NCBI RefSeq assembly: GCF_001553115.1
Contig: NZ_KQ960181.1
Location: forward strand, 35,911-99,910
Length of the DNA: 64,000 nucleotides
DNA from: Aedoeadaptatus coxii
GTDB lineage: Bacteria; Bacillota; Clostridia; Tissierellales; Peptoniphilaceae
Direction of reading: 5' to 3'
Positions 1 through 64,000 of this stretch are shown piece by piece; the stretch's first letter is position 1, and every line of letters starts with the position of its first letter. Under the pieces are notes generated by a model that did no database searches, was not told where the DNA came from, and saw only the letters and a list, made by a program, of their open reading frames with translations. The translations under genes and the position numbers were made by a program.

Positions 1-317
1 CGTTGTCGTAGCAGTTGCCTTTTCTCGACATGCTTTGGAAGATGTGGTGTCCTTCTAACATGCCCTGATATGCGGTCATTTGGTAGCCGCAACCGCGGTC
101 GGAGCGGAAGGTACGGCGATAGGTGCGGGCATAGGTTTGTTTGAAAGCTTCTCCGAAGCTTTTTGAGACAATAGCGCCGTTAGGTTGACTCTTATCGTCT
201 TCGCCCCACTTTTTTCTGCCAGTATATGAAGGTGGATTTGGGAAAGTTGATGGCGGCAAGAATCTTTCTTAGTTGGAATTGCTCTCGGAGTTTGGCGACA
301 ATCCTCGCCTTTTGTTC
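1..317 (-). pseudogene. IS3-family OrfB transposase, internally deleted and partial
   Basis: Reading leftward from about 317, the frame gives an OrfB N-terminus (KLREQFQLRKILAAINFPKS) that stops near 193. In another frame, from about 175 to 1, the integrase-core C-terminal part appears: SDRGCGYQMTAYQ followed by SMSRKGNCYDN, which is the region of the second catalytic Asp in IS3 transposases. The first Asp region is missing and the catalytic Glu lies beyond the window edge. The internal deletion makes this a fossil, not an active rve transposase. Confidence 0.75.
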
Positions 318-843
318 ATTGCTTCTTCCCTCTCCAAACTCCTTAGCTGTTCCCAGAACATCTTTTGAATGGTGAGCTTTTCATTTTCCGCTTCTAATTC
401 TTTGATGTGATTTTCCAATACCTCCCACATGGGTACATCAAGGGGTTCGCTTTTCTTTGACGTCTGTGGTGTTTGATGGCGATCGTTTTTCTTTGTCACA
501 GGTCTCCCTCACTTATGTGATTGCAGCCCCTCAATGCCCTCCTCTCGGTACTGTCTGCACCAGTTAGCGATCTTGGTTGGATTCGCCAAACCAAGTTCGA
601 GGGCCAATTGCCGGTAGCTGCATTCGCTCGTTTCGTAGCGTGTAATGGCATCTAACTTAAGTACTCACGTTTATTTCTAGAACGCATTAACCCTTTATCA
701 CCAAAATGTCTGTAATTATTAACCCAGCGTCTGATCAGTGATTCATTGATTTGATATTTATCCTCTAAAACGAGATAGATTGACTTCCCGGACAAGTATT
801 CCTCGACGAATTTCTTCTTAAATTCATAATTGTATTTTGCCAT
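269..843 (-). pseudogene. IS3-family OrfA (helix-turn-helix subunit), broken
   Basis: The first 60 or so residues (843 to 655) form a transposase-type helix-turn-helix (motif INESLIRRWVNNYRHFGDKG). The frame then shifts, and a second helix-turn-helix (TKIANWCRQYREEGIEGLQ) continues to an in-frame TGA near 510. Past the stop, 499-269 carries the leucine-zipper-like segment (HIKELEAENEKLTIQK). An intact OrfA would read through all three parts. In living IS3 elements OrfA fuses to OrfB by -1 frameshifting; here an A-rich run near 310 still places the orfB remnant in the -1 frame. Nonfunctional by frameshift plus nonsense. Confidence 0.75.
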
Positions 844-900
844 TAAAAGACCCCAAAGGTTGGATTTCTTGGTCCAACTTTTGAGGGTCAGTGCAGCTTC

Positions 901-3900
901 TTATTTTATTTTATTAATGTTGTACACGATTTGGGCAATTTCCGCTCTCGAAAGTTGTTTTTTCCCTTGGAAGGTTCCATCGTCCATGCCGTTAAGGATT
1001 TTGGATTTGGAAAGTTCCTGTACGGCTTCTTTTGCCCATTTAGGAATTTTATTTCCATCTTTATATTGTTTCGCTTCGCCTTCGAAGTTTATTTTTTTCA
1101 TTTGTTTGTAACGGTAAAGTATGGTCGCCATTTCTTCTCTCGAAATGGTTTTGTTCGGCGCAAAATTGGCCGCATCCATTCCGTAAACAAGGCCCGCATT
1201 TTTTGCCCAGTTCACGTATTTACCGTAGTATGCGTTCATATCAATGTCTTGAAAACTTATATTGGCGGTAAATTCATTTACTTTTTCAAATCTACCTAAA
1301 ATGGCAATAAATTCGGCACGCGTCATGGCTTTGTTCGGTTCAAAGCGATTGCCTTTTACAATATCGTCGAAGAGTCTGCTCTCCAGGCTGTAATTGATAG
1401 CTTCTTTTGCCCAGTGATTTTGAATATCCGCGTAGGTCTTCGCTTGATTTCCACTGTTTTCCGTTTTTGCTGTATGGGGTTTTGATGGGGTTGTTTTTTG
1501 GAAAGTAAAGTTGAACCATTTCCCTCTTGGAGCCGGTTTTTCTTTTTCCTTCGGCTCTACCGACGGTTTCGGTTTCGAAGGACTTGGAACTGTCGGTTTA
1601 GAAGGACTCGGTTGTGCCGGATTACTCGGACTTGGAGCCGGTTTAGAGGGCTTGGGTGCCAATGGATTGTTCGGCGCGGGGGACGGCTCCGATGGGCTCG
1701 GTTCCTTCGGATCCTTCGGCGCGGGAGCCTGCTCTTGTTCTTTCTTTACTTCCTCCATTACCCGTTTTACGTCTTGGATCGCCCCATTCATAGCATCGAG
1801 AGATTGCCCTTTAAGTGCTTCTTCGGCCGCTTTTAAAGTATCCTCAACTTTTTGCTTCAATTTTGAATCTTGGGAGAGCTTAATAGCTTTTGCTTCCTCA
1901 ACAAGTTTCCCCAACTCTTTTTTAGCCACTTCCAACGTTTGGGCCTTATTCTTTTCAGCTAAATTTTCGTCATTTTTACGAATGGCTTGCTGTTTAATGT
2001 CGTTAATTTCATTCGCACTGGTTGCCTTCTTAATGCTCTCTTCAAATTTCGCCATCTCATCCTGCTTCAAGTGAGCAAGCTTATTCACAGCGGCGATCGC
2101 TTCTTTGCGAGCAGCTTCAAGTTGCGCTTTTGCCATGGCTTTTTCTTGATCGAGCTTTTTGTATTTTTCTACAATAGGTTCGATCTCGCCGAGTGCTTTT
2201 GTCGCCATAATTTCTTGTATAGCTGCGTCAATTTCACTCTCGCTTAAATTTTCCAATTTCGTAAGCTTTTCATTGGCTGCGGCTTTGGCCTTGCTCAAAT
2301 TAACCTGAACTGCACCGTCAAATGCTTCTTTTACGAGTTCGAGAGTGCCGGCTTCTTGAATTTCTTTCGTAAACCGCTGTTTATCATTGGAACTTAATAA
2401 AGTAAGAGTCTCCAACTTGCCTATATACTCTTTCTTGGCAGCGTCGAGATCTTTCTTCTTCATAGTATCTTCACTTAACGTTGTGTACTTGTTGACGATC
2501 TCGTCAATTTTCATCTTGTCGGGCGCAGATTTTAACTCATTCTCAGCTTGAGTGAAATGCTCGTTCGTTAAGCCCGGTAGCGCTTTAATCTTTTCGAGCG
2601 CTACTTTTCTCTGCTCTTCGAGTGCCTTCGCCGCTTCTTCAGCTTCTTGAGCCTTGGCTTTGTTGTTCGCTATATTCTTATCTTGAGCCCTTTGGTAAAT
2701 ACTTACTATTTGATTTCCCGTAGCCGCTTGCTCTATCTCACTTTCGTAGCCTTTTCTTTCTTCTTCCGTAAGGTCTTTTAGGTCTTTAAGCTTCTTCTTG
2801 TAATCTTCTTTTAAAGTTCCTAAATTTTTCTTAACGCCATTTTCTGTATTAAGGTTTCGATATTTCTGAGAAATAGCGACAATGCTTTGTACATCATTGG
2901 CAGCATTCAATTCCTGTTCAGCATCACGCTGTTCTTGATCCGAAAGATTTTCTAATGCCTTAATTTGTTCCAGCGTGCTCTTACGGAATTGCTCAAACTG
3001 AGCCTTTTTCGCCTCTTGGTTCTTAGCTTCCGCTTCTTGTAGGAAAGTTTCCACTTCGGGAATCGTCGGGGCATCCTGAATCTTTTTGATGATCTCCGTC
3101 TTATAAGCTTCATACGTTCCCGTTAAGAAAGTGTATTCTTCCTTAATCTTTTTGATTGCGGCATCTTTCTTCCCTTGAAGTTCAGCGTTCTTTGCATTTT
3201 CCGCTTGTTTATCCTCAGCTTTTGCCTTCTCTACAATACCGGCAATATCTTTTTCCGATTTCGCGCCTGTAACTTGAGCTTGATAAGTCGTCTTTTTCTT
3301 TTTATCGAGATATTGTAAAGCTTCGATAGTTTTGATGGCTTCTTGCCGTTTAGAACTCAAGCTATCTCTAAGTTGCTGTAATATAATTGAGTCCAATGCT
3401 TGCACAGCTTGGTCTACTTCTTGCTGTGTTCTATCTTCTTTCTGAAGTTTGCCCTTAATGGTGAAAATAGGTTCTTTAAAGCTTTCTTTTTTATCCTCGG
3501 GATAGCTATTAAGTTCCGCCATAAGTTCATTCGCCTTTTTCATATCCACTTTATAGGTCATGGTTACAGGTTTAGAGGAATTAAAGTTCTCTCCTTCTTG
3601 AGAAAATTCGAACGTCGTATTGTTCGGCGTATCTTTCGGGATGGCGTAAGTGACACCGCCCATAACTGCTTTAAGTTCTTGGGGCATTGACGCCTTGTTG
3701 AGGGTAAAGGTCTTTGTTTCGTTTCCTTTGACCACCTTCAGCTTCGGCAAATGGTTTTGGATCGGCGTGGGATCGAGGTTCGGATTGTCGGGCAGAGAAA
3801 TCGTGTAGCTTGCCGACTCGTCCTTATTGGCTCTTTCCTTAAATTCCACATTCGGCGCGTCATAAGTATCTTTAAGAACCATTTTCTTGCTAATGGTTTT

Positions 3901-4617
3901 GCCCTTGTTCGCTTCTTGATGGACGACGACGAATTCATCGCCAACACTTGCACCATACGTTTCCCTCAATTTCTCCATAGGAAAATCATAGGAAATCGCA
4001 TTGGGCTTATTTTCTTTGGCTAAATCAAAGATCTTCCATTGATTATCCTTCTTCGTACGGAGAAACATTTTGATTGAGCCCGTCATCTTGGACGACATCA
4101 TGATTTTATCTTTCGTCTGTTCCACAATGGGGGTTAAGCTTTTCTCCCCTTTAACCGTAACATTGCCAACCTTCGTTTCTTGAGCGCCTCTTACAACATA
4201 AAGCTCGACGACATCGCCGGCACTAAATTCTCTAAAGGGAATCAGCGGTCGTCCGCCCGGACCCATTATTTGCTCAGTAGTATAATCATCTTTAATGTCC
4301 CCTTCTTTTACAGAGTCCACTAAAATCTTTTTATACGTTTCGCTGCCGGTAATAAGCTTCATTTGTAGTCTGTCGCCAATGGCAAGTTTATTCTCATCTT
4401 TTAATTTTTGCGTGTTGATGTGCAATGTCGTATCGCCGATAGCAGGTAACTTGCGGAAATACGATACGTTTTCTTGGGCCTGCGTTTCTACATTTCCTTT
4501 TTCAATGGCTCCACTTTGATCCGCAGCATAGGCTAAAGTATTAGACAATGATACGGATGCAGTCGCAAGGCTTAACGCCAAAGCGAGCGTTCGATTGACT
4601 TTGTAATGTTTTATCAT
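901..4617 (-). CDS. Large SLH-domain surface protein with GA-like helical repeats
   Basis: 1238 residues with a Sec signal peptide (cleavage likely after AYA, residues 29-31). About 400 residues of beta-rich N-terminal region follow, then five or six long alpha-helical repeats (about 410-980), each with the pattern A-I-xx-I-xx-L-xx-L-[ST]-x10-A. These resemble albumin-binding GA/PAB modules of anaerobic cocci, but the resemblance is by eye only. A Pro/Ser/Lys linker (about 985-1050) leads to three SLH domains that end the protein (NHWAKEAI, NWAKNAGLVYGM, KWAKEAVQELSKSKILNGM). SLH domains bind pyruvylated cell-wall polysaccharide; csaB at 29903 would supply the pyruvyl groups. AGGAGG lies 6 bases before the ATG. 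The gene is monocistronic, and an IS end sits 10 bp after its stop. Confidence 0.85.
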   Translation of the reverse strand: MIKHYKVNRTLALALSLATASVSLSNTLAYAADQSGAIEKGNVETQAQENVSYFRKLPAIGDTTLHINTQKLKDENKLAIGDRLQMKLITGSETYKKILVDSVKEGDIKDDYTTEQIMGPGGRPLIPFREFSAGDVVELYVVRGAQETKVGNVTVKGEKSLTPIVEQTKDKIMMSSKMTGSIKMFLRTKKDNQWKIFDLAKENKPNAISYDFPMEKLRETYGASVGDEFVVVHQEANKGKTISKKMVLKDTYDAPNVEFKERANKDESASYTISLPDNPNLDPTPIQNHLPKLKVVKGNETKTFTLNKASMPQELKAVMGGVTYAIPKDTPNNTTFEFSQEGENFNSSKPVTMTYKVDMKKANELMAELNSYPEDKKESFKEPIFTIKGKLQKEDRTQQEVDQAVQALDSIILQQLRDSLSSKRQEAIKTIEALQYLDKKKKTTYQAQVTGAKSEKDIAGIVEKAKAEDKQAENAKNAELQGKKDAAIKKIKEEYTFLTGTYEAYKTEIIKKIQDAPTIPEVETFLQEAEAKNQEAKKAQFEQFRKSTLEQIKALENLSDQEQRDAEQELNAANDVQSIVAISQKYRNLNTENGVKKNLGTLKEDYKKKLKDLKDLTEEERKGYESEIEQAATGNQIVSIYQRAQDKNIANNKAKAQEAEEAAKALEEQRKVALEKIKALPGLTNEHFTQAENELKSAPDKMKIDEIVNKYTTLSEDTMKKKDLDAAKKEYIGKLETLTLLSSNDKQRFTKEIQEAGTLELVKEAFDGAVQVNLSKAKAAANEKLTKLENLSESEIDAAIQEIMATKALGEIEPIVEKYKKLDQEKAMAKAQLEAARKEAIAAVNKLAHLKQDEMAKFEESIKKATSANEINDIKQQAIRKNDENLAEKNKAQTLEVAKKELGKLVEEAKAIKLSQDSKLKQKVEDTLKAAEEALKGQSLDAMNGAIQDVKRVMEEVKKEQEQAPAPKDPKEPSPSEPSPAPNNPLAPKPSKPAPSPSNPAQPSPSKPTVPSPSKPKPSVEPKEKEKPAPRGKWFNFTFQKTTPSKPHTAKTENSGNQAKTYADIQNHWAKEAINYSLESRLFDDIVKGNRFEPNKAMTRAEFIAILGRFEKVNEFTANISFQDIDMNAYYGKYVNWAKNAGLVYGMDAANFAPNKTISREEMATILYRYKQMKKINFEGEAKQYKDGNKIPKWAKEAVQELSKSKILNGMDDGTFQGKKQLSRAEIAQIVYNINKIK

Positions 4618-5002
4618 AGGTCCTCCTATTATTTTTTTTATATTTTAACGGATACAATATTCCCCTGTCATCCAACTGCGGATTCTTAAAACTTTCCACC
4701 TCTCTTCATAAAATGAACACATTGATTCTGTTCTGAAATAGATTCTCAAATAAAAAATCGCAAAATGGAAAATCTTTTTTTACAAATTGTGTATTTTTGT
4801 TTATGCTATCGTGTATGTTTTACGTTGTTTCGTGTGTATTCTATTGGATATAACGGTTTATAACATTTACTTTATAGTTTTAGATATTAGTTCCCAATTT
4901 ATTTTTATTTTTTCCTCAATTGGCTCTCACTGAAATTTCACCCTATTCAAACGACGGCCTCTCGATTTGCTGAAGACACCCTTCCTAATTTTGGGCATTA
5001 TA
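4618..5002. other. A/T-rich region upstream of the SLH gene
   Basis: About 385 bases between the SLH gene start and the transporter terminator. It is strongly A/T-rich with long A and T runs. I see no convincing ORF and no clear consensus -35/-10 pair, although the SLH promoter must lie here, implying a long untranslated leader. A short direct repeat GATTCT occurs near 4722 and 4741. Confidence 0.5.
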
Positions 5003-5028
5003 AAACCACGGGATCGTTCCCGTGGTTT
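5003..5028 (-). terminator. Rho-independent terminator of the amino acid ABC operon
   Basis: Perfect 11-bp stem (AAACCACGGGA paired with its complement) around a 4-base loop, 8 bases after the ATPase stop. It is followed leftward by a short T-rich stretch. Confidence 0.75.
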
Positions 5029-5035
5029 GGCTCTC

Positions 5036-5758
5036 TTATAACACTTTATTTAAGAATGATTGTGTTCTTTCTTCTTTCGGATGATTGAATACTTCGTCGG
5101 GGGTTCCCTCTTCCACGAGCAGACCTTCGTCGAGGAAGAGAATGCGATCGCCCACTTCTCGTGCGAAACCCATTTCGTGGGTAACGACCACCATGGTCAT
5201 GCCGTCTTTGGCAAGTTGTTGCATAACATCCAACACTTCGCCAACCATTTCAGGGTCGAGGGCCGATGTGGGCTCATCGAAGAGCATAACCGAGGGATTC
5301 ATGGCGAGGGCACGCACGATGGCGATACGTTGCTTTTGGCCGCCGGAAAGTTGATTGGGATAGGCGTCCCGCTTATCGGCAAGGCCGACACGTTCCAAAA
5401 GCTTCATCGCTTTTTCTTCCGCTTGGCTTTTGTCTTCTCCTTTTACGAGAACGGGTGCCATGGTGATATTTTCCAAAACGGTTTTGTGGGGAAAGAGATT
5501 AAAGGATTGGAATACCATGCCCATATCTTCCCGCACTTTTTCAATATTCGTATCTTTGTTATTGACGTCCACGCCTTCAAAAATGATTTCGCCGCCGTCC
5601 GCTTCTTCCAAACGATTCAAACAACGTAAAAAGGTAGATTTCCCTGATCCGGAGGGACCGATCACCACAACGACTTCTCCGTCTCCGATTTCTGTGGAAA
5701 TACCTTTTAGTACGTGGTTGTCGCCGAAACTTTTTGTAAGATTATGAATGCGAATCAC
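5036..5758 (-). CDS. Polar amino acid ABC transporter ATP-binding protein (GlnQ-like)
   Basis: 240-residue ATPase that powers amino acid uptake with the permease and binding protein immediately upstream. Walker A is GPSGSGKST (about 33-41), the Q-loop sits in [10 protein letters not shown], the ABC signature is LSGGQKQR, and Walker B with its glutamate is [13 protein letters not shown]. The D-loop and H-loop (VVTHEMGFA) follow. Length and order fit the GlnQ/HisP family. The start is GTG, overlapping the permease 3' end by 17 bp, so translational coupling is likely. The substrate (Gln, Cys or another polar amino acid) cannot be told from sequence alone. Confidence 0.92.
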
Positions 5759-6431
5759 TGTTTGCTAACCTCTTTTCAAATAGACCGATGACCTTGGAAA
5801 GGCCCGTTACGAGAATCAAGTAAATAAGTGCCGCCGTAATGTAAGGCATAAAGGGCTTCAAGCTGCTTCCTTGTGCGGTTTTAGCCTGATACATCAAATC
5901 GCCGATGCCGACGAAAGCGACGATGGCCGATTCTTTAATTAATGTAACGAACTCGTTGCATAGCGCCGGAAGTACGGTTTTAATGGCTTGGGGCAAAATA
6001 ATGTAGCGCATAATTTGTCCCTTTTTCATACCTAAAGATGCCGCCGCTTCTCCCTGACCCTTATCCACCGCATTGATCCCCCCGCGAATAATCTCCGATA
6101 CATAGGCGGAAGAGTTCATACATACGGCGATTAAGCTTAGAACAAATGGATTTTTCAACGATGCATATTGATCGGGGATCACGGATGCAAATCCGTAATA
6201 AGCTATTAGGACTTGTACGAGTAAAGGCGTGCCGCGGAAAATTTGTACATAAAGTTTAGCAATGGCTTGCAGCGGTTTTAATTTGGATCGGCGCAGGAGC
6301 ACGATTAAAATGCCCAAGATAAAACCGAAAAGTACGCCTAAGAAGGATAGCTTTAATGTAACGAGAGTTCCGTCGACATATGACGAACCGTATTTGTTCA
6401 AAAAGGCCATCCAGGATTTCATTAAGTTCAT
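5742..6431 (-). CDS. Polar amino acid ABC transporter permease (GlnP/HisM type)
   Basis: 229-residue inner-membrane permease with about five hydrophobic helices and the EAA-type cytoplasmic loop ([16 protein letters not shown]) that docks the ATPase. It is the size of single-domain PAAT permeases and probably acts as a homodimer, since no second permease is nearby. RBS is AGGAGGAAT. The gene is separated from the binding-protein gene by 79 bp holding a strong hairpin (6451-6475), and overlaps the ATPase by 17 bp. Confidence 0.9.
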
Positions 6432-6450
6432 TATTCCTCCTCGATAGAAA

Positions 6451-6475
6451 AAACTGTTTCACGAGGAAACAGTTT
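6451..6475 (-). terminator. Intra-operon hairpin, likely partial terminator after the binding protein gene
   Basis: 10-bp perfect stem (AAACTGTTTC with its complement), loop of 5 bases, followed leftward by a T-rich run. It lies between the binding-protein stop and the permease start. Such a site would let the binding protein be made in excess over the membrane parts; the ratio is inferred, not seen. Confidence 0.65.
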
Positions 6476-6510
6476 CTTCTCTATCATTCGAACAGTTTAC
6501 ATACTATTTA

Positions 6511-7389
6511 TTATTCGCCTACCGATTCGTCGGCAATTTTTTCGTATTCGCCGATCCATTCTTTAATCTTGCCTTCGTCGATAAGTTTTTTAAGGACTTG
6601 GTTGACATAGGCGGTTAAGGCATCGTTGCCTTTTTTCATCGTAACGCATACGCCCGGTTCTGCCGGTACGCCGGGATCGATGGCGACGAGTTCGGGGAAT
6701 TGTTTATCGTATTGTGCACCGGAGCTCTTGGAAATAACGAGGGCATCGGCCGTTTTATTCTTAACTTCCATTGCCAAATTGTTTAATTTGGAAAGGCTCT
6801 TTAATTCCACATCTTTCGGGAAGTTTTCGCGAACAGTAGATTCTTGAACAGAACCTGTTTGCGCACCGACAACTTTGCCGGCGAAGTCTTCCACTTTTTT
6901 GTACTTGTCGGCGTCTTCTTTGCGGACGAGCACGACTTGTTCATTTTCAAAATAAGGAATGGAGAAATTAACCGCTTCTTCACGTTCTGGCGTAGCCGAC
7001 ATACCGGCAATACCGATGTCCGCTTGACCGGAGGCGATGCTCGGAATAATGCCGTCGAAGTCTAAGTCTTTAACTTCCAATTCAACGCCCATTTCTTGGG
7101 CGATGGCTTTGGCGATTTCCACGTCGAAGCCGACGATTTCATCTTTTCCGTCTTTCATTAAGTGCCATTCGTAAGGAGGATAGTCGGCGCTGGTCGCCAT
7201 AACCAATTTACCTTTTTCCTTAATTTCTTTAACGGCGGCGTCCATATCTTCTTGGCTTACTTGAGCCGCTTCTTTTTTCTCCGAATTGTTTGCTACATTT
7301 TCACCATTTTTGGCACCGGATCCGCAACCGACCAATGCAAATGCCATGACCATGGCCAATAATGTGAGTAAACTTGTTTTTTTCATCAT
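6511..7389 (-). CDS. Amino acid ABC transporter substrate-binding lipoprotein
   Basis: 292 residues. Signal peptide ends in the lipobox LVGC (Cys 22), so it is a lipid-anchored extracellular receptor. After a Ser/Asn/Lys-rich tether of about 30 residues comes a PBPb/SBP_bac_3 fold: GKLVMATSADYPPYEW, DVEIAKAIAQEMG, FDGIIPSIASGQADI and MSATPEREEAVNFSIPY are the usual family blocks. It is first of a three-gene operon with permease and ATPase, which fits polar amino acid uptake. Two consecutive ATGs occur at the start; the second has the better distance to GGGAG. It is preceded by a consensus promoter and a leader ORF. Confidence 0.93.
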   Translation of the reverse strand: MMKKTSLLTLLAMVMAFALVGCGSGAKNGENVANNSEKKEAAQVSQEDMDAAVKEIKEKGKLVMATSADYPPYEWHLMKDGKDEIVGFDVEIAKAIAQEMGVELEVKDLDFDGIIPSIASGQADIGIAGMSATPEREEAVNFSIPYFENEQVVLVRKEDADKYKKVEDFAGKVVGAQTGSVQESTVRENFPKDVELKSLSKLNNLAMEVKNKTADALVISKSSGAQYDKQFPELVAIDPGVPAEPGVCVTMKKGNDALTAYVNQVLKKLIDEGKIKEWIGEYEKIADESVGE

Positions 7390-7423
7390 GATCTCCCTTC
7401 AATCTCGAATACATTGTCTTTCT

Positions 7424-7522
7424 CTAGGATTGCTTATGTCTCATGGAGCCGGATGTATTTGCACTATTTGCCAGATACTTGCATTCAATCCGACGGCTCT
7501 CGAAAAATTTTGCTGTATTCAA
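7424..7522 (-). CDS. Possible 32-residue leader ORF upstream of the binding protein gene
   Basis: A TTG start 8 bases after a perfect AGGAGG (7531-7536) opens a 32-codon frame ending in TAG, 34 bases before the binding-protein gene. It lies just inside the transcript from the promoter at 7558-7586. The product (starts MNTAKFFESRRIECKYLANS) has no recognisable domain. The frame overlaps an imperfect stem (GAGCC-gtc-GGAT paired with ATCCGGCTC), so translation could change leader folding. It could be a regulatory leader peptide, a small protein or chance. Confidence 0.4.
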   Translation of the reverse strand: MNTAKFFESRRIECKYLANSANTSGSMRHKQS

Positions 7523-7557
7523 GATTAAGACCTCCTTCTGTGTTTTTCTTTTTTGAA

Positions 7558-7586
7558 ATTATACTATAGCACGCTAAAATCTACAA
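7558..7586 (-). promoter_or_regulatory. Sigma-A-type promoter of the amino acid transporter operon
   Basis: Read leftward: TTGTAG, 17-base spacer, TATAAT. The -10 is perfect and the -35 keeps TTG. Transcription would start near 7551, giving a leader of about 160 bases. Confidence 0.75.
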
Positions 7587-7603
7587 GAAAATCGGCGGGA
7601 AAA

Positions 7604-7622
7604 CGAGAAACGGTGTTTCTCG
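7604..7622 (-). terminator. Terminator after uvrA
   Basis: 8-bp perfect stem CGAGAAAC/GTTTCTCG with a 3-base loop directly behind the uvrA stop, followed leftward by TTTT. It isolates uvrA from the transporter promoter 20 bp further on. Confidence 0.7.
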
Positions 7623-10451
7623 CTATACCTTTAACATTTTCTTCAAATATTCTCCCGTATAACTTCCCTTTACTTTCGCCACTTCTTCAGGTCTTCCCGT
7701 GGCGACGACAGTGCCGCCGCCGTCGCCTCCGTCGGGTCCCAAGTCGATAATGTGATCTGCCACTTTAATGACATCCAAATTGTGCTCGATGACGACGACG
7801 GTATTTTCCCGATCGGCCAATTCCTGGAGCACGTGAATGAGCTTGCGAATATCTTCCGTGTGCAGACCCGTTGTGGGCTCATCTAAAATATAGAGCGTAT
7901 TGCCCGTTCCCCGTTTGGAAAGTTCGGTGGCGAGTTTAATGCGTTGAGCTTCCCCGCCGGAAAGCTGTGTGGAGGGTTGACCGAGCTTAATATAGCCGAG
8001 TCCCACGTGTTGGAGAGTGGTAATTTTCCGTAAAATCCGCGGATGGTTTTCGAAGAATTCCGCCGCCTGATCCACCGTCATATCCAAAACATCTGAAATG
8101 TTTTTGCCTTTGAATTTCACCTGCAGGGTTTCCCGATTGTAGCGCTTGCCGTCGCAAACTTCGCAGGGCACGTAGACGTCGGGGAGAAAGTGCATTTCCA
8201 CTTTTAAAATGCCGTCGCCTTTACAAGCTTCGCAGCGGCCGCCCTTTACATTAAAGGAGAATCTACCCTTTTCGTAGCCCCTGATTTTCGCTTCGTTGGT
8301 TTGCGCGAACACGTCGCGAATTAAATCGAAGGTGCCGGTATAGGTTGCCGGATTGGATCTTGGCGTTCTGCCGATGGGGCTTTGATCGATGGAGACGATT
8401 TTATCGACATACTCCAAGCCTTCGATGGATTTATATTTTCCCGGACGCACTTTGTTGCGATTTACTTTTTGCTCCACGGCTTTTTTGAGAATTTCGTTGA
8501 CGAGGGAACTCTTTCCCGATCCCGATACGCCGGTAACGCAAATAAATTGATGGAGCGGAAATTCCACGTCCACATTTTTCAGATTGTTTTGCGCCGCGCC
8601 TTTAATCACGAGAGTTTCGTCGGTGTAGGGGCGACGCGCTTCGGGGATTTCAATTTTCTTTTTCCCCGAAAGGTATTGCCCCGTAATGGACGCTTCGTTT
8701 TTAATGATTTCGTCGTAAGGCCCTTGGGCGACAATGTGTCCCCCGTGAACACCGGCGCCCGGCCCGATGTCTAAGATTTCGTCGGCTTCGCGCATGGTTT
8801 CCTCATCGTGTTCTACGACGATAAGGGTGTTGCCGATCTCCGTTAAATTGCGGAGAGATTTTAACAACATGGCGTTGTCTTTTTGATGCAAACCGATGGA
8901 GGGCTCGTCCAGAACATAGGTGACACCGACGAGGGCGCTGCCGATTTGCGTAGCCAGTCGAATGCGCTGTGCTTCGCCGCCTGAGAGGGTACCCGCCATT
9001 CGCGCTAATGTTAAATAACCGAGGCCCACTTGAATTAAAAAGGATAGCCGCTCGTGGATTTCTTTTAAAATTTGACGGGCGATGTTTTGTTCCATTTCGC
9101 TAAGTTCCAACCCGTCGAAAAAGTCGATGGCATCGACTACGGCAAGTTGTGTGGATTCGTAAATGTTTTTTCCCCCCAGTTTAAAGACGAGGGATTCCAT
9201 TTTTAACCGGGCTCCGTGACATTCGGGGCAGGGAATGTCCGCCATAAACGGTTCGATACGTTCCATGGTGCGATCGCTGCCACTTTCAGTGTAACGACGG
9301 TTCAGATTTTCCAAAATCCCCTCGAAATGACCATTGTATTCTTTCGCTCCGCTAAAATGGGAATGAAAGGTAAATTTTAGAGGCTTTTTGGTGCCGTTCA
9401 TCAACTCGTCGATCATTTCTTTAGGCGCATTTTTTATGGGTTCTTTCGTGGAAAAATGGTGGCGCGCCGCAATTTGGTTGATAATTTCCTTATAATAAGT
9501 TCCGTCGGAGGTGCCGTAGCAGGAAATGGCGCCCTCGTCGATGGAAAGCTCTTTATTGGGGATGATGAGAGAGGGATCTGCCCGTCTACTGCTTCCCAAG
9601 CCTTTACACGTAGGGCACGCGCCCATGGGCGTGTTAAAGGAGAAAGAACGTGGCGTTGCAGGTTCAATGGATATATCGTGTTCGGGGCAGGCATAACTTG
9701 TGGAGTAAAGTTTGTATTCCCCGTCCAATGTATCTACGATCACCGTAGAGCCCGAAATTTCCAGCGCCGTTTCGATGCTGTCCGTTAAACGGGTTTCGAT
9801 CCCTTCGCGAATAATGATTCGGTCCACGACAATTAAAATATCGTGAACTTTGTTCTTATCCAGCTCAATGTCCTCGTCGGCGTGGCGCATTTCCCCGTCG
9901 ATGATCATGCGCAAGTAGCCTTCTTTGCGAATATTCTCCAGGAGCTTTTTATGCTGCCCTTTTCGTTGACGCACGACCGGGGCCAAAAGCTGGAATCGGG
10001 TGCCCTCTTCCATTTCCAGTATCTTGTCCACGATTTGATCTTCCGCATAAGCTTCGATTTGACGTCCGCATACAGGGCAATAAGGCTTTGCCACTCGAGC
10101 GTAAAGTAAACGGATGTAGTCGTAAACTTCCGTTACCGTCCCCACTGTGGAGCGGGGATTTTTCGACGTGGTCTTTTGATCGATGGCGATGGCCGGGCTC
10201 ATTCCCTCGATATAGTCCACATCAGGCTTGTCCATCTGTCCTAAAAATTGACGGGCGTAAGAGGAAAGACTTTCCACATAGCGCCGCTGACCTTCGGCGT
10301 AAATGGTGTCGAAAGCGAGGGAGCTTTTCCCCGATCCCGAAAGACCGGTGATGACGGTCATTTTATTTCTCGGAATGTACACGTCTAAATTTTTCAAATT
10401 ATGTTGACGTGCTCCGTGAATATGAATGGCGTGTTCTAATGTATGATTCAT
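7623..10451 (-). CDS. uvrA: Excinuclease ABC subunit A
   Basis: 942 residues, the usual UvrA length. This damage-sensing ATPase of nucleotide excision repair forms UvrA2-UvrB complexes. Two ABC modules are visible: Walker A GLSGSGKSSL (about 34-43) and GVSGSGKSSL (about 640-650), each with an LSGGEAQRI signature and Walker B glutamate (DEPSIGL, DEPTTGL). Zinc-finger cysteines occur as CPVC (about 119), CPEH...CPTC (about 255-285) and CEACKGDG...CEVCDGKR (about 740-770). It lies 11 bp after uvrB in a leftward operon, the standard uvrBA order. Confidence 0.98.
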   Translation of the reverse strand: MNHTLEHAIHIHGARQHNLKNLDVYIPRNKMTVITGLSGSGKSSLAFDTIYAEGQRRYVESLSSYARQFLGQMDKPDVDYIEGMSPAIAIDQKTTSKNPRSTVGTVTEVYDYIRLLYARVAKPYCPVCGRQIEAYAEDQIVDKILEMEEGTRFQLLAPVVRQRKGQHKKLLENIRKEGYLRMIIDGEMRHADEDIELDKNKVHDILIVVDRIIIREGIETRLTDSIETALEISGSTVIVDTLDGEYKLYSTSYACPEHDISIEPATPRSFSFNTPMGACPTCKGLGSSRRADPSLIIPNKELSIDEGAISCYGTSDGTYYKEIINQIAARHHFSTKEPIKNAPKEMIDELMNGTKKPLKFTFHSHFSGAKEYNGHFEGILENLNRRYTESGSDRTMERIEPFMADIPCPECHGARLKMESLVFKLGGKNIYESTQLAVVDAIDFFDGLELSEMEQNIARQILKEIHERLSFLIQVGLGYLTLARMAGTLSGGEAQRIRLATQIGSALVGVTYVLDEPSIGLHQKDNAMLLKSLRNLTEIGNTLIVVEHDEETMREADEILDIGPGAGVHGGHIVAQGPYDEIIKNEASITGQYLSGKKKIEIPEARRPYTDETLVIKGAAQNNLKNVDVEFPLHQFICVTGVSGSGKSSLVNEILKKAVEQKVNRNKVRPGKYKSIEGLEYVDKIVSIDQSPIGRTPRSNPATYTGTFDLIRDVFAQTNEAKIRGYEKGRFSFNVKGGRCEACKGDGILKVEMHFLPDVYVPCEVCDGKRYNRETLQVKFKGKNISDVLDMTVDQAAEFFENHPRILRKITTLQHVGLGYIKLGQPSTQLSGGEAQRIKLATELSKRGTGNTLYILDEPTTGLHTEDIRKLIHVLQELADRENTVVVIEHNLDVIKVADHIIDLGPDGGDGGGTVVATGRPEEVAKVKGSYTGEYLKKMLKV

Positions 10452-10462
10452 CCGGTTCCTTT

Positions 10463-12433
10463 CTAGTCTTTAATTTTATATTGCTCTTTTAATTCCGCAA
10501 TTTGATCGCGAATATTGGCGGCGCGCTCGAAATCCAGTTTTTCCGCCGCCTTGAACATTTCCGTTTCCAAATTTTGCAACATGGCGACGATGTCGTCGAT
10601 GGAAAATTCTTCTCCAAACTCCGTTTCTTCTTCGGCGGCCATGGTATTTTCGATGACGTCGCGAATGCCTTTGGTAATGGATTTCGGTGTAATGCCGTGT
10701 TCTTTATTGTAGGCCATTTGAATTTTCCGGCGTCGCTCGGTTTCGTCGATGGTACGTTGCATGGAGCCGGTAATGGTGTCGGCATACATGATGACGTAGC
10801 CCTCGGCATTTCGCGCGGCGCGGCCGGCCGTTTGAATGAGGGAGGTTTCCGAACGCAAGAAGCCCTCTTTATCCGCATCTAAAATTGCCACGAGTCCTAC
10901 TTCGGGAATATCCAGCCCTTCCCGCAGAAGGTTGATCCCTACGAGTACGTCGTATTTCCCCAAGCGAAGATCGCGAATAATTTCCATCCGCTCGATGGTC
11001 TGTACGTCGGAATGAAGATAGGCCACTTTATAGCCGATTTCTTTAAAGTATTTCGTCAAATCTTCCGCCATCCGTTTGGTCAGTGTCGTCACCAAGGTGC
11101 GCATGCCTTTTTCTTTAACGCCGTTAATTTGTTCCGTCAAGTGGTCGATTTGATTTTTCGTCGGCACCACGGTAATCTTCGGATCAACGAGTCCTGTGGG
11201 GCGAATAATTTGCTCTACGCGCTGCTCTTCATGTTCTTCTTCGTAAGGCCCGGGGGTCGCCGATACATAAACCACTTGATTTTGCATACTTTCAAATTCC
11301 TCAAAACGAAGAGGGCGATTATCCAGTGCCGAAGGTAGACGAAAACCGTAATCAACAAGGGTTTGCTTGCGCGCCCTATCCCCGTTAAACATGCCGCGAA
11401 TTTGAGGCACGGTAGCGTGGGATTCGTCGATGATCGTCATAAAATCATCGGGGAAATAGTCGATTAAAGTATAAGGTCTGCTTCCCCTGGGCCTTCCGCT
11501 CAAGGGCTGAGTGTAGTTTTCGATGCCGGAGCAAAAGCCCATTTCTTCCAGCATTTCCACATCGTAATTAGTGCGCTGCTCGAGACGCTGAGCTTCCAAT
11601 AATTTTTCCTGATCGCGCAACGTAAAGAGCCGCTCTTCCAATTCTTTCCGAATGGCTTTTACCCCGCGCTCCACCTTTTCAGGTTGGGTCGCAAAGTGAG
11701 AGGCCGGAAAAATGGAAACGTGATTTCTGTAGCTTTCCACTCGCCCCGTCACGGCGTCTACTTCCGCAATTTGATCGATTTCGTCGCCGAAAAATTCCAC
11801 ACGTATGGTTTTTTCCGAATTTCCTGCGGGAAAAATCTCCAGAACATCGCCTCGTACGCGAAAAGTGCCGCGGGAAAAATCGATGTCGTTTCGCACATAT
11901 TGAATGTCCACGAGCTTGCTCATGAGCTCGTTTCGATCCCATACCATGCCGGGTCGCAAACTGACCACGAGGTTTTTATAGTCGATGGGGTCGCCCAAAC
12001 CGTAAATACAACTAACGGACGCCACGATGATCACGTCTCGCCGCTCGAAGAGAGCCATCGTAGCGGAGTGGCGAAGCTTGTCGATTTCATCGTTAATGCT
12101 GGCATCTTTGGCGATAAACGTATCTGTTCCGGGAACGTAAGCTTCCGGTTGATAGTAATCGTAGTAGGACACGAAATATTCCACGGCGTTTTCCGGGAAA
12201 AATTCGCGAAACTCCGATGCCAATTGGTAGGCCAACGTCTTATTATGGGCGATGACCAACGTCGGCTTCTGCACTTTTTCGATTAAATTGGCCATGGTAA
12301 AAGTTTTGCCACTTCCGGTTACGCCGAGAAGGGTTTGATGGTGCATACCCGATCGGATTCCCTCGGCCAGTGCGTCGATGGCCTTTGGCTGATCCCCGGT
12401 AGGTTTATAATCCGAATGTATTTTAAAATCCAT
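10463..12433 (-). CDS. uvrB: Excinuclease ABC subunit B
   Basis: 656 residues. UvrB is the damage-verifying helicase-like ATPase of excision repair. Walker [13 protein letters not shown] (about 38-49), the beta-hairpin [12 protein letters not shown] (about 92-103), DEXH-type DESHATVP, helicase motif [11 protein letters not shown], and a C-terminal UVR motif ([19 protein letters not shown]) that contacts UvrA/UvrC. Directly precedes uvrA and follows ctp, separated from it by a hairpin that overlaps the ctp stop. Confidence 0.98.
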
Positions 12434-12447
12434 ACTGCCTCCTGCAC

Positions 12448-12477
12448 GAAAAGAGCGATCTTAACGACCGCTCTTTT
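12448..12477 (-). terminator. Hairpin spanning the ctp stop codon, before uvrB
   Basis: Stem of about 11-12 bp (GAAAAGAGCG-x-TC with its complement) around a TTAAC loop holding the ctp stop codon. It is followed leftward by TTTTC. Probably an attenuating terminator between ctp and uvrB; the T-run is short. Confidence 0.5.
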
Positions 12478-13624
12478 CTATGACTTCAACTGCTTTTTTC
12501 AGTTGTGTATCCTGATGTTGATATTCCAAGCCGATGCCCTTGATGTTTTTAGGCAACTCGACCGGAATAGTAGGTTCGATCCCTTTCTCATGAATACTTA
12601 CCCCTGCCGGCGTAAAATATTCACTGGTCGTAAGCTTTATACCGCCGCCGTCCGGCAAGGGCACGAGAGTTTGTACGACGCCTTTTCCGTACGATTTTTC
12701 TCCGATCAAGTCGCCCCGCTTATTGTCTTTTATGGCGCCTGCGACAATTTCCGATGCGGAGGCGCTGCCTCTGTTAATTAAAACTACCACAGGTTTCGTC
12801 CATTCTTTTTCGTCGGATGTGTAATGGAATACTTCTTTTCCCTTATTGTCCTTTGCGCTCACGATGTCGGCTTTCGGAAGGAGCATATCGCTTACGCCCA
12901 CTGCCGCTTCTAAAATACCGCCGGGATTGCCGCGAAGATCTAAGATCAAGCCTTTTTTATTTTTGGCCGCTTTTAAGGCCTTGGCGAAATCTTTTACCGT
13001 GTCGTCTTCAAATTGAGTCAGTCCGATATAGGCGATGTCGCCGATAGAGCCCGTCACCACAGATTCTACGTGAATTTCGTCGCGAACAACTTCCACATCT
13101 TTTACTTCGCCGCCGTCTTTTTTCATAATGCCTAAGGTTACCTTCGTACCCTTATCGCCTTTAATATGTTTTACCGCCTCTTCCATTTCATCGGCGGTGT
13201 ACTCTTCTCCGTCCACGGAGACGATTTTATCTCCCGATTCGATGCCCGCTTTTTCAGCAGGGCTTCCCTTAATCGGCGCAATCACCGTGATAAGTTTCGA
13301 ATCGGCAACGGCGCCGATTTGAACGCCGATGCCGAAAAATTCGCCGGTAGTGGATTCTACAAAACGCTTGTATTCATCGGGGGTAAAGTATTGGCTGTAA
13401 GGATCGTTTAACGCCTCCACCGTACCCTTTCGACGGCCGATTACAAAGTCCTCCTCCGTAATGTCTTTGGAGCGGAGATAATTTTTCTTCAGGAAATACT
13501 CCAGCATTTTCGTAGCCGCCGCCTCTTTGGCATCTCCCGTAACGTATTGAACGGCGAGCACCGCCGAAGCCACATTGGTAATGATTAAAAGGGCTAAAAC
13601 CAGGGCGATTTGTTTTTTCTTCAT
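12461..13624 (-). CDS. S41-family carboxy-terminal processing protease with PDZ domain
   Basis: 387 residues with an N-terminal signal anchor (hydrophobic 6-24), so the protease faces outward. A PDZ domain lies at about 95-180 (GSPAEKAGIESGDKIVSVDG). The S41 catalytic domain contains the Ser-Lys dyad: Ser in RGSASASEIVAGA and Lys in GEKSYGKGVVQT. A short C-terminal tail follows. Its place between an M23 peptidase with coiled coil and uvrB, downstream of ftsEX, matches the common Firmicutes cluster. It may process or regulate the neighbouring wall hydrolase; this is inferred. Confidence 0.93.
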   Translation of the reverse strand: MKKKQIALVLALLIITNVASAVLAVQYVTGDAKEAAATKMLEYFLKKNYLRSKDITEEDFVIGRRKGTVEALNDPYSQYFTPDEYKRFVESTTGEFFGIGVQIGAVADSKLITVIAPIKGSPAEKAGIESGDKIVSVDGEEYTADEMEEAVKHIKGDKGTKVTLGIMKKDGGEVKDVEVVRDEIHVESVVTGSIGDIAYIGLTQFEDDTVKDFAKALKAAKNKKGLILDLRGNPGGILEAAVGVSDMLLPKADIVSAKDNKGKEVFHYTSDEKEWTKPVVVLINRGSASASEIVAGAIKDNKRGDLIGEKSYGKGVVQTLVPLPDGGGIKLTTSEYFTPAGVSIHEKGIEPTIPVELPKNIKGIGLEYQHQDTQLKKAVEVIEKSGR

Positions 13625-13640
13625 TTTGTCTCCTATGGAA

Positions 13641-13671
13641 ATAAGGAATCTTCGGCGTGAAGATTCCTTAT
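13641..13671 (-). other. Strong intergenic hairpin between M23 peptidase and ctp genes
   Basis: Perfect 13-bp inverted repeat (ATAAGGAATCTTC and its complement) with a 5-base loop. There is no real T-run on the transcribed side, so it looks more like an RNA-stability or processing element than a full terminator. Confidence 0.6.
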
Positions 13672-13687
13672 GATGTCATGCTTATGT

Positions 13688-14989
13688 TTATAAATAGTTA
13701 AGAGGATTTTGTACCGATCCGTTGACGCGCACTTCGAAGTGAAGGTGAGGCCCGGTACTCATGCCGGTACTTCCGATATAACCAATGGTTTGGCCGCCGC
13801 TTACGCTTTGGCCTACGCTTACGGCACGGCCGGAAAGGTGACCGTAAACTGTCACTTTCGATCCGTGGTCTACCATAATGCAGTTGCCGTATCCTCCCAT
13901 AAAGCGAGAGGCGATGACGGTACCGGATGCAGCCGCCACCACAGGCGTTCCGTTGGCCCCGCTAATGTCGATGCCGGTGTGGAATTTTTTATAGCCTAAA
14001 ATCGGGTGAATACGATAGCCGAAAGGCGATGTAATGCGATGATGACCGGGTACCGGCCAATATAGTTCACCTTTTTTAGCTTCAGGTGTGGCCTTGGCGC
14101 TGCTTGTCATTATATCGTCTGCGCGATAAGAAGATACGCTCGACGATTTTCTGCTGACGGATGTGCGAGGGGATGCCTTATCCCTTTGCATTTGCGCTTG
14201 GCGTGCCGCTTCTCGTTGGCGAGCGATGCGCGCCGCTTCCGCTTGTTTCGCTTTTTGAATGGAAAGCTCCAGATTTTGGATTTGCGATTCGATCACGCCG
14301 GATTCTCTGAGCATTTCATCATATTGCGCCTCGTATGCGCTGATATTGCTCATGAGGGAATTCATGTACGCAGTCTTCTTGGCGTTTGCCGCCTCGAGAT
14401 TGGCCCGTTGTTGACGTACTTGCGCTTGCTTGGCCGCCAATGCTTTTTCCTGTTGATCTAATTGGGCTTTTTTCGTCTCAATTTCGTTTACTTTTTGCGC
14501 AATTTCTTCAACTAAATCTCTATCACTTTTGGCGATGGAACGAATCATGCGCATATTGCCGATAAGGGATTCCGCATCGGCCGAATCGAGGAGAATATCC
14601 AGATACCCTCTGTCGTTGGCGATGTACATGGCGCGAAGTCGTTTGGCGTAGAAATCCTTCTTTTCCGCCAATTCTTCTCTTGCCGCTTCAAGTTCCGCCT
14701 TTGTCTTTTGGATTTCCACTTGCAACCGTTGCATTTCACCATTTAATTGATCCAATGTCACGTTCACGGCGGTGATTTTTTCATCTAAAGCACGAATTTC
14801 CGCTTCCACACCGGCCGCTTGGTTGCGCGCCGAGGAAATTTTCGATTGAGTTCCACTCATTTTCGAATGCACGGCGTTGCGGCGTTCTACCGCTTTCGCC
14901 TTTTCCGCCTGTAAATTCGTCGCCAACACCGGCTGTGAACTTAGCATTAGAATCGCCAATGCTGCCGATAGCTGCTTTTTGTGGTTCAT
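13688..14989 (-). CDS. Coiled-coil M23 murein hydrolase/activator (EnvC-like)
   Basis: 433 residues: signal peptide (1-23, cleaved after VLA), a long coiled coil (about 25-250, rich in Ala/Gln/Glu/Lys), a Ser-rich linker, and a C-terminal M23 (LytM) domain. Zn-binding residues are visible in FHTGIDISG (His and Asp) and GPHLHFEV (HxH), with SPFGYRIHP upstream, so the enzyme should be an active endopeptidase. Immediately downstream of ftsX (28-bp gap). FtsEX is known to control coiled-coil murein hydrolases (EnvC, PcsB, CwlO), so this is the likely FtsEX effector. Confidence 0.93.
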   Translation of the reverse strand: MNHKKQLSAALAILMLSSQPVLATNLQAEKAKAVERRNAVHSKMSGTQSKISSARNQAAGVEAEIRALDEKITAVNVTLDQLNGEMQRLQVEIQKTKAELEAAREELAEKKDFYAKRLRAMYIANDRGYLDILLDSADAESLIGNMRMIRSIAKSDRDLVEEIAQKVNEIETKKAQLDQQEKALAAKQAQVRQQRANLEAANAKKTAYMNSLMSNISAYEAQYDEMLRESGVIESQIQNLELSIQKAKQAEAARIARQREAARQAQMQRDKASPRTSVSRKSSSVSSYRADDIMTSSAKATPEAKKGELYWPVPGHHRITSPFGYRIHPILGYKKFHTGIDISGANGTPVVAAASGTVIASRFMGGYGNCIMVDHGSKVTVYGHLSGRAVSVGQSVSGGQTIGYIGSTGMSTGPHLHFEVRVNGSVQNPLNYL

Positions 14990-15017
14990 CTAAAACCTAC
15001 CTCCTATTGAAACTCTA

Positions 15018-15923
15018 CTACACGTCGAGGTAACGACCCAAGGAAAGGGAGCTACCGAGCAAACCGACGCCTACGCCGATGCATACGAAGATGATCGCCA
15101 TATCTTTTAAAATTAAACGGGGCTGAATAAGTTTCATGCCCATGAGAATATCCAATCGTTCATCGAAGAGACCGTAAATTCCCCTATATCCGAAATAAAC
15201 TAACGCCAAGGCGATGGCCCCTGCCACCAATCCGAAGACCAGCCCTTCCATAAGGAGAGGCCTGCGAATATATCCGTTGCTGGCACCGATATATTTCATA
15301 ATTTGAATTTCGTGGCTGCGATTGGAAATCGTGGACTTCACCGTGTTGTAAATAAGCACAATGGCGATAATGATCAGAATCGTCACAACGACGACGCCGA
15401 GTGTCCGAACCCAATCGTTTAATTGTACGATTTTTCCGATAAGTTCATTTAAGTAATCGACTTGATACACTCCGGCCATTCCCTGTACCGAATGAGCCAC
15501 AGTCTTAGCTTCCTTAATGTTGGAAAGCTGAAGTGAAATCGATGCAGGCAAGGGATTCTCATCCATGCCGTCGAGAAAATACGAATCGTTCGAAAGTTCG
15601 AGATTTTTGGAAAAATCTTCCCACGCCTGTTCTTTCGAGGTAAAAGACGTATCTTTTACGTAGCCCGTAGCTTCAGCTGCGGAAATAATTTCCCGTACAT
15701 TTTCTTCCGTGGCGCTATCGGTAAGATAGACCACTACCTTGTCCACTTTCTTTTCCGTCTCGTTGACGAGACCCGTCATGTTTAAAACCAAGAGCAACAC
15801 GACACCGAAAAGGACGAGTACAGCCGTTGTGGAAATAATGGAAAGTAAACTCATGCCTTTGTTACGGGCGATGCCTTGGAAGGCTTCTTTTATGTTGTTG
15901 CCGAATTGCCTAATGAATCGCAT
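15018..15923 (-). CDS. ftsX: Cell division protein FtsX
   Basis: About 301 residues from the ATG at 15923, chosen because GGGAGG lies 6 bases before it. A longer frame starting MSMWEV has no such site. Cytoplasmic N-terminus, TM1 (about 23-48), an extracellular domain (about 50-165) that would contact the murein hydrolase, then three TM helices in the C-terminal FtsX domain, where KYIGASNGYIRRPLLMEG is the typical block. Overlaps ftsE by 14 bp. The FtsEX complex couples ATP use to wall hydrolysis by the M23 protein next door. Confidence 0.95.
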   Translation of the reverse strand: MRFIRQFGNNIKEAFQGIARNKGMSLLSIISTTAVLVLFGVVLLLVLNMTGLVNETEKKVDKVVVYLTDSATEENVREIISAAEATGYVKDTSFTSKEQAWEDFSKNLELSNDSYFLDGMDENPLPASISLQLSNIKEAKTVAHSVQGMAGVYQVDYLNELIGKIVQLNDWVRTLGVVVVTILIIIAIVLIYNTVKSTISNRSHEIQIMKYIGASNGYIRRPLLMEGLVFGLVAGAIALALVYFGYRGIYGLFDERLDILMGMKLIQPRLILKDMAIIFVCIGVGVGLLGSSLSLGRYLDV

Positions 15924-16596
15924 CGTAACCTCCCACATTGACATCGCTGATCACGCGACCGTCGTCTAAGGTGATGACGCGTCGGTTCATGTGGTTTACA
16001 ATATTACGCGCGTGGGTCGCCATAATGACCGTGGCGCCGTCTTCGTTAATGCGCTTTAAAGTTTGCATAATGGTCATGGCCGTCTCGAAATCCAAATTGC
16101 CCGTGGGCTCGTCGCATACGAGAACCGGCGGACGATTGACGATGGCCCTCGCAATGGCGAGCCTTTGTCCTTCCCCGCCGGAAAGTTCGCCGGGGTAACT
16201 GTTTTGTTTGTCGCTCAATCCTACCAGTTCCAAAACCTCAGGCACTCTTTTTTTAATAGTGCGTCCGCTTTCCCCTACGATTTCAAGGGCGTACGCCACA
16301 TTTTCGTAGGCCGTCTTTTTTTGCAAAAGGCGGAAATCTTGAAAGACTACGCCGACACGACGACGTAATTTGGGTATATACCAAGGAGCCAGCTCCGTAA
16401 TGTCTTTTTCGTTGACAAAGATGTGACCACGGGTTACTTTTTCTTCACAGATTAATAACTTGATCAGCGAACTTTTCCCCGCGCCCGAAGCGCCTACGAT
16501 AAAGACAAATTCGCCGTAAGGTATTTCTAAATTGACGTCTTTCAACGCTTGTACGCCGTTACTGTACTCTTTAAAGACGTTGCGAAATGTTATCAA
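15910..16596 (-). CDS. ftsE: Cell division ATP-binding protein FtsE
   Basis: 228 residues. ATPase of the FtsEX complex: Walker A GASGAGKSSL (about 35-44), signature LSGGEGQRLAIARA, Walker B VLVCDEPTGNLD, H-loop MATHARNIV. The start is a TTG at 16594-16596 with GAGGTGG about 5 bases upstream. First gene of the leftward operon ftsE-ftsX-M23-ctp-uvrB-uvrA, transcribed divergently from the formyl-THF cyclo-ligase gene. A TATAAT on the minus strand at 16630-16635 may be its -10 box. Confidence 0.96.
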   Translation of the reverse strand: MITFRNVFKEYSNGVQALKDVNLEIPYGEFVFIVGASGAGKSSLIKLLICEEKVTRGHIFVNEKDITELAPWYIPKLRRRVGVVFQDFRLLQKKTAYENVAYALEIVGESGRTIKKRVPEVLELVGLSDKQNSYPGELSGGEGQRLAIARAIVNRPPVLVCDEPTGNLDFETAMTIMQTLKRINEDGATVIMATHARNIVNHMNRRVITLDDGRVISDVNVGGYDAIH

Positions 16597-16676
16597 CGGT
16601 CCACCTCATTCCTTATAATTATCTCATTTATTATAGTATAAGTTACAAAAATATGAAACCTTGGAGGGTCTGCATT

Positions 16677-17234
16677 GTGAAAAAGACTTCTATTCGTAAT
16701 AATTTAAAACTCGCCCGTAATGAAATCTCCCCCGATATTCGAAAAAAAGCCTCGGACGAAATTTTTTCGCGACTACAATCTCTTCCCATTTATAAAAAAA
16801 GCCGTTCCGTTTTTATCTTCGTCTCCATGGGAAGCGAAGTGGAAACCATTCGTTGGATTCCGAAAATGTTAAGAGAGAAAAAGGTTTACGTCCCTCTCGC
16901 TCCGAAGCACGAGCCCATGATCATGACGGAGATCGAAAGTTTAGACGAATTGGAACGGAATGCTCTCGGCATTTTAGAATTGCCCACCGAAAAAATAAGA
17001 GACCGACACCGAGAAAGTGTCGATCTCATTATTACGCCGGGCCTCGCCTTCGACGAGGAAGGTTACCGCATGGGATACGGCGGCGGCTATTACGACCGTT
17101 TTTTTGCCACCCACGCGGGCTATCGCCTTGGCGTAGGATTTCACAATCAGCTCGTAAAAAGCGTGCCTCGCGACGAATACGATTTGCCCGTACACGCCTT
17201 TTTATCGGAAAAGGATTATTTGGTTTTTTCGTAA
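16677..17234 (+). CDS. 5-formyltetrahydrofolate cyclo-ligase
   Basis: 185 residues from a GTG at 16677, chosen because GGAGGG lies 8 bases upstream; the frame opens further upstream but without a ribosome site. The enzyme converts 5-formyl-THF to 5,10-methenyl-THF using ATP. The family block RMGYGGGYYDRFF (about 137-149) and the N-terminal basic stretch KKTSIRNNLKLARNEIS are typical. Convergent with larB, sharing 19 bp at the 3' ends without an obvious terminator. Confidence 0.93.
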   Translation: MKKTSIRNNLKLARNEISPDIRKKASDEIFSRLQSLPIYKKSRSVFIFVSMGSEVETIRWIPKMLREKKVYVPLAPKHEPMIMTEIESLDELERNALGILELPTEKIRDRHRESVDLIITPGLAFDEEGYRMGYGGGYYDRFFATHAGYRLGVGFHNQLVKSVPRDEYDLPVHAFLSEKDYLVFS

Positions 17235-17890
17235 ATTTTCATGACCATCTGCCCTGCCATATAGGCGGCGCCGTACCCGTTGTCGATGTTCACTACCGCC
17301 ACCCCCTCGGCGCAAGAATTGAGCATGGAAAGTAAAGGCGCAACGCCTCCAAAAGCGGCGCCGTAACCTACCGAGGTCGGCACGGCGATAACGGGAGATG
17401 ACACGAGGCCCGCCACGACCGATGGAAGTGCCCCGTCCATGCCGGCGCACACGACGATACTGTCGGCCTGATGTAATAGATCCAGTTTATGGAACAAGCG
17501 ATGAATGCCCGCCACGCCCACATCGTAAACGGTTTCGGTGCCGATACCGAAATAATTCAAAGTACGCACACATTCTTCCGCCACCGGGACGTCCGATGTT
17601 CCCGCCGTTACCACGGCCACTTTCCCAATGGCGGTTTTTTCTTTTTTCGCCATGGCTGTTTTTGAAAGGGGATCGTAATCTAAAAGGTTTTTAATGTCTC
17701 CCAATCCATTAAACCGTTCCTCACTTAAACGCGTGACTAAAACTTCCCCGTCGTGTTCCAACATTTTTTCAATCGCCGCTTTTAAATGATCCGCCGTCTT
17801 GGATTCGCCGAAAATAGTTTCGCCGAATAGGCGGCGTTTTTTGCGCTCAAAATCTGCGGTAATAAATTTCTTCGGCTTTTCACCTTCCAT
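17216..17890 (-). CDS. larB: LarB, nickel-pincer nucleotide cofactor biosynthesis carboxylase
   Basis: 224 residues, AIR-carboxylase (PurE)-like fold. LarB carboxylates nicotinic acid adenine dinucleotide to make the pincer precursor for the nickel cofactor first found in lactate racemase. Family blocks: TAGTSDVPVAEEC, GVAGIHRLF, VCAGMDGALPSVVAGL, AVPTSVGYGAAFGG and VNIDNGYGAAY. The N-terminal region (FGETIFGESKTADHL) is the usual LarB helper segment. Slightly shorter than many LarB. No larA, larC or larE is in the window. The 3' end overlaps the cyclo-ligase gene by 19 bp. Confidence 0.9.
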   Translation of the reverse strand: MEGEKPKKFITADFERKKRRLFGETIFGESKTADHLKAAIEKMLEHDGEVLVTRLSEERFNGLGDIKNLLDYDPLSKTAMAKKEKTAIGKVAVVTAGTSDVPVAEECVRTLNYFGIGTETVYDVGVAGIHRLFHKLDLLHQADSIVVCAGMDGALPSVVAGLVSSPVIAVPTSVGYGAAFGGVAPLLSMLNSCAEGVAVVNIDNGYGAAYMAGQMVMKIYEKTK

Positions 17891-18012
17891 TTTTTCCCTT
17901 TCTATTTTTTAACTCACTGTTATATACTGTTTTGTAACTTTTATTGGGAATAGATCTTAAACTTTCCTAAACCTATTTTATGATATTATGGCAAAAAGGA
18001 TGTGATGATTTC

Positions 18013-18741
18013 GTGTCATTTATCAGTATACGGGATTTATACCGCGTGTACCGCATGGGAAATGAAAAAGTCTATGCTCTTCGCGGCGTCAATTTAGATA
18101 TTGAGCGGGAAGAAATACTCTGCCTACTCGGTACATCGGGCAGCGGAAAATCCACTTTGCTTAATTTAATGGCCGGTCTCGACAAACCTACGAAAGGCGA
18201 GATCGTCATTAACGGAAAAGTACATATGGAAAAACTTTCAGAAGAACGGCTCACGAAATTTCGTCAGTTAAACGTGGGCTTCGTCTTTCAATCTTATAAT
18301 TTAATTCCTACCCTTACCGCCACTGAAAATGTGAGTTTAGGTTTAATTTTTAAAGGCGTCGGCAAGGCGGAACGGGAAGAAAAAGCCCGCGAGATTTTAA
18401 CCCGCGTCGGCCTTGGCGATCGCCTCGAACACAAACCTATGGAAATGAGCGGCGGTCAACAGCAACGGGTTTCCATTGCAAGAGCCTTTGTGGACGCGCC
18501 GCCGATTCTCTTCGCTGACGAACCTACGGGAAATTTAGATACCGCTACGTCGGTGGAGATTATGGAGATGATGTGCGATCTCGCCAAAGAGCACAAACAA
18601 ACTCTCATTATCGTCACCCACGATTTGGAAACGGCAGTATACGCCAACCGCGTCGTGGAGCTGAGGGACGGCATTATTATTCGAGATGAAACGCAAATGG
18701 TAAAAGAGCAGGCCGAGCAATTAAAGCTTGCAGACCATTAA
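18013..18741 (+). CDS. ABC transporter ATP-binding protein, MacB/LolD type
   Basis: About 242 residues from the GTG at 18013. An ATG 33 bases upstream is in frame but lies in a likely promoter stretch. Walker A GTSGSGKSTLLNLMAG, Q-loop FQSYNLIPTL, signature MSGGQQQRVSIARA, Walker B ILFADEPTGNLDT and H-loop VTHDLE are all present. It starts a three-gene unit with an anchored extracellular protein and an FtsX/MacB-type permease. Such mechanotransmission ABC systems move or sense envelope substrates; the substrate is unknown. Confidence 0.9.
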   Translation: MSFISIRDLYRVYRMGNEKVYALRGVNLDIEREEILCLLGTSGSGKSTLLNLMAGLDKPTKGEIVINGKVHMEKLSEERLTKFRQLNVGFVFQSYNLIPTLTATENVSLGLIFKGVGKAEREEKAREILTRVGLGDRLEHKPMEMSGGQQQRVSIARAFVDAPPILFADEPTGNLDTATSVEIMEMMCDLAKEHKQTLIIVTHDLETAVYANRVVELRDGIIIRDETQMVKEQAEQLKLADH

Positions 18742-18758
18742 AATAGTTAGGAGAAACT

Positions 18759-20336
18759 ATGAAGAAGATGAGATCAAAAGTATTGTTAGTCACCGCAGGC
18801 GCTTTGTGCCTTGCCAATGTAGGCGGATTCGTACAGGCGACTCAAAATTCGGGAGGTATGCCCCCTGCCAAAATTACCCAAGGCAGCCATGCCCCTATGT
18901 CCCTTTTAGAATTTTGCGATGTCTCCTGGCCGGAAGCCGCATCCCCGGGAAAAGACATTCCTATTCGTTTTTCCATCGTAAACAACGGAGCGGCTCCGAC
19001 TAAAAATATTTTGATTCGCGCCGAATCCCAGGACTTGGACGCCCTCGTGCCGAAATCGACGAGCACCGTCAATGCGCAGTATTTCGCGCCGAAACAAAAA
19101 GAAACCTATACCTTTAATTTCCGCCTTACATCCAATGCCAAAACAAAAAATTATCCCATTAAATTAACCGCTACTTACGTGGACGCTACTAATGGTGAAA
19201 TACGCGAGTCCACCCAAATCGTGACCGTTATTTCCAGAGGCGGCAACGGTTCCGAAGTTTCCGATGCCGGCAGCTCCTCTCACTCCTCACTGGGAGGCGG
19301 ATCCGGCATGGGCGGTTTTTCCGGCGGCGACATGGGGGATCTCGGCCCCTCTCTCCCCGTAACGGGATCAGGCGGCGCGCCCTCGGGGCAACCTGCTACC
19401 GGCGCCAATACGCCGAAAATCGTTATCGACAGCTACACCATGGATCCTGAAACGGCAAAAGCCGGCGAACCTTTTACCCTCTACTTCAAAATTTTCAACA
19501 CCAATCGAAAAAAACAAGTGCGCAATATTCGCGTCGCTCTTTCAGCCGATGCCGCTGAACCTGTAAGTCTTCCTTCCGGATCGTCTTCCGGTGACGGAGC
19601 TGCCGCAGCCGCTGCAGCTGCTGCATCATCCGGCGGAGGCGATGGCGGCAGCGCCTTTATTCCCGTGGGAAGCAGCAATACCTTCCACATCGAATCCATT
19701 AAACCTCGCCACAGTGCCGAGAAAGAAATTACGTTAACCACTGCACCTGATACGGCGGCAAAAACCTATTCCATTACCGCCACCTTCGAATATGAAGACG
19801 GTAACGGCAATCCTTATACGTCCACGGAAGTCATCGGCATTCCCGTGGTACAAAGCTCCGTATTGGAACCCGGCGATTTAAAAGTGGATAAAGAAGGCTT
19901 CGTCGGCGAAGAAATGCCCTTGTCTTTTGAATTTTTCAACACGGGCAAATCCGTTCTGGCCAATGTCATGGTGAAGCTGCGCGGCAACTTCGATGCCGAC
20001 ACCAATACCTACTTTGCAGGAAGCGTCGCACCTTCCAGCGCCGAAACCTACGACGTCAACATTACGCCGAGAGAAAAAGGTGAGCAAAAAGGCGAGATCG
20101 TCATTTCCTACGACGATTCTACGGGAAAACGTCAGGAATTTATTAAGCCTTTCGTCGTCAATGTCTCCGACGGCGTAGGTAATGGAGACGAAGAAGACGA
20201 AAATGAAAACAAGCGCCCGGCATGGGCCATTCCCCTCGGTCTCTTCTCACTGGCGGCCATTGGCGGCGGCGTTGGATTTTACGTCTATAAAAAACGGAAA
20301 CAAAAAGAGTCGAGCGACGAGGATTTGATGGTCTAA
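18759..20336 (+). CDS. Signal-peptide, C-terminally anchored protein with NEW3/CARDB-like domains, ABC partner
   Basis: 525 residues: signal peptide (1-27, VQA cleavage), then three Ig-like units (about 45-140, 215-345, 365-465) of the type found in COG1361/NPCBM-associated NEW3 domains (IRFSIVNNGAAPTKNILI, FTLYFKIFNTNRKK, LSFEFFNTGKSVLANV). They are separated by Gly/Ser-rich linkers and a run of ten alanines. A C-terminal TM helix (about 485-508) with a lysine/arginine stop follows. It sits between the ATPase and permease genes (17-bp gap; 1-base TAATG overlap), so it probably acts as the extracytoplasmic adaptor of that ABC system. Exact domain family is by eye. Confidence 0.75.
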   Translation: MKKMRSKVLLVTAGALCLANVGGFVQATQNSGGMPPAKITQGSHAPMSLLEFCDVSWPEAASPGKDIPIRFSIVNNGAAPTKNILIRAESQDLDALVPKSTSTVNAQYFAPKQKETYTFNFRLTSNAKTKNYPIKLTATYVDATNGEIRESTQIVTVISRGGNGSEVSDAGSSSHSSLGGGSGMGGFSGGDMGDLGPSLPVTGSGGAPSGQPATGANTPKIVIDSYTMDPETAKAGEPFTLYFKIFNTNRKKQVRNIRVALSADAAEPVSLPSGSSSGDGAAAAAAAAASSGGGDGGSAFIPVGSSNTFHIESIKPRHSAEKEITLTTAPDTAAKTYSITATFEYEDGNGNPYTSTEVIGIPVVQSSVLEPGDLKVDKEGFVGEEMPLSFEFFNTGKSVLANVMVKLRGNFDADTNTYFAGSVAPSSAETYDVNITPREKGEQKGEIVISYDDSTGKRQEFIKPFVVNVSDGVGNGDEEDENENKRPAWAIPLGLFSLAAIGGGVGFYVYKKRKQKESSDEDLMV

Positions 20337-21661
20337 TGAGCTTTAGAGATTTATTGGATATGGCGAGGCGCAATCTCCTCGCCAGAAAACTCCGTACAGG
20401 CCTTACCCTTCTCGGCGTAGTCATCGGATGTGTCTCCATTATTTTAATGATGAGCTTCGGCTACGGCATTACGGAGAACAATCGCCGTATGATGGAAGGC
20501 TTCGGCGATGTTCTCAACATTCAGGTTTCGGAAAACAGTACACAACCCGGCGGAAAAAGTAAGAAGACGCCTAAAAAAATTACCGATCGCTCCATTCAGG
20601 ATTTCAAAAAAATTCCCCACGTCATCGACGTTACGCCGGTCTATAACGCCACTATTTCGGCAAAGTACAGAAACTATACCGGTGACTTTTTGTCCATTAC
20701 CGCCATGAACAAGGAAACCTACTCGACTTTAAATTGGCACACGGATAAAGGCAGCCTCTTTCACGGAAACGGCGAGGGGCAACTCATATTCGGAAGTGAA
20801 ATGGTCGATAGCTTTTACGATCCAAAGGTTACCGATACGGAAATGGACGCCGATAATAAAGACGACGCACCTCCCCTGTTCGAGGCGGCGGGAAAAACAT
20901 TAAGCGTAACCTCTTCCGATATGCCGGATATGGGGTTCGGCGGGCCGTCGGAAACGCCATCAACCAATGGCAAGTCGACGGATTTAAAAGTAGCGGGCGT
21001 CTTAAAAAAGACGAAAAAATCCCAATACGATAACGGCGCATTTATGACCATAGACGGTTATAAAAAATTGGCGGAGACCTTAAACCTTCCCGCGCCGGAT
21101 AAGGGTAGCTACCCGACGGTACAAGTTCGCATCGACGATACGGAAAATGCAGAAGACGTTACCGATGCCATTAAGGATTTAGGCTACGAACCTTCCGGTT
21201 TGCTGGAAGCCATTAAGAGCATGAATCGCGGCATGGCCATCGTCAACGCCATCTTCGCCGGCATCGGTTCCATTTCCTTTATCGTCGCTGCCATCGGTAT
21301 CGCCAACACGATGATCATGTCCATTTACGAACGTACAAAAGAAATCGGCGTCATGAAAGTTATCGGCGCCTCTATTCAGGATATTCAAAAACTCTTTTTA
21401 ACGGAGGCGGCGCTTATCGGTTTTATAGGCGGCGTCATCGGCGTCACATTGAGTCTTATGATGAGCGCAGGATTTAACGCCATAGGCAATCGGTTTGCGC
21501 AAGCACAGGGTGCGGAAGAAGCGATTAAACTTTCCTACATCCCCTTCTGGCTTATTCTCGTCGCCCTCATCTTCTCCACTTTGGTCGGCGTCGCCGCAGG
21601 CTATTTCCCGGCAAAACGCGCCATGAATCTTTCGGCATTGGACGCCATCCGAAGCGATTAA
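20336..21661 (+). CDS. ABC transporter permease, MacB/FtsX family
   Basis: 441 residues. TM1 (about 20-45) is followed by a large extracellular MacB_PCD-like domain (about 50-305) and a C-terminal FtsX domain with three TM helices (about 315-340, 363-390, 405-430). The conserved block MSIYERTKEIGVMKVIGAS precedes TM3 as in MacB. The end PAKRAMNLSALDAIRSD is the usual coupling tail. Starts in the TAATG overlap with the anchored protein, so the two are translationally coupled. Energised by the ATPase at 18013. Confidence 0.92.
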   Translation: MSFRDLLDMARRNLLARKLRTGLTLLGVVIGCVSIILMMSFGYGITENNRRMMEGFGDVLNIQVSENSTQPGGKSKKTPKKITDRSIQDFKKIPHVIDVTPVYNATISAKYRNYTGDFLSITAMNKETYSTLNWHTDKGSLFHGNGEGQLIFGSEMVDSFYDPKVTDTEMDADNKDDAPPLFEAAGKTLSVTSSDMPDMGFGGPSETPSTNGKSTDLKVAGVLKKTKKSQYDNGAFMTIDGYKKLAETLNLPAPDKGSYPTVQVRIDDTENAEDVTDAIKDLGYEPSGLLEAIKSMNRGMAIVNAIFAGIGSISFIVAAIGIANTMIMSIYERTKEIGVMKVIGASIQDIQKLFLTEAALIGFIGGVIGVTLSLMMSAGFNAIGNRFAQAQGAEEAIKLSYIPFWLILVALIFSTLVGVAAGYFPAKRAMNLSALDAIRSD

Positions 21662-21692
21662 AACCCATATAGATTTCCTCTATGTAGCTATG

Positions 21693-21718
21693 TTTTCCAT
21701 TGTAAAATACAATGGAAA
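21693..21718 (+). terminator. Terminator after the ABC unit
   Basis: 12-bp stem TTTTCCATTGTA with its complement around a 2-base loop, 32 bases after the permease stop. The downstream T-run is weak; the stem itself is flanked by T and A runs and could work both ways. Confidence 0.55.
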
Positions 21719-21799
21719 AACGGGAATTTGTCCCGGATGAAGGTGAAATATTTGTTAAAATACTAGTAGTGTTATTTATAGTTCAAGGAGGAAATTTAA

Positions 21800-22576
21800 A
21801 TGAACAAAAAACTGAATATCGTGGCTCTTGCCCTCGTACTTTCCGCAGGTCTTACAGCTTGTGGTCCGAAAGCTGAAAATGCACCGGCAAACAATGCTGC
21901 ACAAAACAACGCTGCTGCAAACGCAAACGCTAATGCAGACAAGGAAAAAGCACCTGCAGCTGAAGTCGGCGAAATGAAGGGTGAAGAACTCGACAAAATT
22001 ATGGAAGATAACAAGGCTAAAGAAAATGTCACCGTTATCGACGTTCGCAGCCCCGAAGAATACAACGAAGGCCACGTTAAATATGCTATTAACATGCCCC
22101 TCGATACTTTTGAACAAGATCTTTCTAAAATTGAAGATTTAAAAGATGCTGAAGTTATTACCATTTGCAACTCCGGCAAGAAGAGCGGCGAAGCTGCTAA
22201 GATCTTAGTAGACAACGGCTTCAAAAACGTTAAAAACGCAGAAGGCGTTAAGAAATTCGACTACACGACCATGACGAAAGTTACCAACGTTCGCGGCGCT
22301 GAATTCGTTGAACTTGCTAAATCCGGCAAATACACCATCATCGACGCTCGTGACGCTAAAGATTTCGAAAAGAGCCACGTAGACGGCGCTATCAATGTTT
22401 TAGTCGACGAATTCGACGCAAAATACAGCGAACTTCCCACCGACAAACCGTTCTTAACCTACTGCTACTCCGGCAACCGCTCCTGGGAAATTGCTTCCAA
22501 GTTAACTGAAAAAGGTCACGAAGCAACCAACTCTTTGGACGGTACCAAAGAATTTGACGGCTTTGAATTAAAGTAA
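21800..22576 (+). CDS. Lipoprotein with two rhodanese domains
   Basis: 258 residues. Lipobox LTAC at Cys 21, followed by an Ala/Asn-rich tether (about 22-55). Rhodanese domain 1 (about 60-155) has VIDVRSPEEYNEGHVK and the active-site loop CNSGKKS. Domain 2 (about 165-258) has IIDARDAKDFEKSHVDGA and CYSGNRS. Both keep the persulfide Cys, so sulfur transfer outside the membrane is possible. AAGGAGG lies 8 bases before the ATG and a terminator follows. Codon choice looks optimised, hinting at high expression. It directly precedes the glycosyltransferase/Fe-S operon. Confidence 0.9.
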   Translation: MNKKLNIVALALVLSAGLTACGPKAENAPANNAAQNNAAANANANADKEKAPAAEVGEMKGEELDKIMEDNKAKENVTVIDVRSPEEYNEGHVKYAINMPLDTFEQDLSKIEDLKDAEVITICNSGKKSGEAAKILVDNGFKNVKNAEGVKKFDYTTMTKVTNVRGAEFVELAKSGKYTIIDARDAKDFEKSHVDGAINVLVDEFDAKYSELPTDKPFLTYCYSGNRSWEIASKLTEKGHEATNSLDGTKEFDGFELK

Positions 22577-22584
22577 ATTAAAAA

Positions 22585-22613
22585 GTGCCTTGTCAAATGA
22601 CAAGGCCTTTTTC
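22585..22613 (+). terminator. Terminator after the rhodanese lipoprotein gene
   Basis: 8-bp stem GCCTTGTC/GACAAGGC, 4-base loop, then CTTTTTC. The next gene starts 15 bases later, so readthrough may feed the following operon. Confidence 0.8.
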
Positions 22614-22627
22614 TTGTGGAGACTTTT

Positions 22628-23359
22628 ATGAATACCATTATCTTTTTCTCCCGCACGCCGGAGCCCGGCCACGGAAAGACGAGGCTCCGCAAAGATGTTC
22701 CCGACGAAAAAGTCGATGCCATTGTCGCCTATCTCTACGAAAAAATGTATGGTACTTTGGCGAACACCCCTTTTCGCCTCGTCATCCACTACGACGGCAA
22801 GGTTCCCGCAAAAAATGTGCCTTCCTTTTTACAGGAAGGACGCGATCTCGGGGATAAAATGGCTCGCTCCCTGCAACGGGAATTACCCCATGGCCCTGCC
22901 CTTTTAATCGGCTCGGATTTAATGGGCGTCGACGAAGATTACATTGCAGATGCTCTCCGCGCTTTGGAAAAAAAGGACATCGTCTTGGGTCCTGCCCACG
23001 ACGGCGGCTACGGCCTCGTCGGCATGACGCATTTCGTAGATATTTTTTCGGGGATCACGTACAGCCAAGAGGATGTACTGGAAAACACCGTAAAAAAAGC
23101 GAAAGCCCAAGGCAAATCCGTCGCCCTTCTCGACACCATTCGCGACATCGACGATATTAGCGACCTTGCCGCGGAAGTTTTGGAATGCCCCATTGCATCT
23201 TTTTCGGAAAATGAAACGTGTTTTCTGTTTTGCAGCAACGACGGAAAAGAGTTAAAGGTATTTAAAAGAGATCCTAACAATACATCGGGACTACTCCATC
23301 CGACGATTATGATGCCATTCTTTCATTTCATTTCCAATAACGTAAAGGAGACATTATGA
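22628..23359 (+). CDS. TIGR04282/DUF2064-type glycosyltransferase (arsenosugar-associated transferase 1)
   Basis: 243 residues from the ATG at 22628 (GTGGAG 6 bases upstream). GT-A nucleotidyl/glycosyltransferase fold: the N-terminal RTPEPGHGKTRLRKDV is the family nucleotide-binding block, LLIGSDLMGVDEDYI holds the DxD-like segment, and LGPAHDGGYGLVGM is the classic DUF2064 signature. In other bacteria this family pairs with the TIGR04283 transferase near arsenosugar rSAM genes; its partner lies at 24687. It overlaps the next gene by 4 bases. Actual sugar and acceptor are unknown. Confidence 0.85.
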   Translation: MNTIIFFSRTPEPGHGKTRLRKDVPDEKVDAIVAYLYEKMYGTLANTPFRLVIHYDGKVPAKNVPSFLQEGRDLGDKMARSLQRELPHGPALLIGSDLMGVDEDYIADALRALEKKDIVLGPAHDGGYGLVGMTHFVDIFSGITYSQEDVLENTVKKAKAQGKSVALLDTIRDIDDISDLAAEVLECPIASFSENETCFLFCSNDGKELKVFKRDPNNTSGLLHPTIMMPFFHFISNNVKETL

Positions 23360-24054
23360 AGCTAAACAAAAAGATCATAACCATAGGCATAATTATCGCC
23401 TGCTTACTCGTCTATTTTTTCGTTCCCTCGGTAAATCAGGGAATTAACCGCGCCATACGCGTCCTCACAACCGAAGGCATCGACGGTATCGCCGCCTACA
23501 TTCGCAGCTTCGGCGTCTACGCCGTCATCGTATCCTTCCTTCTAATGGTCCTCCAATCCATTATTTCGCCGATTCCCGCATTTTTTATTACCCTGGCAAA
23601 CTCCGCCATTTTCGGCTGGGTTAACGGCGCCATTCTCTCCTGGTCTTCCGCCATGGCAGGTGCCGCCCTTTGCTTTTATATTTCCAGAATTTTAGGGCGG
23701 GACGTCGCCGAAAAATTTACCGGCAAAGGTATGCTCGAAACCGTAGATAAATTTTTCGAAAATTACGGAAAATACGCCATCTTAATCGCCCGCCTCCTCC
23801 CCTTTATGAGTTTCGACTTGGTTAGCTACGCCGCCGGTTTAACGGGCATGAGCTTCCTCGCATTTTTCGTCGCCACAGGCCTCGGTCAACTTCCGGCGAC
23901 CATCGTCTATTCCTATGTAGGCGGTACCCTTACAGGCGGCGCACAAAAACTAATGATGGGCTTGCTTATTCTATTTGCCCTCTCCATTGCCATTTTTGTA
24001 GGCAAGAAGGTTTACAATGACAGACGCAACAAAAAAGCAAACCAAATGGATTAA
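23356..24054 (+). CDS. VTT-domain (TVP38/TMEM64, DedA-like) membrane protein 1
   Basis: 232 residues, about six hydrophobic segments. The SNARE-associated/VTT core is recognisable: FFITLANSAIFGWVNGAILSW, GRDVAEKFTGKG, and LIARLLPFMSFDLVSYAAGL, where the FDLVSYAAGLTGMSFLAF block is the conserved re-entrant loop. TVP38/DedA proteins are membrane scramblase or transport candidates. ATGA overlap with the preceding glycosyltransferase and a 38-bp overlap with a second VTT gene show a tight operon. Confidence 0.88.
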   Translation: MKLNKKIITIGIIIACLLVYFFVPSVNQGINRAIRVLTTEGIDGIAAYIRSFGVYAVIVSFLLMVLQSIISPIPAFFITLANSAIFGWVNGAILSWSSAMAGAALCFYISRILGRDVAEKFTGKGMLETVDKFFENYGKYAILIARLLPFMSFDLVSYAAGLTGMSFLAFFVATGLGQLPATIVYSYVGGTLTGGAQKLMMGLLILFALSIAIFVGKKVYNDRRNKKANQMD

Positions 24055-24694
24055 AATTCTTACGGCTATACTTTTGGCGGCAATCTTTTTTGTCGCCTTT
24101 AAGTATATTAAGGACTATTTTACGGAAGAACGGATTCAATCGATTTTAAACGACGCCGGACTTTGGGCGCCTGCCATTTACATCTTGCTTTGGGCGACGC
24201 TTCCTATTTTTCTATTTCCCGTTCCCCTTCTCGTCGTACCCAGCGGCTATATTTTCGGAACGACCATGGGCGTCGTCTATACGCTTATCGGCTGCGCGGT
24301 GAATATTGTCATAATGTATTACCTTGCGGCGAAACTGGCGCGGAAACCGATTAGCGAATTGGTGGAAAAAAAGAGCAACGATAAAATCAAGAAGATTTTC
24401 TTTCATCCCTCGGGCACGAGTCAAGGCGTATTTTTTATCTTCCGATTGATTCCCCTGGTCTCTTACAATCTCATTAACTACATGGCGGGTATTTTACAGA
24501 TTCAATTCCTGCCCTACTTTGTGTTAAGTTTAGTGGGCATTACGCCGGGGATCTTCGCCTTTATTTATTTAGGAGAGCAAATCCACGATCCGAGCACACC
24601 GGAATTTAAGCTGGCGATTTTCTTCCTCTTACTTTTAACGGCGCTATCCCTCATTCTCCTGAAGATTTATAATAAGAGGCATCGGAATGATTAG
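24017..24694 (+). CDS. VTT-domain (TVP38/TMEM64) membrane protein 2
   Basis: 225 residues, also five or six hydrophobic segments. VTT core: FPVPLLVVPSGYIFGTTMGV, then FIFRLIPLVSYNLINYMAG with the conserved Arg-x-x-Pro and NxxNY-like loop. It is clearly diverged from the first copy, so a tandem pair that may heterodimerise is more likely than a recent duplication. The start has AAGAAGG about 7 bases upstream, inside the previous gene (38-bp overlap). Confidence 0.87.
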   Translation: MTDATKKQTKWIKILTAILLAAIFFVAFKYIKDYFTEERIQSILNDAGLWAPAIYILLWATLPIFLFPVPLLVVPSGYIFGTTMGVVYTLIGCAVNIVIMYYLAAKLARKPISELVEKKSNDKIKKIFFHPSGTSQGVFFIFRLIPLVSYNLINYMAGILQIQFLPYFVLSLVGITPGIFAFIYLGEQIHDPSTPEFKLAIFFLLLLTALSLILLKIYNKRHRND

Positions 24695-25334
24695 TATCAT
24701 CATCCCCTGTTACAACGAAATCAAAAACATTGATCGACTGCAAAAAGCCTTAGATGCTCTGGAGGGCGAAAGGGAAATTCTCTTTACAGACGGCGGCTCT
24801 ACCGACGGAAGTTTTGAGCGCATTCGCTACCCTAAGATCCAAAAGGCGAAGGGCCGCGGCGCACAAATGGATCTGGCCGTAGAACAGACAAAAGGGGATG
24901 TGCTTTGGTTTTTACACGGAGACACCTTCCCCGAAAAAACCGCCCTTCGATCCATCGAAGAGAGCCGGGCGGAGTGGGGCTGTTTCAAGCTGCGCTTCCG
25001 CTCGAAGAAAGCCATGATGCGCATCGTCGCTTTTAATTCCGATAACCGCGTGCGCTTTCGCCACATCGCTTTCGGCGATCAGGGTATTTTTATTCGCCGA
25101 GCGCTTTACGACGACATCGGCGGCTTTCGCCATATTCCTCTTATGGAAGATTACGATCTTTCCATTCGATTAAAAGAAAAAGGCTACAAGCCCGCCCTTT
25201 TAAAAAACACACTCTTTACAGACGCCAGACGCTTTGAAGAGAACGGCATTTGGCACACGATTTTTCATATGCAACGCTTGCAACGCGCCTTCCGCAAAGG
25301 CGTGGATCCTGCGATTTTAGCGAAAGAATATTAA
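24687..25334 (+). CDS. TIGR04283-type family 2 glycosyltransferase (arsenosugar-associated transferase 2)
   Basis: 215 residues. GT2 fold: ISIIIPCYNEIKNIDRL at the N-terminus, LFTDGGSTDGS, the TIGR04283 block KGRGAQMDLAVEQTKGDVLWF, then LHGDTFPEK (DxD-like) and a C-terminal GFRHIPLMEDYDLSIRLKEKG acceptor motif. Together with the DUF2064 protein it reproduces the transferase 1/transferase 2 pair. It overlaps the preceding VTT gene by 8 bp; the next gene follows after 15 bp. Confidence 0.87.
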   Translation: MISIIIPCYNEIKNIDRLQKALDALEGEREILFTDGGSTDGSFERIRYPKIQKAKGRGAQMDLAVEQTKGDVLWFLHGDTFPEKTALRSIEESRAEWGCFKLRFRSKKAMMRIVAFNSDNRVRFRHIAFGDQGIFIRRALYDDIGGFRHIPLMEDYDLSIRLKEKGYKPALLKNTLFTDARRFEENGIWHTIFHMQRLQRAFRKGVDPAILAKEY

Positions 25335-25349
25335 GGAAAGGAGTTCATT

Positions 25350-26294
25350 ATGATCTCATACGCATTGGATTCCTGCATCCACTGCGGCAAATGCAAAAAG
25401 GTCTGCCCTTTTTTAGCACACTACGATATGGACCTGTCCGAATTTGCCACGCGGCCCGAACTGAAAGGGGAATGTTACCTCTGCGATAATTGCAAACGCA
25501 CTTGCCCCAAGAATATTTCGGGGCGCGGTATCGCCATGGAACACAGAAAAAACAAGCCCCTCCCGAGCCTTAAAGTTCGTCTGCAAAAAAATCCCTATCT
25601 TCTGCGCAATGTTCAGAAAAAAAACACGAAGAGTCTACTCTATCTCGGCTGCAACTACCCCGGGCAGTTTCCGGAAACTTGCAAAAAGCTTATTGGGATT
25701 TGCAGGGAAGACGGAATTGATTTTTCCGTCGATTGTTGTAAAAAGCCGGTGGCTCAAACGGGAGTCGAACTTTCAAACGATTCTATTTTCGATCACGTAA
25801 AGGATCGCGGCATCGAGCGCCTTATTTGCTGCTGCCCCAATTGCTACAATATGATGAAAGGGCGGAGCGACATCGAGGTTATCTCCATTTTTGAGTATTT
25901 ACACGAGCGCGGGCTTTTAAACGAACTGCCCCAAGAAAATATCCCTCTCTATATTCCCTGCGGCGATCGGGAACATCTGGAGTTTTTTAAATACATCGAG
26001 CCCCATTTAAAAAGCTATCACAAGGAATATAATAAAATTCACTGCTGCGGCCTCGGCGGTGGCGGAAAACATACTCCTGAAGTAGCGGAAGAAGTAGAGA
26101 AAAAATTCCAAGCCCTCCACGAAACCTACGGCGAAATCTGGACTTATTGCGCCAGCTGCTCCATCGCCTTTCAGCGATACAACATGGATCACATCGTCAA
26201 TATCCTCTCCGCTTTCTTAGGTGTAAACGAGGCGCCGTCTACAGAGTACATGAAAAATGTGCTGGCCTTTAGGAGGCTTCCCCATGACATCTAA
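25350..26294 (+). CDS. HdrD-like Fe-S protein: two 4Fe-4S motifs and two CCG domains
   Basis: 314 residues, cytoplasmic. The N-terminal ferredoxin part has two CX2CX2CX3CP motifs (CIHCGKCKKVCP, about 9-20; CYLCDNCKRTCP, about 44-55). Then come two cysteine-rich CCG domains: first GCNYPG...CCKKP...CPNC, second PCGDRE...CCGLGGGGK...CASC. This is the architecture of HdrD/GlpC/LutA-type redox subunits, which hold 4Fe-4S clusters and a noncubane cluster handling thiols or disulfides. AAGGAG precedes the ATG. Electron donor and substrate are unknown; context links it to the glycosyltransferase/VTT operon. Confidence 0.88.
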   Translation: MISYALDSCIHCGKCKKVCPFLAHYDMDLSEFATRPELKGECYLCDNCKRTCPKNISGRGIAMEHRKNKPLPSLKVRLQKNPYLLRNVQKKNTKSLLYLGCNYPGQFPETCKKLIGICREDGIDFSVDCCKKPVAQTGVELSNDSIFDHVKDRGIERLICCCPNCYNMMKGRSDIEVISIFEYLHERGLLNELPQENIPLYIPCGDREHLEFFKYIEPHLKSYHKEYNKIHCCGLGGGGKHTPEVAEEVEKKFQALHETYGEIWTYCASCSIAFQRYNMDHIVNILSAFLGVNEAPSTEYMKNVLAFRRLPHDI

Positions 26295-26673
26295 AGAAAA
26301 AAACTGCGCGCAAAACGTACTGGGTGCTTTCGGAAAAGAATTCGGTTTGAGCGAGGACATCACCGACCGCATGGCCGCTCCCTTCGGCGGCGCAAGATAC
26401 AGCGGCGAAACCTGCGGTTGCGTTAGCGCCGCCACCATGGTGCTCGGGCTGAAATACGGCGACGACGAAACATATTTAAGCGAAAAAGTCGCTTCCTTCG
26501 ACAAAGCCTTTAAAGAAAAACATCGCTCCACACAATGCAGAGAGATTTTAGGCTACGACTTTTCCAAACCCGGCGAACTCGCGAAAGCTTACGAAAGCGG
26601 CTCCATCGCCGAAAATTGCCCGAAATGCGTTTCCGACAGCATCGCCATTTTACAGAAATTACTGGATTCATAA
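26284..26673 (+). CDS. C_GCAxxG_C_C family protein (putative redox protein)
   Basis: 129 residues from the ATG at 26284 with AGGAGG 7 bases upstream, overlapping the Fe-S gene by 11 bp. The family pattern is complete: NCAQNVLGAFGKEFGL, MAAPFGGARYSGETCGCVSAATMVLG, STQCREILGYDF and ENCPKCVSDSIAIL. Six Cys are positioned as in the TIGR01909 family, often found with membrane or Fe-S redox partners. No biochemical role is established. Last gene of the operon. Confidence 0.87.
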   Translation: MTSKEKNCAQNVLGAFGKEFGLSEDITDRMAAPFGGARYSGETCGCVSAATMVLGLKYGDDETYLSEKVASFDKAFKEKHRSTQCREILGYDFSKPGELAKAYESGSIAENCPKCVSDSIAILQKLLDS

Positions 26674-26738
26674 CCTCACCGGTATTAAAATTTCCCTTTG
26701 AATCCGGCGAAGTATTTCCTTCGAAACCAAGCAAATAA

Positions 26739-26800
26739 AAAAATAACCCCCGTTTCCGGAGGTTATCTCGAGCTCACCCTCAGGCTGGGCTTTTTATTTT
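26739..26800. terminator. Two back-to-back terminators between convergent operons
   Basis: One imperfect stem (ATAACC-c-CCG with CGG-a-GGTTAT, 26743-26766) is followed on the minus strand by a run of T and serves the FMN-binding gene. A second short stem (GCTCA/TGGGC, 26772-26790) is followed on the plus strand by TTTTTATTTT and serves the C_GCAxxG operon. Confidence 0.6.
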
Positions 26801-27138
26801 GCTCGTTCCAAAGCTTTTTCAACGGCATCTTTAATGCCTTTCGAAGTTTCCGTAGCCCCTGCTATGGAATCGATGTACGTGGTATTTTTCTTCACCATGG
26901 CGCCGGGCAAGGTATTTAATGCTTCCTGTACTTGTGGCACTTGTTCTACATATTCGCCGTGGTCCACCACTTCCACCGACACCATGTTTCCGCCGGCGAC
27001 AGTAACTTCCACTTTTATAGGCGTCTCTTTTGAATAGCCCATTGCCTCGCCGCGAAACACGCCGTCGCGATAAACTGTTTTGCCGCTACAAGCCGTGAGA
27101 AAAAAGAGCGCTACCGTGGGAAAAATCCATTTTTTCAT
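26794..27138 (-). CDS. FMN-binding domain lipoprotein
   Basis: 114 residues: lipobox LTAC (Cys 17) and a single FMN_bind domain. The flavinylation-type motif AGATETSKG is visible (about 93-101), where the Thr in this position carries FMN covalently in family members after ApbE action. No apbE gene is in the window. It overlaps the end of the transketolase reading frame by 4 bp and so shares its transcript. A role in extracytosolic electron transfer is inferred from the family. Confidence 0.85.
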   Translation of the reverse strand: MKKWIFPTVALFFLTACSGKTVYRDGVFRGEAMGYSKETPIKVEVTVAGGNMVSVEVVDHGEYVEQVPQVQEALNTLPGAMVKKNTTYIDSIAGATETSKGIKDAVEKALERAK

Positions 27139-29123
27139 CGGCGATTTAAATACTCTTTTATAGCTATCGTAACGCCTTCAGTCGTCAAACCGAAGGTTTC
27201 AAAAACTTCTTTCGCATTGCCGCTGGCGCCGAAAGTGTCGATGCCGAGAACCATTCCGTCGAGGCCCACGTAGCGGTACCAGCTCATAGTCGCGCCCGCT
27301 TCCATGGCCACGCGGTGGCGAACATCTTTTGGAAGAACGGCTTCTTTGTAATCCTTCGATTGCAGTTCAAATAATTCCTGAGAGGGCATACTGACGACGC
27401 GAACGCCAAAGGATTCCGTTTCAATGGCTTTTGCCGCATCCAACGCCAATTGCACTTCACTACCCGATGCAATGAGGATGAGTTCGAGTTTCGCCTCTTC
27501 TTTTTTAAGAATATAGCCGCCTTTTAAAGCGTCTTTCGAACTTCCATCGAGTTCAGGCACGGTTTGACGAGTCAAAATTAAGGATACGGGCTTGTCTTTG
27601 GAATGCATGGCCGTGTACCACGCCGCCGCCACTTCCGTGGAATCCGCCGGGCGGATGGTAATGGCGTTGGGAATACTGCGAAGCATGGTTAAGTGTTCGA
27701 TAGGTTGGTGTGTCGGCCCGTCTTCGCCGACGCCGATGCTGTCGTGGGTCAAAATATAGGATACGGGAAGACCCATTAAAGCGGCCAGGCGAATTTGTGG
27801 CTTCATGTAGTCGCTGAAGACGAGGAAAGTAGCGCCGTACGAACGGAATCCGCCGTGTAAATAAATACCGTTGACGATGGCGGCCATGGCATGTTCCCGC
27901 ACGCCGAAATTAATATTGGCGCCTTCGCGATTTTTCACGCTATATTGGCCGGCGCCTTTTATGTCGCTCTTGTTGGAGGGCGCCAAGTCGGCACTACCGC
28001 CGAATAAGTTGCCCATACCTGCTGCTACCCGTTGCAATATTTCGTGGGAGCTTGCGCGCGTCGCCATGTCTTTTTCCACAGGCTTCCAGAAGCTTTCCTC
28101 GTCCATAAAGGAAAGATCTTGCGCTTCTGTATCGTAATGGGCGATGAAAGCTTTATATTTTTCGGGATAGCTTTCTTTGTAGCGCCCTTCCATTTCTTTC
28201 CACGCGTCGTAGTTTTTCTTTTTCTCGGCGAGAATCTCGTTCACGTATTCTTTTACTTCGTCGGACACCGTAAAAGGCGCTACATCGTAGCCCAAGGCTT
28301 TTTTCGTCGCCAGGTTTTTCTCTTCTCCCAAGGGTGCGCCGTGAACGCCGGCATTTCCTGCGAGAGGAGAACCGTACCCGATGACCGTTTTAATTTCGAT
28401 CATCGTCGGCTTCTTCGTTTCCTCTTTCGCCTCTTCAATGGCCTTTGAAATGGCGTCTACGTCGGTGCCGTCTTCCACCGTCAGCACTTGCCAACCTAAT
28501 GCGCGGTAACGATCGGCAATGCTCTCCTTAAAGGAAAGGGAAGTATCCCCTTCGATGGTAATATTATTGGAATCGTAAAGGACGATCAATTTTCCCAGTT
28601 CCAGCGTGCCGGCAATGGAGGAGGCTTCGTTGCTGATGCCTTCCATTAAATCTCCGTCGCCGCAAAGAACGTAAGTATGGTGATCGATGAGATTCATGCC
28701 TTCTTCGTTATAGAGAGCGGCCAATCGCGTTTCCGCCATGGCAAAGCCTACAGCTGTGGAAATGCCGGCACCTAAAGGACCCGTCGTCGTTTCCACCCAA
28801 TCGGTGTGGCCGTATTCCGGATGCCCCGGCGTTTTAGAATGTAATTGTCTGAAATTTTTTAGATCCTCCGCTTCGAGGCCGAGGCCGAAAACGTGGAAAA
28901 GTGAATATAATAAGGCACTTCCGTGGCCGGCACTTAAAATAAAACGATCTCGATTTACCCAGTTTCGATCCGATTTTTCAAATTGTAAGGCTCCCGACCA
29001 AAGGGCCCACGCCATAGGTGCCGCACCCAGTGGCAAACCCGGGTGTCCGGAGTTGGCTGCATCGATTTGATCGATGGAAAGGGCGCGTAAAGTGTTAACC
29101 GCTAATTGCTTTTTAGTTTGCAT
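27135..29123 (-). CDS. tkt: Transketolase
   Basis: 662 residues, full length. Thiamine-diphosphate enzyme of the non-oxidative pentose phosphate pathway. Blocks seen: SGHPGLPLGAAPMAWALW near the N-terminus, ThDP motif GDGDLMEGISNEA...NN (about 154-185), and the pyrimidine-domain FGVREHAMAAIVNGI and DSIGVGEDGPTHQPIE in the middle. The gene overlaps both neighbours (11 bp with the TagA-like gene, 4 bp with the FMN-binding gene), so it is embedded in the envelope polysaccharide transcript. Confidence 0.97.
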   Translation of the reverse strand: MQTKKQLAVNTLRALSIDQIDAANSGHPGLPLGAAPMAWALWSGALQFEKSDRNWVNRDRFILSAGHGSALLYSLFHVFGLGLEAEDLKNFRQLHSKTPGHPEYGHTDWVETTTGPLGAGISTAVGFAMAETRLAALYNEEGMNLIDHHTYVLCGDGDLMEGISNEASSIAGTLELGKLIVLYDSNNITIEGDTSLSFKESIADRYRALGWQVLTVEDGTDVDAISKAIEEAKEETKKPTMIEIKTVIGYGSPLAGNAGVHGAPLGEEKNLATKKALGYDVAPFTVSDEVKEYVNEILAEKKKNYDAWKEMEGRYKESYPEKYKAFIAHYDTEAQDLSFMDEESFWKPVEKDMATRASSHEILQRVAAGMGNLFGGSADLAPSNKSDIKGAGQYSVKNREGANINFGVREHAMAAIVNGIYLHGGFRSYGATFLVFSDYMKPQIRLAALMGLPVSYILTHDSIGVGEDGPTHQPIEHLTMLRSIPNAITIRPADSTEVAAAWYTAMHSKDKPVSLILTRQTVPELDGSSKDALKGGYILKKEEAKLELILIASGSEVQLALDAAKAIETESFGVRVVSMPSQELFELQSKDYKEAVLPKDVRHRVAMEAGATMSWYRYVGLDGMVLGIDTFGASGNAKEVFETFGLTTEGVTIAIKEYLNRR

Positions 29124-29928
29124 GAGATCCTCCTTTGGTCGTCTTCACGACGGAAACCGATTGGCCGTCGCGCCATACTGTCCATAAAAATTTGGGAATG
29201 ACGAGCTGTCTCCGTAATCGAGACGGGTTTTTTAATAAGCGATAAAACCATTCTAAGTTTAACTTAATGAAAATATCCGGCGCACGTTTCGCCTTTCCGG
29301 CTAATACATCTAAGACGCCGCCGTTTCCGATGGCGATTTTCAAATGGGAAAATTTCTCCCGATTATTCAAGATAAACTGTTCCTGTTTGGGAAAGCCGAG
29401 GCCTACAAATAAAATGTCCGCTTCCGATACGTTGATGGCGTCGATCACTGCCTTTTCCTCTTCGTGGTTCTCGAATCCTCGATGAGCGCCTTTAAAATAA
29501 CCGTGATGCACGCCGGCCACAATCTTGCCGTAAACAGCCTCCACTTCTTCTCTCGCCTTTTCTCCTACGCCGGGTTCGGCGCCTAAGAAAAATACTTTCT
29601 TGTCTTCTTCTTTCGCCAGTTCCAACATGGCCATGGAAAGATCGAAGCCCGTTACCCGCTCTCTCAGGGGATGTTGCTTCATCTTGGATCCCATAATAAG
29701 GCCGATGCCGTCGGCTACGACGAGGTCGGCGGAATTAATCGCTTCCGCCAGTTGCTCATCGTCGCGACACGCCATGACGATTTCCGTATTGGGGGTGAAG
29801 AGGGTGTGGAGTCTTTCCTCCCCGAGCATTTCTCTTAAAATTGCCTTCCCTTCGTCGAAGGAAATATTATCCACGACGGTGTTGAAGATTTTAATTTTCT
29901 CTCTACTTTTCCAAGAGTTCGAAGACAT
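29113..29928 (-). CDS. WecG/TagA/CpsF family glycosyltransferase
   Basis: About 271 residues from the ATG at 29928, 10 bases after AGGAGG; upstream in-frame starts are too close to that site. Family GT26 transfers N-acetylmannosamine-type sugars to undecaprenyl-PP-GlcNAc in teichoic acid or secondary wall polysaccharide linkage units. Blocks: FTPNTEIVMACRDDEQLAEA, VVADGIGLIMGSK (catalytic Asp region), VFFLGAEPGVGEKA, and ADILFVGLGFPKQEQF. Overlaps csaB by 26 bp. Confidence 0.93.
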   Translation of the reverse strand: MSSNSWKSREKIKIFNTVVDNISFDEGKAILREMLGEERLHTLFTPNTEIVMACRDDEQLAEAINSADLVVADGIGLIMGSKMKQHPLRERVTGFDLSMAMLELAKEEDKKVFFLGAEPGVGEKAREEVEAVYGKIVAGVHHGYFKGAHRGFENHEEEKAVIDAINVSEADILFVGLGFPKQEQFILNNREKFSHLKIAIGNGGVLDVLAGKAKRAPDIFIKLNLEWFYRLLKNPSRLRRQLVIPKFLWTVWRDGQSVSVVKTTKGGSHAN

Positions 29929-31003
29929 GATGAACATTCCTCCTACTCTTTTCCCGCAGATCATCGTGCATGAGCGTCAACTTTTTCCGCGCACCGTCTC
30001 CGTCGTTAAAGGTGGCGACGACGGCGTTTAAAAGTTTTTTCTCATCCATTCCTTCCGACTCAATATCCGAAGGAATGCCCAAAGCTTCTAATTGGGATTT
30101 TACTTTCGGGTCGTACACCACGCCCACCACCGGCGTCTTGGATGTGACGGCATAAATCAATGCGTGGAGCCGCATGGCGATCATGACATCGCATAGACCG
30201 ATAATGCCTTCCATTTCTTCCACGGCGTAATTTCCCGCCAACACGTGGCCGTGCTCTTTGTGTACCATGGCCGCCTTGATGCTGTCGGCGAAATGTTTAT
30301 CTTCCGGATAATGTAAAGGCGTAAAAAGTGTGTCGATGCCACATTCTTCGTAAACGCGATCCGCCACATAGGCCATTTTTTTTGCAAGGGCAGGCGCCTT
30401 CTTCCATTGGCGTACGGCGACGCCCAAAAAGCGGCGATCCACGGGGATACGCTCTTCCCTTAAAAGGGCGCGAGCCGCCCCTTCGCCGATACCTTCGATG
30501 CCGTAAACGGGATCGGCGGTAACTTCCATTTCAGGTTTCGTGACGCCGATATCCCGCAATACCTCGAGAGAATCGTCGTCTCGAAGGGTAATAAAGTCCA
30601 CGCCGTTTAAAACTTTTGCGGTGAGTTTTCGATTAACGGTTTTATGAATAGGGCCCACGCCGTTGGCATAAACGTAGATTTTTTTCTTCATTCGTTTTGC
30701 CAAGGCCATAACGCCGAGATAGTAATAAAGGGAACGGGACGATGTTTCATCTTGAAGTAAAGACCCACCCCCGCTAATCAGAAGATCGGCGGATTTAAGC
30801 GCCTTTTTGACCGAGCCGTAATGGAAACGCTGGGTGGCGTTCACATTGTAAAGTCGTCTCGTTCGCGCCGGATCGTAGGAAAGGACGTTTAACTGAATCG
30901 TCGGATCGATGGCGCGGATGTCGTTTACGATGGCGTGCAAAATGGCGTCGTCGCCGCTGTTGTCGAAGCCGTAATAGCCGCTAAATAATACTTTCTTCGC
31001 CAT
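29903..31003 (-). CDS. csaB: Polysaccharide pyruvyl transferase CsaB
   Basis: 366 residues from the ATG at 31003 (AAAGGA 9 bases upstream). Adds pyruvate ketal groups to secondary cell-wall polysaccharide, the ligand of SLH domains. Characteristic blocks: VLFSGYYGFDNSGDDAIL at the N-terminus, LISGGGSLLQDETSSRS, IYVYANGVGPI, and AMRLHALIYAV near the C-terminus. It overlaps the O-antigen-ligase-like gene by 23 bp and the TagA-like gene by 26 bp. Together with the SLH protein at 901 it gives a complete anchoring pair in this window. Confidence 0.93.
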   Translation of the reverse strand: MAKKVLFSGYYGFDNSGDDAILHAIVNDIRAIDPTIQLNVLSYDPARTRRLYNVNATQRFHYGSVKKALKSADLLISGGGSLLQDETSSRSLYYYLGVMALAKRMKKKIYVYANGVGPIHKTVNRKLTAKVLNGVDFITLRDDDSLEVLRDIGVTKPEMEVTADPVYGIEGIGEGAARALLREERIPVDRRFLGVAVRQWKKAPALAKKMAYVADRVYEECGIDTLFTPLHYPEDKHFADSIKAAMVHKEHGHVLAGNYAVEEMEGIIGLCDVMIAMRLHALIYAVTSKTPVVGVVYDPKVKSQLEALGIPSDIESEGMDEKKLLNAVVATFNDGDGARKKLTLMHDDLREKSRRNVHHVFELLEK

Positions 31004-32351
31004 AAACACCCGTCCTTTCTTTCATAAGTTCCAAACCCTTTCGCCGTCTGCACATTCTCGCAAGAGAAAATGCAATGCCGAGAAGGAGATAAAAAGTCGT
31101 CGTAATTTTCGTCATGTAAAAAATATTTTCAAACATTCCGTGGAACAGCATCCCGGAAAAGGACGCTACCATCGCCGCCCCCATGGTTCGCATGTACCGG
31201 TCTTCGCTCTTAATGGGATAGCGGAAGAGGGCGACGAAAATGGCGATGACGAACAATACAAAGAAGAAAAATCCCAACACGCCCATTTCCGCGAAGATTT
31301 CGATAAAGGTATTGTGGGCGTGGAAAATACCCAAAGTCGATAAATACCGCTCAAAGGTACGCTTAAAGGGCATATATCCTAAGCCCAGGCCTAAGAGGAA
31401 ATTATCTTTTATAATCCTGATCGCCACTTTCCAAATTTGAAGGCGATAAGACGCCGAGGATTCGTTCATATTAAATATGGTCATGAATCGGGCGATAAAG
31501 GTTTGTGGAATAATGTAAACCGCCGCACCTGCCATGGGAATGGCGAGAAGGAGCAGTTCTTTTCGTACGATGACGATAAAAATCAACAGGGAAAGGGCAA
31601 GCCCCAGCCAGCCACCGCGGCTCATGGTCATGAACAGGGCGGCCAATTGCACCGCAAACATAGCTAAGAAGCTGATGCGCACCCCGTCTCGCTTGGAAGA
31701 CCACAAGACCCCGACGGTAAGCGGCATGGTCATCACCAGGTATTCCGCAAAAATATTGGGGTTTCCGAAAATAGAATAGACGCGCGCCCGAATATCCGTG
31801 TTGAATTTTTCATCGAGCCAGCCTTCTTTTATATCGACGCCCACAATGTATTGAACGATGCCGATAAGGGCTAAAATCGTCGTGGCGACGACGACGGCGG
31901 TAATGATTTTATGCAGCCGCTTTTCGTCGTAGGATTCGTTGACGATCATCATAAAGAGCATGAGCCCGCCGGTATGAATGGCGAAATCCCGTATAGACCC
32001 TGCCACGATCATAGACGTAAAAGTTTGAACTGCGAGCATTAAAAAGTATACGTAGATCATGGTCTCCTGCCCTTCAATTTGTAAGGGCCGATTTTTTAAG
32101 AAGATCTTTCTCAAAAGATAGAGACCGAAAATGCCGTAAAGAAGGGCTAAACACAGGGTATCCGGTAAAAAAATGTAACCGAAAGCGGCGCCGATAATGC
32201 CGGCCATGGGATTTTCAAATAATACGGCGATGCCGAAAAGTGCGGCCCAAAGGCCGATGGTAAAGGACAGTTTAAAATACAAGGCAGCGCCGCCGATCAC
32301 AAAGCCTACGGCGAAGAGGAGGAGGGGATTTAATTTTAGTTTTCGTTCCAC
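30981..32351 (-). CDS. O-antigen ligase-like polysaccharide polymerase/ligase
   Basis: 456 residues, 11-12 hydrophobic segments, with a large outside loop (about 290-345) holding FGNPNIFAEYLVMTMPL, MSRGGWLGLALSLLIF and LGLGLGYMPF...HAHNTFIEIFAEMG. The Wzy_C/O-antigen ligase motif HNTFIE is clear. Probably polymerises or attaches the wall polysaccharide made by the surrounding genes. Overlaps csaB by 23 bp and the 186-residue membrane protein by 16 bp. Confidence 0.87.
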   Translation of the reverse strand: MERKLKLNPLLLFAVGFVIGGAALYFKLSFTIGLWAALFGIAVLFENPMAGIIGAAFGYIFLPDTLCLALLYGIFGLYLLRKIFLKNRPLQIEGQETMIYVYFLMLAVQTFTSMIVAGSIRDFAIHTGGLMLFMMIVNESYDEKRLHKIITAVVVATTILALIGIVQYIVGVDIKEGWLDEKFNTDIRARVYSIFGNPNIFAEYLVMTMPLTVGVLWSSKRDGVRISFLAMFAVQLAALFMTMSRGGWLGLALSLLIFIVIVRKELLLLAIPMAGAAVYIIPQTFIARFMTIFNMNESSASYRLQIWKVAIRIIKDNFLLGLGLGYMPFKRTFERYLSTLGIFHAHNTFIEIFAEMGVLGFFFFVLFVIAIFVALFRYPIKSEDRYMRTMGAAMVASFSGMLFHGMFENIFYMTKITTTFYLLLGIAFSLARMCRRRKGLELMKERTGVYGEESII

Positions 32352-32896
32352 GATGTCGCCTCCTCGTCATGAACTAATAAGCTCGCCGCACCTTTTACCA
32401 TCGCCATGCCCCGTGAACTGCGAAGCTTCTCGTCCGTATTCCGGGAAAGGAATCCGGATAAAAAGCCGATCACTAAAAAGGGGATCCCTATCCAAAGGGG
32501 TACTTCCCTTTTTAAAATACCGATCACCAATAGGGAAAAACCGAATCCGACGGAGATCATGCCAACGGTTTGCAAAGCGCCCTGTAGGGTTTGAAACCGC
32601 GCCATGCCGTTAATAAGTTTGGATCCCGATGCGACGTTTTCCAAGCGAATACGCATCCATTCCGCCACCGTATTCATGAGGCGGAATAAAAAGCGAAAAC
32701 ATTTAAAGAAAACGGAACGATCGAAACTGTTCATTAATCCGTAAAAAATGCGATGGAGAAAACTTCCCCTATAAGCGATCGCCAGGCCGTTTAAAAATCC
32801 CGCCACCACACGGTGAAAAAGACTGCCCCCGTACCAGCGTTCCAATATCTTTAAGACACGGTAAAGGAATTGAATCAGCACACTGGAACTAAGCAT
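32336..32896 (-). CDS. Unrecognised membrane protein of the polysaccharide cluster
   Basis: 186 residues, not recognised. The N-terminal 80 residues are basic, rich in Phe/Leu/Arg and look amphipathic rather than transmembrane. Two clear TM helices sit at about 113-131 and 136-152, followed by a hydrophilic tail. GGGGAG precedes the ATG. It lies between DUF4330 and the ligase gene (3-bp gap, 16-bp overlap), so it is cotranscribed and probably part of polysaccharide export or assembly; no catalytic motif is visible. Confidence 0.7.
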   Translation of the reverse strand: MLSSSVLIQFLYRVLKILERWYGGSLFHRVVAGFLNGLAIAYRGSFLHRIFYGLMNSFDRSVFFKCFRFLFRLMNTVAEWMRIRLENVASGSKLINGMARFQTLQGALQTVGMISVGFGFSLLVIGILKREVPLWIGIPFLVIGFLSGFLSRNTDEKLRSSRGMAMVKGAASLLVHDEEATSWNEN

Positions 32897-32899
32897 ACG

Positions 32900-33382
32900 T
32901 TACTCCCCGGTGACGGCGATGCCGACGCAAATACCGTTAAAGGTGCAGGTTTTCGATTTTAAGCGATATTCCCCGCCGACGCGCACTTCGTCGCCGCTAA
33001 TTAAATAGGCTCTGTCGTTTTCGGCAATGTCCACGTCTACGTCCACATAAACGGAATATTTGTCGGGTACCGGCGCATTAATCCATTGGCCTTTATATTC
33101 CGTAGCATCTTCGAAGGGCACTACTTTTTTCGCGCTGACCTTTCCAAAATAGCTTCCCTTTTCAAAGGAATAAAGTTCGGAGCCTTCCATAATGTTTTCC
33201 ACCGACGGCATACGAACCTCTTCTACGAGAAGGGTTACTTTTCCTTTGGATGTCTTTTCGATTGCCACCGGCGAATGGCGCATCCGGGAGAAACCTCCTA
33301 CGACGGCCACGATTAAAATCAGCAAAAACAATAAATCGATAATATTGATCTTGCCGAAGAGTCTTCCTTTACGATCGATCAT
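32900..33382 (-). CDS. DUF4330 domain membrane-anchored protein
   Basis: 160 residues from the ATG at 33382 (AAGGAG 7 bases upstream). The DUF4330 N-terminal hallmark GKINIIDLLFLLILIVAV includes the single TM helix (about 14-32). The rest is a beta-rich extracytoplasmic domain. The family occurs in polysaccharide clusters of Firmicutes but has no known activity. One base separates it from the glycosyltransferase stop. Confidence 0.82.
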   Translation of the reverse strand: MIDRKGRLFGKINIIDLLFLLILIVAVVGGFSRMRHSPVAIEKTSKGKVTLLVEEVRMPSVENIMEGSELYSFEKGSYFGKVSAKKVVPFEDATEYKGQWINAPVPDKYSVYVDVDVDIAENDRAYLISGDEVRVGGEYRLKSKTCTFNGICVGIAVTGE

Positions 33383-33383
33383 G

Positions 33384-34499
33384 CTATCTCCTTTCGAGAA
33401 TGTGTTTATAAATTGAGACATGGCTTTTTGCCATGGCGTGTTCCGAAAAATGTTCGTTTACAAATGCATTGAGGGATTCGCCGCGGGATTTCATTTCGTC
33501 CCGATGCTTGAGGGCATAGATCAGCTTTTGCGACAGCCCCTCTACATCCTTAGGCTCAAAGGTAAAGGCGGCATCTCCCGCCATTTCCCCGATTCCCCCC
33601 ACATCTGTAGCGATAAAAGGAATCTTCGCCTTTGCCCCTTCCAGTAAGGCATAGGGGAAACTTTCTGAAACGGAGGTTAGAACATTAACTTCCGATGCAT
33701 AGTATAAGCTGAAGGGATCGTCTACCTGACCTAAGAAGGTCACCAAATCTTCTAAACCGTGTTCGGCTACATATTGTTTTAAATACGCGCCGTCGGCTCC
33801 CTCCCCTGCGATTAAAAAGTGGGCGCCCTTTAAATTTTCCCGCCCCTTATCGATGGCGGCTAAAAGGGTGCGATGATCTTTTACGAGATCCAACCGTGCG
33901 GCGGTGGCAAAGAGCATACGATCCTTAAATTTTTCCAGCCCGTAACGTGCGAGAAAAGCATCTCGATCCACGTGGCGCTCTTCCTTTTTCATATCGATGC
34001 CATTATAGACGACAAAGATGCGATCCGAAGGAAACCCCCGCTCAATAAGCATATTTTTAAACCGCTCCGTAATGGCAATATAGTACGGGAAGCGTTTCAA
34101 GGCGTAGCGATTTAAAGGTGTAAATACCTTATCTTTAATAAAATTGTCTTTAAAATCCAATAAGTAATCACTATGCAGCGTCGTCACCATGGGGATATCC
34201 ACGCGACGCCGCAAGTAGAGGGCATTAAAATTGGCTCGGGCACCGTGACAGTGCACGAGATCGAATTTTTCCCTGCGGATCATGGCCACCACTTCTTTTA
34301 AAGCCCCCATATCGAAGCGGTTTTGTTGCTCCACAAGACGGGCGTCGATTCCCAATGCCCTTGCTCCGTCGAGAAAGGGGCCGGGGGTAAAGCACACCAT
34401 GCTGACGTCGGAATATTCTTCCAGACCTTTCAGCAAAGTATAAATATGGGTCTTTGCCCCGCCGGTATCGCCGCCGCTAATAAGATGAAGAATTTTCAT
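33384..34499 (-). CDS. Family 4 glycosyltransferase
   Basis: 371 residues, GT-B fold. N-terminal ISGGDTGGAKTHIYTLLKGL, inner-domain VVYNGIDMKKEERH, and the C-terminal nucleotide-sugar block SVSESFPYALLEGAKAKIPFIATDVGGIGEM with the ESFP...E retaining-enzyme motif. Cytosolic; likely adds a sugar to the lipid-linked wall polysaccharide. Follows the small secreted protein gene by 12 bp. Confidence 0.92.
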   Translation of the reverse strand: MKILHLISGGDTGGAKTHIYTLLKGLEEYSDVSMVCFTPGPFLDGARALGIDARLVEQQNRFDMGALKEVVAMIRREKFDLVHCHGARANFNALYLRRRVDIPMVTTLHSDYLLDFKDNFIKDKVFTPLNRYALKRFPYYIAITERFKNMLIERGFPSDRIFVVYNGIDMKKEERHVDRDAFLARYGLEKFKDRMLFATAARLDLVKDHRTLLAAIDKGRENLKGAHFLIAGEGADGAYLKQYVAEHGLEDLVTFLGQVDDPFSLYYASEVNVLTSVSESFPYALLEGAKAKIPFIATDVGGIGEMAGDAAFTFEPKDVEGLSQKLIYALKHRDEMKSRGESLNAFVNEHFSEHAMAKSHVSIYKHILERR

Positions 34500-34511
34500 C
34501 GTCTGCTCCCA

Positions 34512-34955
34512 CTATTTATCCACACGATAGCTTCCGCGCACCATGACGATGGCATCCGTCCTCGCTTTTAAACCTCGACCGTCACTTCTCGGTGCGATAA
34601 GTAAATGGTCTAAGGGCGCTTTTTTATCCTGATCGAGATTGGCGCCTTCGGTAATATCGCTAAGTCCGCCGCTGGCACCGGCGATGGCGGTTAAAGAACC
34701 TGTACGGGGAATCATTTCCGTGCCTTGCGCCACGATCAAAACGTCGCCCGATTGTAAATTCACAACTTCCAAATTGGCCGCACCGCCCTGGGCAGGAGCC
34801 GCTCCGTTTAATTTACTTTCGATTTGTTCTAAACGTTTATTTAGATAACTTAAGGAAACCAGTGGGTCGCCGTTATTTGCAAAAGCAGGCAAAGCTGCGC
34901 CGACGACGAGGGCCAACGCCAAAGCAGGGCCGCATTTTTTCCATTTGCTTCTCAC
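34512..34955 (-). CDS. Small secreted protein, unknown function
   Basis: 147 residues from a GTG at 34955 (GAAAGGA about 7 bases upstream); a TTG 18 bases earlier is in frame but lacks a site. A signal peptide ends after AFA (about residue 26). A short coiled segment (SYLNKRLEQIESKLNG) and a compact domain with LQSGDVLIVAQGTEMIPRTGS and LLIAPRSDGRGLKAR follow. I do not recognise a named domain. It is the first gene of the leftward envelope polysaccharide operon, with a promoter at 34995-35023. Confidence 0.75.
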   Translation of the reverse strand: MRSKWKKCGPALALALVVGAALPAFANNGDPLVSLSYLNKRLEQIESKLNGAAPAQGGAANLEVVNLQSGDVLIVAQGTEMIPRTGSLTAIAGASGGLSDITEGANLDQDKKAPLDHLLIAPRSDGRGLKARTDAIVMVRGSYRVDK

Positions 34956-34994
34956 AGTCTCATCCTTTCTCAACTAGAAATATTCACAATTTCT

Positions 34995-35023
34995 ATTATA
35001 CAACATCCAATGGTGGACACCAA
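34995..35023 (-). promoter_or_regulatory. Promoter of the envelope polysaccharide operon
   Basis: Read leftward: TTGGTG, 17-base spacer, perfect TATAAT; the GTG start lies 40 bases further on. The -35 is only partly conserved. Confidence 0.6.
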
Positions 35024-35027
35024 TGAA

Positions 35028-35069
35028 AACGACGATAAGCGCGAGAAAAACCTCGCGCCTATCGCCGTT
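35028..35069 (-). terminator. Terminator after mazF
   Basis: Long stem of about 18 bp with two mismatches (AACGACGATAAGCGCGAG arm) around a 6-base loop, 6 bases after the mazF stop, followed leftward by TTTTC. Confidence 0.8.
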
Positions 35070-35074
35070 ATGTA

Positions 35075-35416
35075 CTATAATCCGAAACTTATTTTAATTG
35101 CTTCGTCAATATCCTCCATGATTTTCGAACTGAACTTTCCGATTTTTTCTCGGAGCCGTTTTTTGTCGATGGTTCGAACCTGCTCGAGCAAGATAACCGA
35201 ATTTTTCGGCAAGTCGTTGGTCGCCGCCTTGACCTTGACGTGGGTCGGCAATTTCGTCTTGTTCATTTGGCTCGTAATGGCGGCGACGATGGTAGTGGGG
35301 GAATATTTATTCCCTACGTCATTTTGTAAAATAACCACCGGACGCACCCCGCCCTGTTCCGAACCGACAACCGGCGAAAGATCAGCATAAAAGATGTCTC
35401 CTCGTTTTATAATCAT
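35075..35416 (-). CDS. MazF/PemK-type endoribonuclease (NdoA family)
   Basis: 113 residues. Full MazF fold: [20 protein letters not shown] at the N-terminus with the catalytic Arg in [12 protein letters not shown] and the Thr/Ser region of AAITSQMNK; the C-terminus [18 protein letters not shown] is typical of the Firmicutes EndoA group, which cuts single-stranded RNA at UACAU-type sites. The upstream neighbour is the AcpS-NnrD gene with only 45 bp between, so there is no room for the usual MazE antitoxin. A terminator follows directly. Confidence 0.93.
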
Positions 35417-35461
35417 GGATCACACCCTTTCTATTTAGTTGTCATAAGTAAAGCTATTGCT

Positions 35462-36637
35462 TCAGTAGCTCAGATGCCCTTCAAATTTTTCCATTAAAAG
35501 AAAAACGTCGGGAAGATACTCGATTAAGTCGGAGGCGATAAGGCCGTGGCGGCTTTTATGTAAAACGCCTATGTCTCCGCTCATTCCGTGAACATATACC
35601 CCTAAGCCGGCGGCATGAAAATAATCCAAACCTTGGGCCAAAAAAGACGTGATAATGCCCGTCAGCACATCGCCGCTACCCGCCGTTGCCATGCCGGCAT
35701 TTCCCGTAGGGTTAAGATACACTCTCTTCCCATCGGTTACGACCGTATCGTTTCCCTTTAACACGACGACGCCGCCGTAAAGGGATTGGCACATTTTCGC
35801 CGCTTCCACTCGATTTTCATGAACCCACTTTACATCGCGACGAATTAGCCGCGCCATCTCCCCTTCGTGGGGCGTTAAAATCATATGATCTCGACGTTTG
35901 TTATAGTGCGATAAGTGAAAGAGGCCGTCGGCGTCCACGACGAGAGGTTTGCTTTCCGTGGAATAAACTTTTTTGAAAAGATCGAAACTTTTTTCGTCTC
36001 GTCCCATGCCGGGCCCAATGGCCACGGCCTTCATATCGTCTAAAAGGGAAAGATCCTCCCTGTTTTTCACGATTACTTCCATGGCGCGGAGGGCAAAGGA
36101 AGCGACGGATTCTTCGGGAAGAAGGGCGTACGCCAAACCGGTGCCGCTTCTTAAAAGGGCGCGAGTTGCCAAATCCACCGACCCGTACATTCCCGGGCTT
36201 CCACCGATAATCGCCGCCTTTCCCCGACTTCCCTTGTGGTCGTCTCTTTTCATTTTAGGAAGAAGACGAACCCATTGGGGATCGAGGGAGAAAGTTTCGT
36301 AAGGATAATGTTTACTCACTATCTGAGCTATACTTATAGCATAATCCTTTTCGTGGCTAATGGAAAGATGAAAATATGTATTTTTATAAAATCCGTAGGG
36401 TTTCCCCGCATTATTTTTCCCGACGTGCAGGTGTTTAAGCCCGGTAGAAAAAATTCCCTCGCCCAGTGCTTTTCCCATAGCTTCCTTTGCGGCAAAAATA
36501 CCGGCAATATGTTCCGGCGTTCTGTTTTTCAAATTGTTAATGTCGTCGCCGCTTAATATTTTCTCTAAAAACTTTTCTTCTCTCCGCGCCAATGCTTCCG
36601 CAATGCGGGGAATGTAAACCATATCGATTCCTATCAT
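35462..36637 (-). CDS. Fusion of holo-ACP synthase (AcpS) and ADP-dependent NAD(P)HX dehydratase (NnrD)
   Basis: 391 residues in one frame. The AcpS part is residues 1-115: IGIDMVYIPRIAEAL with the Mg-binding Asp, FAAKEAMGKALGEG with the second acidic residue, and HLSISHEKDYAISIAQI. The NnrD part is about 120-391: AAIIGGSPGMYGSVDLATRALLRSGTG, the AIGPGMG loop, LTPHEGEMARL, VVLKGNDTVV and the catalytic NAGMATAGSGDVLTG. AcpS activates acyl carrier protein; NnrD repairs hydrated NAD(P)H. The two are adjacent genes in many Firmicutes, so this looks like a gene fusion. The AcpS start is well placed (AGGAGGCGCAT region). Confidence 0.92.
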   Translation of the reverse strand: MIGIDMVYIPRIAEALARREEKFLEKILSGDDINNLKNRTPEHIAGIFAAKEAMGKALGEGIFSTGLKHLHVGKNNAGKPYGFYKNTYFHLSISHEKDYAISIAQIVSKHYPYETFSLDPQWVRLLPKMKRDDHKGSRGKAAIIGGSPGMYGSVDLATRALLRSGTGLAYALLPEESVASFALRAMEVIVKNREDLSLLDDMKAVAIGPGMGRDEKSFDLFKKVYSTESKPLVVDADGLFHLSHYNKRRDHMILTPHEGEMARLIRRDVKWVHENRVEAAKMCQSLYGGVVVLKGNDTVVTDGKRVYLNPTGNAGMATAGSGDVLTGIITSFLAQGLDYFHAAGLGVYVHGMSGDIGVLHKSRHGLIASDLIEYLPDVFLLMEKFEGHLSY

Positions 36638-36692
36638 ATGCGCCTCCTATTTTTATCATAGCACAGATATTTTAAAAACATTGAAAATTTTC

Positions 36693-36721
36693 TTGACAAG
36701 TCTTTTCAATCAAGATAGAAT
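36693..36721 (+). promoter_or_regulatory. Promoter of tyrS
   Basis: TTGACA, 17-base spacer, TAGAAT. Near-consensus; transcription would begin near 36728, only about 80 bases before the T-box sequence. Confidence 0.85.
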
Positions 36722-36727
36722 GGAGAA

Positions 36728-36855
36728 CAAATTTAACATATACGATGAAGGCGTCCTCAAAATTACAACGCCGGAGTATAATATTTTCTTAAGGCTTTAT
36801 GCGAAGAAAGGTGGTACCGCGTTACACGACGCCCTTTCGCAAAGTCTTTTTTTGT
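36728..36855 (+). promoter_or_regulatory. T-box leader of tyrS, apparently compact
   Basis: The T-box core AAGGTGGTACCGCG is at 36808-36821, followed by CCCTTTCGC (36832-36840) and a run of seven T, forming the antiterminator/terminator switch. Upstream, a short stem-loop (TATAC/GTATA outer, GGCGT/ACGCC inner, 36739-36780) is the only Stem I candidate. Tyr codons occur at 36741 (TAC), 36764 (TAC, apical loop) and 36777 (TAT); I cannot assign the specifier. Distal Stem I motifs (AG bulge, GNUG) are not seen. Confidence 0.85.
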
Positions 36856-36873
36856 GCTTAAAAAGGAGGCATT

Positions 36874-38100
36874 ATGACTGAAAATGTATTTGACCTATTA
36901 GAACGAAGAGGTTACATCGATCAAGTAACTTTCCCGGAAGAACTGAAAGAACGTTTGGCAGAAGGGCCGATTACGTTCTATATCGGTTTCGACGCGACTG
37001 CCGACTCTTTAACTCTAGGCCATTATTTACAAGTTAAAGTGCTTCAACACTTCCAAAGAGCAGGTCACAGACCGATCACTCTTTTCGGCGGCGGCACCAC
37101 CCTTATCGGCGACCCTTCGGGCCGTACGGATATGCGTAAAATGTTGACCAAAGAAGACATCGCCCACAATATCGACTGTTTCCAAAAACAACTTTCCCAT
37201 TTCATCGATTACAACGACGGAAAAGCCATTATCGCCAATAACGGCGACTGGCTTTTGGATTTAGGTTACCTGGATTTTATGCGCAATATCGGCGTGCACT
37301 TCTCCGTAAACCAAATGTTAAAACTCGACGCTTACGCTAATCGTTTGGATCAAGGGCTTACTTTCTTTGAAATGGGCTACATGCTCATGCAATCCTACGA
37401 CTTCCTCGTGCTCTACAAAAAATACGATTGCCAATTGCAATTAGGAGGCAGCGATCAATGGAGCAATATGCTCGGCGGCTACGATTTAGTGCGCAAACTG
37501 GAAAATGGAAAAGTCTACTCCATGACGTTCAAATTGCTTTCCACTGCCGACGGACAAAAAATGGGCAAGTCGATGAAAGGCGCCATCTTCCTCGATCCGA
37601 ACAAGACGCCGCCACACGACATGTTCCAATACCTGCGTAACACCGACGACCGCGACGTCATTAAATTTATGAAACTCTTAACTGACGTCAGCGACGACGA
37701 AATCGCCGAATACGCAAAACTTGAAGGACAAGAACTGAATAAGGCGAAGGAACGCTTGGCTTGGGAAATCACCGCGGAAGTTCACGGCAAAGACATTGCC
37801 GACGAACAATTGGAAGCTTCCCGCGTCCTCTTCGGCGGCAGCGGCGCTACGGAAAATATGCCCACCACCGAATTAGACGCCGACGATGTTACAGGCGGCA
37901 TTACCGTCGTAGATCTTCTCTTAAAGGGCGATTTAATCGCTTCCACCAGCGAAGGCAGACGTCTTATTAAACAAGGCGGCGTTTCCATCGACGACGAAAA
38001 AGCCGAAGCCCATGATCAAATCGTTTCGAAAGAAGCGTTGGAAAAAGGCGTACACGTTCGTAAAGGAAAAAAAGTTCACCACTTATTTAAACTTAAATAA
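36874..38100 (+). CDS. tyrS: Tyrosyl-tRNA synthetase
   Basis: 408 residues. Class I synthetase that charges tRNA-Tyr. HIGH-like motif GFDATADSLTLGHYL (about 38-52), TyrRS specificity loop QSYDFLVLYKKYDCQLQLGGSDQWSN region, KMSKS-like KMGKS (about 229-233), and a C-terminal S4 RNA-binding domain (from about 342: GDLIASTSEGRRLIKQGGVSID). AAAAGGAGG precedes the ATG. Single gene between a T-box leader and a strong terminator, so expression is set by uncharged tRNA-Tyr. Confidence 0.98.
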   Translation: MTENVFDLLERRGYIDQVTFPEELKERLAEGPITFYIGFDATADSLTLGHYLQVKVLQHFQRAGHRPITLFGGGTTLIGDPSGRTDMRKMLTKEDIAHNIDCFQKQLSHFIDYNDGKAIIANNGDWLLDLGYLDFMRNIGVHFSVNQMLKLDAYANRLDQGLTFFEMGYMLMQSYDFLVLYKKYDCQLQLGGSDQWSNMLGGYDLVRKLENGKVYSMTFKLLSTADGQKMGKSMKGAIFLDPNKTPPHDMFQYLRNTDDRDVIKFMKLLTDVSDDEIAEYAKLEGQELNKAKERLAWEITAEVHGKDIADEQLEASRVLFGGSGATENMPTTELDADDVTGGITVVDLLLKGDLIASTSEGRRLIKQGGVSIDDEKAEAHDQIVSKEALEKGVHVRKGKKVHHLFKLK

Positions 38101-38106
38101 AAAGAG

Positions 38107-38139
38107 AGCACCTACTACAAGAGTAGTAGGTGCTTTTTT
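38107..38139 (+). terminator. Terminator of tyrS
   Basis: Perfect 12-bp stem AGCACCTACTAC with its complement, 4-base loop, then a run of T. Confidence 0.93.
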
Positions 38140-38163
38140 GATGAATAAAATAATGGCAATAGT

Positions 38164-39273
38164 TTATTCCACAGGTTTTGCAAAAATCATTTTTCCCGCG
38201 GATGTTTGTAACATAGACGTTACCACACAATCGATGGTCTCGCCCAAATAATCGATTCCGTTTTCGACGACGATCATGGTGCCGTCATCTAAGTAGCCGA
38301 GGCCCTGTTTGTCCTGGCTTCCGGGCTTGACGACGAAGACATTAATGCGCTCGCCGTTGACAAAGACAGGCTTCATGGCATTGGCCAAGGCGTTAATGTT
38401 TAGCACTTTGATGCCCTGCACTTCCGCCACTTTATTTAAATTAAAATCGTTGGTGACGATGATGCCTTTGCTCTCTTTTGCAAAACGCATGAGCATATCG
38501 TCTACTTCGTGGAGATCGTCGTAGTTTTTTTCCACGACGTTAATCTTTCGCTTGCCCTCATCTTGCAAGGCCTTTAAGCTGTCCAACCCCTTGCGCCCTT
38601 TTGCGCGGCTCATACCGTTGGGCGAATCGGCGATGCCCTGAAGTTCGGCGAGCACGAAGGTGGGCACGACGATAGGCTCTTCGATAAAGCCCAAATCGAT
38701 AATATCCACGATTCTGCCGTCAATAATAACCGACGTATCTAAAATTTTCGACGGCGCCGTTCGCTTATCGCCGAGACGGCTGCGCCACTCCCCGCGATTT
38801 TGTGTAAATAAAGCGCGGAGCCCCGTGGCGAATTCTTCACGCTTAGTCAGCATGACCCGTATCCCTAAAATACCTAAAACGGCATAAATAAGGAGGGAAA
38901 CAAAACTGCTGACGTAAGGAATATTGAAGCGATACACGGGAATAGACACGAGAAAAGCCACAAATATTCCTAAAACGAGGCCGAGAAATCCCCAAAGAAT
39001 ATCCCCGGCAGGTAAATCTTTCATATCCGACTCGATCAATGAAATTAATTGCTTTAAAAAAGCAAAAGCGTATTTACCCAAAATGAAAAAAATAATGGCA
39101 AAAATAATAAGTACGGGAATGGGTAAATAGCGCGTCGGTATCCAACGATGGATCGACGTCATGGCATCGAGGCCGGGTAAAAATGCGAGAACCATACGAC
39201 CTACCGCTACGCCTAAAAGCGTAAATAAAATGCGGAAGATCACATGGACAATGCGATCGGATTTGATACGCAT
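38164..39273 (-). CDS. PIN/TRAM domain membrane protein, YacL family
   Basis: 369 residues. Four N-terminal TM segments (about 8-30, 45-72, 92-112, 118-142), then a PIN nuclease-like domain with acidic residues in DTSVIIDGRIVDI and GIIVTNDFNLNKVA, and a C-terminal TRAM domain (GERINVFVVKPGSQDKQGLG). YacL-type proteins are widespread in Firmicutes beside CarD; their RNA target is not settled. Nine bases separate it from carD, so they are cotranscribed. Confidence 0.92.
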   Translation of the reverse strand: MRIKSDRIVHVIFRILFTLLGVAVGRMVLAFLPGLDAMTSIHRWIPTRYLPIPVLIIFAIIFFILGKYAFAFLKQLISLIESDMKDLPAGDILWGFLGLVLGIFVAFLVSIPVYRFNIPYVSSFVSLLIYAVLGILGIRVMLTKREEFATGLRALFTQNRGEWRSRLGDKRTAPSKILDTSVIIDGRIVDIIDLGFIEEPIVVPTFVLAELQGIADSPNGMSRAKGRKGLDSLKALQDEGKRKINVVEKNYDDLHEVDDMLMRFAKESKGIIVTNDFNLNKVAEVQGIKVLNINALANAMKPVFVNGERINVFVVKPGSQDKQGLGYLDDGTMIVVENGIDYLGETIDCVVTSMLQTSAGKMIFAKPVE

Positions 39274-39282
39274 GCTCCTTTC

Positions 39283-39795
39283 TTATTCTTCCCCTTTAAC
39301 CCCCTGCAGGCAACCTTCTTCCATGGTCTTGTCGACGATTTCTACAACTTCATCGTATGTTTTATCGTAAACCAATACCATTTCCGATAAAATAATTTGC
39401 CGTGCATTATTTAAAATCTTACGTTCCCCGGTGGAAAGCGCCTTTTCCCGATCCAGACACTCGAGATTTTTAATTACCTTTGCGATTTCTTCTAAATCGC
39501 CGGTTTTAATCTTGTCTTGATGGAAGCGGTAACGACGGTTCCAGTTATTGGGCATTTTTTCAATGGTCGTGTCTTTTAAAACATCGAGCACGCGATCCAT
39601 TTCCTCGGGGGTTTTAATTTCCCGAATGCCGACACTGTCCATACTGCCGATGGGTACTAATACTTTCATCTCGTTTACGGGAATCTTTAAGACGAAGTAT
39701 TCTTTTTTCTCGCCCAAAATCACTTTGTTTTTAATGTCGACGATGACACCTGCGCCGTGAATCGGGTAGACGATCTTATCTCCTATTTCAAACAT
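39283..39795 (-). CDS. CarD family transcriptional regulator
   Basis: 170 residues. N-terminal Tudor-like RNA-polymerase interaction domain (FEIGDKIVYPIHGAGVIVDI), shared with Mfd, followed by a helical DNA-contact domain (NNWNRRYRFHQDKIKTGDLEEIAKVIKNL). Stabilises open promoter complexes in family members. GGGGGAG precedes the ATG. An extended -10 (TGATATAAT) at about 39833-39841 on the minus strand is the probable promoter. Followed by yacL. Confidence 0.95.
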   Translation of the reverse strand: MFEIGDKIVYPIHGAGVIVDIKNKVILGEKKEYFVLKIPVNEMKVLVPIGSMDSVGIREIKTPEEMDRVLDVLKDTTIEKMPNNWNRRYRFHQDKIKTGDLEEIAKVIKNLECLDREKALSTGERKILNNARQIILSEMVLVYDKTYDEVVEIVDKTMEEGCLQGVKGEE

Positions 39796-39832
39796 ATACT
39801 CCCCCTTTTTTAAAACGACTGCGTCCTTCTGT

Positions 39833-39841
39833 ATTATATCA
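39833..39841 (-). promoter_or_regulatory. Extended -10 promoter of carD-yacL
   Basis: Read leftward TGATATAAT: a TGN extension and perfect TATAAT, 38 bases before the carD ATG. No good -35, which extended -10 promoters can lack. Confidence 0.6.
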
Positions 39842-39914
39842 TATTTTTAGAAAATTAAATATAGTATCACAACTCATACTAAGATTCAAGTAATTATCAT
39901 AAATAATATTAAAA

Positions 39915-39941
39915 AATCCGACGATCTTTCGATGCCGGATT
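39915..39941 (-). terminator. Terminator of the SpoIIE-type phosphatase gene
   Basis: Imperfect hairpin with outer stem AATCCG/CGGATT and inner ATC/GAT, 5 bases after the stop, followed leftward by TTTTT. Confidence 0.7.
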
Positions 39942-39946
39942 GTTGA

Positions 39947-41035
39947 CTATAGCATTTTCAAATAAAGACAGGTCATGTCGTCGACGATTTCCGATTGCAC
40001 GAATTTCTCGAGCCTATCCGTAATATCCGTCAAGGGATTTTCTCCCACTTCGGCGAAACATTTCTTTAAGCCGTCCACCCCGAATTGCTCGCCGTCTCCG
40101 GAACGACATTCCGTCATGCCGTCGGTATAAAGGAGAAGCTCGTCGCCTCGTTGTATATATTCCGAACGGCATTCGTAAAAGCTCGCCTCCACAAGGGGCG
40201 TTACGGGAAAGCCCGCATTCATTAAAAGGCGCACATTGCCTTCCCGCTTGATGAGCGGCGGGCAATCGTGGCCGGCATTGACGTAGGTAAGTTTCCGTTT
40301 TTTTAGGGAGTACACGCCTAAAAACATGGTGAAGTACATGGTGTCCGGTAAATTTAATTCGCGGAACCGATGAACCAACTCCAACATCGCTACCGTAGGA
40401 TCGACGAGGAGTTCCGGCGCCATGTTGCGCATGGTTTGGGAAATAAACACCGTGGTCATAGAGGAAGAAAATCCGTGACCTACGGCATCGGCGATGTAAA
40501 ACGCCACGTGGTCGTCGTCGATTTGCATGACATCGAAGAAGTCGCCGCTTAAAAGTTCCGCCGGTCTGTAGTAGTAATCCATAAAGAGGGCGCGCATAAA
40601 CCCTTTCGGCGGCAAGAGGGAGCGTTGAATCGCCGAGGCGTTCACTTGCTCTTCCGTAAAGGAGCGGTTTTTTTCCACGAGCTCGATCTGAAGTTTCTTT
40701 TCCACGCCTTTGTCCCGGTACACTTCCACGGCACCGATGATTCTGCCGTCGTGTCCTCGAATGGGATTGGTCTTGACGGAATAATACACATCCCCTACAT
40801 AGGTTTCCCGCTGTATGGTTTCCCCTCCGGCGAGGCAACGGGCCGTCATGCGAAAATCAAAAAATCCGTAGTCGTCGGAATCGTACGCGTGGTACATTTG
40901 ATCTTCCAGGGCAAGACGCATGGCCTGATTATAATAAACCACCTGATTGTCCTCATTGACGACCCGAATTAAATCGGAAATCGTATCGAGCAAGGCCATT
41001 TCTATTCGGTTGTTCAATAAATTATGTTCAGCCAT
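39947..41035 (-). CDS. PAS domain plus SpoIIE/RsbU-type PP2C serine phosphatase
   Basis: 362 residues, soluble. A PAS sensor (about 10-125, with NEDNQVVYYNQAM and the PAC-like GRIIGAVEVYRDK) joins a SpoIIE-type phosphatase (about 150-360). Metal-binding acidic residues sit in RPAELLSGDFFDV and FYIADAVGHGFSSSM, and YTDGMTECRSGDGEQFG carries the third Asp. This architecture controls partner-switching regulators such as anti-sigma antagonists, but no STAS or anti-sigma gene is adjacent, so the target is unknown. Separated from the methyltransferase gene by 15 bp. Confidence 0.93.
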   Translation of the reverse strand: MAEHNLLNNRIEMALLDTISDLIRVVNEDNQVVYYNQAMRLALEDQMYHAYDSDDYGFFDFRMTARCLAGGETIQRETYVGDVYYSVKTNPIRGHDGRIIGAVEVYRDKGVEKKLQIELVEKNRSFTEEQVNASAIQRSLLPPKGFMRALFMDYYYRPAELLSGDFFDVMQIDDDHVAFYIADAVGHGFSSSMTTVFISQTMRNMAPELLVDPTVAMLELVHRFRELNLPDTMYFTMFLGVYSLKKRKLTYVNAGHDCPPLIKREGNVRLLMNAGFPVTPLVEASFYECRSEYIQRGDELLLYTDGMTECRSGDGEQFGVDGLKKCFAEVGENPLTDITDRLEKFVQSEIVDDMTCLYLKML

Positions 41036-41050
41036 GCCACCACACCTGTC

Positions 41051-42169
41051 TTACGGTCTCGGACCGTAGTATTGATAGTAATCTGTGCGAATACTTCCGT
41101 TAAATAACTTGCGTTTACGATCGGCTCGTTTGCCGAAGCCTCTTTCAAATCCCTCGTCAGCGGTAATAATGTACTCGCTCCACGTGGGAAGGCTCCGCGC
41201 CAAATCGCCGAGGGCGCGGTTAATTTCTTTTACCGATTCTCTATCCTCAATACGTTTACCGTAAGGGGGATTCGTAATAATAATGCCGTACTCTCCGCCT
41301 AAATCTAAGTGGGCCACGCCCTTTTCGATTAAGCGCACGTCGTCGGCCAGCCCCAATCCGTCGAGATTAATTCGCGTCGCTTCGATGGCCTTAGGATCGA
41401 TATCGAACCCGAAAATTTCCAATTCGCTGTCGTAATCAATCATGGCGAAAGCTTTTTTGCGCATGTCTTTGGCTTGGGCGCTTTCCATATTCCAATATTC
41501 GAAATCGAAACGGCGATTAAGACCCGGCGCAATGTTTCTGGCGAGCATAATGGCTTCGATTAAAATGGTACCGCTGCCGCAGAAGGGATCTACGAGCATA
41601 CGATTTTTATTCCAAAAACTGAGCTGCACGAGGCCGGAAGCCAATGTTTCCGTAAGGGGCGCCTTTACCGAACGTTGGCGGTATCCGCGATCGTGCAATC
41701 CGTCGCCGGAAGTATCGATATAGACTGTGGCGATGTCCTCAATAATGCGGATGCCGATGCGGTAACGGGCGCCGTTTTTTTGAAACCACTCGGTCTTGTA
41801 ACGAGTCTGCATTTTGTTGACGATGGCCTTTTCGCTAATGCGTTGAATGTCCGAAAGGGAAAAGAGCGCAGATTTTTTGCTCTTCGCTTCCGTTATAAAA
41901 TTCGCCGTCTTCGGCATAATGTCTGGCCAGGGAAGATCGTAAACGCCGTCGAAAAGTTCCGTAAACGTCGTTGCGCGGAAACGCTTCAGCACCCAATGCA
42001 CCCTTTCCGCCGTGCGCAAATGTAAATTTAATCGCGCCATATCTTCCATTTTTCCCGACATGGAAACCAAACCGTCTACTACGCGAATATCTTCTAAACC
42101 CAATGCTTGAATTTCACGTTTTAAAACCGCTTCCATGCCGACATTTGCCGTCGCTTCAAAATTAATCAT
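41051..42169 (-). CDS. Class I SAM-dependent RNA methyltransferase with THUMP domain (RlmL/YpsC family)
   Basis: 372 residues. An N-terminal ferredoxin-like plus THUMP RNA-binding region (about 1-165) precedes the methyltransferase domain. Motif I is DPFCGSGTILIEAIMLA (about 195-211) and motif IV NPPYGKRI (about 300-307), typical of N2-guanine rRNA methyltransferases. Length fits the YpsC/RlmL-N group that modifies 23S rRNA; the exact position modified is not provable here. Divergent from the superoxide reductase gene. Confidence 0.93.
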   Translation of the reverse strand: MINFEATANVGMEAVLKREIQALGLEDIRVVDGLVSMSGKMEDMARLNLHLRTAERVHWVLKRFRATTFTELFDGVYDLPWPDIMPKTANFITEAKSKKSALFSLSDIQRISEKAIVNKMQTRYKTEWFQKNGARYRIGIRIIEDIATVYIDTSGDGLHDRGYRQRSVKAPLTETLASGLVQLSFWNKNRMLVDPFCGSGTILIEAIMLARNIAPGLNRRFDFEYWNMESAQAKDMRKKAFAMIDYDSELEIFGFDIDPKAIEATRINLDGLGLADDVRLIEKGVAHLDLGGEYGIIITNPPYGKRIEDRESVKEINRALGDLARSLPTWSEYIITADEGFERGFGKRADRKRKLFNGSIRTDYYQYYGPRP

Positions 42170-42263
42170 AGACCACCTCTCGTTAACAGTATACTAGAAA
42201 AATCTGTAAATTAACATCGCTAAAGATTCGTCGCCTTTACGCTATTTTATTTTTTTAATATGT

Positions 42264-42269
42264 GATAAT
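42264..42269 (+). promoter_or_regulatory. Possible extended -10 of the superoxide reductase gene
   Basis: TGTGATAAT: a TG dinucleotide one base before GATAAT, about 60 bases upstream of the start codon. No clear -35. Confidence 0.4.
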
Positions 42270-42331
42270 TTCTCTAATTTGGGTATATCTTTTAGTGGAA
42301 AACAAAACTATGAATATATGGAGGTTCACTT

Positions 42332-42691
42332 ATGTCTTTATTAACTCAAACCGTTAAATCCGGTGATTGGAAAAATGAAAAACACGTTCCCGAAATCGAA
42401 GCAAAGCTCGAAGGCGGCGTGGCAAAAGTAAAAGTTTCCGTTGGTTCTGAAATCGAACACCCCAACACTTTGGAACATCACATTTCCTGGATTAAAGTTT
42501 TCTTCCTTCCCGAAGGCGGAGCTGCACCCGTTGAAGTTGGAAGCTACGAATTTAATAACCACGGCGAAAGCGATGTCTTTACCGTACCCCACGTTCACAC
42601 CACCTTCAAAACCGAAAAACCCGGTACCGTCTTTGCACTCAGCATGTGCAATATCCACGGCCTCTGGGAAAATGCATTGGAACTTAAGTAA
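42332..42691 (+). CDS. Desulfoferrodoxin/neelaredoxin-type superoxide reductase
   Basis: 119 residues, class II form: only the catalytic Fe(His4Cys) domain, no rubredoxin-like N-terminal domain. Iron ligands are visible in EKHVP (His), HPNTLEHHISW (His residues) and the C-terminal SMCNIHGLWE (Cys and His). Reduces superoxide to peroxide without releasing oxygen, a typical anaerobe defence. GGAGG precedes the ATG; a terminator follows; codon use looks optimised. Confidence 0.95.
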   Translation: MSLLTQTVKSGDWKNEKHVPEIEAKLEGGVAKVKVSVGSEIEHPNTLEHHISWIKVFFLPEGGAAPVEVGSYEFNNHGESDVFTVPHVHTTFKTEKPGTVFALSMCNIHGLWENALELK

Positions 42692-42699
42692 AATAGAAG

Positions 42700-42725
42700 A
42701 GCACCCGGCATCGGGTGCTTTTTTT
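42700..42725 (+). terminator. Terminator of the superoxide reductase gene
   Basis: 8-bp stem AGCACCCG/CGGGTGCT around a 4-base loop, followed by seven T. Confidence 0.9.
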
Positions 42726-42737
42726 GTGCTTCCTTTT

Positions 42738-43187
42738 CTATTCTCTCGGCCCGTTTCCCCGGACTTGCTCCACCATATGGCGCCATAAAGACTCCAAATT
42801 GTCCCCTTCCAATTGAATGGGAAGTCGATCCTCTTCCGTCCACTGCCCGACGTACAGAACTTCGTCGACCACTGCCGGAAGATACATTTCGCCATAGTGT
42901 AGGAGGAATAGCACGTGGGCATCGAGAGCGCGGGAAACGGATAGGAGCATCTCCCGATTAAATTCCCTGCCGTTTAATTCTACCTGCACGATGTAAATCG
43001 TATGTACATTTTCCGTAGCCGGGAGGCCGGTGGTGCGTTTTGTCAGTTCACCTTTTAAAACCACGCGGTCCACTTCGGCATTAAACACATCTTTAAGATG
43101 AGCACTTACTTCTTTCGGCCAGTGCTTCATTAAAATAACTTTGGCGATGCGCACTTTCCGTTTTGCTTTTTTCGGTACTTCGAACAT
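42738..43187 (-). CDS. DUF4391-like protein
   Basis: 149 residues. The middle IVQVELNGREFNREMLLSVSR and the HVLFLLHYGEMYLPAVV stretch resemble DUF4391, a small family usually found next to helicases or restriction methyltransferases; here no such partner is adjacent. The basic N-terminus (KKAKRKVRIAKV) and acidic C-terminal half are notable. No catalytic residues recognised. Could also be an unrelated hypothetical protein. It converges with the superoxide reductase gene. Confidence 0.5.
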   Translation of the reverse strand: MFEVPKKAKRKVRIAKVILMKHWPKEVSAHLKDVFNAEVDRVVLKGELTKRTTGLPATENVHTIYIVQVELNGREFNREMLLSVSRALDAHVLFLLHYGEMYLPAVVDEVLYVGQWTEEDRLPIQLEGDNLESLWRHMVEQVRGNGPRE

Positions 43188-43464
43188 CTCGACTCCTTCA
43201 ATTAAAAATAGTCTCGGATTAGTTTCCGTTTCCCTTTAATTATAATGGATTCTAATAGATCGTATCATCAACAGCGGCGTTCTTCTACTATTGTTTTTGA
43301 CAAAATCATCGTCCTGTTTAATTCCTATTCGTCGCGCCAACTTTTTGTCCCTTTTTCCCTTGTTCCCTGCTCATTCTAAAAATTACAAAAATTTTTAAAA
43401 TTATTTTCTGAAAAAATTGATTTTTTGAAAAAAAGGGAACATAATAATCCCTGGAGGTAACAAA
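43188..43464. other. A/T-rich divergent intergenic region
   Basis: 277 bases between the DUF4391-like gene and the flavoprotein gene. The 3' 80 bases are extremely A/T-rich (A and T runs up to 7). A palindromic ATTATAAT near 43238 could be a -10 in either direction. No ORF or known RNA seen; the flavoprotein RBS is TGGAGG at its right end. Confidence 0.4.
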
Positions 43465-44328
43465 ATGCTAGATATTATTATTATTGGTGGAGGTCCTGCC
43501 GGCGTCAGCGCCGCATTGTATGCGAAAGCTCGTGGCAAGAACATTCTCCTACTTGAAAAAGAAGCTATCGGCGGCCTCATCGGCCATGTTTCCAAAGTCA
43601 GCCATTACGCTACGGTGGGAAAAGACGAAACCGGCCCAAGCTTCAAGCAAAAATTAATCGATCAATTAAATAGTTCTGAAATTCCCTACGCCATCGAGGT
43701 GGCCAAAACATTAAAAACTACAGACGACGGTTTTCTCGTGGTGACAGATAAAAACGAGTATACCGCTAAAAAAGTAATTTGCGCCACCGGCGTCAAACTG
43801 AAAGAACTTCCCATCGCCGAAGACCTTACTAAACACTGGGCCTTCGGACACGAAGACAGCGTAAAAGGCAAAACCGTTGTCGTCAACGGCGGCAGCGACG
43901 GCGCCTGCAAAGAAGCTCTCTACATCGCGAAGTTCGCCAAAGAAGTTCACATCGTGCAAATGCAAGACAAGCTCATGTGCATCGATGAATTTAAGCGACA
44001 AATCGAGGCGGCAGACACGATTCACGTCCACACCGCTTGCAGCTTAAAGGATGTGGAAATGAAAGACGGCAAGTGCACGAAAGTCCTTCTCGATAACGGC
44101 GACGTCATCGAAGGCGACGGCGTTGAAATTTATGTTCAAATCGGCCAAGTCGGCAACACCGATTTGGTTGCGTCGTACACCACCGTCGAAGACGGATTCG
44201 TCGTAGACGATATTCAATCGAAAACCGACGGACTGTATTTCGCCGGCGATATTCGTAAAAAAGCGGTTAAACAAGTCGCCACGGCTGTAGCCGACGGTTG
44301 TTTAGCCGGCGTTCTCGCTTGTAAATAG
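43465..44328 (+). CDS. Thioredoxin-reductase-like FAD/NAD(P) oxidoreductase lacking the CxxC
   Basis: 287 residues. FAD-binding IIIGGGPAGVSAALYAKARGK (about 5-25), NAD(P)-binding VVVNGGSDGACKEAL (about 141-155) and the C-terminal GLYFAGDIRKKAVKQVATAVADG flavin block match the thioredoxin reductase fold. Where TrxB carries its CxxC (just before the NAD(P) motif) this protein has FGHEDSVKGK, with no cysteines. It is therefore not a classical thioredoxin reductase; ferredoxin reductase or other thiol-independent roles are alternatives. No thioredoxin gene is adjacent. Confidence 0.85.
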   Translation: MLDIIIIGGGPAGVSAALYAKARGKNILLLEKEAIGGLIGHVSKVSHYATVGKDETGPSFKQKLIDQLNSSEIPYAIEVAKTLKTTDDGFLVVTDKNEYTAKKVICATGVKLKELPIAEDLTKHWAFGHEDSVKGKTVVVNGGSDGACKEALYIAKFAKEVHIVQMQDKLMCIDEFKRQIEAADTIHVHTACSLKDVEMKDGKCTKVLLDNGDVIEGDGVEIYVQIGQVGNTDLVASYTTVEDGFVVDDIQSKTDGLYFAGDIRKKAVKQVATAVADGCLAGVLACK

Positions 44329-44331
44329 ACA

Positions 44332-44367
44332 AAAGCCTGTTTTAACTTTTCGTTAAAGCAGGCTTTT
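44332..44367. terminator. Bidirectional terminator between the flavoprotein and LtaS genes
   Basis: Stem AAAGCCTG-t-TTTAAC with GTTAAAGCAGGCTTT, followed by T on the plus strand and flanked by A/T runs; suits both convergent genes. Confidence 0.8.
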
Positions 44368-44380
44368 TCTATGCTCACAT

Positions 44381-46909
44381 TTACAAGCTGTCGGTATAAA
44401 TGGCGGATACGCCTTGATCTAAAAGTTCCTTCGCCCGTTTTTCGTCGTTGATCGTATGGACAAAGACGGGTTTTTTCGTCTTTAAAAGTTCCTTCCAGCG
44501 TCCCGACTTAAACTTTTTATCGGAAATGGTGACGCCGTAAAGGGGATGGGTGTTCACAAAATCGATGACATCATCCACATTATCTTCCGATTGATAGAGC
44601 GTGTAGATAATGTTGTGGAACCCCAACGCTCTCGCCTGATCGTATTCGTCGCGGCGATAAATTTGGGGAATGAATCGCCCGCGCATACCGGCGAAATTCT
44701 GGGCGATGTAGCTTAAAAACTCTATATTGTCTTTTTTAATATCCGTCACGATGTAGACGTCGGGATGTTCTTCCATCCATAAAACGAGGTGATAGAGATC
44801 CAGCTGTTGCCAGCCGTGTTTTTCTTCCATGGCCATAAACTCTTCGTGGGAAATAGGCTCTTGCCCCTTCCCCTCTCTTTGAGGGAAATAACGTTCGATG
44901 GAGCCGTCCCAGCCGTGAAGGCCGATATAATGTCCGTCGGTGGTTTTCGAAAAGTCGATCTCCATAATCCGCTTGCCGCGGGCGTAGGAATTTTCCACCG
45001 CCGTCATCATATTGGTTACCACATTGGTGTCCAACTCACCGCCGCCATGCATAATGGTTTTTTCCTGGGGAAGATCGTCATTTTTCGATTCGATCAAATC
45101 CATTAGCCGATTATCCCGCATGAGGCGGTATGCGTAATCCAATGTAAGCGTCGCCCGTTGATAAAGTGTCGCCGCTTCTTTTACAGGTCGTTCTTTGCGG
45201 GTTTTGCGATCGATAAGGCGAGAGTGTTCGAAAATATTGTCGCGACTGACTTCAAATAGACGATCTTTCGTAATAAAACTTCCCTTGAGCAAGTGGGTTT
45301 GAGGGAATACGACGTTGTTTTCCGTTTCCTTATCGTCATTTAAAAGGTCGATCCCCATAATAGGCAGCTTGCTTCTGTCCCAGCCCAACAAGTTTAAAAT
45401 CGTGGGATAAAGGTCGACCTGACTGCCGATGTTTTTCCGTTGCACATTTTCTTGGAGTCCGGGAACGGTAATGACGAGGGGAATGTTCATCATTTCGTCG
45501 TAGTCGATTTCTCTGCCGAGCCACTTTGTCATGGAGTTAAACCGTTCGGGGTTTTTGATCGTCATGGCGTGGTGGTCGCCGTAAATGGCCACCACCGTAT
45601 TTTGCAAAATGCCGCGAGCCGCCAGATCTTGGAAAAGGGCCTTTAAACTGTCGTCGGTGTAACGGGCGCAATTGGCGTAGTTGTAGACGAAGTCGTTTTC
45701 GTCGCCGGGCTTCGGCTCAATGGTTTTTAAATTTTCCGGCATGACGAAAGGCGTGTGGGTCGTAAGGGTGACGGCGAGGGCGAAAAAGTTTTTGCCGTCG
45801 GCATTGCTCTTTGCGAGAATAGGCGCCATTTGACGGAACAAACTGCCGTCGGAAAGGCCCATATTAATAACTTCATCCTGCACCAGATTTTCTCCGAGAT
45901 AAATGCCGTTAAAGCCGAGAGCCGGATAGTGTTTGTCCCGATCGTAATAACTGCCGCTGTTTCCGTGAAAAGCCAGGGTATCGTAACCGTGCTTTTCCGC
46001 GACCTGGGGCATGCCGTAAAGTTTCGTGCGATCGAATAAATCGTAGGCTTGCCCTTTTGCCGAAGCGTATACGCCATTCATGGAAACAAATTCCGCATCC
46101 GACGTGTTGCCAAGCCCTAAAAGCTCGAAATAATCGTCAAAGTAAATAGTACCTTTTTGCTTAATCAACTGATTGAGAAAAGGCGTAATTTCCTGTCCGT
46201 TGTACTTTCGATTGACGAAGGTGTTTTGCAAGCTTTCGCATTGAATAAAGAGGACATTCTTTCCCTTGGCAATGCCCGTAAAGCGATTGGTTTTAATATC
46301 GGGATACTGGTAGCGCTCTTTAATTTGTTTGATGACCGCCGGGTCGTAAAGTTTTTCCGTATTAATCTTTTGCACTAATTTGCCGGTCAACACCGTGGAG
46401 TACATTTCCACGCCGAGAGTATGAGCCGACGTAGCGACGGGAACGGCGGTCAAAATGGCCATGGTCGCCACGGAAAGAATGGCGCGATTCTTATTAAAGG
46501 GCAACAGTTTTTGCGCCTTATAAAGTCTCCAAAGTCCCCATGCCATCAGGGCGAGCATAAGGACCATTAAAAAGTTTATATCGTGTAAGATGACGGGAAT
46601 GACGCCCTTCAACTCCCCGGCTTGTCCGCTTCTGGAAAAAATATCGAAGTTTCCGAATTCTTTATAGAAAACCGAAAGAGATACTTTCAAAAGCGTCGTG
46701 AAGATCAATAGAACTGCGCGATACAATTTCTTCGGGAAGAGGAAGTAGAGAGATGCGTCGAAAATCGTCGTCAGAATGGGACTGAGGATTAAGACATAAA
46801 TAGGAAGCGACATAGGCTCCGCCACTTTATAAATAAACGTCGTAAAATAAAATAACAGATTAATGCCCAGCAATAAAAGGAGCTTCGGCATTATTTTCTT
46901 TTTCCACAT
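44381..46909 (-). CDS. LtaS-type sulfatase fused to a glycerophosphodiester phosphodiesterase domain
   Basis: 842 residues. Five N-terminal TM helices (to about 165), then an extracellular LTA-synthase sulfatase domain (about 210-530) with VLFIQCESLQNTFVNRK, the catalytic-Thr region LGLGNTSDAEFVSMNGVYA, FHGNSGSYYDRDKHY and YGDHHAM. A linker leads to a C-terminal GDPD-like TIM-barrel domain (about 605-842) starting MHGGGELDTNVVTNMMTAVENS and RGKRIMEIDFSKTTDGHYIGLHG. LtaS polymerises glycerophosphate from phosphatidylglycerol; GDPD enzymes hydrolyse glycerophosphodiesters. Having both outside in one chain suggests synthesis plus trimming or remodelling. GDPD catalytic completeness is unproven: the first His is in MHGGG rather than the usual AHRG. 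Confidence 0.88.
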   Translation of the reverse strand: MWKKKIMPKLLLLLGINLLFYFTTFIYKVAEPMSLPIYVLILSPILTTIFDASLYFLFPKKLYRAVLLIFTTLLKVSLSVFYKEFGNFDIFSRSGQAGELKGVIPVILHDINFLMVLMLALMAWGLWRLYKAQKLLPFNKNRAILSVATMAILTAVPVATSAHTLGVEMYSTVLTGKLVQKINTEKLYDPAVIKQIKERYQYPDIKTNRFTGIAKGKNVLFIQCESLQNTFVNRKYNGQEITPFLNQLIKQKGTIYFDDYFELLGLGNTSDAEFVSMNGVYASAKGQAYDLFDRTKLYGMPQVAEKHGYDTLAFHGNSGSYYDRDKHYPALGFNGIYLGENLVQDEVINMGLSDGSLFRQMAPILAKSNADGKNFFALAVTLTTHTPFVMPENLKTIEPKPGDENDFVYNYANCARYTDDSLKALFQDLAARGILQNTVVAIYGDHHAMTIKNPERFNSMTKWLGREIDYDEMMNIPLVITVPGLQENVQRKNIGSQVDLYPTILNLLGWDRSKLPIMGIDLLNDDKETENNVVFPQTHLLKGSFITKDRLFEVSRDNIFEHSRLIDRKTRKERPVKEAATLYQRATLTLDYAYRLMRDNRLMDLIESKNDDLPQEKTIMHGGGELDTNVVTNMMTAVENSYARGKRIMEIDFSKTTDGHYIGLHGWDGSIERYFPQREGKGQEPISHEEFMAMEEKHGWQQLDLYHLVLWMEEHPDVYIVTDIKKDNIEFLSYIAQNFAGMRGRFIPQIYRRDEYDQARALGFHNIIYTLYQSEDNVDDVIDFVNTHPLYGVTISDKKFKSGRWKELLKTKKPVFVHTINDEKRAKELLDQGVSAIYTDSL

Positions 46910-47068
46910 AGAGTTTCTCTCCTATCAAAGCGCAAAAATATGTAGATAACGAACATCCCGTAGAATATATGAGGAGCGCTCGCCTGTTTTTAACAATTTC
47001 CTTCCTATTATACACCCCTTGACGAAAAGATTGAAAGTTTTTGATACATTTTATTAGTCTTAAAAAAA

Positions 47069-47096
47069 ATCGAGTAAGTATTCCACCTACTCGATT
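47069..47096 (-). terminator. Orphan terminator at the left edge of the accessory scar
   Basis: 9-bp perfect stem AATCGAGTA/TACTCGATT, 10-base loop, followed leftward by eight T. It points left, but the sequence to its right is a rightward parA fragment, so its gene is missing. It may once have ended the class II aldolase gene now 5.3 kb away (52366). Confidence 0.75.
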
Positions 47097-47103
47097 CGCT
47101 CTA

Positions 47104-47440
47104 CGGTTCGGGCTGGCGCAGGCCGAAAAGAAGGTGCTTCTCATTGACGAGGACCCACAGGGCAGCCTTACCATCAGTCTAGGCAACTCCCAGCCAGATA
47201 AATTACCCTTCACCCTCTCGGACGCCATGGGCCGTATCCAGACAGATCAGCCCCTTTGCCCGGCGAAGGTATCCTGCACCACCCGGAGGGCGTGGACCTG
47301 ATGCCAGCGGATATTCAGTTGTCCGGTATGGTGGTGTCTCTGGTGAACGCCCTTGCCGCCGCGGGCAGGATCATAATCCCCGTCCAGGCCGAGTACTTAG
47401 CCGCCAAGGGGCTGGAACAGCTGCTTCAGTGTGAAACTCA
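47104..47440 (+). pseudogene. ParA-family partition ATPase fragment
   Basis: Begins mid-gene without a start: GLAQAEKKVLLIDEDPQGSL is the ParA region after Walker A, and ISLGNSQPDKLPFTLSDAMG matches ICE-type ParA proteins. The frame shifts near 47262 (one base lost in TTTGCCCGG) and continues GEGILHHPEGVDLMPADIQLS. Then SLVNA runs straight into LAAAGRIIIPVQAEYLAAKGL: the segment holding the Walker B Asp is missing, as if deleted between two copies of the VNA coding sequence. It ends fused to parB. Confidence 0.7.
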
Positions 47441-47835
47441 GATTCAAAAATACATTCGCCTAACTGAGTTAATTCCCGAATTATTGAACATGGGGGACGA
47501 GAAGAAAATCGCCTTTAATCCGGCCTATGAGCTGTCTTTTCTCAAACCAGAGGAACAGCAGGTACTTTTAGTCGCGATAGATTATAAGCAGGCCACCCCC
47601 TTCTCTCTCAGGCCCAGTGCATTAAAAAGTTTAGCCGGGATGGGAAACTCCCCAGCGAATCCAAGCTGTCGTTTATGTCGGAGGAAAAGATAAGCGATCT
47701 GGACAAAGTGACCTTTTCTTCCGATACCTTGCGGAAGTATTTCCCCAAAAGCTATACCCCCAAGCGCATGGAGGAAACCATCATCAAGCTGCTGGAACAA
47801 TGGCTGCGCAAGAGATCCGTGGCTATCCTTGAGCA
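47441..47835 (+). pseudogene. ParB-family fragment, frameshifted
   Basis: Follows the parA fragment in frame. TQIQKYIRLTELIPELLNM and DEKKIAFNPAYELSFLKPEE are the ParB HTH and C-terminal region of Firmicutes ICE ParB proteins. A frameshift occurs around 47620-47680, after which EEKISDLDKVTFSSDTLRKY and SYTPKRMEETIIKLLEQWLR give the ParB C-terminus. The ParB N-terminal nuclease-like domain is absent. Confidence 0.7.
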
Positions 47836-48030
47836 TTGCTTGCCGGTATTTACTATTTTGAGATTCATTGTGATACAGTTAATGAATTGGGCACACGCTG
47901 CACTACCTTTATGGAAATGCAGGAGGAATTGAAAAAATCACTTTCAGCACAGTGGAAGATGACGCAGAAACGTGTGGAAAGGGTGGTAGCTCTTACGCAT
48001 GATTTAAAAATACCAGGGTGCTTTTCAAGA
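47836..48030 (+). pseudogene. Sensor histidine kinase fragment (HAMP-HisKA)
   Basis: About 60 codons: TTFMEMQEELKKSLSAQWKM looks like the end of a HAMP linker and RVERVVALTHDLK is the HisKA phosphoacceptor region (His in THDLK). The catalytic ATPase domain is gone; the frame runs into the end of the opposite-strand tetR gene. No transmembrane part survives. Confidence 0.5.
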
Positions 48031-48582
48031 ATTAGATGCAATTATTTGTAGCATCATTTTAGATATTTCTTTTGGAGACGGACGATTTTCCATTTGCATC
48101 CATTCGGAAAGAAGATTCCAAAGTGCACCGGCACTGACAAGCAGTGCAGCTTTCTTTTCAAAGATGCTGTCGTACAAATTTTGATTTCCACGAACGGTAT
48201 CATGAATCACAGGTAAGGCCTGGTTGAATTCTTCCAGCAGATAATAGAACAGATGATTCCGCTGCAAAAGACGCAAAAAGTCGATCTGTTTCTCCCAAAA
48301 GGTAAAAAACACTTCCACAATCTGCTCCAGTGTATAGTGCCTGTCTTTTTGAAAATAAGTAATGTAGTCCTCACATCTTTCTAAGAAGTATTGCTGTAAT
48401 ACCTGCTCCTTCGAATCAAAGATCCTATAAAAAGTTCTCCTTGATAAAAGCGCATGTTCGGCGATTTCTGTTACGGTAATACGAGCGTAGTCTTTTTGGC
48501 TCATAAGATCCAACAAGGACTGCATCAACCATTGACGGGATTGCTCAGCGATGGGATTCTTTTCCTTTTCTACCAAACTCAT
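48025..48582 (-). CDS. TetR/AcrR family transcriptional regulator
   Basis: 185 residues from the ATG at 48582 (AGGAGG about 6 bases upstream). N-terminal helix-turn-helix: QSLLDLMSQKDYARITVTEI and LLSRRTFYRIFDSKEQVLQQ are the TetR DNA-binding blocks. The C-terminal ligand domain is not specific. Divergent from the HXXEE/hydrolase pair across 129 bp holding a clear palindrome (48638-48659), so it probably represses that pair and perhaps itself. Confidence 0.9.
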   Translation of the reverse strand: MSLVEKEKNPIAEQSRQWLMQSLLDLMSQKDYARITVTEIAEHALLSRRTFYRIFDSKEQVLQQYFLERCEDYITYFQKDRHYTLEQIVEVFFTFWEKQIDFLRLLQRNHLFYYLLEEFNQALPVIHDTVRGNQNLYDSIFEKKAALLVSAGALWNLLSEWMQMENRPSPKEISKMMLQIIASNS

Positions 48583-48634
48583 TTTGTTCCTCCTGTCACA
48601 CTTTTTCGGGATTGTAGCACTTGAACTGCTTCCA

Positions 48635-48659
48635 TTGACAATCATATCTTTTTGATTGT
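48635..48659. promoter_or_regulatory. Palindromic operator overlapping divergent promoters
   Basis: ACAATCA, 8-base spacer, TGATTGT: perfect 7-bp arms (48638-48659). A plus-strand TTGACA (48635-48640) overlaps the left arm, and the minus-strand reading gives TTGTCA. Its position between tetR and the HXXEE gene makes it the likely TetR binding site. Confidence 0.6.
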
Positions 48660-48711
48660 ACTGTAAATCAGAAGGTGACACAAGTGAGACAGATGGAGGA
48701 GGCTCAATTTT

Positions 48712-49233
48712 ATGAATACAATAAATACGATTGTTTGGCTGTTCCCGGTTATTTTTATGCTGCATGACTTCGAGGAGATTATTTTTGTGGAGGCATGGAA
48801 ACGGAAATATAAAAGAAAAATACAAACAACAAAAACGAAGAAGATTCCATTTGCCGATTTGGGAAGCACCCCGTCATTTTCCATTGGTGTATTGATTGAA
48901 TTTTTCATTATTTCAGCTTTATCCCTCTCTTCTTGTATCTTTGATTGGTACTTTTTGTGGCTGGGATTATTTTTTGGATTTACCATTCACCTAATTGTGC
49001 ATTGTATGTTGGCGTTGAAATTTAAAGCCTATGTACCCGGAGTGGTCACCGCAGTCCCGTTCCTTCCGTTTTGCTTTTATATCCTTTGGGTTTCAAATAA
49101 ATTCCTTTCTTTTACCACAGCTCAATTATGGATGAGTTATGTAGTAGGCGCTATTTTGATGCTCTTAATGGTGGCTGTTTTGCATAGATGTATGAAATCG
49201 TTTGAAACTTTTATCAAGAAGTGGGAAGTTTAA
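48712..49233 (+). CDS. HXXEE domain integral membrane protein
   Basis: 173 residues, about five hydrophobic segments. The family signature HDFEE lies near the N-terminus (residues 18-22), at the end of the first hydrophobic stretch. The HXXEE family is of unknown function, with conserved His/Glu pointing to metal binding. GGAGGAGG sits about 9 bases before the ATG. Followed after 38 bp by an alpha/beta hydrolase gene, probably one transcript under the TetR neighbour. Confidence 0.85.
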   Translation: MNTINTIVWLFPVIFMLHDFEEIIFVEAWKRKYKRKIQTTKTKKIPFADLGSTPSFSIGVLIEFFIISALSLSSCIFDWYFLWLGLFFGFTIHLIVHCMLALKFKAYVPGVVTAVPFLPFCFYILWVSNKFLSFTTAQLWMSYVVGAILMLLMVAVLHRCMKSFETFIKKWEV

Positions 49234-49271
49234 TTACCCACAAATAGCAAATTTTTAAGGAGGTCTTTTGC

Positions 49272-50453
49272 ATGGAGTTGGAATTTAAAGAAGGTATGTA
49301 TCACCTAAATCCTGATCCTAATTTTAACTTTCAGCTTAACCGCGTCATTCTTTGGGATGGCGGGGATTTAAACGATGTGATGCAGGCTGCCAAAAAGATT
49401 ACAGACAGCACAAGCTGGAAGCAGGAAATGATTTATCTTGGGGATCATGCACTCTCTCAAAACAGAATCCCTCAGGCAATTGCATATTACCGGATGAGCG
49501 AATTTTTTGATAGAGATCCTGGCAACAAGGAATACTATATAAAAGCCACGGAACTGTTTTATGAGTATTACCATTCTTATTTCGATGAGGGACGTGTCCA
49601 GAAAATTCAAGTTCCATATGAAGATGTTATGCTGCCAATCATGGTTGCAAAAGCTCAAAAACAATGTAAGGACACCATTCTTTTACACGGTGGTAACGAT
49701 TCATGCTTTGAGGAAATGTTTTTGCCGATGTTGTATCTTTCTGAACAAGGGTATGATGTATATCTTTTTGAAGGTCCTGGACAAGGCAACGTTCTTCGTG
49801 TTCAAGGGAAACACTTTACATATGCTTGGGAACGTCCAGTTAAAGCAATATTAGATTTCTTTCACTTGAATGACGTCATTATTATTGGTGTTTCTTTGGG
49901 AGCTATGCTGGCCCTGCGTGCTGCTGCATTTGACAAGAGAATTACAAGGGCTGTATCTTGGTCTGTTATTCCGGACTTTCTTGACGTGGTTCTCGACCAA
50001 ATACCAAAAAAGGTAGCCGGTATCGTTAGGTTTATGTTGAAACATAATCTCAGCATCGTTCTCAGCCCTATTCTTTGCATGGTGAAATTGATAAGGAAGA
50101 ATGACGCATTATTTCAATGGGGTGTCAATCATGGAATGTACGCCTATGGAGCTGACAGCATTTATGATTATCTGAAGAAAGTGAGTAAATATCAGATTAT
50201 GGATGTGGCCTCCATGATTAAACAAGATGTATTGATTCTTGGTGCCAACAAAGACCACTTAGTTGATTACCGAATGATTGGTAAAGAAATCAACGCACTT
50301 ACCAATGCGAACTCTATCACATTTCGCCTTTTTACTGAAAAAGAAAATGCGGGAAATCATTGCAATTTAGGAAATGCCAAACTGGCTTTAGATGTGATAC
50401 TGCAATGGTTGACATTTTTAAAACAGCGTGATTTAGAAGTTAGAAAGAATTGA
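49272..50453 (+). CDS. Alpha/beta hydrolase
   Basis: 393 residues, no signal peptide. An N-terminal helical extension (about 1-125) precedes the hydrolase fold: LLHGGNDSCFEEMF (oxyanion region), LFEGPGQGNVL, nucleophile elbow GVSLGAM (Ser about 201), a cap region, then VLILGANKDHLVDY with the acid and NHCNLGNA with the catalytic His. The extension-plus-hydrolase layout resembles COG1073/2,6-dihydropseudooxynicotine-hydrolase-like enzymes. AAGGAGG 8 bases before the ATG. Substrate unknown. Confidence 0.87.
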   Translation: MELEFKEGMYHLNPDPNFNFQLNRVILWDGGDLNDVMQAAKKITDSTSWKQEMIYLGDHALSQNRIPQAIAYYRMSEFFDRDPGNKEYYIKATELFYEYYHSYFDEGRVQKIQVPYEDVMLPIMVAKAQKQCKDTILLHGGNDSCFEEMFLPMLYLSEQGYDVYLFEGPGQGNVLRVQGKHFTYAWERPVKAILDFFHLNDVIIIGVSLGAMLALRAAAFDKRITRAVSWSVIPDFLDVVLDQIPKKVAGIVRFMLKHNLSIVLSPILCMVKLIRKNDALFQWGVNHGMYAYGADSIYDYLKKVSKYQIMDVASMIKQDVLILGANKDHLVDYRMIGKEINALTNANSITFRLFTEKENAGNHCNLGNAKLALDVILQWLTFLKQRDLEVRKN

Positions 50454-50658
50454 ATCCATTTCAAGAATCTCATGTACATCTGTCGTGCAGGGTATAAGGC
50501 CTTTGTGCGTTAACAACTATATTACCGATGCCAATTAGCCTTGCTATTGTTCGAGACTCTTCTAGTATATTACCGTCTTTGATACAATCAAACTTTGCCT
50601 TTGAACTCCTAAACTATTCCTCTAAACCCTGAAACTTTTCATTTCAGGCATAGAAAAA
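50454..50658. other. Non-coding or eroded stretch downstream of the hydrolase
   Basis: About 205 bases without an intact ORF. On the minus strand a 40-codon open stretch (DGNILEESRTIARLIGIGN) exists but matches nothing I recognise; it may be debris of another element gene. Confidence 0.35.
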
Positions 50659-50677
50659 GACGGTATCGCTACCGTCT
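50659..50677 (-). terminator. Terminator after the AraC/GyrI gene
   Basis: 8-bp perfect stem AGACGGTA/TACCGTCT, 3-base loop, followed leftward by TTTTTC, 33 bases after the stop. Confidence 0.75.
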
Positions 50678-50709
50678 AAAATGAGCATATCATTTTATAA
50701 AGCTGTGAT

Positions 50710-51551
50710 TTATGACTTAACTATTGGAATCCATAACTCCATTCTGTAGTCAGGACTATCCATATCACCTTCATAATAATATTCAAAGTCAGGTTTTCCT
50801 GAATGAACATATCCATGCTCTGGGAAAAATACTTCCATCACATATTTCCAGCCCTTGTGAATACACTCTGGAACGCATCCTGTTAACTCAACAATGGCAT
50901 ATTCTGCCTCTTCGACTTCCAAAACATCTAAGCCCATATTTCTTGCTTTATCTACATCCGTAATGATGTAGCCCGCCATATAATTTATTGTATTCGGACT
51001 TTCTACATCATGGCACATACCTACGCTTTCTCCTTCTCCAAGGATTGCTAATTCATCATGACTATATTTTTTATATAGTTTATCCCAAATAGTTGGACAC
51101 AATGATGAATTGATATTTTGTTCATTTACACCTGCAACTGCAAATGCTTTTTTCTTTTGAATTTTAATATTCATACTTCTTCCTCCTCTTACACTTAATG
51201 CTAATTGCACTCGTGAAACTAGTTTAAATGGTTTACCATTCCTAACCTCTGAAGGGGTATATCCATGAAAATTCTTAAATGCTGTTCCAAATGAATCTGA
51301 TGACTCATATCTAAACTTAAATGCAATATCTATAATTTTTCATCTGTATCTCTTAATGAAATTGCAGCTTCTGTTAATCTTCTACTTCTTAAATATTCTG
51401 AAAGAGTGATTTCAGTTAAGATAGAAAACAAGCGACTAAACATAGAATAAGAATATCCAGATAAGTGAGTTACCTTCTTTTCATCTATTTCATCATCAAG
51501 AACAGTTTCAATATAATCAATCGTATCGTTAAATGCTTTTATAATATTCAT
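50710..51551 (-). pseudogene. AraC-type regulator with GyrI-like effector domain, single frameshift
   Basis: Two frames together give a full regulator of about 280 residues. The first (51551-51330) encodes the AraC helix-turn-helix (HLSGYSYSMFSRLFSILTEI, LSEYLRSRRLTEAAI). It stops just after DTDEK. Adding one A to the A5 run (T run at 51336-51340) restores IIDIAFKFRYESSDSFGTAF and then the second frame, with the GyrI-like effector domain (IWDKLYKKYSHDELAILG, ECIHKGWKYVMEVFFPEHGY, DYRMELWIPI). The domain binds small amphipathic effectors in relatives. Either a true pseudogene or a homopolymer sequencing error. Confidence 0.85.
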
Positions 51552-51706
51552 TTTATTTACCTCCCTTCTTTCGGTTTATTTTAGTATAGAGGAATATTTA
51601 TTTTCTTACCCGAGAATACTCGTACAAATTTTATAGGATTCATCCTATTAATTCTAATTCATATTAATATTATACTATCCCATATGCTACCTATAAATCA
51701 CAAAAA

Positions 51707-51734
51707 GACACCTCACCAATTTTTGTGAAGTGCC
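51707..51734 (-). terminator. Terminator-like hairpin near the recombinase fragment
   Basis: 8-bp stem CACTTCAC/GTGAGGTG (one G-T pair) with a 9-base loop, followed leftward by TCTTTTT. Confidence 0.5.
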
Positions 51735-51847
51735 TTTCTGCTTTTCTGTCTATTTAATTCTAACTTACTTCCATCAAGGGCATCTTTTACCATTCGCTTA
51801 AAACCATCACGCTTTTTGGTATTGGTAGCTGATATTCCCTCATCATA
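51713..51847 (-). pseudogene. Serine recombinase N-terminal fragment
   Basis: 44 codons: YDEGISATNTKKRDGFKRMV and KDALDG match the resolvase-domain region of large serine recombinases (DEGISGTNTKKRxxFxxM block). The catalytic Ser, before it, and everything after the resolvase helix are missing; the tail reads into the terminator. It abuts the RocB-like fragment, so the join is a deletion or recombination junction. Confidence 0.7.
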
Positions 51848-51857
51848 AAACGTATCT

Positions 51858-52256
51858 TATTTCAATTGTTCTATCCCAAAATTTTTTTACCGTTCCATAG
51901 ACCATCTCCGGGACAACGCGAAAAGTATAATCCATATCTACTCTTTCCGTTACCTTATGCCCGTCATAGCCGACTGTTCCTATATTGACTACGGGAACAT
52001 CGATTGTTCTTACAGCTTCTGTAGGGTGCTCATATTTAGTTCCCCATGCCGGCATGTTTTTCTAAGTGCTGAGAGTCCTTCTTCATCATCATCTACTTTC
52101 ATAAAAGAAGAATCTGAAATAAAAGGATAAAAATACTTCGTGTGAATGGTTTTATCATAATTTTTCTGAGCGATTTGGATACTTTCCTTCACAGCTTCAA
52201 CTAGCGCCACCTCTTTTGGGTCATCTCCACTCAGCTCGATAGGCGCTATGTTATAA
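51858..52256 (-). pseudogene. RocB-like M20 peptidase fragment, frameshifted
   Basis: C-terminal third of an arginine-utilisation (RocB-type) M20 peptidase: APIELSGDDPKEVALVEAVK, HTKYFYPFISDSSFMKVDDD, then after a frameshift MPAWGTKYEHPTEAVRTIDV and GYDGHKVTERVDMDYTFRVV. The frames join if one A is added to the A5 run at 52057-52061. The N-terminal two thirds are absent; the remnant begins just after an in-frame TAA. Family assignment is by memory of the C-terminal blocks. Confidence 0.6.
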
Positions 52257-52365
52257 CTTTATTCAGAGAAAGCGACCTTTTTATATACTTATATCTCCGA
52301 CGTTTCAGTAAATGAATATTTGATGCCACAATCGAACCACTTACTTTTTCCACAAAAAAATATCT

Positions 52366-53004
52366 CTACTGGCCGTAGCCTTTAAATTTTTCGATGACCT
52401 CGTCCATTTTGTCATCGGGAATAAAGTTTATCTTCTTTCCCGTGGAAAGGGCGGTGACGTACATGAAGGCACAAAATTCAATTTCCTGTGCCAAGCTGAA
52501 AGCCTGCGCCAACGTATCCCCTCCGGCAATGAGCCCGTGGTTTGCCAGCATAACCGCTTTGCAATCGCCCATAGCCTCTACCGCCGCCTCGCCCAGTTCT
52601 TTCGTGCCGAAGGTTTCGTACCGCGCAAAGGGAACGATACGGGTGCCCGCCGATGCGATTAAATAACTAATGGGCGGCAACTCTTCTCCCAGTGAGGACA
52701 CTACGCTTACATAGGGCGAATGGGTATGGATCAAGACTTTAATCTCCGGCCGGGCATTGTAAATAGCCCCGTGCATATGCCATTCCGACGAAGGCTTTCG
52801 ATCGCCTTTTAGTATTTCGCCTTCGGACGTCATTACCACGAGATCCCGCTCTTTTAACGATTCATATGCCATGCCCGACGGCGTAATCAAAAAACTGCGG
52901 TCGTCGATTCGGATGGAAAGATTTCCTCCCGTGCTAAACGTTAGATTGTTTTCCACCATTTTCTTTCCATATTGAATTAATTTTTGTCTTTTCTGAATGT
53001 CCAT
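52366..53004 (-). CDS. Class II aldolase/adducin family protein (fuculose-phosphate aldolase-like)
   Basis: 212 residues. Zn-dependent aldolase fold: GGNLSIRIDDRSFLITPSG, SSEWHMHGAIY, HTHSPY (Zn His pair, about 92-94), FARYETFGTKELGEA with the catalytic-region Glu, and ANHGLIAGG with the third Zn His. Family members cleave fuculose-1-P, rhamnulose-1-P or related sugar phosphates; the substrate here is open. GGAGG precedes the ATG. An extended -10 (TGCTATAAT) at 53024-53032 on the minus strand is a likely promoter, divergent from the helicase gene. Its native terminator may be the orphan at 47069. Confidence 0.88.
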   Translation of the reverse strand: MDIQKRQKLIQYGKKMVENNLTFSTGGNLSIRIDDRSFLITPSGMAYESLKERDLVVMTSEGEILKGDRKPSSEWHMHGAIYNARPEIKVLIHTHSPYVSVVSSLGEELPPISYLIASAGTRIVPFARYETFGTKELGEAAVEAMGDCKAVMLANHGLIAGGDTLAQAFSLAQEIEFCAFMYVTALSTGKKINFIPDDKMDEVIEKFKGYGQ

Positions 53005-53023
53005 GGCAACCTCCGATTACCTT

Positions 53024-53065
53024 ATTATAGCATGGCCACATGTTTTTATATACCTCGTGTATAAT
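53024..53065. promoter_or_regulatory. Back-to-back promoters of aldolase and helicase genes
   Basis: Minus strand: extended -10 TGCTATAAT (53024-53032). Plus strand: TATAAT (53060-53065), 15 bases before the helicase ATG. Neither has a strong -35. Confidence 0.55.
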
Positions 53066-53080
53066 AGAGGGGGTGATCCT

Positions 53081-55363
53081 ATGAACAATCGCTGGTCGGT
53101 TCGAAAGCTCGTGGAATTTACCATGCGCAGCGGCGACATCGACAACGGACTCTTTTCCAATCGTCGCGCCCTGGAAGGCATTCGGCTCCATCAGAAATTA
53201 CAAAATCAATATACAGACGGCTTCGAATCGGAAGTCACCATTTCAGGCGAGGTACATTACGGCGAAACCTCTATTTTTTTAGAGGGCCGCATCGACGGCA
53301 TCAATAGAGAACGCCACATCCTCGACGAAATTAAATCTACTATTTACACGAAAGAAGCCATCGATGAACGACCCAATTCCCTTCACTGGGCGCAGTTGAA
53401 ATGCTATGGCTACCTCTATGCCCAACAACGGGATCTCGACGAGGTAACCCTCCGCTTAACCTATATTCGAGTGGAAGACGAAAGCGTGTTTCGCTACGAA
53501 AAAGTGTTGACGCGCGAAGAGCTCGCGGAGTTTATGAACGACGTCATGGAGCGACTCGTGAAAATCCAAAGCCGTTTGGAATCGTTTCAAGAGATCATGA
53601 CATCCTCCGCCAAATCCCTCGCCTTTCCCTACGGCGATTTTCGCCCCGGACAACGTGATATGGCGGTTTCAGTGTATAATATGGTGCAGGCGAAAGAAAC
53701 TATTTTCATTCAGGCGCCGACGGGCATCGGCAAAACCCTGGCCGCTCTCTTCCCCGCCATTAAGGGCATCGGCGAAGGAATGACGGAAGAAATTTTCTAC
53801 GCCACCGGTCGTTCCACGCAAAAAACCGTGGCCGTGGAAACCCTCGCTTTTTTAAAAACCCATGGCCTCCGTATGAAATCTGTGGAGCTGGTGGCGAAGG
53901 AAAAGGCGTGCCTCAACGATTCCCTGGACTGCCGGCCGGAAGCTTGCCCCTATGCCAAGGGCCATTACGATCGCCTGCTCGGCGGCATCCTCGCCATATA
54001 CGATCACGAAGATATTTTCGACGGCGATACGATTCGAGCATACAGCGAAAAGCACACACTCTGCCCCTTCGAGTTCGGGCTGGATCTAAGCAATTTTGCG
54101 CAGATCATGGTAGGCGATTACAATTACATCTTCCACCCGAAAACGTATTTGGAGCGGCTCATGGAAGATAGAGATCGCACGAAGGCCACCACTCTTTTAA
54201 TCGACGAGTCCCACAATTTAATTGATCGCGCCCGGGATATGTATTCCGCCGAGCTTTCCCTTCGCCTGATAGACGACGTTACCTTTAAGGACAAGGTGGT
54301 TAAGCGAGAGGCGAAAGCTTTCCGACGTGTTTTTCAGGAGCTGACGAATACCGCACCTCTTCCCCTGGCCGATTTGCCCGATGTTTTTCACAATGCTCTC
54401 GACGATTTGGAAGAGGCCATGGCGAAAGTATTGGCCCGCGCCACGGAAGAGCCGCCGGATGAATGGATGAACCTTTACTTCGCCATTTTAGATTGGCAGA
54501 ATCGAAACCTTTACTACAATCAAAGGCGCTTTACTTATTTCGTGCCTGAAAACGGCACCCTTTCCATTCTCTGTTTGGATCCCTCTCAAGTTTTATGGGA
54601 GCGGAAAAATCTCTTCGGTGGTGTCGTCTACTTTTCCGCCACTCTTTCGCCCATGAGTTACCATAAAGATATTTTAGGTGGCGGCGAAGAAGCGCACCAC
54701 TTGATATTGCCCTCGCCCTTCGACCCCGATCATCTCCTCGTCCTGCACCCGCCCTCGGTTTCCACAAAATACCGCGACAGAGAAAAGACACTGCCTTTGG
54801 TGCAGGATTACCTGCGTACATTTTCCGAAAGATCCGAGGGAAATTTAATCCATTTCTTCCCCTCTTACGCCTACAAAGATCAGGTCCTCGAGGGAATAAA
54901 AGATCCCTATCGCCTGGATCAGGAACGGTCCATGACCGAAAGGGATCGGCAGGATTTCATCGGGCGATTTTTCGGCGACGAAACCGTCCACGGCTACGCC
55001 GTCATGGGCGGTGCTTTTTCCGAGGGGATCGATCTCGCAGGAGATGCACTTCATGGCGTAAGCATATTAACCCTCTCCCTTCCGGGCCTTTCCCCGGAGC
55101 GGGAGCTGATTAAAAATCGCTTTAACGACATGGGAAAAGACGGCTACGCCTACGCCTATCTTTATCCCGGCATTACGAAAGTGGTGCAGGCCGCCGGTCG
55201 CATTATTCGCACGGAAAAGGATAGAGGACAGCTTCTCCTCTTAGACGATCGCTTCGCCCGAAAGGATATATGCGCCCTCTTGCCCCGTGAATGGCACATA
55301 CAAACCGTCCGCTCCCCCGAGGAAATGGCGGATAAAATAAAAGACTTTTGGAGGTCAGTATGA
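53081..55363 (+). CDS. DinG/XPD-like Fe-S helicase with N-terminal PD-(D/E)XK nuclease-like domain
   Basis: 760 residues from the ATG at 53081 (AGAGGGGGTGAT upstream). The N-terminal 190 residues look like a PD-(D/E)XK nuclease domain: FLEGRIDGINRERHILDEIK gives a D...ExK-type set. The helicase core has Walker A APTGIGKTLAALFP, four cysteines for an Fe-S cluster (KACLNDSLDCRPEACPYAKG, fourth Cys at CPFEFGLD), DEAH-like LIDESHNLIDRARDM, and C-terminal motifs GGAFSEGIDLAGD and QAAGRIIRTEKDRG. Likely a DNA repair helicase-nuclease. ATGA overlap with trmL. Confidence 0.9.
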   Translation: MNNRWSVRKLVEFTMRSGDIDNGLFSNRRALEGIRLHQKLQNQYTDGFESEVTISGEVHYGETSIFLEGRIDGINRERHILDEIKSTIYTKEAIDERPNSLHWAQLKCYGYLYAQQRDLDEVTLRLTYIRVEDESVFRYEKVLTREELAEFMNDVMERLVKIQSRLESFQEIMTSSAKSLAFPYGDFRPGQRDMAVSVYNMVQAKETIFIQAPTGIGKTLAALFPAIKGIGEGMTEEIFYATGRSTQKTVAVETLAFLKTHGLRMKSVELVAKEKACLNDSLDCRPEACPYAKGHYDRLLGGILAIYDHEDIFDGDTIRAYSEKHTLCPFEFGLDLSNFAQIMVGDYNYIFHPKTYLERLMEDRDRTKATTLLIDESHNLIDRARDMYSAELSLRLIDDVTFKDKVVKREAKAFRRVFQELTNTAPLPLADLPDVFHNALDDLEEAMAKVLARATEEPPDEWMNLYFAILDWQNRNLYYNQRRFTYFVPENGTLSILCLDPSQVLWERKNLFGGVVYFSATLSPMSYHKDILGGGEEAHHLILPSPFDPDHLLVLHPPSVSTKYRDREKTLPLVQDYLRTFSERSEGNLIHFFPSYAYKDQVLEGIKDPYRLDQERSMTERDRQDFIGRFFGDETVHGYAVMGGAFSEGIDLAGDALHGVSILTLSLPGLSPERELIKNRFNDMGKDGYAYAYLYPGITKVVQAAGRIIRTEKDRGQLLLLDDRFARKDICALLPREWHIQTVRSPEEMADKIKDFWRSV

Positions 55364-55827
55364 CATTGCATATTTGTTTAGTAGAACCTGAAATTCCCCA
55401 CAACACCGGCGCCATCGCCAGAAGCTGCGGCCTTACGAAGAGCGTGCTCCACTTGGTGCGCCCCCTCGGCTTTTCAACCGACGACAAATATTTAAAACGC
55501 AGCGGATTGGATTATTGGCATCTCGTGGACATTCACTACCACGACAGCATCGACGAAGTGTTTGAGGAATACAAAGATCACCGCTTCTTCTTCGCCAGCA
55601 CGAAAGCGGAAAAACGCTACTGCGACGTGGAATTTCAAGACGGGGATTTTCTCGTCTTCGGAAAAGAAACGAAGGGGCTTCCCGAGGAGCTGATTAAGGC
55701 GAATTACGACCACGCCATTCGCATTCCCATGCTGAAAGATTTCGGCAGAAGTTTAAACCTTTCCGTATCCGTGAACATTATTTTATTCGAAGCACTTCGT
55801 CAATTAGATTATCCGGGGATGGCATAA
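55360..55827 (+). CDS. trmL: tRNA (cytidine/uridine-34 2'-O)-methyltransferase TrmL
   Basis: 155 residues from the ATG at 55360 (ATGA overlap with the helicase stop). SPOUT-class methyltransferase: LVEPEIPHNTGAIARSCG at the N-terminus, LVFGKETKGLPEELI, and the trefoil-knot C-terminus IPMLKDFGRSLNLSVSVNIILFE. Modifies the wobble nucleotide of tRNA-Leu in relatives. Stop overlaps the birA start as TAATG. Confidence 0.96.
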   Translation: MTLHICLVEPEIPHNTGAIARSCGLTKSVLHLVRPLGFSTDDKYLKRSGLDYWHLVDIHYHDSIDEVFEEYKDHRFFFASTKAEKRYCDVEFQDGDFLVFGKETKGLPEELIKANYDHAIRIPMLKDFGRSLNLSVSVNIILFEALRQLDYPGMA

Positions 55828-56780
55828 TGAAAAATAAAGACTACATTTTAAAACAACTACAGGAAGCCGATGATTTCCTCTCCGGTGAGGAACTGGCCGA
55901 AACCCTCCACATTACTCGCGCCGCCGTGTGGCAATCCATTCGCGATTTGCGAAAAGCGGGCTTTCATATTGAAGCGGTTACCAATCGGGGCTATCGCTTA
56001 AACCGAGATTACGAACCTCTCGCAAAAGAAAAAATCACCTCATATTTAATGAAGGAACTTAAAGATATCGACGTGCTCGTGGAGCAATCCGTCGACTCCA
56101 CCAATGACGAAATCTTTCGCCGAGACGACGAAAACCCCCTTCCCTCTTTCTCCTTTATGGTGGCGGAAGAACAAACCGCCGGCAAGGGAAGGGTGGGGAA
56201 ATCTTTCCTCTCCCCCTTCGGTAGCGGCCTCTACCTTTCCACTATTTTAAAAGGATCGGATGATTTTACCCCGGAACTGTTGACGATCATCGCTGCCGTC
56301 GCCGCACGGGAAGCCATCGGTAAGCAAACTGAAAAGCCCGTCTTAATCAAATGGGTCAACGACCTTTACTTAGACCATAAAAAAATCGTCGGCATCTTAA
56401 CGGAAGCTAATTTCTCATCCTCTTCGCCGCGTTATGTGGTGGGCGTCGGCATTAATACCGACACATCCAGGGAAACATTCGATAAAAAAGAGCTGTTAAA
56501 TGCCGGATCCATCGGCGAAAGCAAACTTTCGCGCAATCAATTGGCGGCTGATTTTATAAATGCCCTCTATTCTTGGTGCACCCGCCCGAAAAAAGAAATC
56601 CTGGACGATTACAGAAAATACAATTTAACCATCGGCAAGACCGTATCCTTCTCTAAAAAAGATATCGAATACACGGGCACGGTGGAAAACATCGACGACG
56701 ACGGCGGACTCGTCGTGAAAGTCGGCGGTTCTCACATGACCCTTACAGCCGGCGCCATTTCCATTCGCGGCGACTGGTAA
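55827..56780 (+). CDS. birA: Biotin-protein ligase/repressor BirA
   Basis: 317 residues. N-terminal winged helix (FLSGEELAETLHITRAAVWQ) plus the ligase domain: SVDSTNDEIF, EEQTAGKGRVGKSFLSPFGSGLYLS for biotinyl-AMP binding, and KWVNDLYLDHKKIVGILTE with the catalytic Lys. C-terminal SH3-like domain (GTVENIDDDGGLVV). The HTH suggests it also represses biotin genes; none is in the window. Coupled to trmL by a TAATG overlap. Confidence 0.96.
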   Translation: MKNKDYILKQLQEADDFLSGEELAETLHITRAAVWQSIRDLRKAGFHIEAVTNRGYRLNRDYEPLAKEKITSYLMKELKDIDVLVEQSVDSTNDEIFRRDDENPLPSFSFMVAEEQTAGKGRVGKSFLSPFGSGLYLSTILKGSDDFTPELLTIIAAVAAREAIGKQTEKPVLIKWVNDLYLDHKKIVGILTEANFSSSSPRYVVGVGINTDTSRETFDKKELLNAGSIGESKLSRNQLAADFINALYSWCTRPKKEILDDYRKYNLTIGKTVSFSKKDIEYTGTVENIDDDGGLVVKVGGSHMTLTAGAISIRGDW

Positions 56781-56800
56781 ATCTTTTTGAGCGATCACCC

Positions 56801-56829
56801 TTGACAAAACACGCCACCTTCCATATAAT
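56801..56829 (+). promoter_or_regulatory. Consensus promoter of tRNA-Ser and SRP RNA
   Basis: TTGACA, 17-base spacer, TATAAT: a perfect sigma-A promoter, 18 bases before the tRNA. Confidence 0.95.
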
Positions 56830-56847
56830 TATATACTGTAATCCAAT

Positions 56848-56939
56848 GGAGAGATGGTTGAGTTGGTTTAAGGCGCTCGCCTGGAAAGCGGGTATACGTT
56901 AATAGCGTATCGGGGGTTCGAATCCCCCTCTCTCCGCCA
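56848..56939 (+). tRNA. tRNA-Ser (anticodon GGA)
   Basis: 92 bases including encoded CCA. Acceptor stem GGAGAGA/TCTCTCC, anticodon loop CTGGAAA with GGA at 56883-56885, a long class II variable arm (56893-56914, GTATACG...CGTAT-type stem), and T arm GGGGGTTCGAATCCCCC. It reads UCC and UCU codons. Confidence 0.97.
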
Positions 56940-56948
56940 GGAAAAGTT

Positions 56949-57219
56949 TGCCATGCTAGATGGGGAGTTAGCGGTTCCCTGTAACTTGCAGTCCGCTATA
57001 GCAAGATTGAATTCCCGGCATAGCATTTATTTTTTTGCAGTCTGCCCGAAACAAGTGATGTTGATGAGCAGGTCCTGCGCAATAGACCCTTGCGAACCGT
57101 GTCAGGTCTTGACGGAAGCAGCACTAAGTAAGTCAGTCTATGTGACGCAGATTAGCCTTCTCTGAGTTAACTATTTCGGTAACGTGTGGAGATTAAATGC
57201 AACGTCGGGTGCATGGTTA
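56949..57219 (+). ncRNA. Signal recognition particle RNA, large Gram-positive type
   Basis: Conserved 5' part with GATGGGGAGTTAGCGGTTCC and TGTAACTTGCA, and the helix 8 core GGTCTTGACGGAAGCAGCAC at about 57103-57122 (Ffh-binding region). The ends pair (CCATGC at 56951 with GCATGG at 57211), giving about 270 bases with the Alu-like domain. It scaffolds Ffh for membrane targeting of ribosomes. Begins 10 bases after the tRNA, so both come from one transcript. Confidence 0.95.
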
Positions 57220-57230
57220 CATATAAAAAG

Positions 57231-57255
57231 GGAGCGGCATAGCCGCTCTTTTTTT
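57231..57255 (+). terminator. Terminator of the tRNA/SRP RNA transcript
   Basis: 7-bp stem GAGCGGC/GCCGCTC with ATA loop, followed by seven T. Confidence 0.92.
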
Positions 57256-57263
57256 GCGCAGAG

Positions 57264-57294
57264 AAAAGGTCTACGTCCGTGACGCAGACCTTTT
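57264..57294 (-). terminator. Terminator of the ilv operon
   Basis: 14-bp stem with one G-T pair (AAAAGGTCT-x-CGTC and complement), 3-base loop, 12 bases after the ilvD stop, A/T runs on both sides. Confidence 0.85.
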
Positions 57295-57305
57295 TCTCAT
57301 TCTAT

Positions 57306-58979
57306 CTATTCATACATATCGAGAACTGCTCCCTTGTCCGATGTGGTGACGAGGCCGCGATAGCGTTTCAACCACCCTTTAACGGGGCTCAGCTCTTTCG
57401 GTTGAAATTTTTCGCGTCGTGCTTCGAGTTCGTCATCATCTACGACCAAGTGAATACTGTAATTGGGAATGTCGATTTCGATTAAATCCCCTTCTTCTAC
57501 CAAGGCGATGATGCCGCCCAGAGCCGCTTCCGGAGACACGTGGCCGATGGAGGCGCCGCGGGAAGCGCCTGAAAAACGACCGTCGGTAATTAATGCCACC
57601 GATTCATCGAGCCCCATACCCGCAAGGGCCGATGTGGGATTTAACATTTCCCGCATACCCGGCCCGCCCTTCGGGCCTTCGTAGCGAATGACGACCACAT
57701 CCCCTTTTCGGATGTCGCCCCCATAAATCGCCTCGATGGCCTCGTCTTCCGAATCGAAGACGCGGGCAGGACCTTTATGGGTCAGCATTTTATTGCTGAC
57801 GGCACTTCGCTTGACGACGCAACCTTTAGGCGCAAGATTGCCGAATAAAATGGCCAAGCCGCCTACTTCCGAATAAGGCGATGCGATAGGGCGAATAACG
57901 TCGGGATTGAGGTTCTCGCCGCTTTCGATGACGTCACCGAGATTGCGACCGGTAACCGTCATAACATCTAAATGAAGCAAGTTCTTTTTCGCGAGCTCCT
58001 TTTGTACGGCTCGTATGCCGCCGGCGCGGTAAAGATCTTCCATGTGATGATGACCTGCCGGTGCGAGATGGCAAAGATTAGGCACCCGTTCGCTCATGGT
58101 ATTGAAAAGATTTAAATCCACATCGATGCCCGCTTCCGTGGCAAGTGCCAGGAGATGCAATACCGTATTGGTGGAACACCCTAGGGCCATATCACAGGTA
58201 ATGGCGTTTTCCACGGCCTTCGCGTTAAAGATATCGCCCATACGCACATCTTTTTTCAAAAGCTCCATGACGGCAAAGCCGCTTTCCTTTGCCAGCCGCC
58301 GTCTTTCGGCGTAAACCGCGGGAATCGTGCCGTTGCCGGGAAGGGCGAGGCCCACGGCTTCACTTAAACAGTTCATGGAATTGGCGGTATACATACCGGC
58401 GCAGGATCCACAGGAAGGGCAGGCGCTTTTTTCAAACACTCGCAATTCCTCTTCGCTCATGGTGCCGCCTTTGACGCTCCCTACGGCTTCAAATACTTTG
58501 GAAAGAGAGGCTTCTCCCTCTCTCCCCTTTCCCGCCAACATAGGGCCTCCGCTTACGACGACGGTGGGAAGATTTAATCGTAATGCGCCCATGATCATGC
58601 CGGGCACGATTTTGTCGCAATTGGGAACGAGAACCAGGGCATCTAAAGCGTGAGCAACGGTCATGGTTTCTACGGAATCGGCGATCAATTCTCTGGAGGG
58701 AAGAGAATATTTCATGCCCTCGTGGCCCATGGCGATGCCGTCGCAAACGCCGATGGAGGGGATTAAAATCGGCGTGCCGCCGTTCATTAAAATACCTTCT
58801 TTTACGGCCTCGCTTACTTTATCTAAGTGGGTATGCCCCGGCACCATTTCGCTGTAGGCGCTGATGACGCCGACGAGGGGCCGTTCAAGTTGGGCGTCGG
58901 TAAAGCCTAAGGCGTAAAACAAACTTCGGTTCGGCGCCCGATTGACGCCGCGAAGCACGCGATCGCTGGTGCGCTCCAT
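57306..58979 (-). CDS. ilvD: Dihydroxy-acid dehydratase
   Basis: 557 residues, full length. Fe-S enzyme that dehydrates dihydroxy acids to the keto acids of valine and isoleucine. Fe-S cysteines are in [11 protein letters not shown] (about 119) and [18 protein letters not shown] (about 187-204); family blocks [39 protein letters not shown] and [22 protein letters not shown] are present. Last gene of the operon, one base after ilvC. Confidence 0.98.
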
Positions 58980-58980
58980 G

Positions 58981-59971
<991 letters not shown>

Positions 59972-59979
<8 letters not shown>

Positions 59980-60463
59980 CCTTTCTTTCGCGGTCCATGG
60001 TGATGGCGCCGCCTCTTTGTACTTCCAATGGGCTAAATTCGTTTACGGCATCTAAGAAGCCTTCGATTTTTTCAGGTCTGCCCACCACTTCCAGGACTAA
60101 ACTTTTCCCTGAACGGTGGACGACTTGGATGCGGTAGGTGTCCATAATATCTTGTAGCGCCACATCCGTTGCATACGATGTCGGGATGCGCACGAGGGCG
60201 CTTTCCCTTACGAGGCTGCTATCCTTCTCCACCATTTCCACACTTAAAACATCTTGCAGATTTTTGATTTGGTAATAGACCAGGCGACGATCGCGAGGCG
60301 CTATGTCGGCGGAAAAATTGACGACACACTGATCGTCCTCCGGCTTGCTGTAGCAGGACATGGAGGTAATCTTGGAGCCGATTCTGGAAAGCACGCCGAC
60401 GACGCGGTTTAAATTGCCAACATTATTGCTCAGTCTAAGTTTTATTAATTGATTATTTTCCAT
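59972..60463 (-). CDS. ilvN: Acetolactate synthase small subunit
   Basis: 163 residues. Regulatory subunit with an N-terminal ACT domain ([21 protein letters not shown], binding valine in relatives) and a C-terminal ALS_ss_C domain ([19 protein letters not shown]). Gives feedback control and full activity to IlvB. Four bases after ilvB and overlapping ilvC by 8 bp. Confidence 0.96.
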
Positions 60464-60467
60464 TGCT

Positions 60468-62120
60468 CTACTCCATGATTCGATCGTCGACCGTTCCTCC
60501 CGGCGGAATCATGGGAAGCACTTTTTCGTCGGGATCGACTAATACCTCGATCACCGTCGTGCCGCCATGTTCTCTTGCCTTGAGGAGGGCCTGAGTTAAA
60601 CTTTCTCTCGTTTCCGCCCGGTAACCTTTGGCTCCGAAACTTTCGGCGAGTTTGACGTAGTCCGTCGCCAAATCCGTATGGGTTGCGGAATAACGCTTGT
60701 CGTATAAAAGAGTTTGCCACTGACGCACCATGCCGAGGCTTTGGTTGTTCATTACGACGACGGTGAGATTTAAACCGTAGCGAACGGATGTGGCCAGCTC
60801 GTTTAAATTCATGTGAAATCCTCCGTCGCCGGTAACGACGACTACCGATTCCTCGGGGTGCGCCAGGGCTGCGCCCATGCCCGCTCCCAAACTGAACCCC
60901 ATGGTTCCCAGACCGCCGCTGGTTAAAAAACGGCGAGGTTTCATGCGGCCGCAATATTGGGCCGTCCACATTTGATTTTGCCCCACATCGGTGACAAAAA
61001 AGAGATCGTCATCGAAGGCCTTTCGTATGTCGCCGATAATGGCGTAGGGATTTAAACCTTCTTTTTCGGGAACATAATCTTCTTCTTTGAATTCTCGAAT
61101 TTTCTTTCGCCAATCGCAATGTTCCATGGGCTCCAATTTTTCGACCAAACGATTGAGGGCATCTTTTAAATCCCCTAAAAGGGAAAGATCCACGTCTACA
61201 TTTTTTGCAATTTCACTTGGGTCCACATCCATTTGAACGACGGTAGCTTTCGCCGCAAACCGTTTGGCGTTCAACGCCACCCGATCGGAAAAACGAACGC
61301 CGACGCCGATTAAAAGATCGCATTCGTCGATGGCCATATTCGACGACACTCTGCCGTGCATGCCCACCATGCCGAGGTTTAATTCGTCTTCATAACCTAG
61401 TACCCCGATGCCCATAATCGTGTGAACTGCCGGAATCTTGCAACGATCGATGAGCTTTCTAAGTTCGCGAAAACTTTCAGATGCCGTTACCCCGCCGCCG
61501 CTGTAGATCACCGGCTTTTTCGCCTTGCGGATCAGTTCGGCCAATCTGTCGAGATCTGCCTCGTCTACTTTTTCAAGGCTTTCCACCTCGCAGGCCGCCG
61601 GAGCGTCATAGCTTACGGATGCTTGTAAAACATCTTTCGGTATATCGATGAGGACCGGGCCCTTACGGCCGGAATTGGCAATGGCAAAAGCCCGCGTCAC
61701 AGTGTCTTGTAATTCTTCAACCTTTCGCACGACGAAATTGTGTTTCGTGACGGAAAGGGTAATACTCGCAATGTCCACTTCCTGAAAGGCATTTCGCCCC
61801 GCCAGATTTTGGCTTACATTGCCCGTGATACAGACCATGGGAACGGAATCCATATAAGCTGTGGCAATTCCCGTTACCAAATTCGTAGCGCCCGGGCCAC
61901 TGGTGGCAATAACGACGCCGGTTTTTCCCGTCGAACGGGCGTAGCCGTCGGCAGCGTGAGTAGCTCCCTGCTCATGGCTGGTTCGAATGACCTTCAGCTC
62001 CTTTCGATCATAAAGAGCGTCGTAAATATCTAACACGGCACCGCCGGGATAGCCAAAAAGCACATCCACGTCGCGGTCCACTAAACACTGAACAAGAAGT
62101 TCTGCACCTGTTAACTGCAT
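60468..62120 (-). CDS. ilvB: Acetolactate synthase large subunit
   Basis: 550 residues. ThDP enzyme forming acetolactate or acetohydroxybutyrate. N-terminal FGYPGGAVLDIYDAL with catalytic Glu in SHEQGATHAADGYARSTGK, FAD-binding middle domain, and ThDP motif GDGGFHMNLNELATSVRYGLN (first 20: GDGGFHMNLNELATSVRYGL; about 440-460). First gene of ilvB-N-C-D; GGAGGTGG precedes the ATG. Upstream lie a T-box, a small ORF and a hairpin, so control is at least by antitermination. Confidence 0.97.
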   Translation of the reverse strand: MQLTGAELLVQCLVDRDVDVLFGYPGGAVLDIYDALYDRKELKVIRTSHEQGATHAADGYARSTGKTGVVIATSGPGATNLVTGIATAYMDSVPMVCITGNVSQNLAGRNAFQEVDIASITLSVTKHNFVVRKVEELQDTVTRAFAIANSGRKGPVLIDIPKDVLQASVSYDAPAACEVESLEKVDEADLDRLAELIRKAKKPVIYSGGGVTASESFRELRKLIDRCKIPAVHTIMGIGVLGYEDELNLGMVGMHGRVSSNMAIDECDLLIGVGVRFSDRVALNAKRFAAKATVVQMDVDPSEIAKNVDVDLSLLGDLKDALNRLVEKLEPMEHCDWRKKIREFKEEDYVPEKEGLNPYAIIGDIRKAFDDDLFFVTDVGQNQMWTAQYCGRMKPRRFLTSGGLGTMGFSLGAGMGAALAHPEESVVVVTGDGGFHMNLNELATSVRYGLNLTVVVMNNQSLGMVRQWQTLLYDKRYSATHTDLATDYVKLAESFGAKGYRAETRESLTQALLKAREHGGTTVIEVLVDPDEKVLPMIPPGGTVDDRIME

Positions 62121-62152
62121 CTCTATTCCACCTCCATCTTTTGTAAACTAAG

Positions 62153-62174
62153 GGGCTTTATCGACTGAAAGCCC
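62153..62174 (-). other. Hairpin between leader ORF and ilvB
   Basis: 7-bp stem GGGCTTT/AAAGCCC with an 8-base loop, 37 bases after the leader ORF stop and about 33 before the ilvB start. Not followed by a clear T run, so not a standard terminator; could be a translation-coupled switch. Confidence 0.45.
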
Positions 62175-62210
62175 GGTTTCGATATTGCATTTTATTTACA
62201 ACATCATCAG

Positions 62211-62288
62211 CTAACCATCAGGATCGCCGCCGCTCATAATCTCAGAAAAAATAAAAACAAAACTTTTTTGAATACAACGCTTTAACAC
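62211..62288 (-). CDS. Possible 25-residue leader ORF between the T-box and ilvB
   Basis: GTG start 5 bases after AGGAGGAG (62294-62301), 25 codons ending in TAG; product begins MLKRCIQKSFVFIFSEIMSG. It is translated from any transcript that passes the T-box terminator. The product has three Ile and several Phe/Val residues but no dense run of Ile/Val/Leu codons as in classic attenuator peptides. It could be a second regulatory layer or a chance frame; the strong ribosome site argues for translation. Confidence 0.45.
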   Translation of the reverse strand: MLKRCIQKSFVFIFSEIMSGGDPDG

Positions 62289-62311
62289 TTTATCTCCTCC
62301 TTTTTCTAAAT

Positions 62312-62544
62312 AAAAAAACCGCACCACCATCATCCCAAGGGACGATGATGACGCGGTACCACCCTAATTATCGGGCAAGCCCGATCACTCATTCGTCTGT
62401 AACGTGACGTGGACGTCGCATTTTACTAAATTCGAATGCGAAGCGAGAAAGTGATTCGAAATTAATAGTACCCAATCCTTCACACCAAACCGGATCTCTC
62501 TGAGGGCTTTTCTTAATTCCCGTCTTTCTCTTTGCGATGTATTG
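62312..62544 (-). promoter_or_regulatory. T-box leader of the ilv operon
   Basis: Read leftward: Stem I region with GGAATTAA pairing TTAATTTC at its base and an AGAGAG-type bulge, then the T-box core AGGGTGGTACCGCGT (62351-62365), and a terminator hairpin (CATCATC/GATGATG and ACCGC/GCGGT arms, 62318-62360) with a run of seven T. About 180 bases from the start site to the T-box, the normal size. The specifier should be an Ile, Leu or Val codon; CTA or ATT in GGGTACTATT are candidates, not resolved. Confidence 0.92.
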
Positions 62545-62550
62545 TCCAGA

Positions 62551-62579
62551 ATTATATTAAAATAATTCCCGGATGTAAA
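62551..62579 (-). promoter_or_regulatory. Promoter of the ilv operon
   Basis: Read leftward: TTTACA, 17-base spacer, TATAAT. Transcription would start near 62545, at the beginning of the T-box leader. Confidence 0.85.
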
Positions 62580-62930
62580 GGGGAAATTTTCAATTTATTT
62601 ATTTTATCCTCTAAACATTTTAATATTTCAATGCTGAAATCCGCTGGCTTCAATGATTATAGCATGACGAAAAAAATAATATTTTTCTCTAAAAAATCGT
62701 GCCGTCATACTATATTTTATTCTGTCGTACTACTTATTACGGGATATAACACTATATTTTTCTTTTATTTTCATGAAAATAAATAATTCTTACGCATCGC
62801 TTTTTCGTCATTCTTTTTCGTTAGTGGTGTTCTTTTATAAATTCACTGAACTTTTTCGTTTAATTGTTCAATTAAATAATGGCGAATTTTCTTTTTTCAC
62901 ACGCTTCTCCGTTTTTTGCGCAATAAAAAA
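62580..62930. other. A/T-rich intergenic region upstream of the ilv promoter
   Basis: About 350 bases, very A/T-rich, no credible gene (open frames are low-complexity). It contains AATTTTCAATTTATT at 62585-62599, which matches 11 of 15 bases of the CodY consensus just upstream of the ilv -35, and two inverted repeats: ATTTCA-N4-TGAAAT (62625-62640) and TTTAATTG-TT-CAATTAAA (62859-62876). Confidence 0.4.
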
Positions 62931-62951
62931 CCGCAGGCTTTTCACCTACGG
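62931..62951 (-). terminator. Terminator of the ispE-hypothetical transcript
   Basis: 7-bp stem CCGTAGG/CCTGCGG with one G-T pair, 7-base loop carrying the stop codon of the hypothetical gene, followed leftward by TTTTTT. Confidence 0.8.
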
Positions 62952-63613
62952 CGTAAATAACGTTCTTTCTTTTTTACTTCTCCTCGAAGCCAGGGATGAT
63001 TGTAATAGGTTCTGAAGCGTACGGGCTCTTGGAAAATTTCCTCCACGCACCGCTCAAATTCAAAATCACGAGCGGTCCAATAAAATCGTAAATCCCCATC
63101 CCCCTCGTCTTTTATATCCCTTTCCACCCAAAGGGATAAGGGATCAACGACGGAAATATGTTTCTCGCCGAAAGCGCGGCGAAAATCATCGGCTCTGTAA
63201 CTGTAACCGGGCAGCGCCAGAACGACTTTTTCAGTATGTTCCGGTATTCGCTCCATGTAATTATCCAAAATATCCAAGACGAAGCTGCGCTGAAAAAGGC
63301 CGTCGGAAATGGCAAAATTTAATAAAGACGTGTCCATTCCCTGGGCGCCGGTATCCAACATAAGGCCCTCATAGCCCTCGCCGTTCACCACGCGAAAATA
63401 ATCCCGCCGTCCTTCCGTTTTTGTAGGGTGGACGGTGAAGTAATGTTTTATTTTCATGCGATCCATGCGATTCTCGGTTTTCTCTAAAAAATCCTCCACC
63501 GAACCCTTCGGATCGAATAAAAGGGTCATATTCAATGCAGGCCGCATTTTATGAATGGCGCAGGCCACGTATGCGCCGGTAATATCTTGAAAGGCGATGC
63601 CCAGTCTATCCAT
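62942..63613 (-). CDS. Hypothetical protein downstream of ispE
   Basis: 223 residues from the ATG at 63613, chosen because GGAG lies about 7 bases upstream; an earlier in-frame start would sit inside ispE. No signal peptide or TM helix. Blocks such as GIAFQDITGAYVACAIHKMR, DTGAQGMDTSLLNFAISDGL and VLALPGYSYRADDFRRAFGE do not match any family I recognise. Arg/Asp/Glu-rich C-terminus. It overlaps ispE by 8 bp and ends in a terminator that includes its stop codon. Confidence 0.7.
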   Translation of the reverse strand: MDRLGIAFQDITGAYVACAIHKMRPALNMTLLFDPKGSVEDFLEKTENRMDRMKIKHYFTVHPTKTEGRRDYFRVVNGEGYEGLMLDTGAQGMDTSLLNFAISDGLFQRSFVLDILDNYMERIPEHTEKVVLALPGYSYRADDFRRAFGEKHISVVDPLSLWVERDIKDEGDGDLRFYWTARDFEFERCVEEIFQEPVRFRTYYNHPWLRGEVKKKERYLRRR

Positions 63614-64000
63614 TCCCTTCTCCTGATGTTCTCGTTCTCGTCTTGATGACTGTCTCATATTTCTCTTTCAGTATAGCATAAGCCGCGTCTCGTGACGGTA
63701 TGCTGTCAAAAAATCCATAAACCGTTGGCCCCGATCCCGTCATGTGAGCAAATCGAGCGCCTGCTGTGTAAAGGGCGTCGATCATCTCCGCAATCTCATG
63801 ATGTTTTGCGGCGACCCCGTCCATTAAATCGTTGGCCACAACCTCTTTCAGCGCCGAAAGATTTCCCTCTTGAAGCATGCGCACCGTCTCCTCCGCACTG
63901 CCCTCGCCCCTTGTCTTCCACAAGCTGTACGCTTCGGGCGTGGACACGGAAAAACCGGGATTTAACAGGATGACGGGATATGAAGGGATCTCCACCCCTT
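63606..64000 (-). CDS. ispE: 4-diphosphocytidyl-2-C-methyl-D-erythritol kinase, C-terminal part
   Basis: Partial: about 131 residues visible, N-terminal half is beyond the right edge. GHMP kinase C-terminal domain: VILLNPGFSVSTPEAY, LKEVVANDLMDGVAAKHHEI, and the substrate-binding glycine-rich ARFAHMTGSGPTVYGFF. IspE phosphorylates CDP-methylerythritol in the MEP isoprenoid pathway. It is the upstream gene of a two-gene 3' end with the hypothetical protein (8-bp overlap). Confidence 0.9.
   Translation of the reverse strand, partial: GVEIPSYPVILLNPGFSVSTPEAYSLWKTRGEGSAEETVRMLQEGNLSALKEVVANDLMDGVAAKHHEIAEMIDALYTAGARFAHMTGSGPTVYGFFDSIPSRDAAYAILKEKYETVIKTRTRTSGEGNG

Follow-up and report, generated by a model that had tools for sequence, protein, structure and literature searches.

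What does a compact run of genes for sugar transfer, membrane and thiol or Fe–S redox proteins do in Aedoeadaptatus coxii, when two of its products match families named for arsenosugar synthesis and no arsenic enzyme is encoded beside them? We addressed this question for a locus within a window of 64,000 nucleotides (the whole stretch of DNA analyzed, contig NZ_KQ960181.1, positions 35,911 to 99,910), to which all positions below refer. We consider it somewhat probable that seven genes of this locus carry out the later steps (the back end) of an arsenosugar-type pathway, and that its early steps (the front end), by ArsM and ArsS, depend on genes at other sites in the genome. Genome size and gene content give the impression of an anaerobic member of Bacillota from a family that includes host-associated species, in which arsenosugar synthesis would be unexpected. 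Among the literature matches listed, none describes this operon, and Haft and Tolstoy 2025 and Haft and Gwadz 2023 may cover parts of it.

Gene content and organization

All seven genes lie on the forward strand. The first, RHOD (21800–22576), encodes a lipoprotein with two rhodanese domains (116.4 bits, above the Pfam cut-off), whose lipobox cysteine and second active-site cysteine are kept in 28 of 28 aligned relatives. It belongs to the rhodanese family, as does NF045521 (rhoda_near_glyco), a name suggesting that NCBI noticed rhodanese genes near glycosyltransferases, but membership in NF045521 was rejected because RHOD, with its two domains, remains under the cut-off (90.5 bits against 145). 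Between RHOD and the other six genes lies a terminator-like hairpin followed by a T-run (22587–22606, forward strand), which suggests that RHOD has its own transcript plus read-through into the other six genes. A hairpin folds at this junction in all six loci of the genus, the window included. No Rfam element reached its gathering score within positions 17000–30000.

The compact six-gene operon given in the preliminary description was verified on the sequence, with its gene order, overlaps and gap. GT82 (22628–23359) overlaps VTT1 (23356–24054) by 4 bp, VTT1 overlaps VTT2 (24017–24694) by 38 bp, and VTT2 overlaps GT83 (24687–25334) by 8 bp, while a 15-bp gap precedes FES (25350–26294), which overlaps CGA (26284–26673) by 11 bp. 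CGA was assigned the ATG at 26284, which is preceded by AGGAGG; the mechanical open reading frame starts at 26257. GT82 has an alternative GTG start at 22616.

GT82 and GT83 each exceed the curated cut-off of their proposed family (TIGR04282, 143.6 bits against 134; TIGR04283, 226.7 against 182), and GT82 also carries a DUF2064 domain (84.7 bits, above the Pfam cut-off). The two membrane proteins score 92.9 and 73.0 bits for the VTT domain, both over the Pfam cut-off, and were rejected as UptA (NF052604; 41.1 and 28.5 bits, cut-off 250). CGA is a redox protein of the C_GCAxxG_C_C family (PF09719, 92.2 bits, gathering cut-off 27) and falls narrowly under TIGR01909 (44.6 bits, cut-off 47.4). In FES, the Pfam CCG match (26.9 bits, cut-off 20.6) spans the second CCG motif and the first was read from cysteine spacing; since 18 cysteines, conserved without exception in 38 aligned relatives, fit an N-terminal 4Fe–4S dicluster and two CCG motifs, the label “HdrD-like” is fair.

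Conservation of the unit

The seven genes, lipoprotein included, behave as one unit, in line with the conserved neighborhood expected if the genes belong together: a sister species lacks the entire block, RHOD included, and among 41 loci of the family FES is found in all, RHOD in 32, and the remaining parts each in 27 to 39. Two genomes of the comparison (G053 and G054) carry the operon and ArsS with the VTT genes missing from the locus. In 25 loci of the phylum outside the family, GT82 was found in 22 and VTT in 20, and FES in only six, so that FES is not a constant part. These phylum loci and the final family counts were obtained by six-frame profile search, as longest-ORF gene calling was unreliable in GC-rich loci.

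Activation and transfer of a sugar

The locus had been described as encoding two glycosyltransferases. This stands for GT83, a GT2-type enzyme whose structure model matches glycosyltransferases, and is probably wrong for GT82, whose fold is nucleotidyltransferase-like. The structure model of GT82 (mean pLDDT 83.7) has as its top fold neighbor 3cgx, which sequence search had matched too, and ranks 2–19 are mostly nucleotidyltransferases by description, with a few entries bearing locus names only. These neighbors include 2i5e (a probable nucleotidyltransferase, CofC), a 3-phosphoglycerate guanylyltransferase, Rv2983 (FbiD), a MEP cytidylyltransferase, KdsB, and GlmU. Against this reading, the list from rank 20 onward contains a glycosyltransferase too, mannosylglycerate synthase. 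GT82 resembles CofC-like nucleotidyltransferases (2i5e, 7p97, Rv2983) both in fold and in a conserved G-x-x-K-T-R-L stretch similar to an NTP loop, although it scores only 22.8 bits against TIGR03552 (cut-off 105). Sequence searches found no related solved structure for GT83 (E ≤ 0.001) or for VTT1 (E ≤ 0.01).

In 18 of 41 family loci, GT82 and an APH-type kinase form one fused protein. On the other hand, among 80 named loci, many of them on short contigs, just 32 yielded a full-length GT82 domain. Given the fold and this fusion, GT82 probably activates the sugar that GT83 would then transfer. LicA–LicC-type systems pair a kinase with a nucleotidyltransferase, and the fusion in relatives of GT82 follows the same two-step activation logic, except that the kinase was not found in the genus of A. 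coxii and that a sugar is proposed here instead of choline. Scoring lent no support to the idea that the C-terminal tail of GT82 derives from such a kinase domain: the tails of nine relatives all scored below 0 bits, and the tail encoded in the window gave no reported match.

Candidate arsenic enzymes elsewhere in the genome

The preliminary description had noted that no radical-SAM or arsM gene is present, and had taken the operon to be independent of such enzymes unless an ArsS-type gene elsewhere explained the pair. The absence is real within the window but does not extend to the genome. An ArsS gene lies on another contig (G000:C4:111696-112562; TIGR04167, 345.2 bits, cut-off 300) and encodes a CxxxCxxC motif, a DUF3641 domain, and a cysteine-rich C-terminus, so the claim of independence is not supported for this genome. 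An ArsM-like gene lies on a third contig, unlinked to both. Its product scores 187.7–188.4 bits, under every ArsM model shown (the nearest being NF008823 at 263), and only 103.2 bits against NF038099 (cut-off 400); it contains cysteine motifs typical of ArsM.

Across genomes, ArsS and TIGR04283 co-occur strongly. Within the genus, TIGR04283 and ArsS occur in the same six of eight genomes, although unlinked; in one single-contig genome (G002), their coordinates are ~1 Mb apart. In the family, ArsS was detected in 28 of 41 TIGR04283 carriers and 1 of 89 other genomes (p = 2e-17, a value that overstates independence because the compared genomes are related), and TIGR04283 exceeds its cut-off in 28 of 29 ArsS-bearing genomes. 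The sole ArsS genome among the 89 has a TIGR04283 match of 170.6 bits. Tallied by hand at the genus level, ArsS was present in 11 of 16 genera with TIGR04283 versus 0 of 23 without. Across the phylum, 10 of 348 genomes carry ArsS, that of A. coxii included, and all ten match TIGR04283 (E ≤ 1e-35), eight over the cut-off. In some loci (e.g., L043, L045, L056, and L061), the ArsS gene is part of the operon or follows it immediately downstream. Of the 29 family genomes with ArsS, 26 also carry ArsM-like genes, and such genes adjoin ArsS in three genomes (G019, G020, and G031), while one genome with both operon and ArsS (G006) gave no ArsM match at E ≤ 1e-30.

Proposed pathway

We infer each chemical step and the choice of element from gene presence, conservation, block loss, co-occurrence, and folds, which were observed. 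ArsM would methylate arsenite, and ArsS would join dimethylarsenic with the 5′-deoxyadenosyl group of SAM into an arsenic-bearing nucleoside, from which adenine would be removed. Counting against this scheme, the one nucleoside hydrolase subfamily searched for as a candidate for this removal was found in none of the eight genomes of the genus (E ≤ 1e-25). GT82 would convert the resulting pentose phosphate into a nucleotide sugar, GT83 would move the activated sugar onto an acceptor, perhaps a lipid, and the VTT pair may translocate this product or retain it in the membrane. The role of FES and CGA may be to provide thiol reducing power or to sense it, and RHOD, the lipoprotein, may work on sulfane sulfur outside the cell.

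This scheme resembles the NCBIfam arsenosugar set (TIGR04167, TIGR04282, TIGR04283, and NF038099), in which GT82, GT83, and ArsS pass their cut-offs, but differs in that ArsS and ArsM are unlinked here, the ArsM-like protein falls under NF038099, and genes for a VTT pair, an HdrD-like protein, and a double rhodanese are added. A passage on Synechocystis (PMC8552651) gives the same two front-end enzyme types, ArsM and ArsS, for the initial steps of an arsenosugar pathway and names no sugar-transfer gene. Beyond that passage, completion of the arsenosugar after ArsS gains candidate functions, with sugar activation for TIGR04282 and transfer for TIGR04283.

Carriers without ArsS

As strong as the association with ArsS is, a search for co-occurrence with and without this enzyme also revealed many carriers that lack it, namely 13 of 41 TIGR04283 carriers in the family and 16 of 26 in Bacillota. 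The core is thus not tied to arsenic, and the notion of a function wider than arsenosugars holds for these relatives. Other candidate feeding genes adjoin TIGR04283 in most ArsS-less carriers. Among the 13 in the family, a specific kinase was found in all 13, a YnjB-type importer protein in 11, and a nucleoside hydrolase in 10. In these relatives, the APH-type kinase probably feeds the core, in most cases together with the hydrolase and an importer of the YnjBCD type. E. coli has the operon ynjABCDEF, and its genome, used as a control, shares the YnjB-type binding protein (NF008633), yet it falls under the TIGR04283 cut-off, Synechococcus elongatus being the only control above it.

The core therefore seems to draw its sugar from two interchangeable nucleoside sources. 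The two front ends are not strictly exclusive: the kinase occurs in 14 of the 28 family carriers with ArsS, and one locus (L173) combines a BioB-like gene with a partial ArsS match. Whether nucleotidyltransferase, GT2 enzyme, and VTT proteins form a general pathway from nucleoside-derived pentose to membrane-associated glycoside, with ArsM/ArsS, importer/hydrolase/kinase, or another radical-SAM enzyme as front end, is in our view evenly balanced. In that case, the database name “arsenosugar” would fit a single branch only, and the product of ArsS-less carriers would be a glycoside yet to be discovered, built from a nucleoside taken up by the cell. This would offer a reason why many genomes have “arsenosugar” genes without ArsS, and a lead on the cargo of the YnjBCD-type importer.

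Alternative readings

The frequency of ArsS-less carriers also raises the less probable alternative that every carrier, A. coxii included, uses the core to convert a salvaged or modified nucleoside into a glycoside free of arsenic, with ArsS handling another element or only borrowing the machinery. The kinase, importer, and hydrolase counts above would fit this, as would the other radical-SAM genes that stand in 8 of the 25 phylum loci where ArsS is missing from those 8. However, TIGR04283 co-varies exactly with ArsS in the genus of A. coxii, where kinase, hydrolase, and YnjB were each found in none of eight genomes at the thresholds used, and the ArsM-like genes that accompany ArsS in most family genomes point back to arsenic.

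An arsenosugar-type back end also remains preferable to two readings centered on other elements. That the operon handles a selenosugar or a selenium-dependent redox step appears very improbable: selD is present in 39 of 41 TIGR04283 carriers versus 47 of 89 other genomes, and many family ArsS genes contain an in-frame TGA, but this moderate enrichment is broken by a 95% complete genome with operon and ArsS and no selD match at E ≤ 1e-30 (G006), which led us to reject selenium as the main theme. The other carrier without selD (G083) is only 65% complete. Moreover, selD is widespread without the operon, and selenocysteine use by ArsS could alone explain the link. Only slightly less remote is the reading of the preliminary description, a sulfur- or thiol-redox-linked sugar translocation unrelated to arsenic, driven mainly by the rhodanese, CCG, and C_GCAxxG proteins. 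It would account for the constancy of FES and the frequency of RHOD in family loci, and for a fusion of VTT with a pyridine nucleotide-disulfide oxidoreductase encoded between ArsS and TIGR04283 in one locus (L158). It is at odds with the strong ArsS co-occurrence and with the A. coxii genome itself, which encodes ArsS and an ArsM-like protein, and across the phylum loci the redox partner is less constant than the genes for the sugar (FES in 6 of 25, GT82 in 22 of 25).

Conservation of the operon

In the window, sequence checks and family models gave a seven-gene operon (21800-26673, plus strand) in the order double-rhodanese lipoprotein (RHOD), TIGR04282/DUF2064 protein (GT82), two VTT-domain membrane proteins (VTT1, VTT2), TIGR04283 GT2-type protein (GT83), HdrD-like 4Fe-4S/CCG protein (FES) and C_GCAxxG protein (CGA), and the gene overlaps reported in the preliminary description were correct. 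Above-cut-off TIGR04283 matches were obtained in 6/8 genomes of the genus and 41/130 of the family, these 41 being called "carriers" hereafter. Gene surroundings were fetched for the 40 other carriers, although some stretches end at contig ends (L037 spans only 4 kb). A six-frame profile search of these loci and the window identified GT83 and FES in 41/41, GT82 in 39, at least two VTT in 37, RHOD in 32 and CGA in 27, with the strict order RHOD-GT82-VTT-VTT-GT83-FES in 19/41. In genus member G005, homologues of window 20336-21661 and 26794-27138 adjoin each other with none of the RHOD-to-CGA genes between them, which argues that the block, RHOD included, is gained or lost as a whole. The fetched stretch of G001 contained no operon gene, and its surroundings differ.

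A terminator-like hairpin lies between RHOD and GT82 (22587-22606). Since such sites are numerous in the scanned region (17, versus a shuffle mean of 7.1), the argument rests on conservation: a hairpin folds at this junction in 6/6 genus loci, window included, suggesting that RHOD may mostly be transcribed separately. The active-site cysteine of the first RHOD domain is lost in 4 of 28 aligned proteins (L058, L066, L068, L069), and each of these loci also includes a separate YnjE-like double rhodanese.

Association with arsenosugar enzymes

The preliminary description had stressed the lack of arsenic enzymes around the operon; this absence does not extend to the whole genome. A match to the arsenosugar radical-SAM enzyme ArsS (TIGR04167; 345.2 bits, cut-off 300) was found on contig C4 (111696-112562), among mostly housekeeping genes as judged by reading, and a 351-aa ArsM-like protein on contig C12. 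The latter scores 187.7 bits against a cut-off of 263 and contains FYGCGSP, SNCVINL and GECIGGA, motifs which we take to be typical of ArsM. The three loci are on separate contigs; in the single-contig genome G002, TIGR04283 (~1009 kb), ArsS (~12 kb) and ArsM (~1103 kb) are likewise apart. By reading, the gene of a possible MarR-type regulator (L075:8993-9511, same genome, C4) lies upstream of ArsS and co-oriented with it, with one small ORF between.

ArsS was detected in 28/41 carriers versus 1/89 other family genomes, the sole exception (G068) having a TIGR04283 match of 170.6 bits. By genus, a hand tally gave 11/16 versus 0/23, and the co-variation recurs within genera g1, g2 and g34. ArsM-like matches (E<=1e-30) occurred in 31/41 carriers versus 5/89 others, and the long ArsM type (~355 aa) in 14 family genomes (one partial match counted), all with ArsS. 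At E<=1e-30, no ArsM match was obtained from G006, which has the operon and ArsS, nor from G001 and G005, which also lack any TIGR04283 match and any ArsS above cut-off. Across 348 phylum genomes, own genome included, TIGR04283 was found in 26 at E<=1e-35 (23 above cut-off); all 10 genomes with ArsS above cut-off were among these 26, eight of them exceeding the TIGR04283 cut-off. Many ~260-aa ArsM-like genes and many ArsS genes of family genomes have one in-frame TGA each, likely encoding selenocysteine.

A candidate alternative front end

ArsS was missing from 13/41 family and 16/26 phylum carriers. GT82 carries a fused APH-type kinase domain (Pfam identity taken from L053) in 18/41 loci of the family, and all 27/130 family genomes matching the kinase profile (E<=1e-30) are carriers. 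A nucleoside hydrolase subfamily (E<=1e-25) was found in 16/130 genomes, 15 of them carriers, and the YnjB-type binding protein NF008633 exceeded its cut-off in 13/130, all carriers, with sub-threshold matches in non-carriers G023 and G028. All three were enriched in carriers without ArsS relative to those with it (kinase, 13/13 vs 14/28, p=0.0013; hydrolase, 10/13 vs 5/28, p=0.0005; NF008633, 11/13 vs 2/28, p=1.7e-6), p-values that serve only as rough guides because the genomes are related. ArsS or kinase was thus present in 41/41 family carriers. Importer and hydrolase genes lie together in six loci (L236-L240, L242), in L237-L240 on a different contig from the operon or >300 kb away. At these same thresholds, each of the three was found in 0/8 genomes of the window's genus. 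In the non-carrier G026, which may be an incomplete carrier, a 3.6-kb contig (C5, L241) holds the nucleoside hydrolase together with a RHOD-like match.

Among 25 phylum loci, FES was identified in only 6, compared with 22 for GT82 and 20 for VTT. ArsS was present in 8 (one further genome, G151, has it on another contig) and the kinase in 6. A BioB-like radical-SAM gene lies near TIGR04282/TIGR04283 in four loci where no ArsS was found (L134, L137, L139, L143). Another radical-SAM family, of ~290 aa, is represented near TIGR04283 in four more (L129, where the gene is split, L133, L138 and L141); the L133 protein fell below the cut-offs of the 25 of 62 NCBIfam models listed. Two loci had no ArsS, kinase, BioB-like or other radical-SAM gene. 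The 80 named loci (the best 80 of 270) included ArsS in 20 cases and the kinase in 2, each of the two other radical-SAM types once, and a full-length GT82 domain in 32, counts in which missing genes mean little as many contigs are short. In several longer loci, including L213 and L225 from cyanobacteria, GT83 and VTT are present but the stretch contains neither GT82 nor ArsS. The mutual exclusion of front ends is broken by L173, where a BioB-like gene occurs together with a partial match to ArsS.

Predicted roles and pathway

The GT82 model, which has a mean pLDDT of 83.7 and is weak from ~residue 181 onwards, best matched 3cgx, also its sole PDB match by sequence, followed by 2i5e, 3-phosphoglycerate guanylyltransferase 7p97, Rv2983, MEP cytidylyltransferase, KdsB and GlmU, with the glycosyltransferase mannosylglycerate synthase appearing from rank 20. 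These matches and the kinase fusions favour a role in sugar activation over that implied by the database term glycosyltransferase. The GT83 model (pLDDT 96.8) matched glycosyltransferases, e.g., WrtF, TarS, chondroitin polymerase and ArnC; residues D79 and D155 never vary, and E154 varies little or not at all. FES retains 18 cysteines in 38/38 family sequences. Fusions to pyridine nucleotide-disulfide oxidoreductase, of an FES homologue in L126 and of a VTT domain between ArsS and TIGR04283 in L158 (6813-8966), suggest that the VTT step, putatively that of a flippase by analogy with the wider family, may be linked with thiol redox.

By the logic of the arsenosugar pathway, adenine has to leave after adenosylation. 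In Synechocystis, ArsS cooperates with ArsM at the first stages of arsenosugar synthesis (PMC8552651), a pathway in which a radical-SAM enzyme adenosylates arsenic (PMC12159101). In our proposal, either front end would supply a pentose derived from a nucleoside, which with ArsS would be made from SAM and in the alternative would be imported, hydrolysed and phosphorylated; GT82 and GT83 would form the path common to both. The window's operon belongs to a set already annotated in databases, and this two-source layout may be the new aspect.

Elsewhere in the window, 48001-52000 has a GC content of 0.366 (ORFs, 0.35-0.39) versus 0.47-0.49 in adjacent 4-kb bins, and is possibly an acquired segment.
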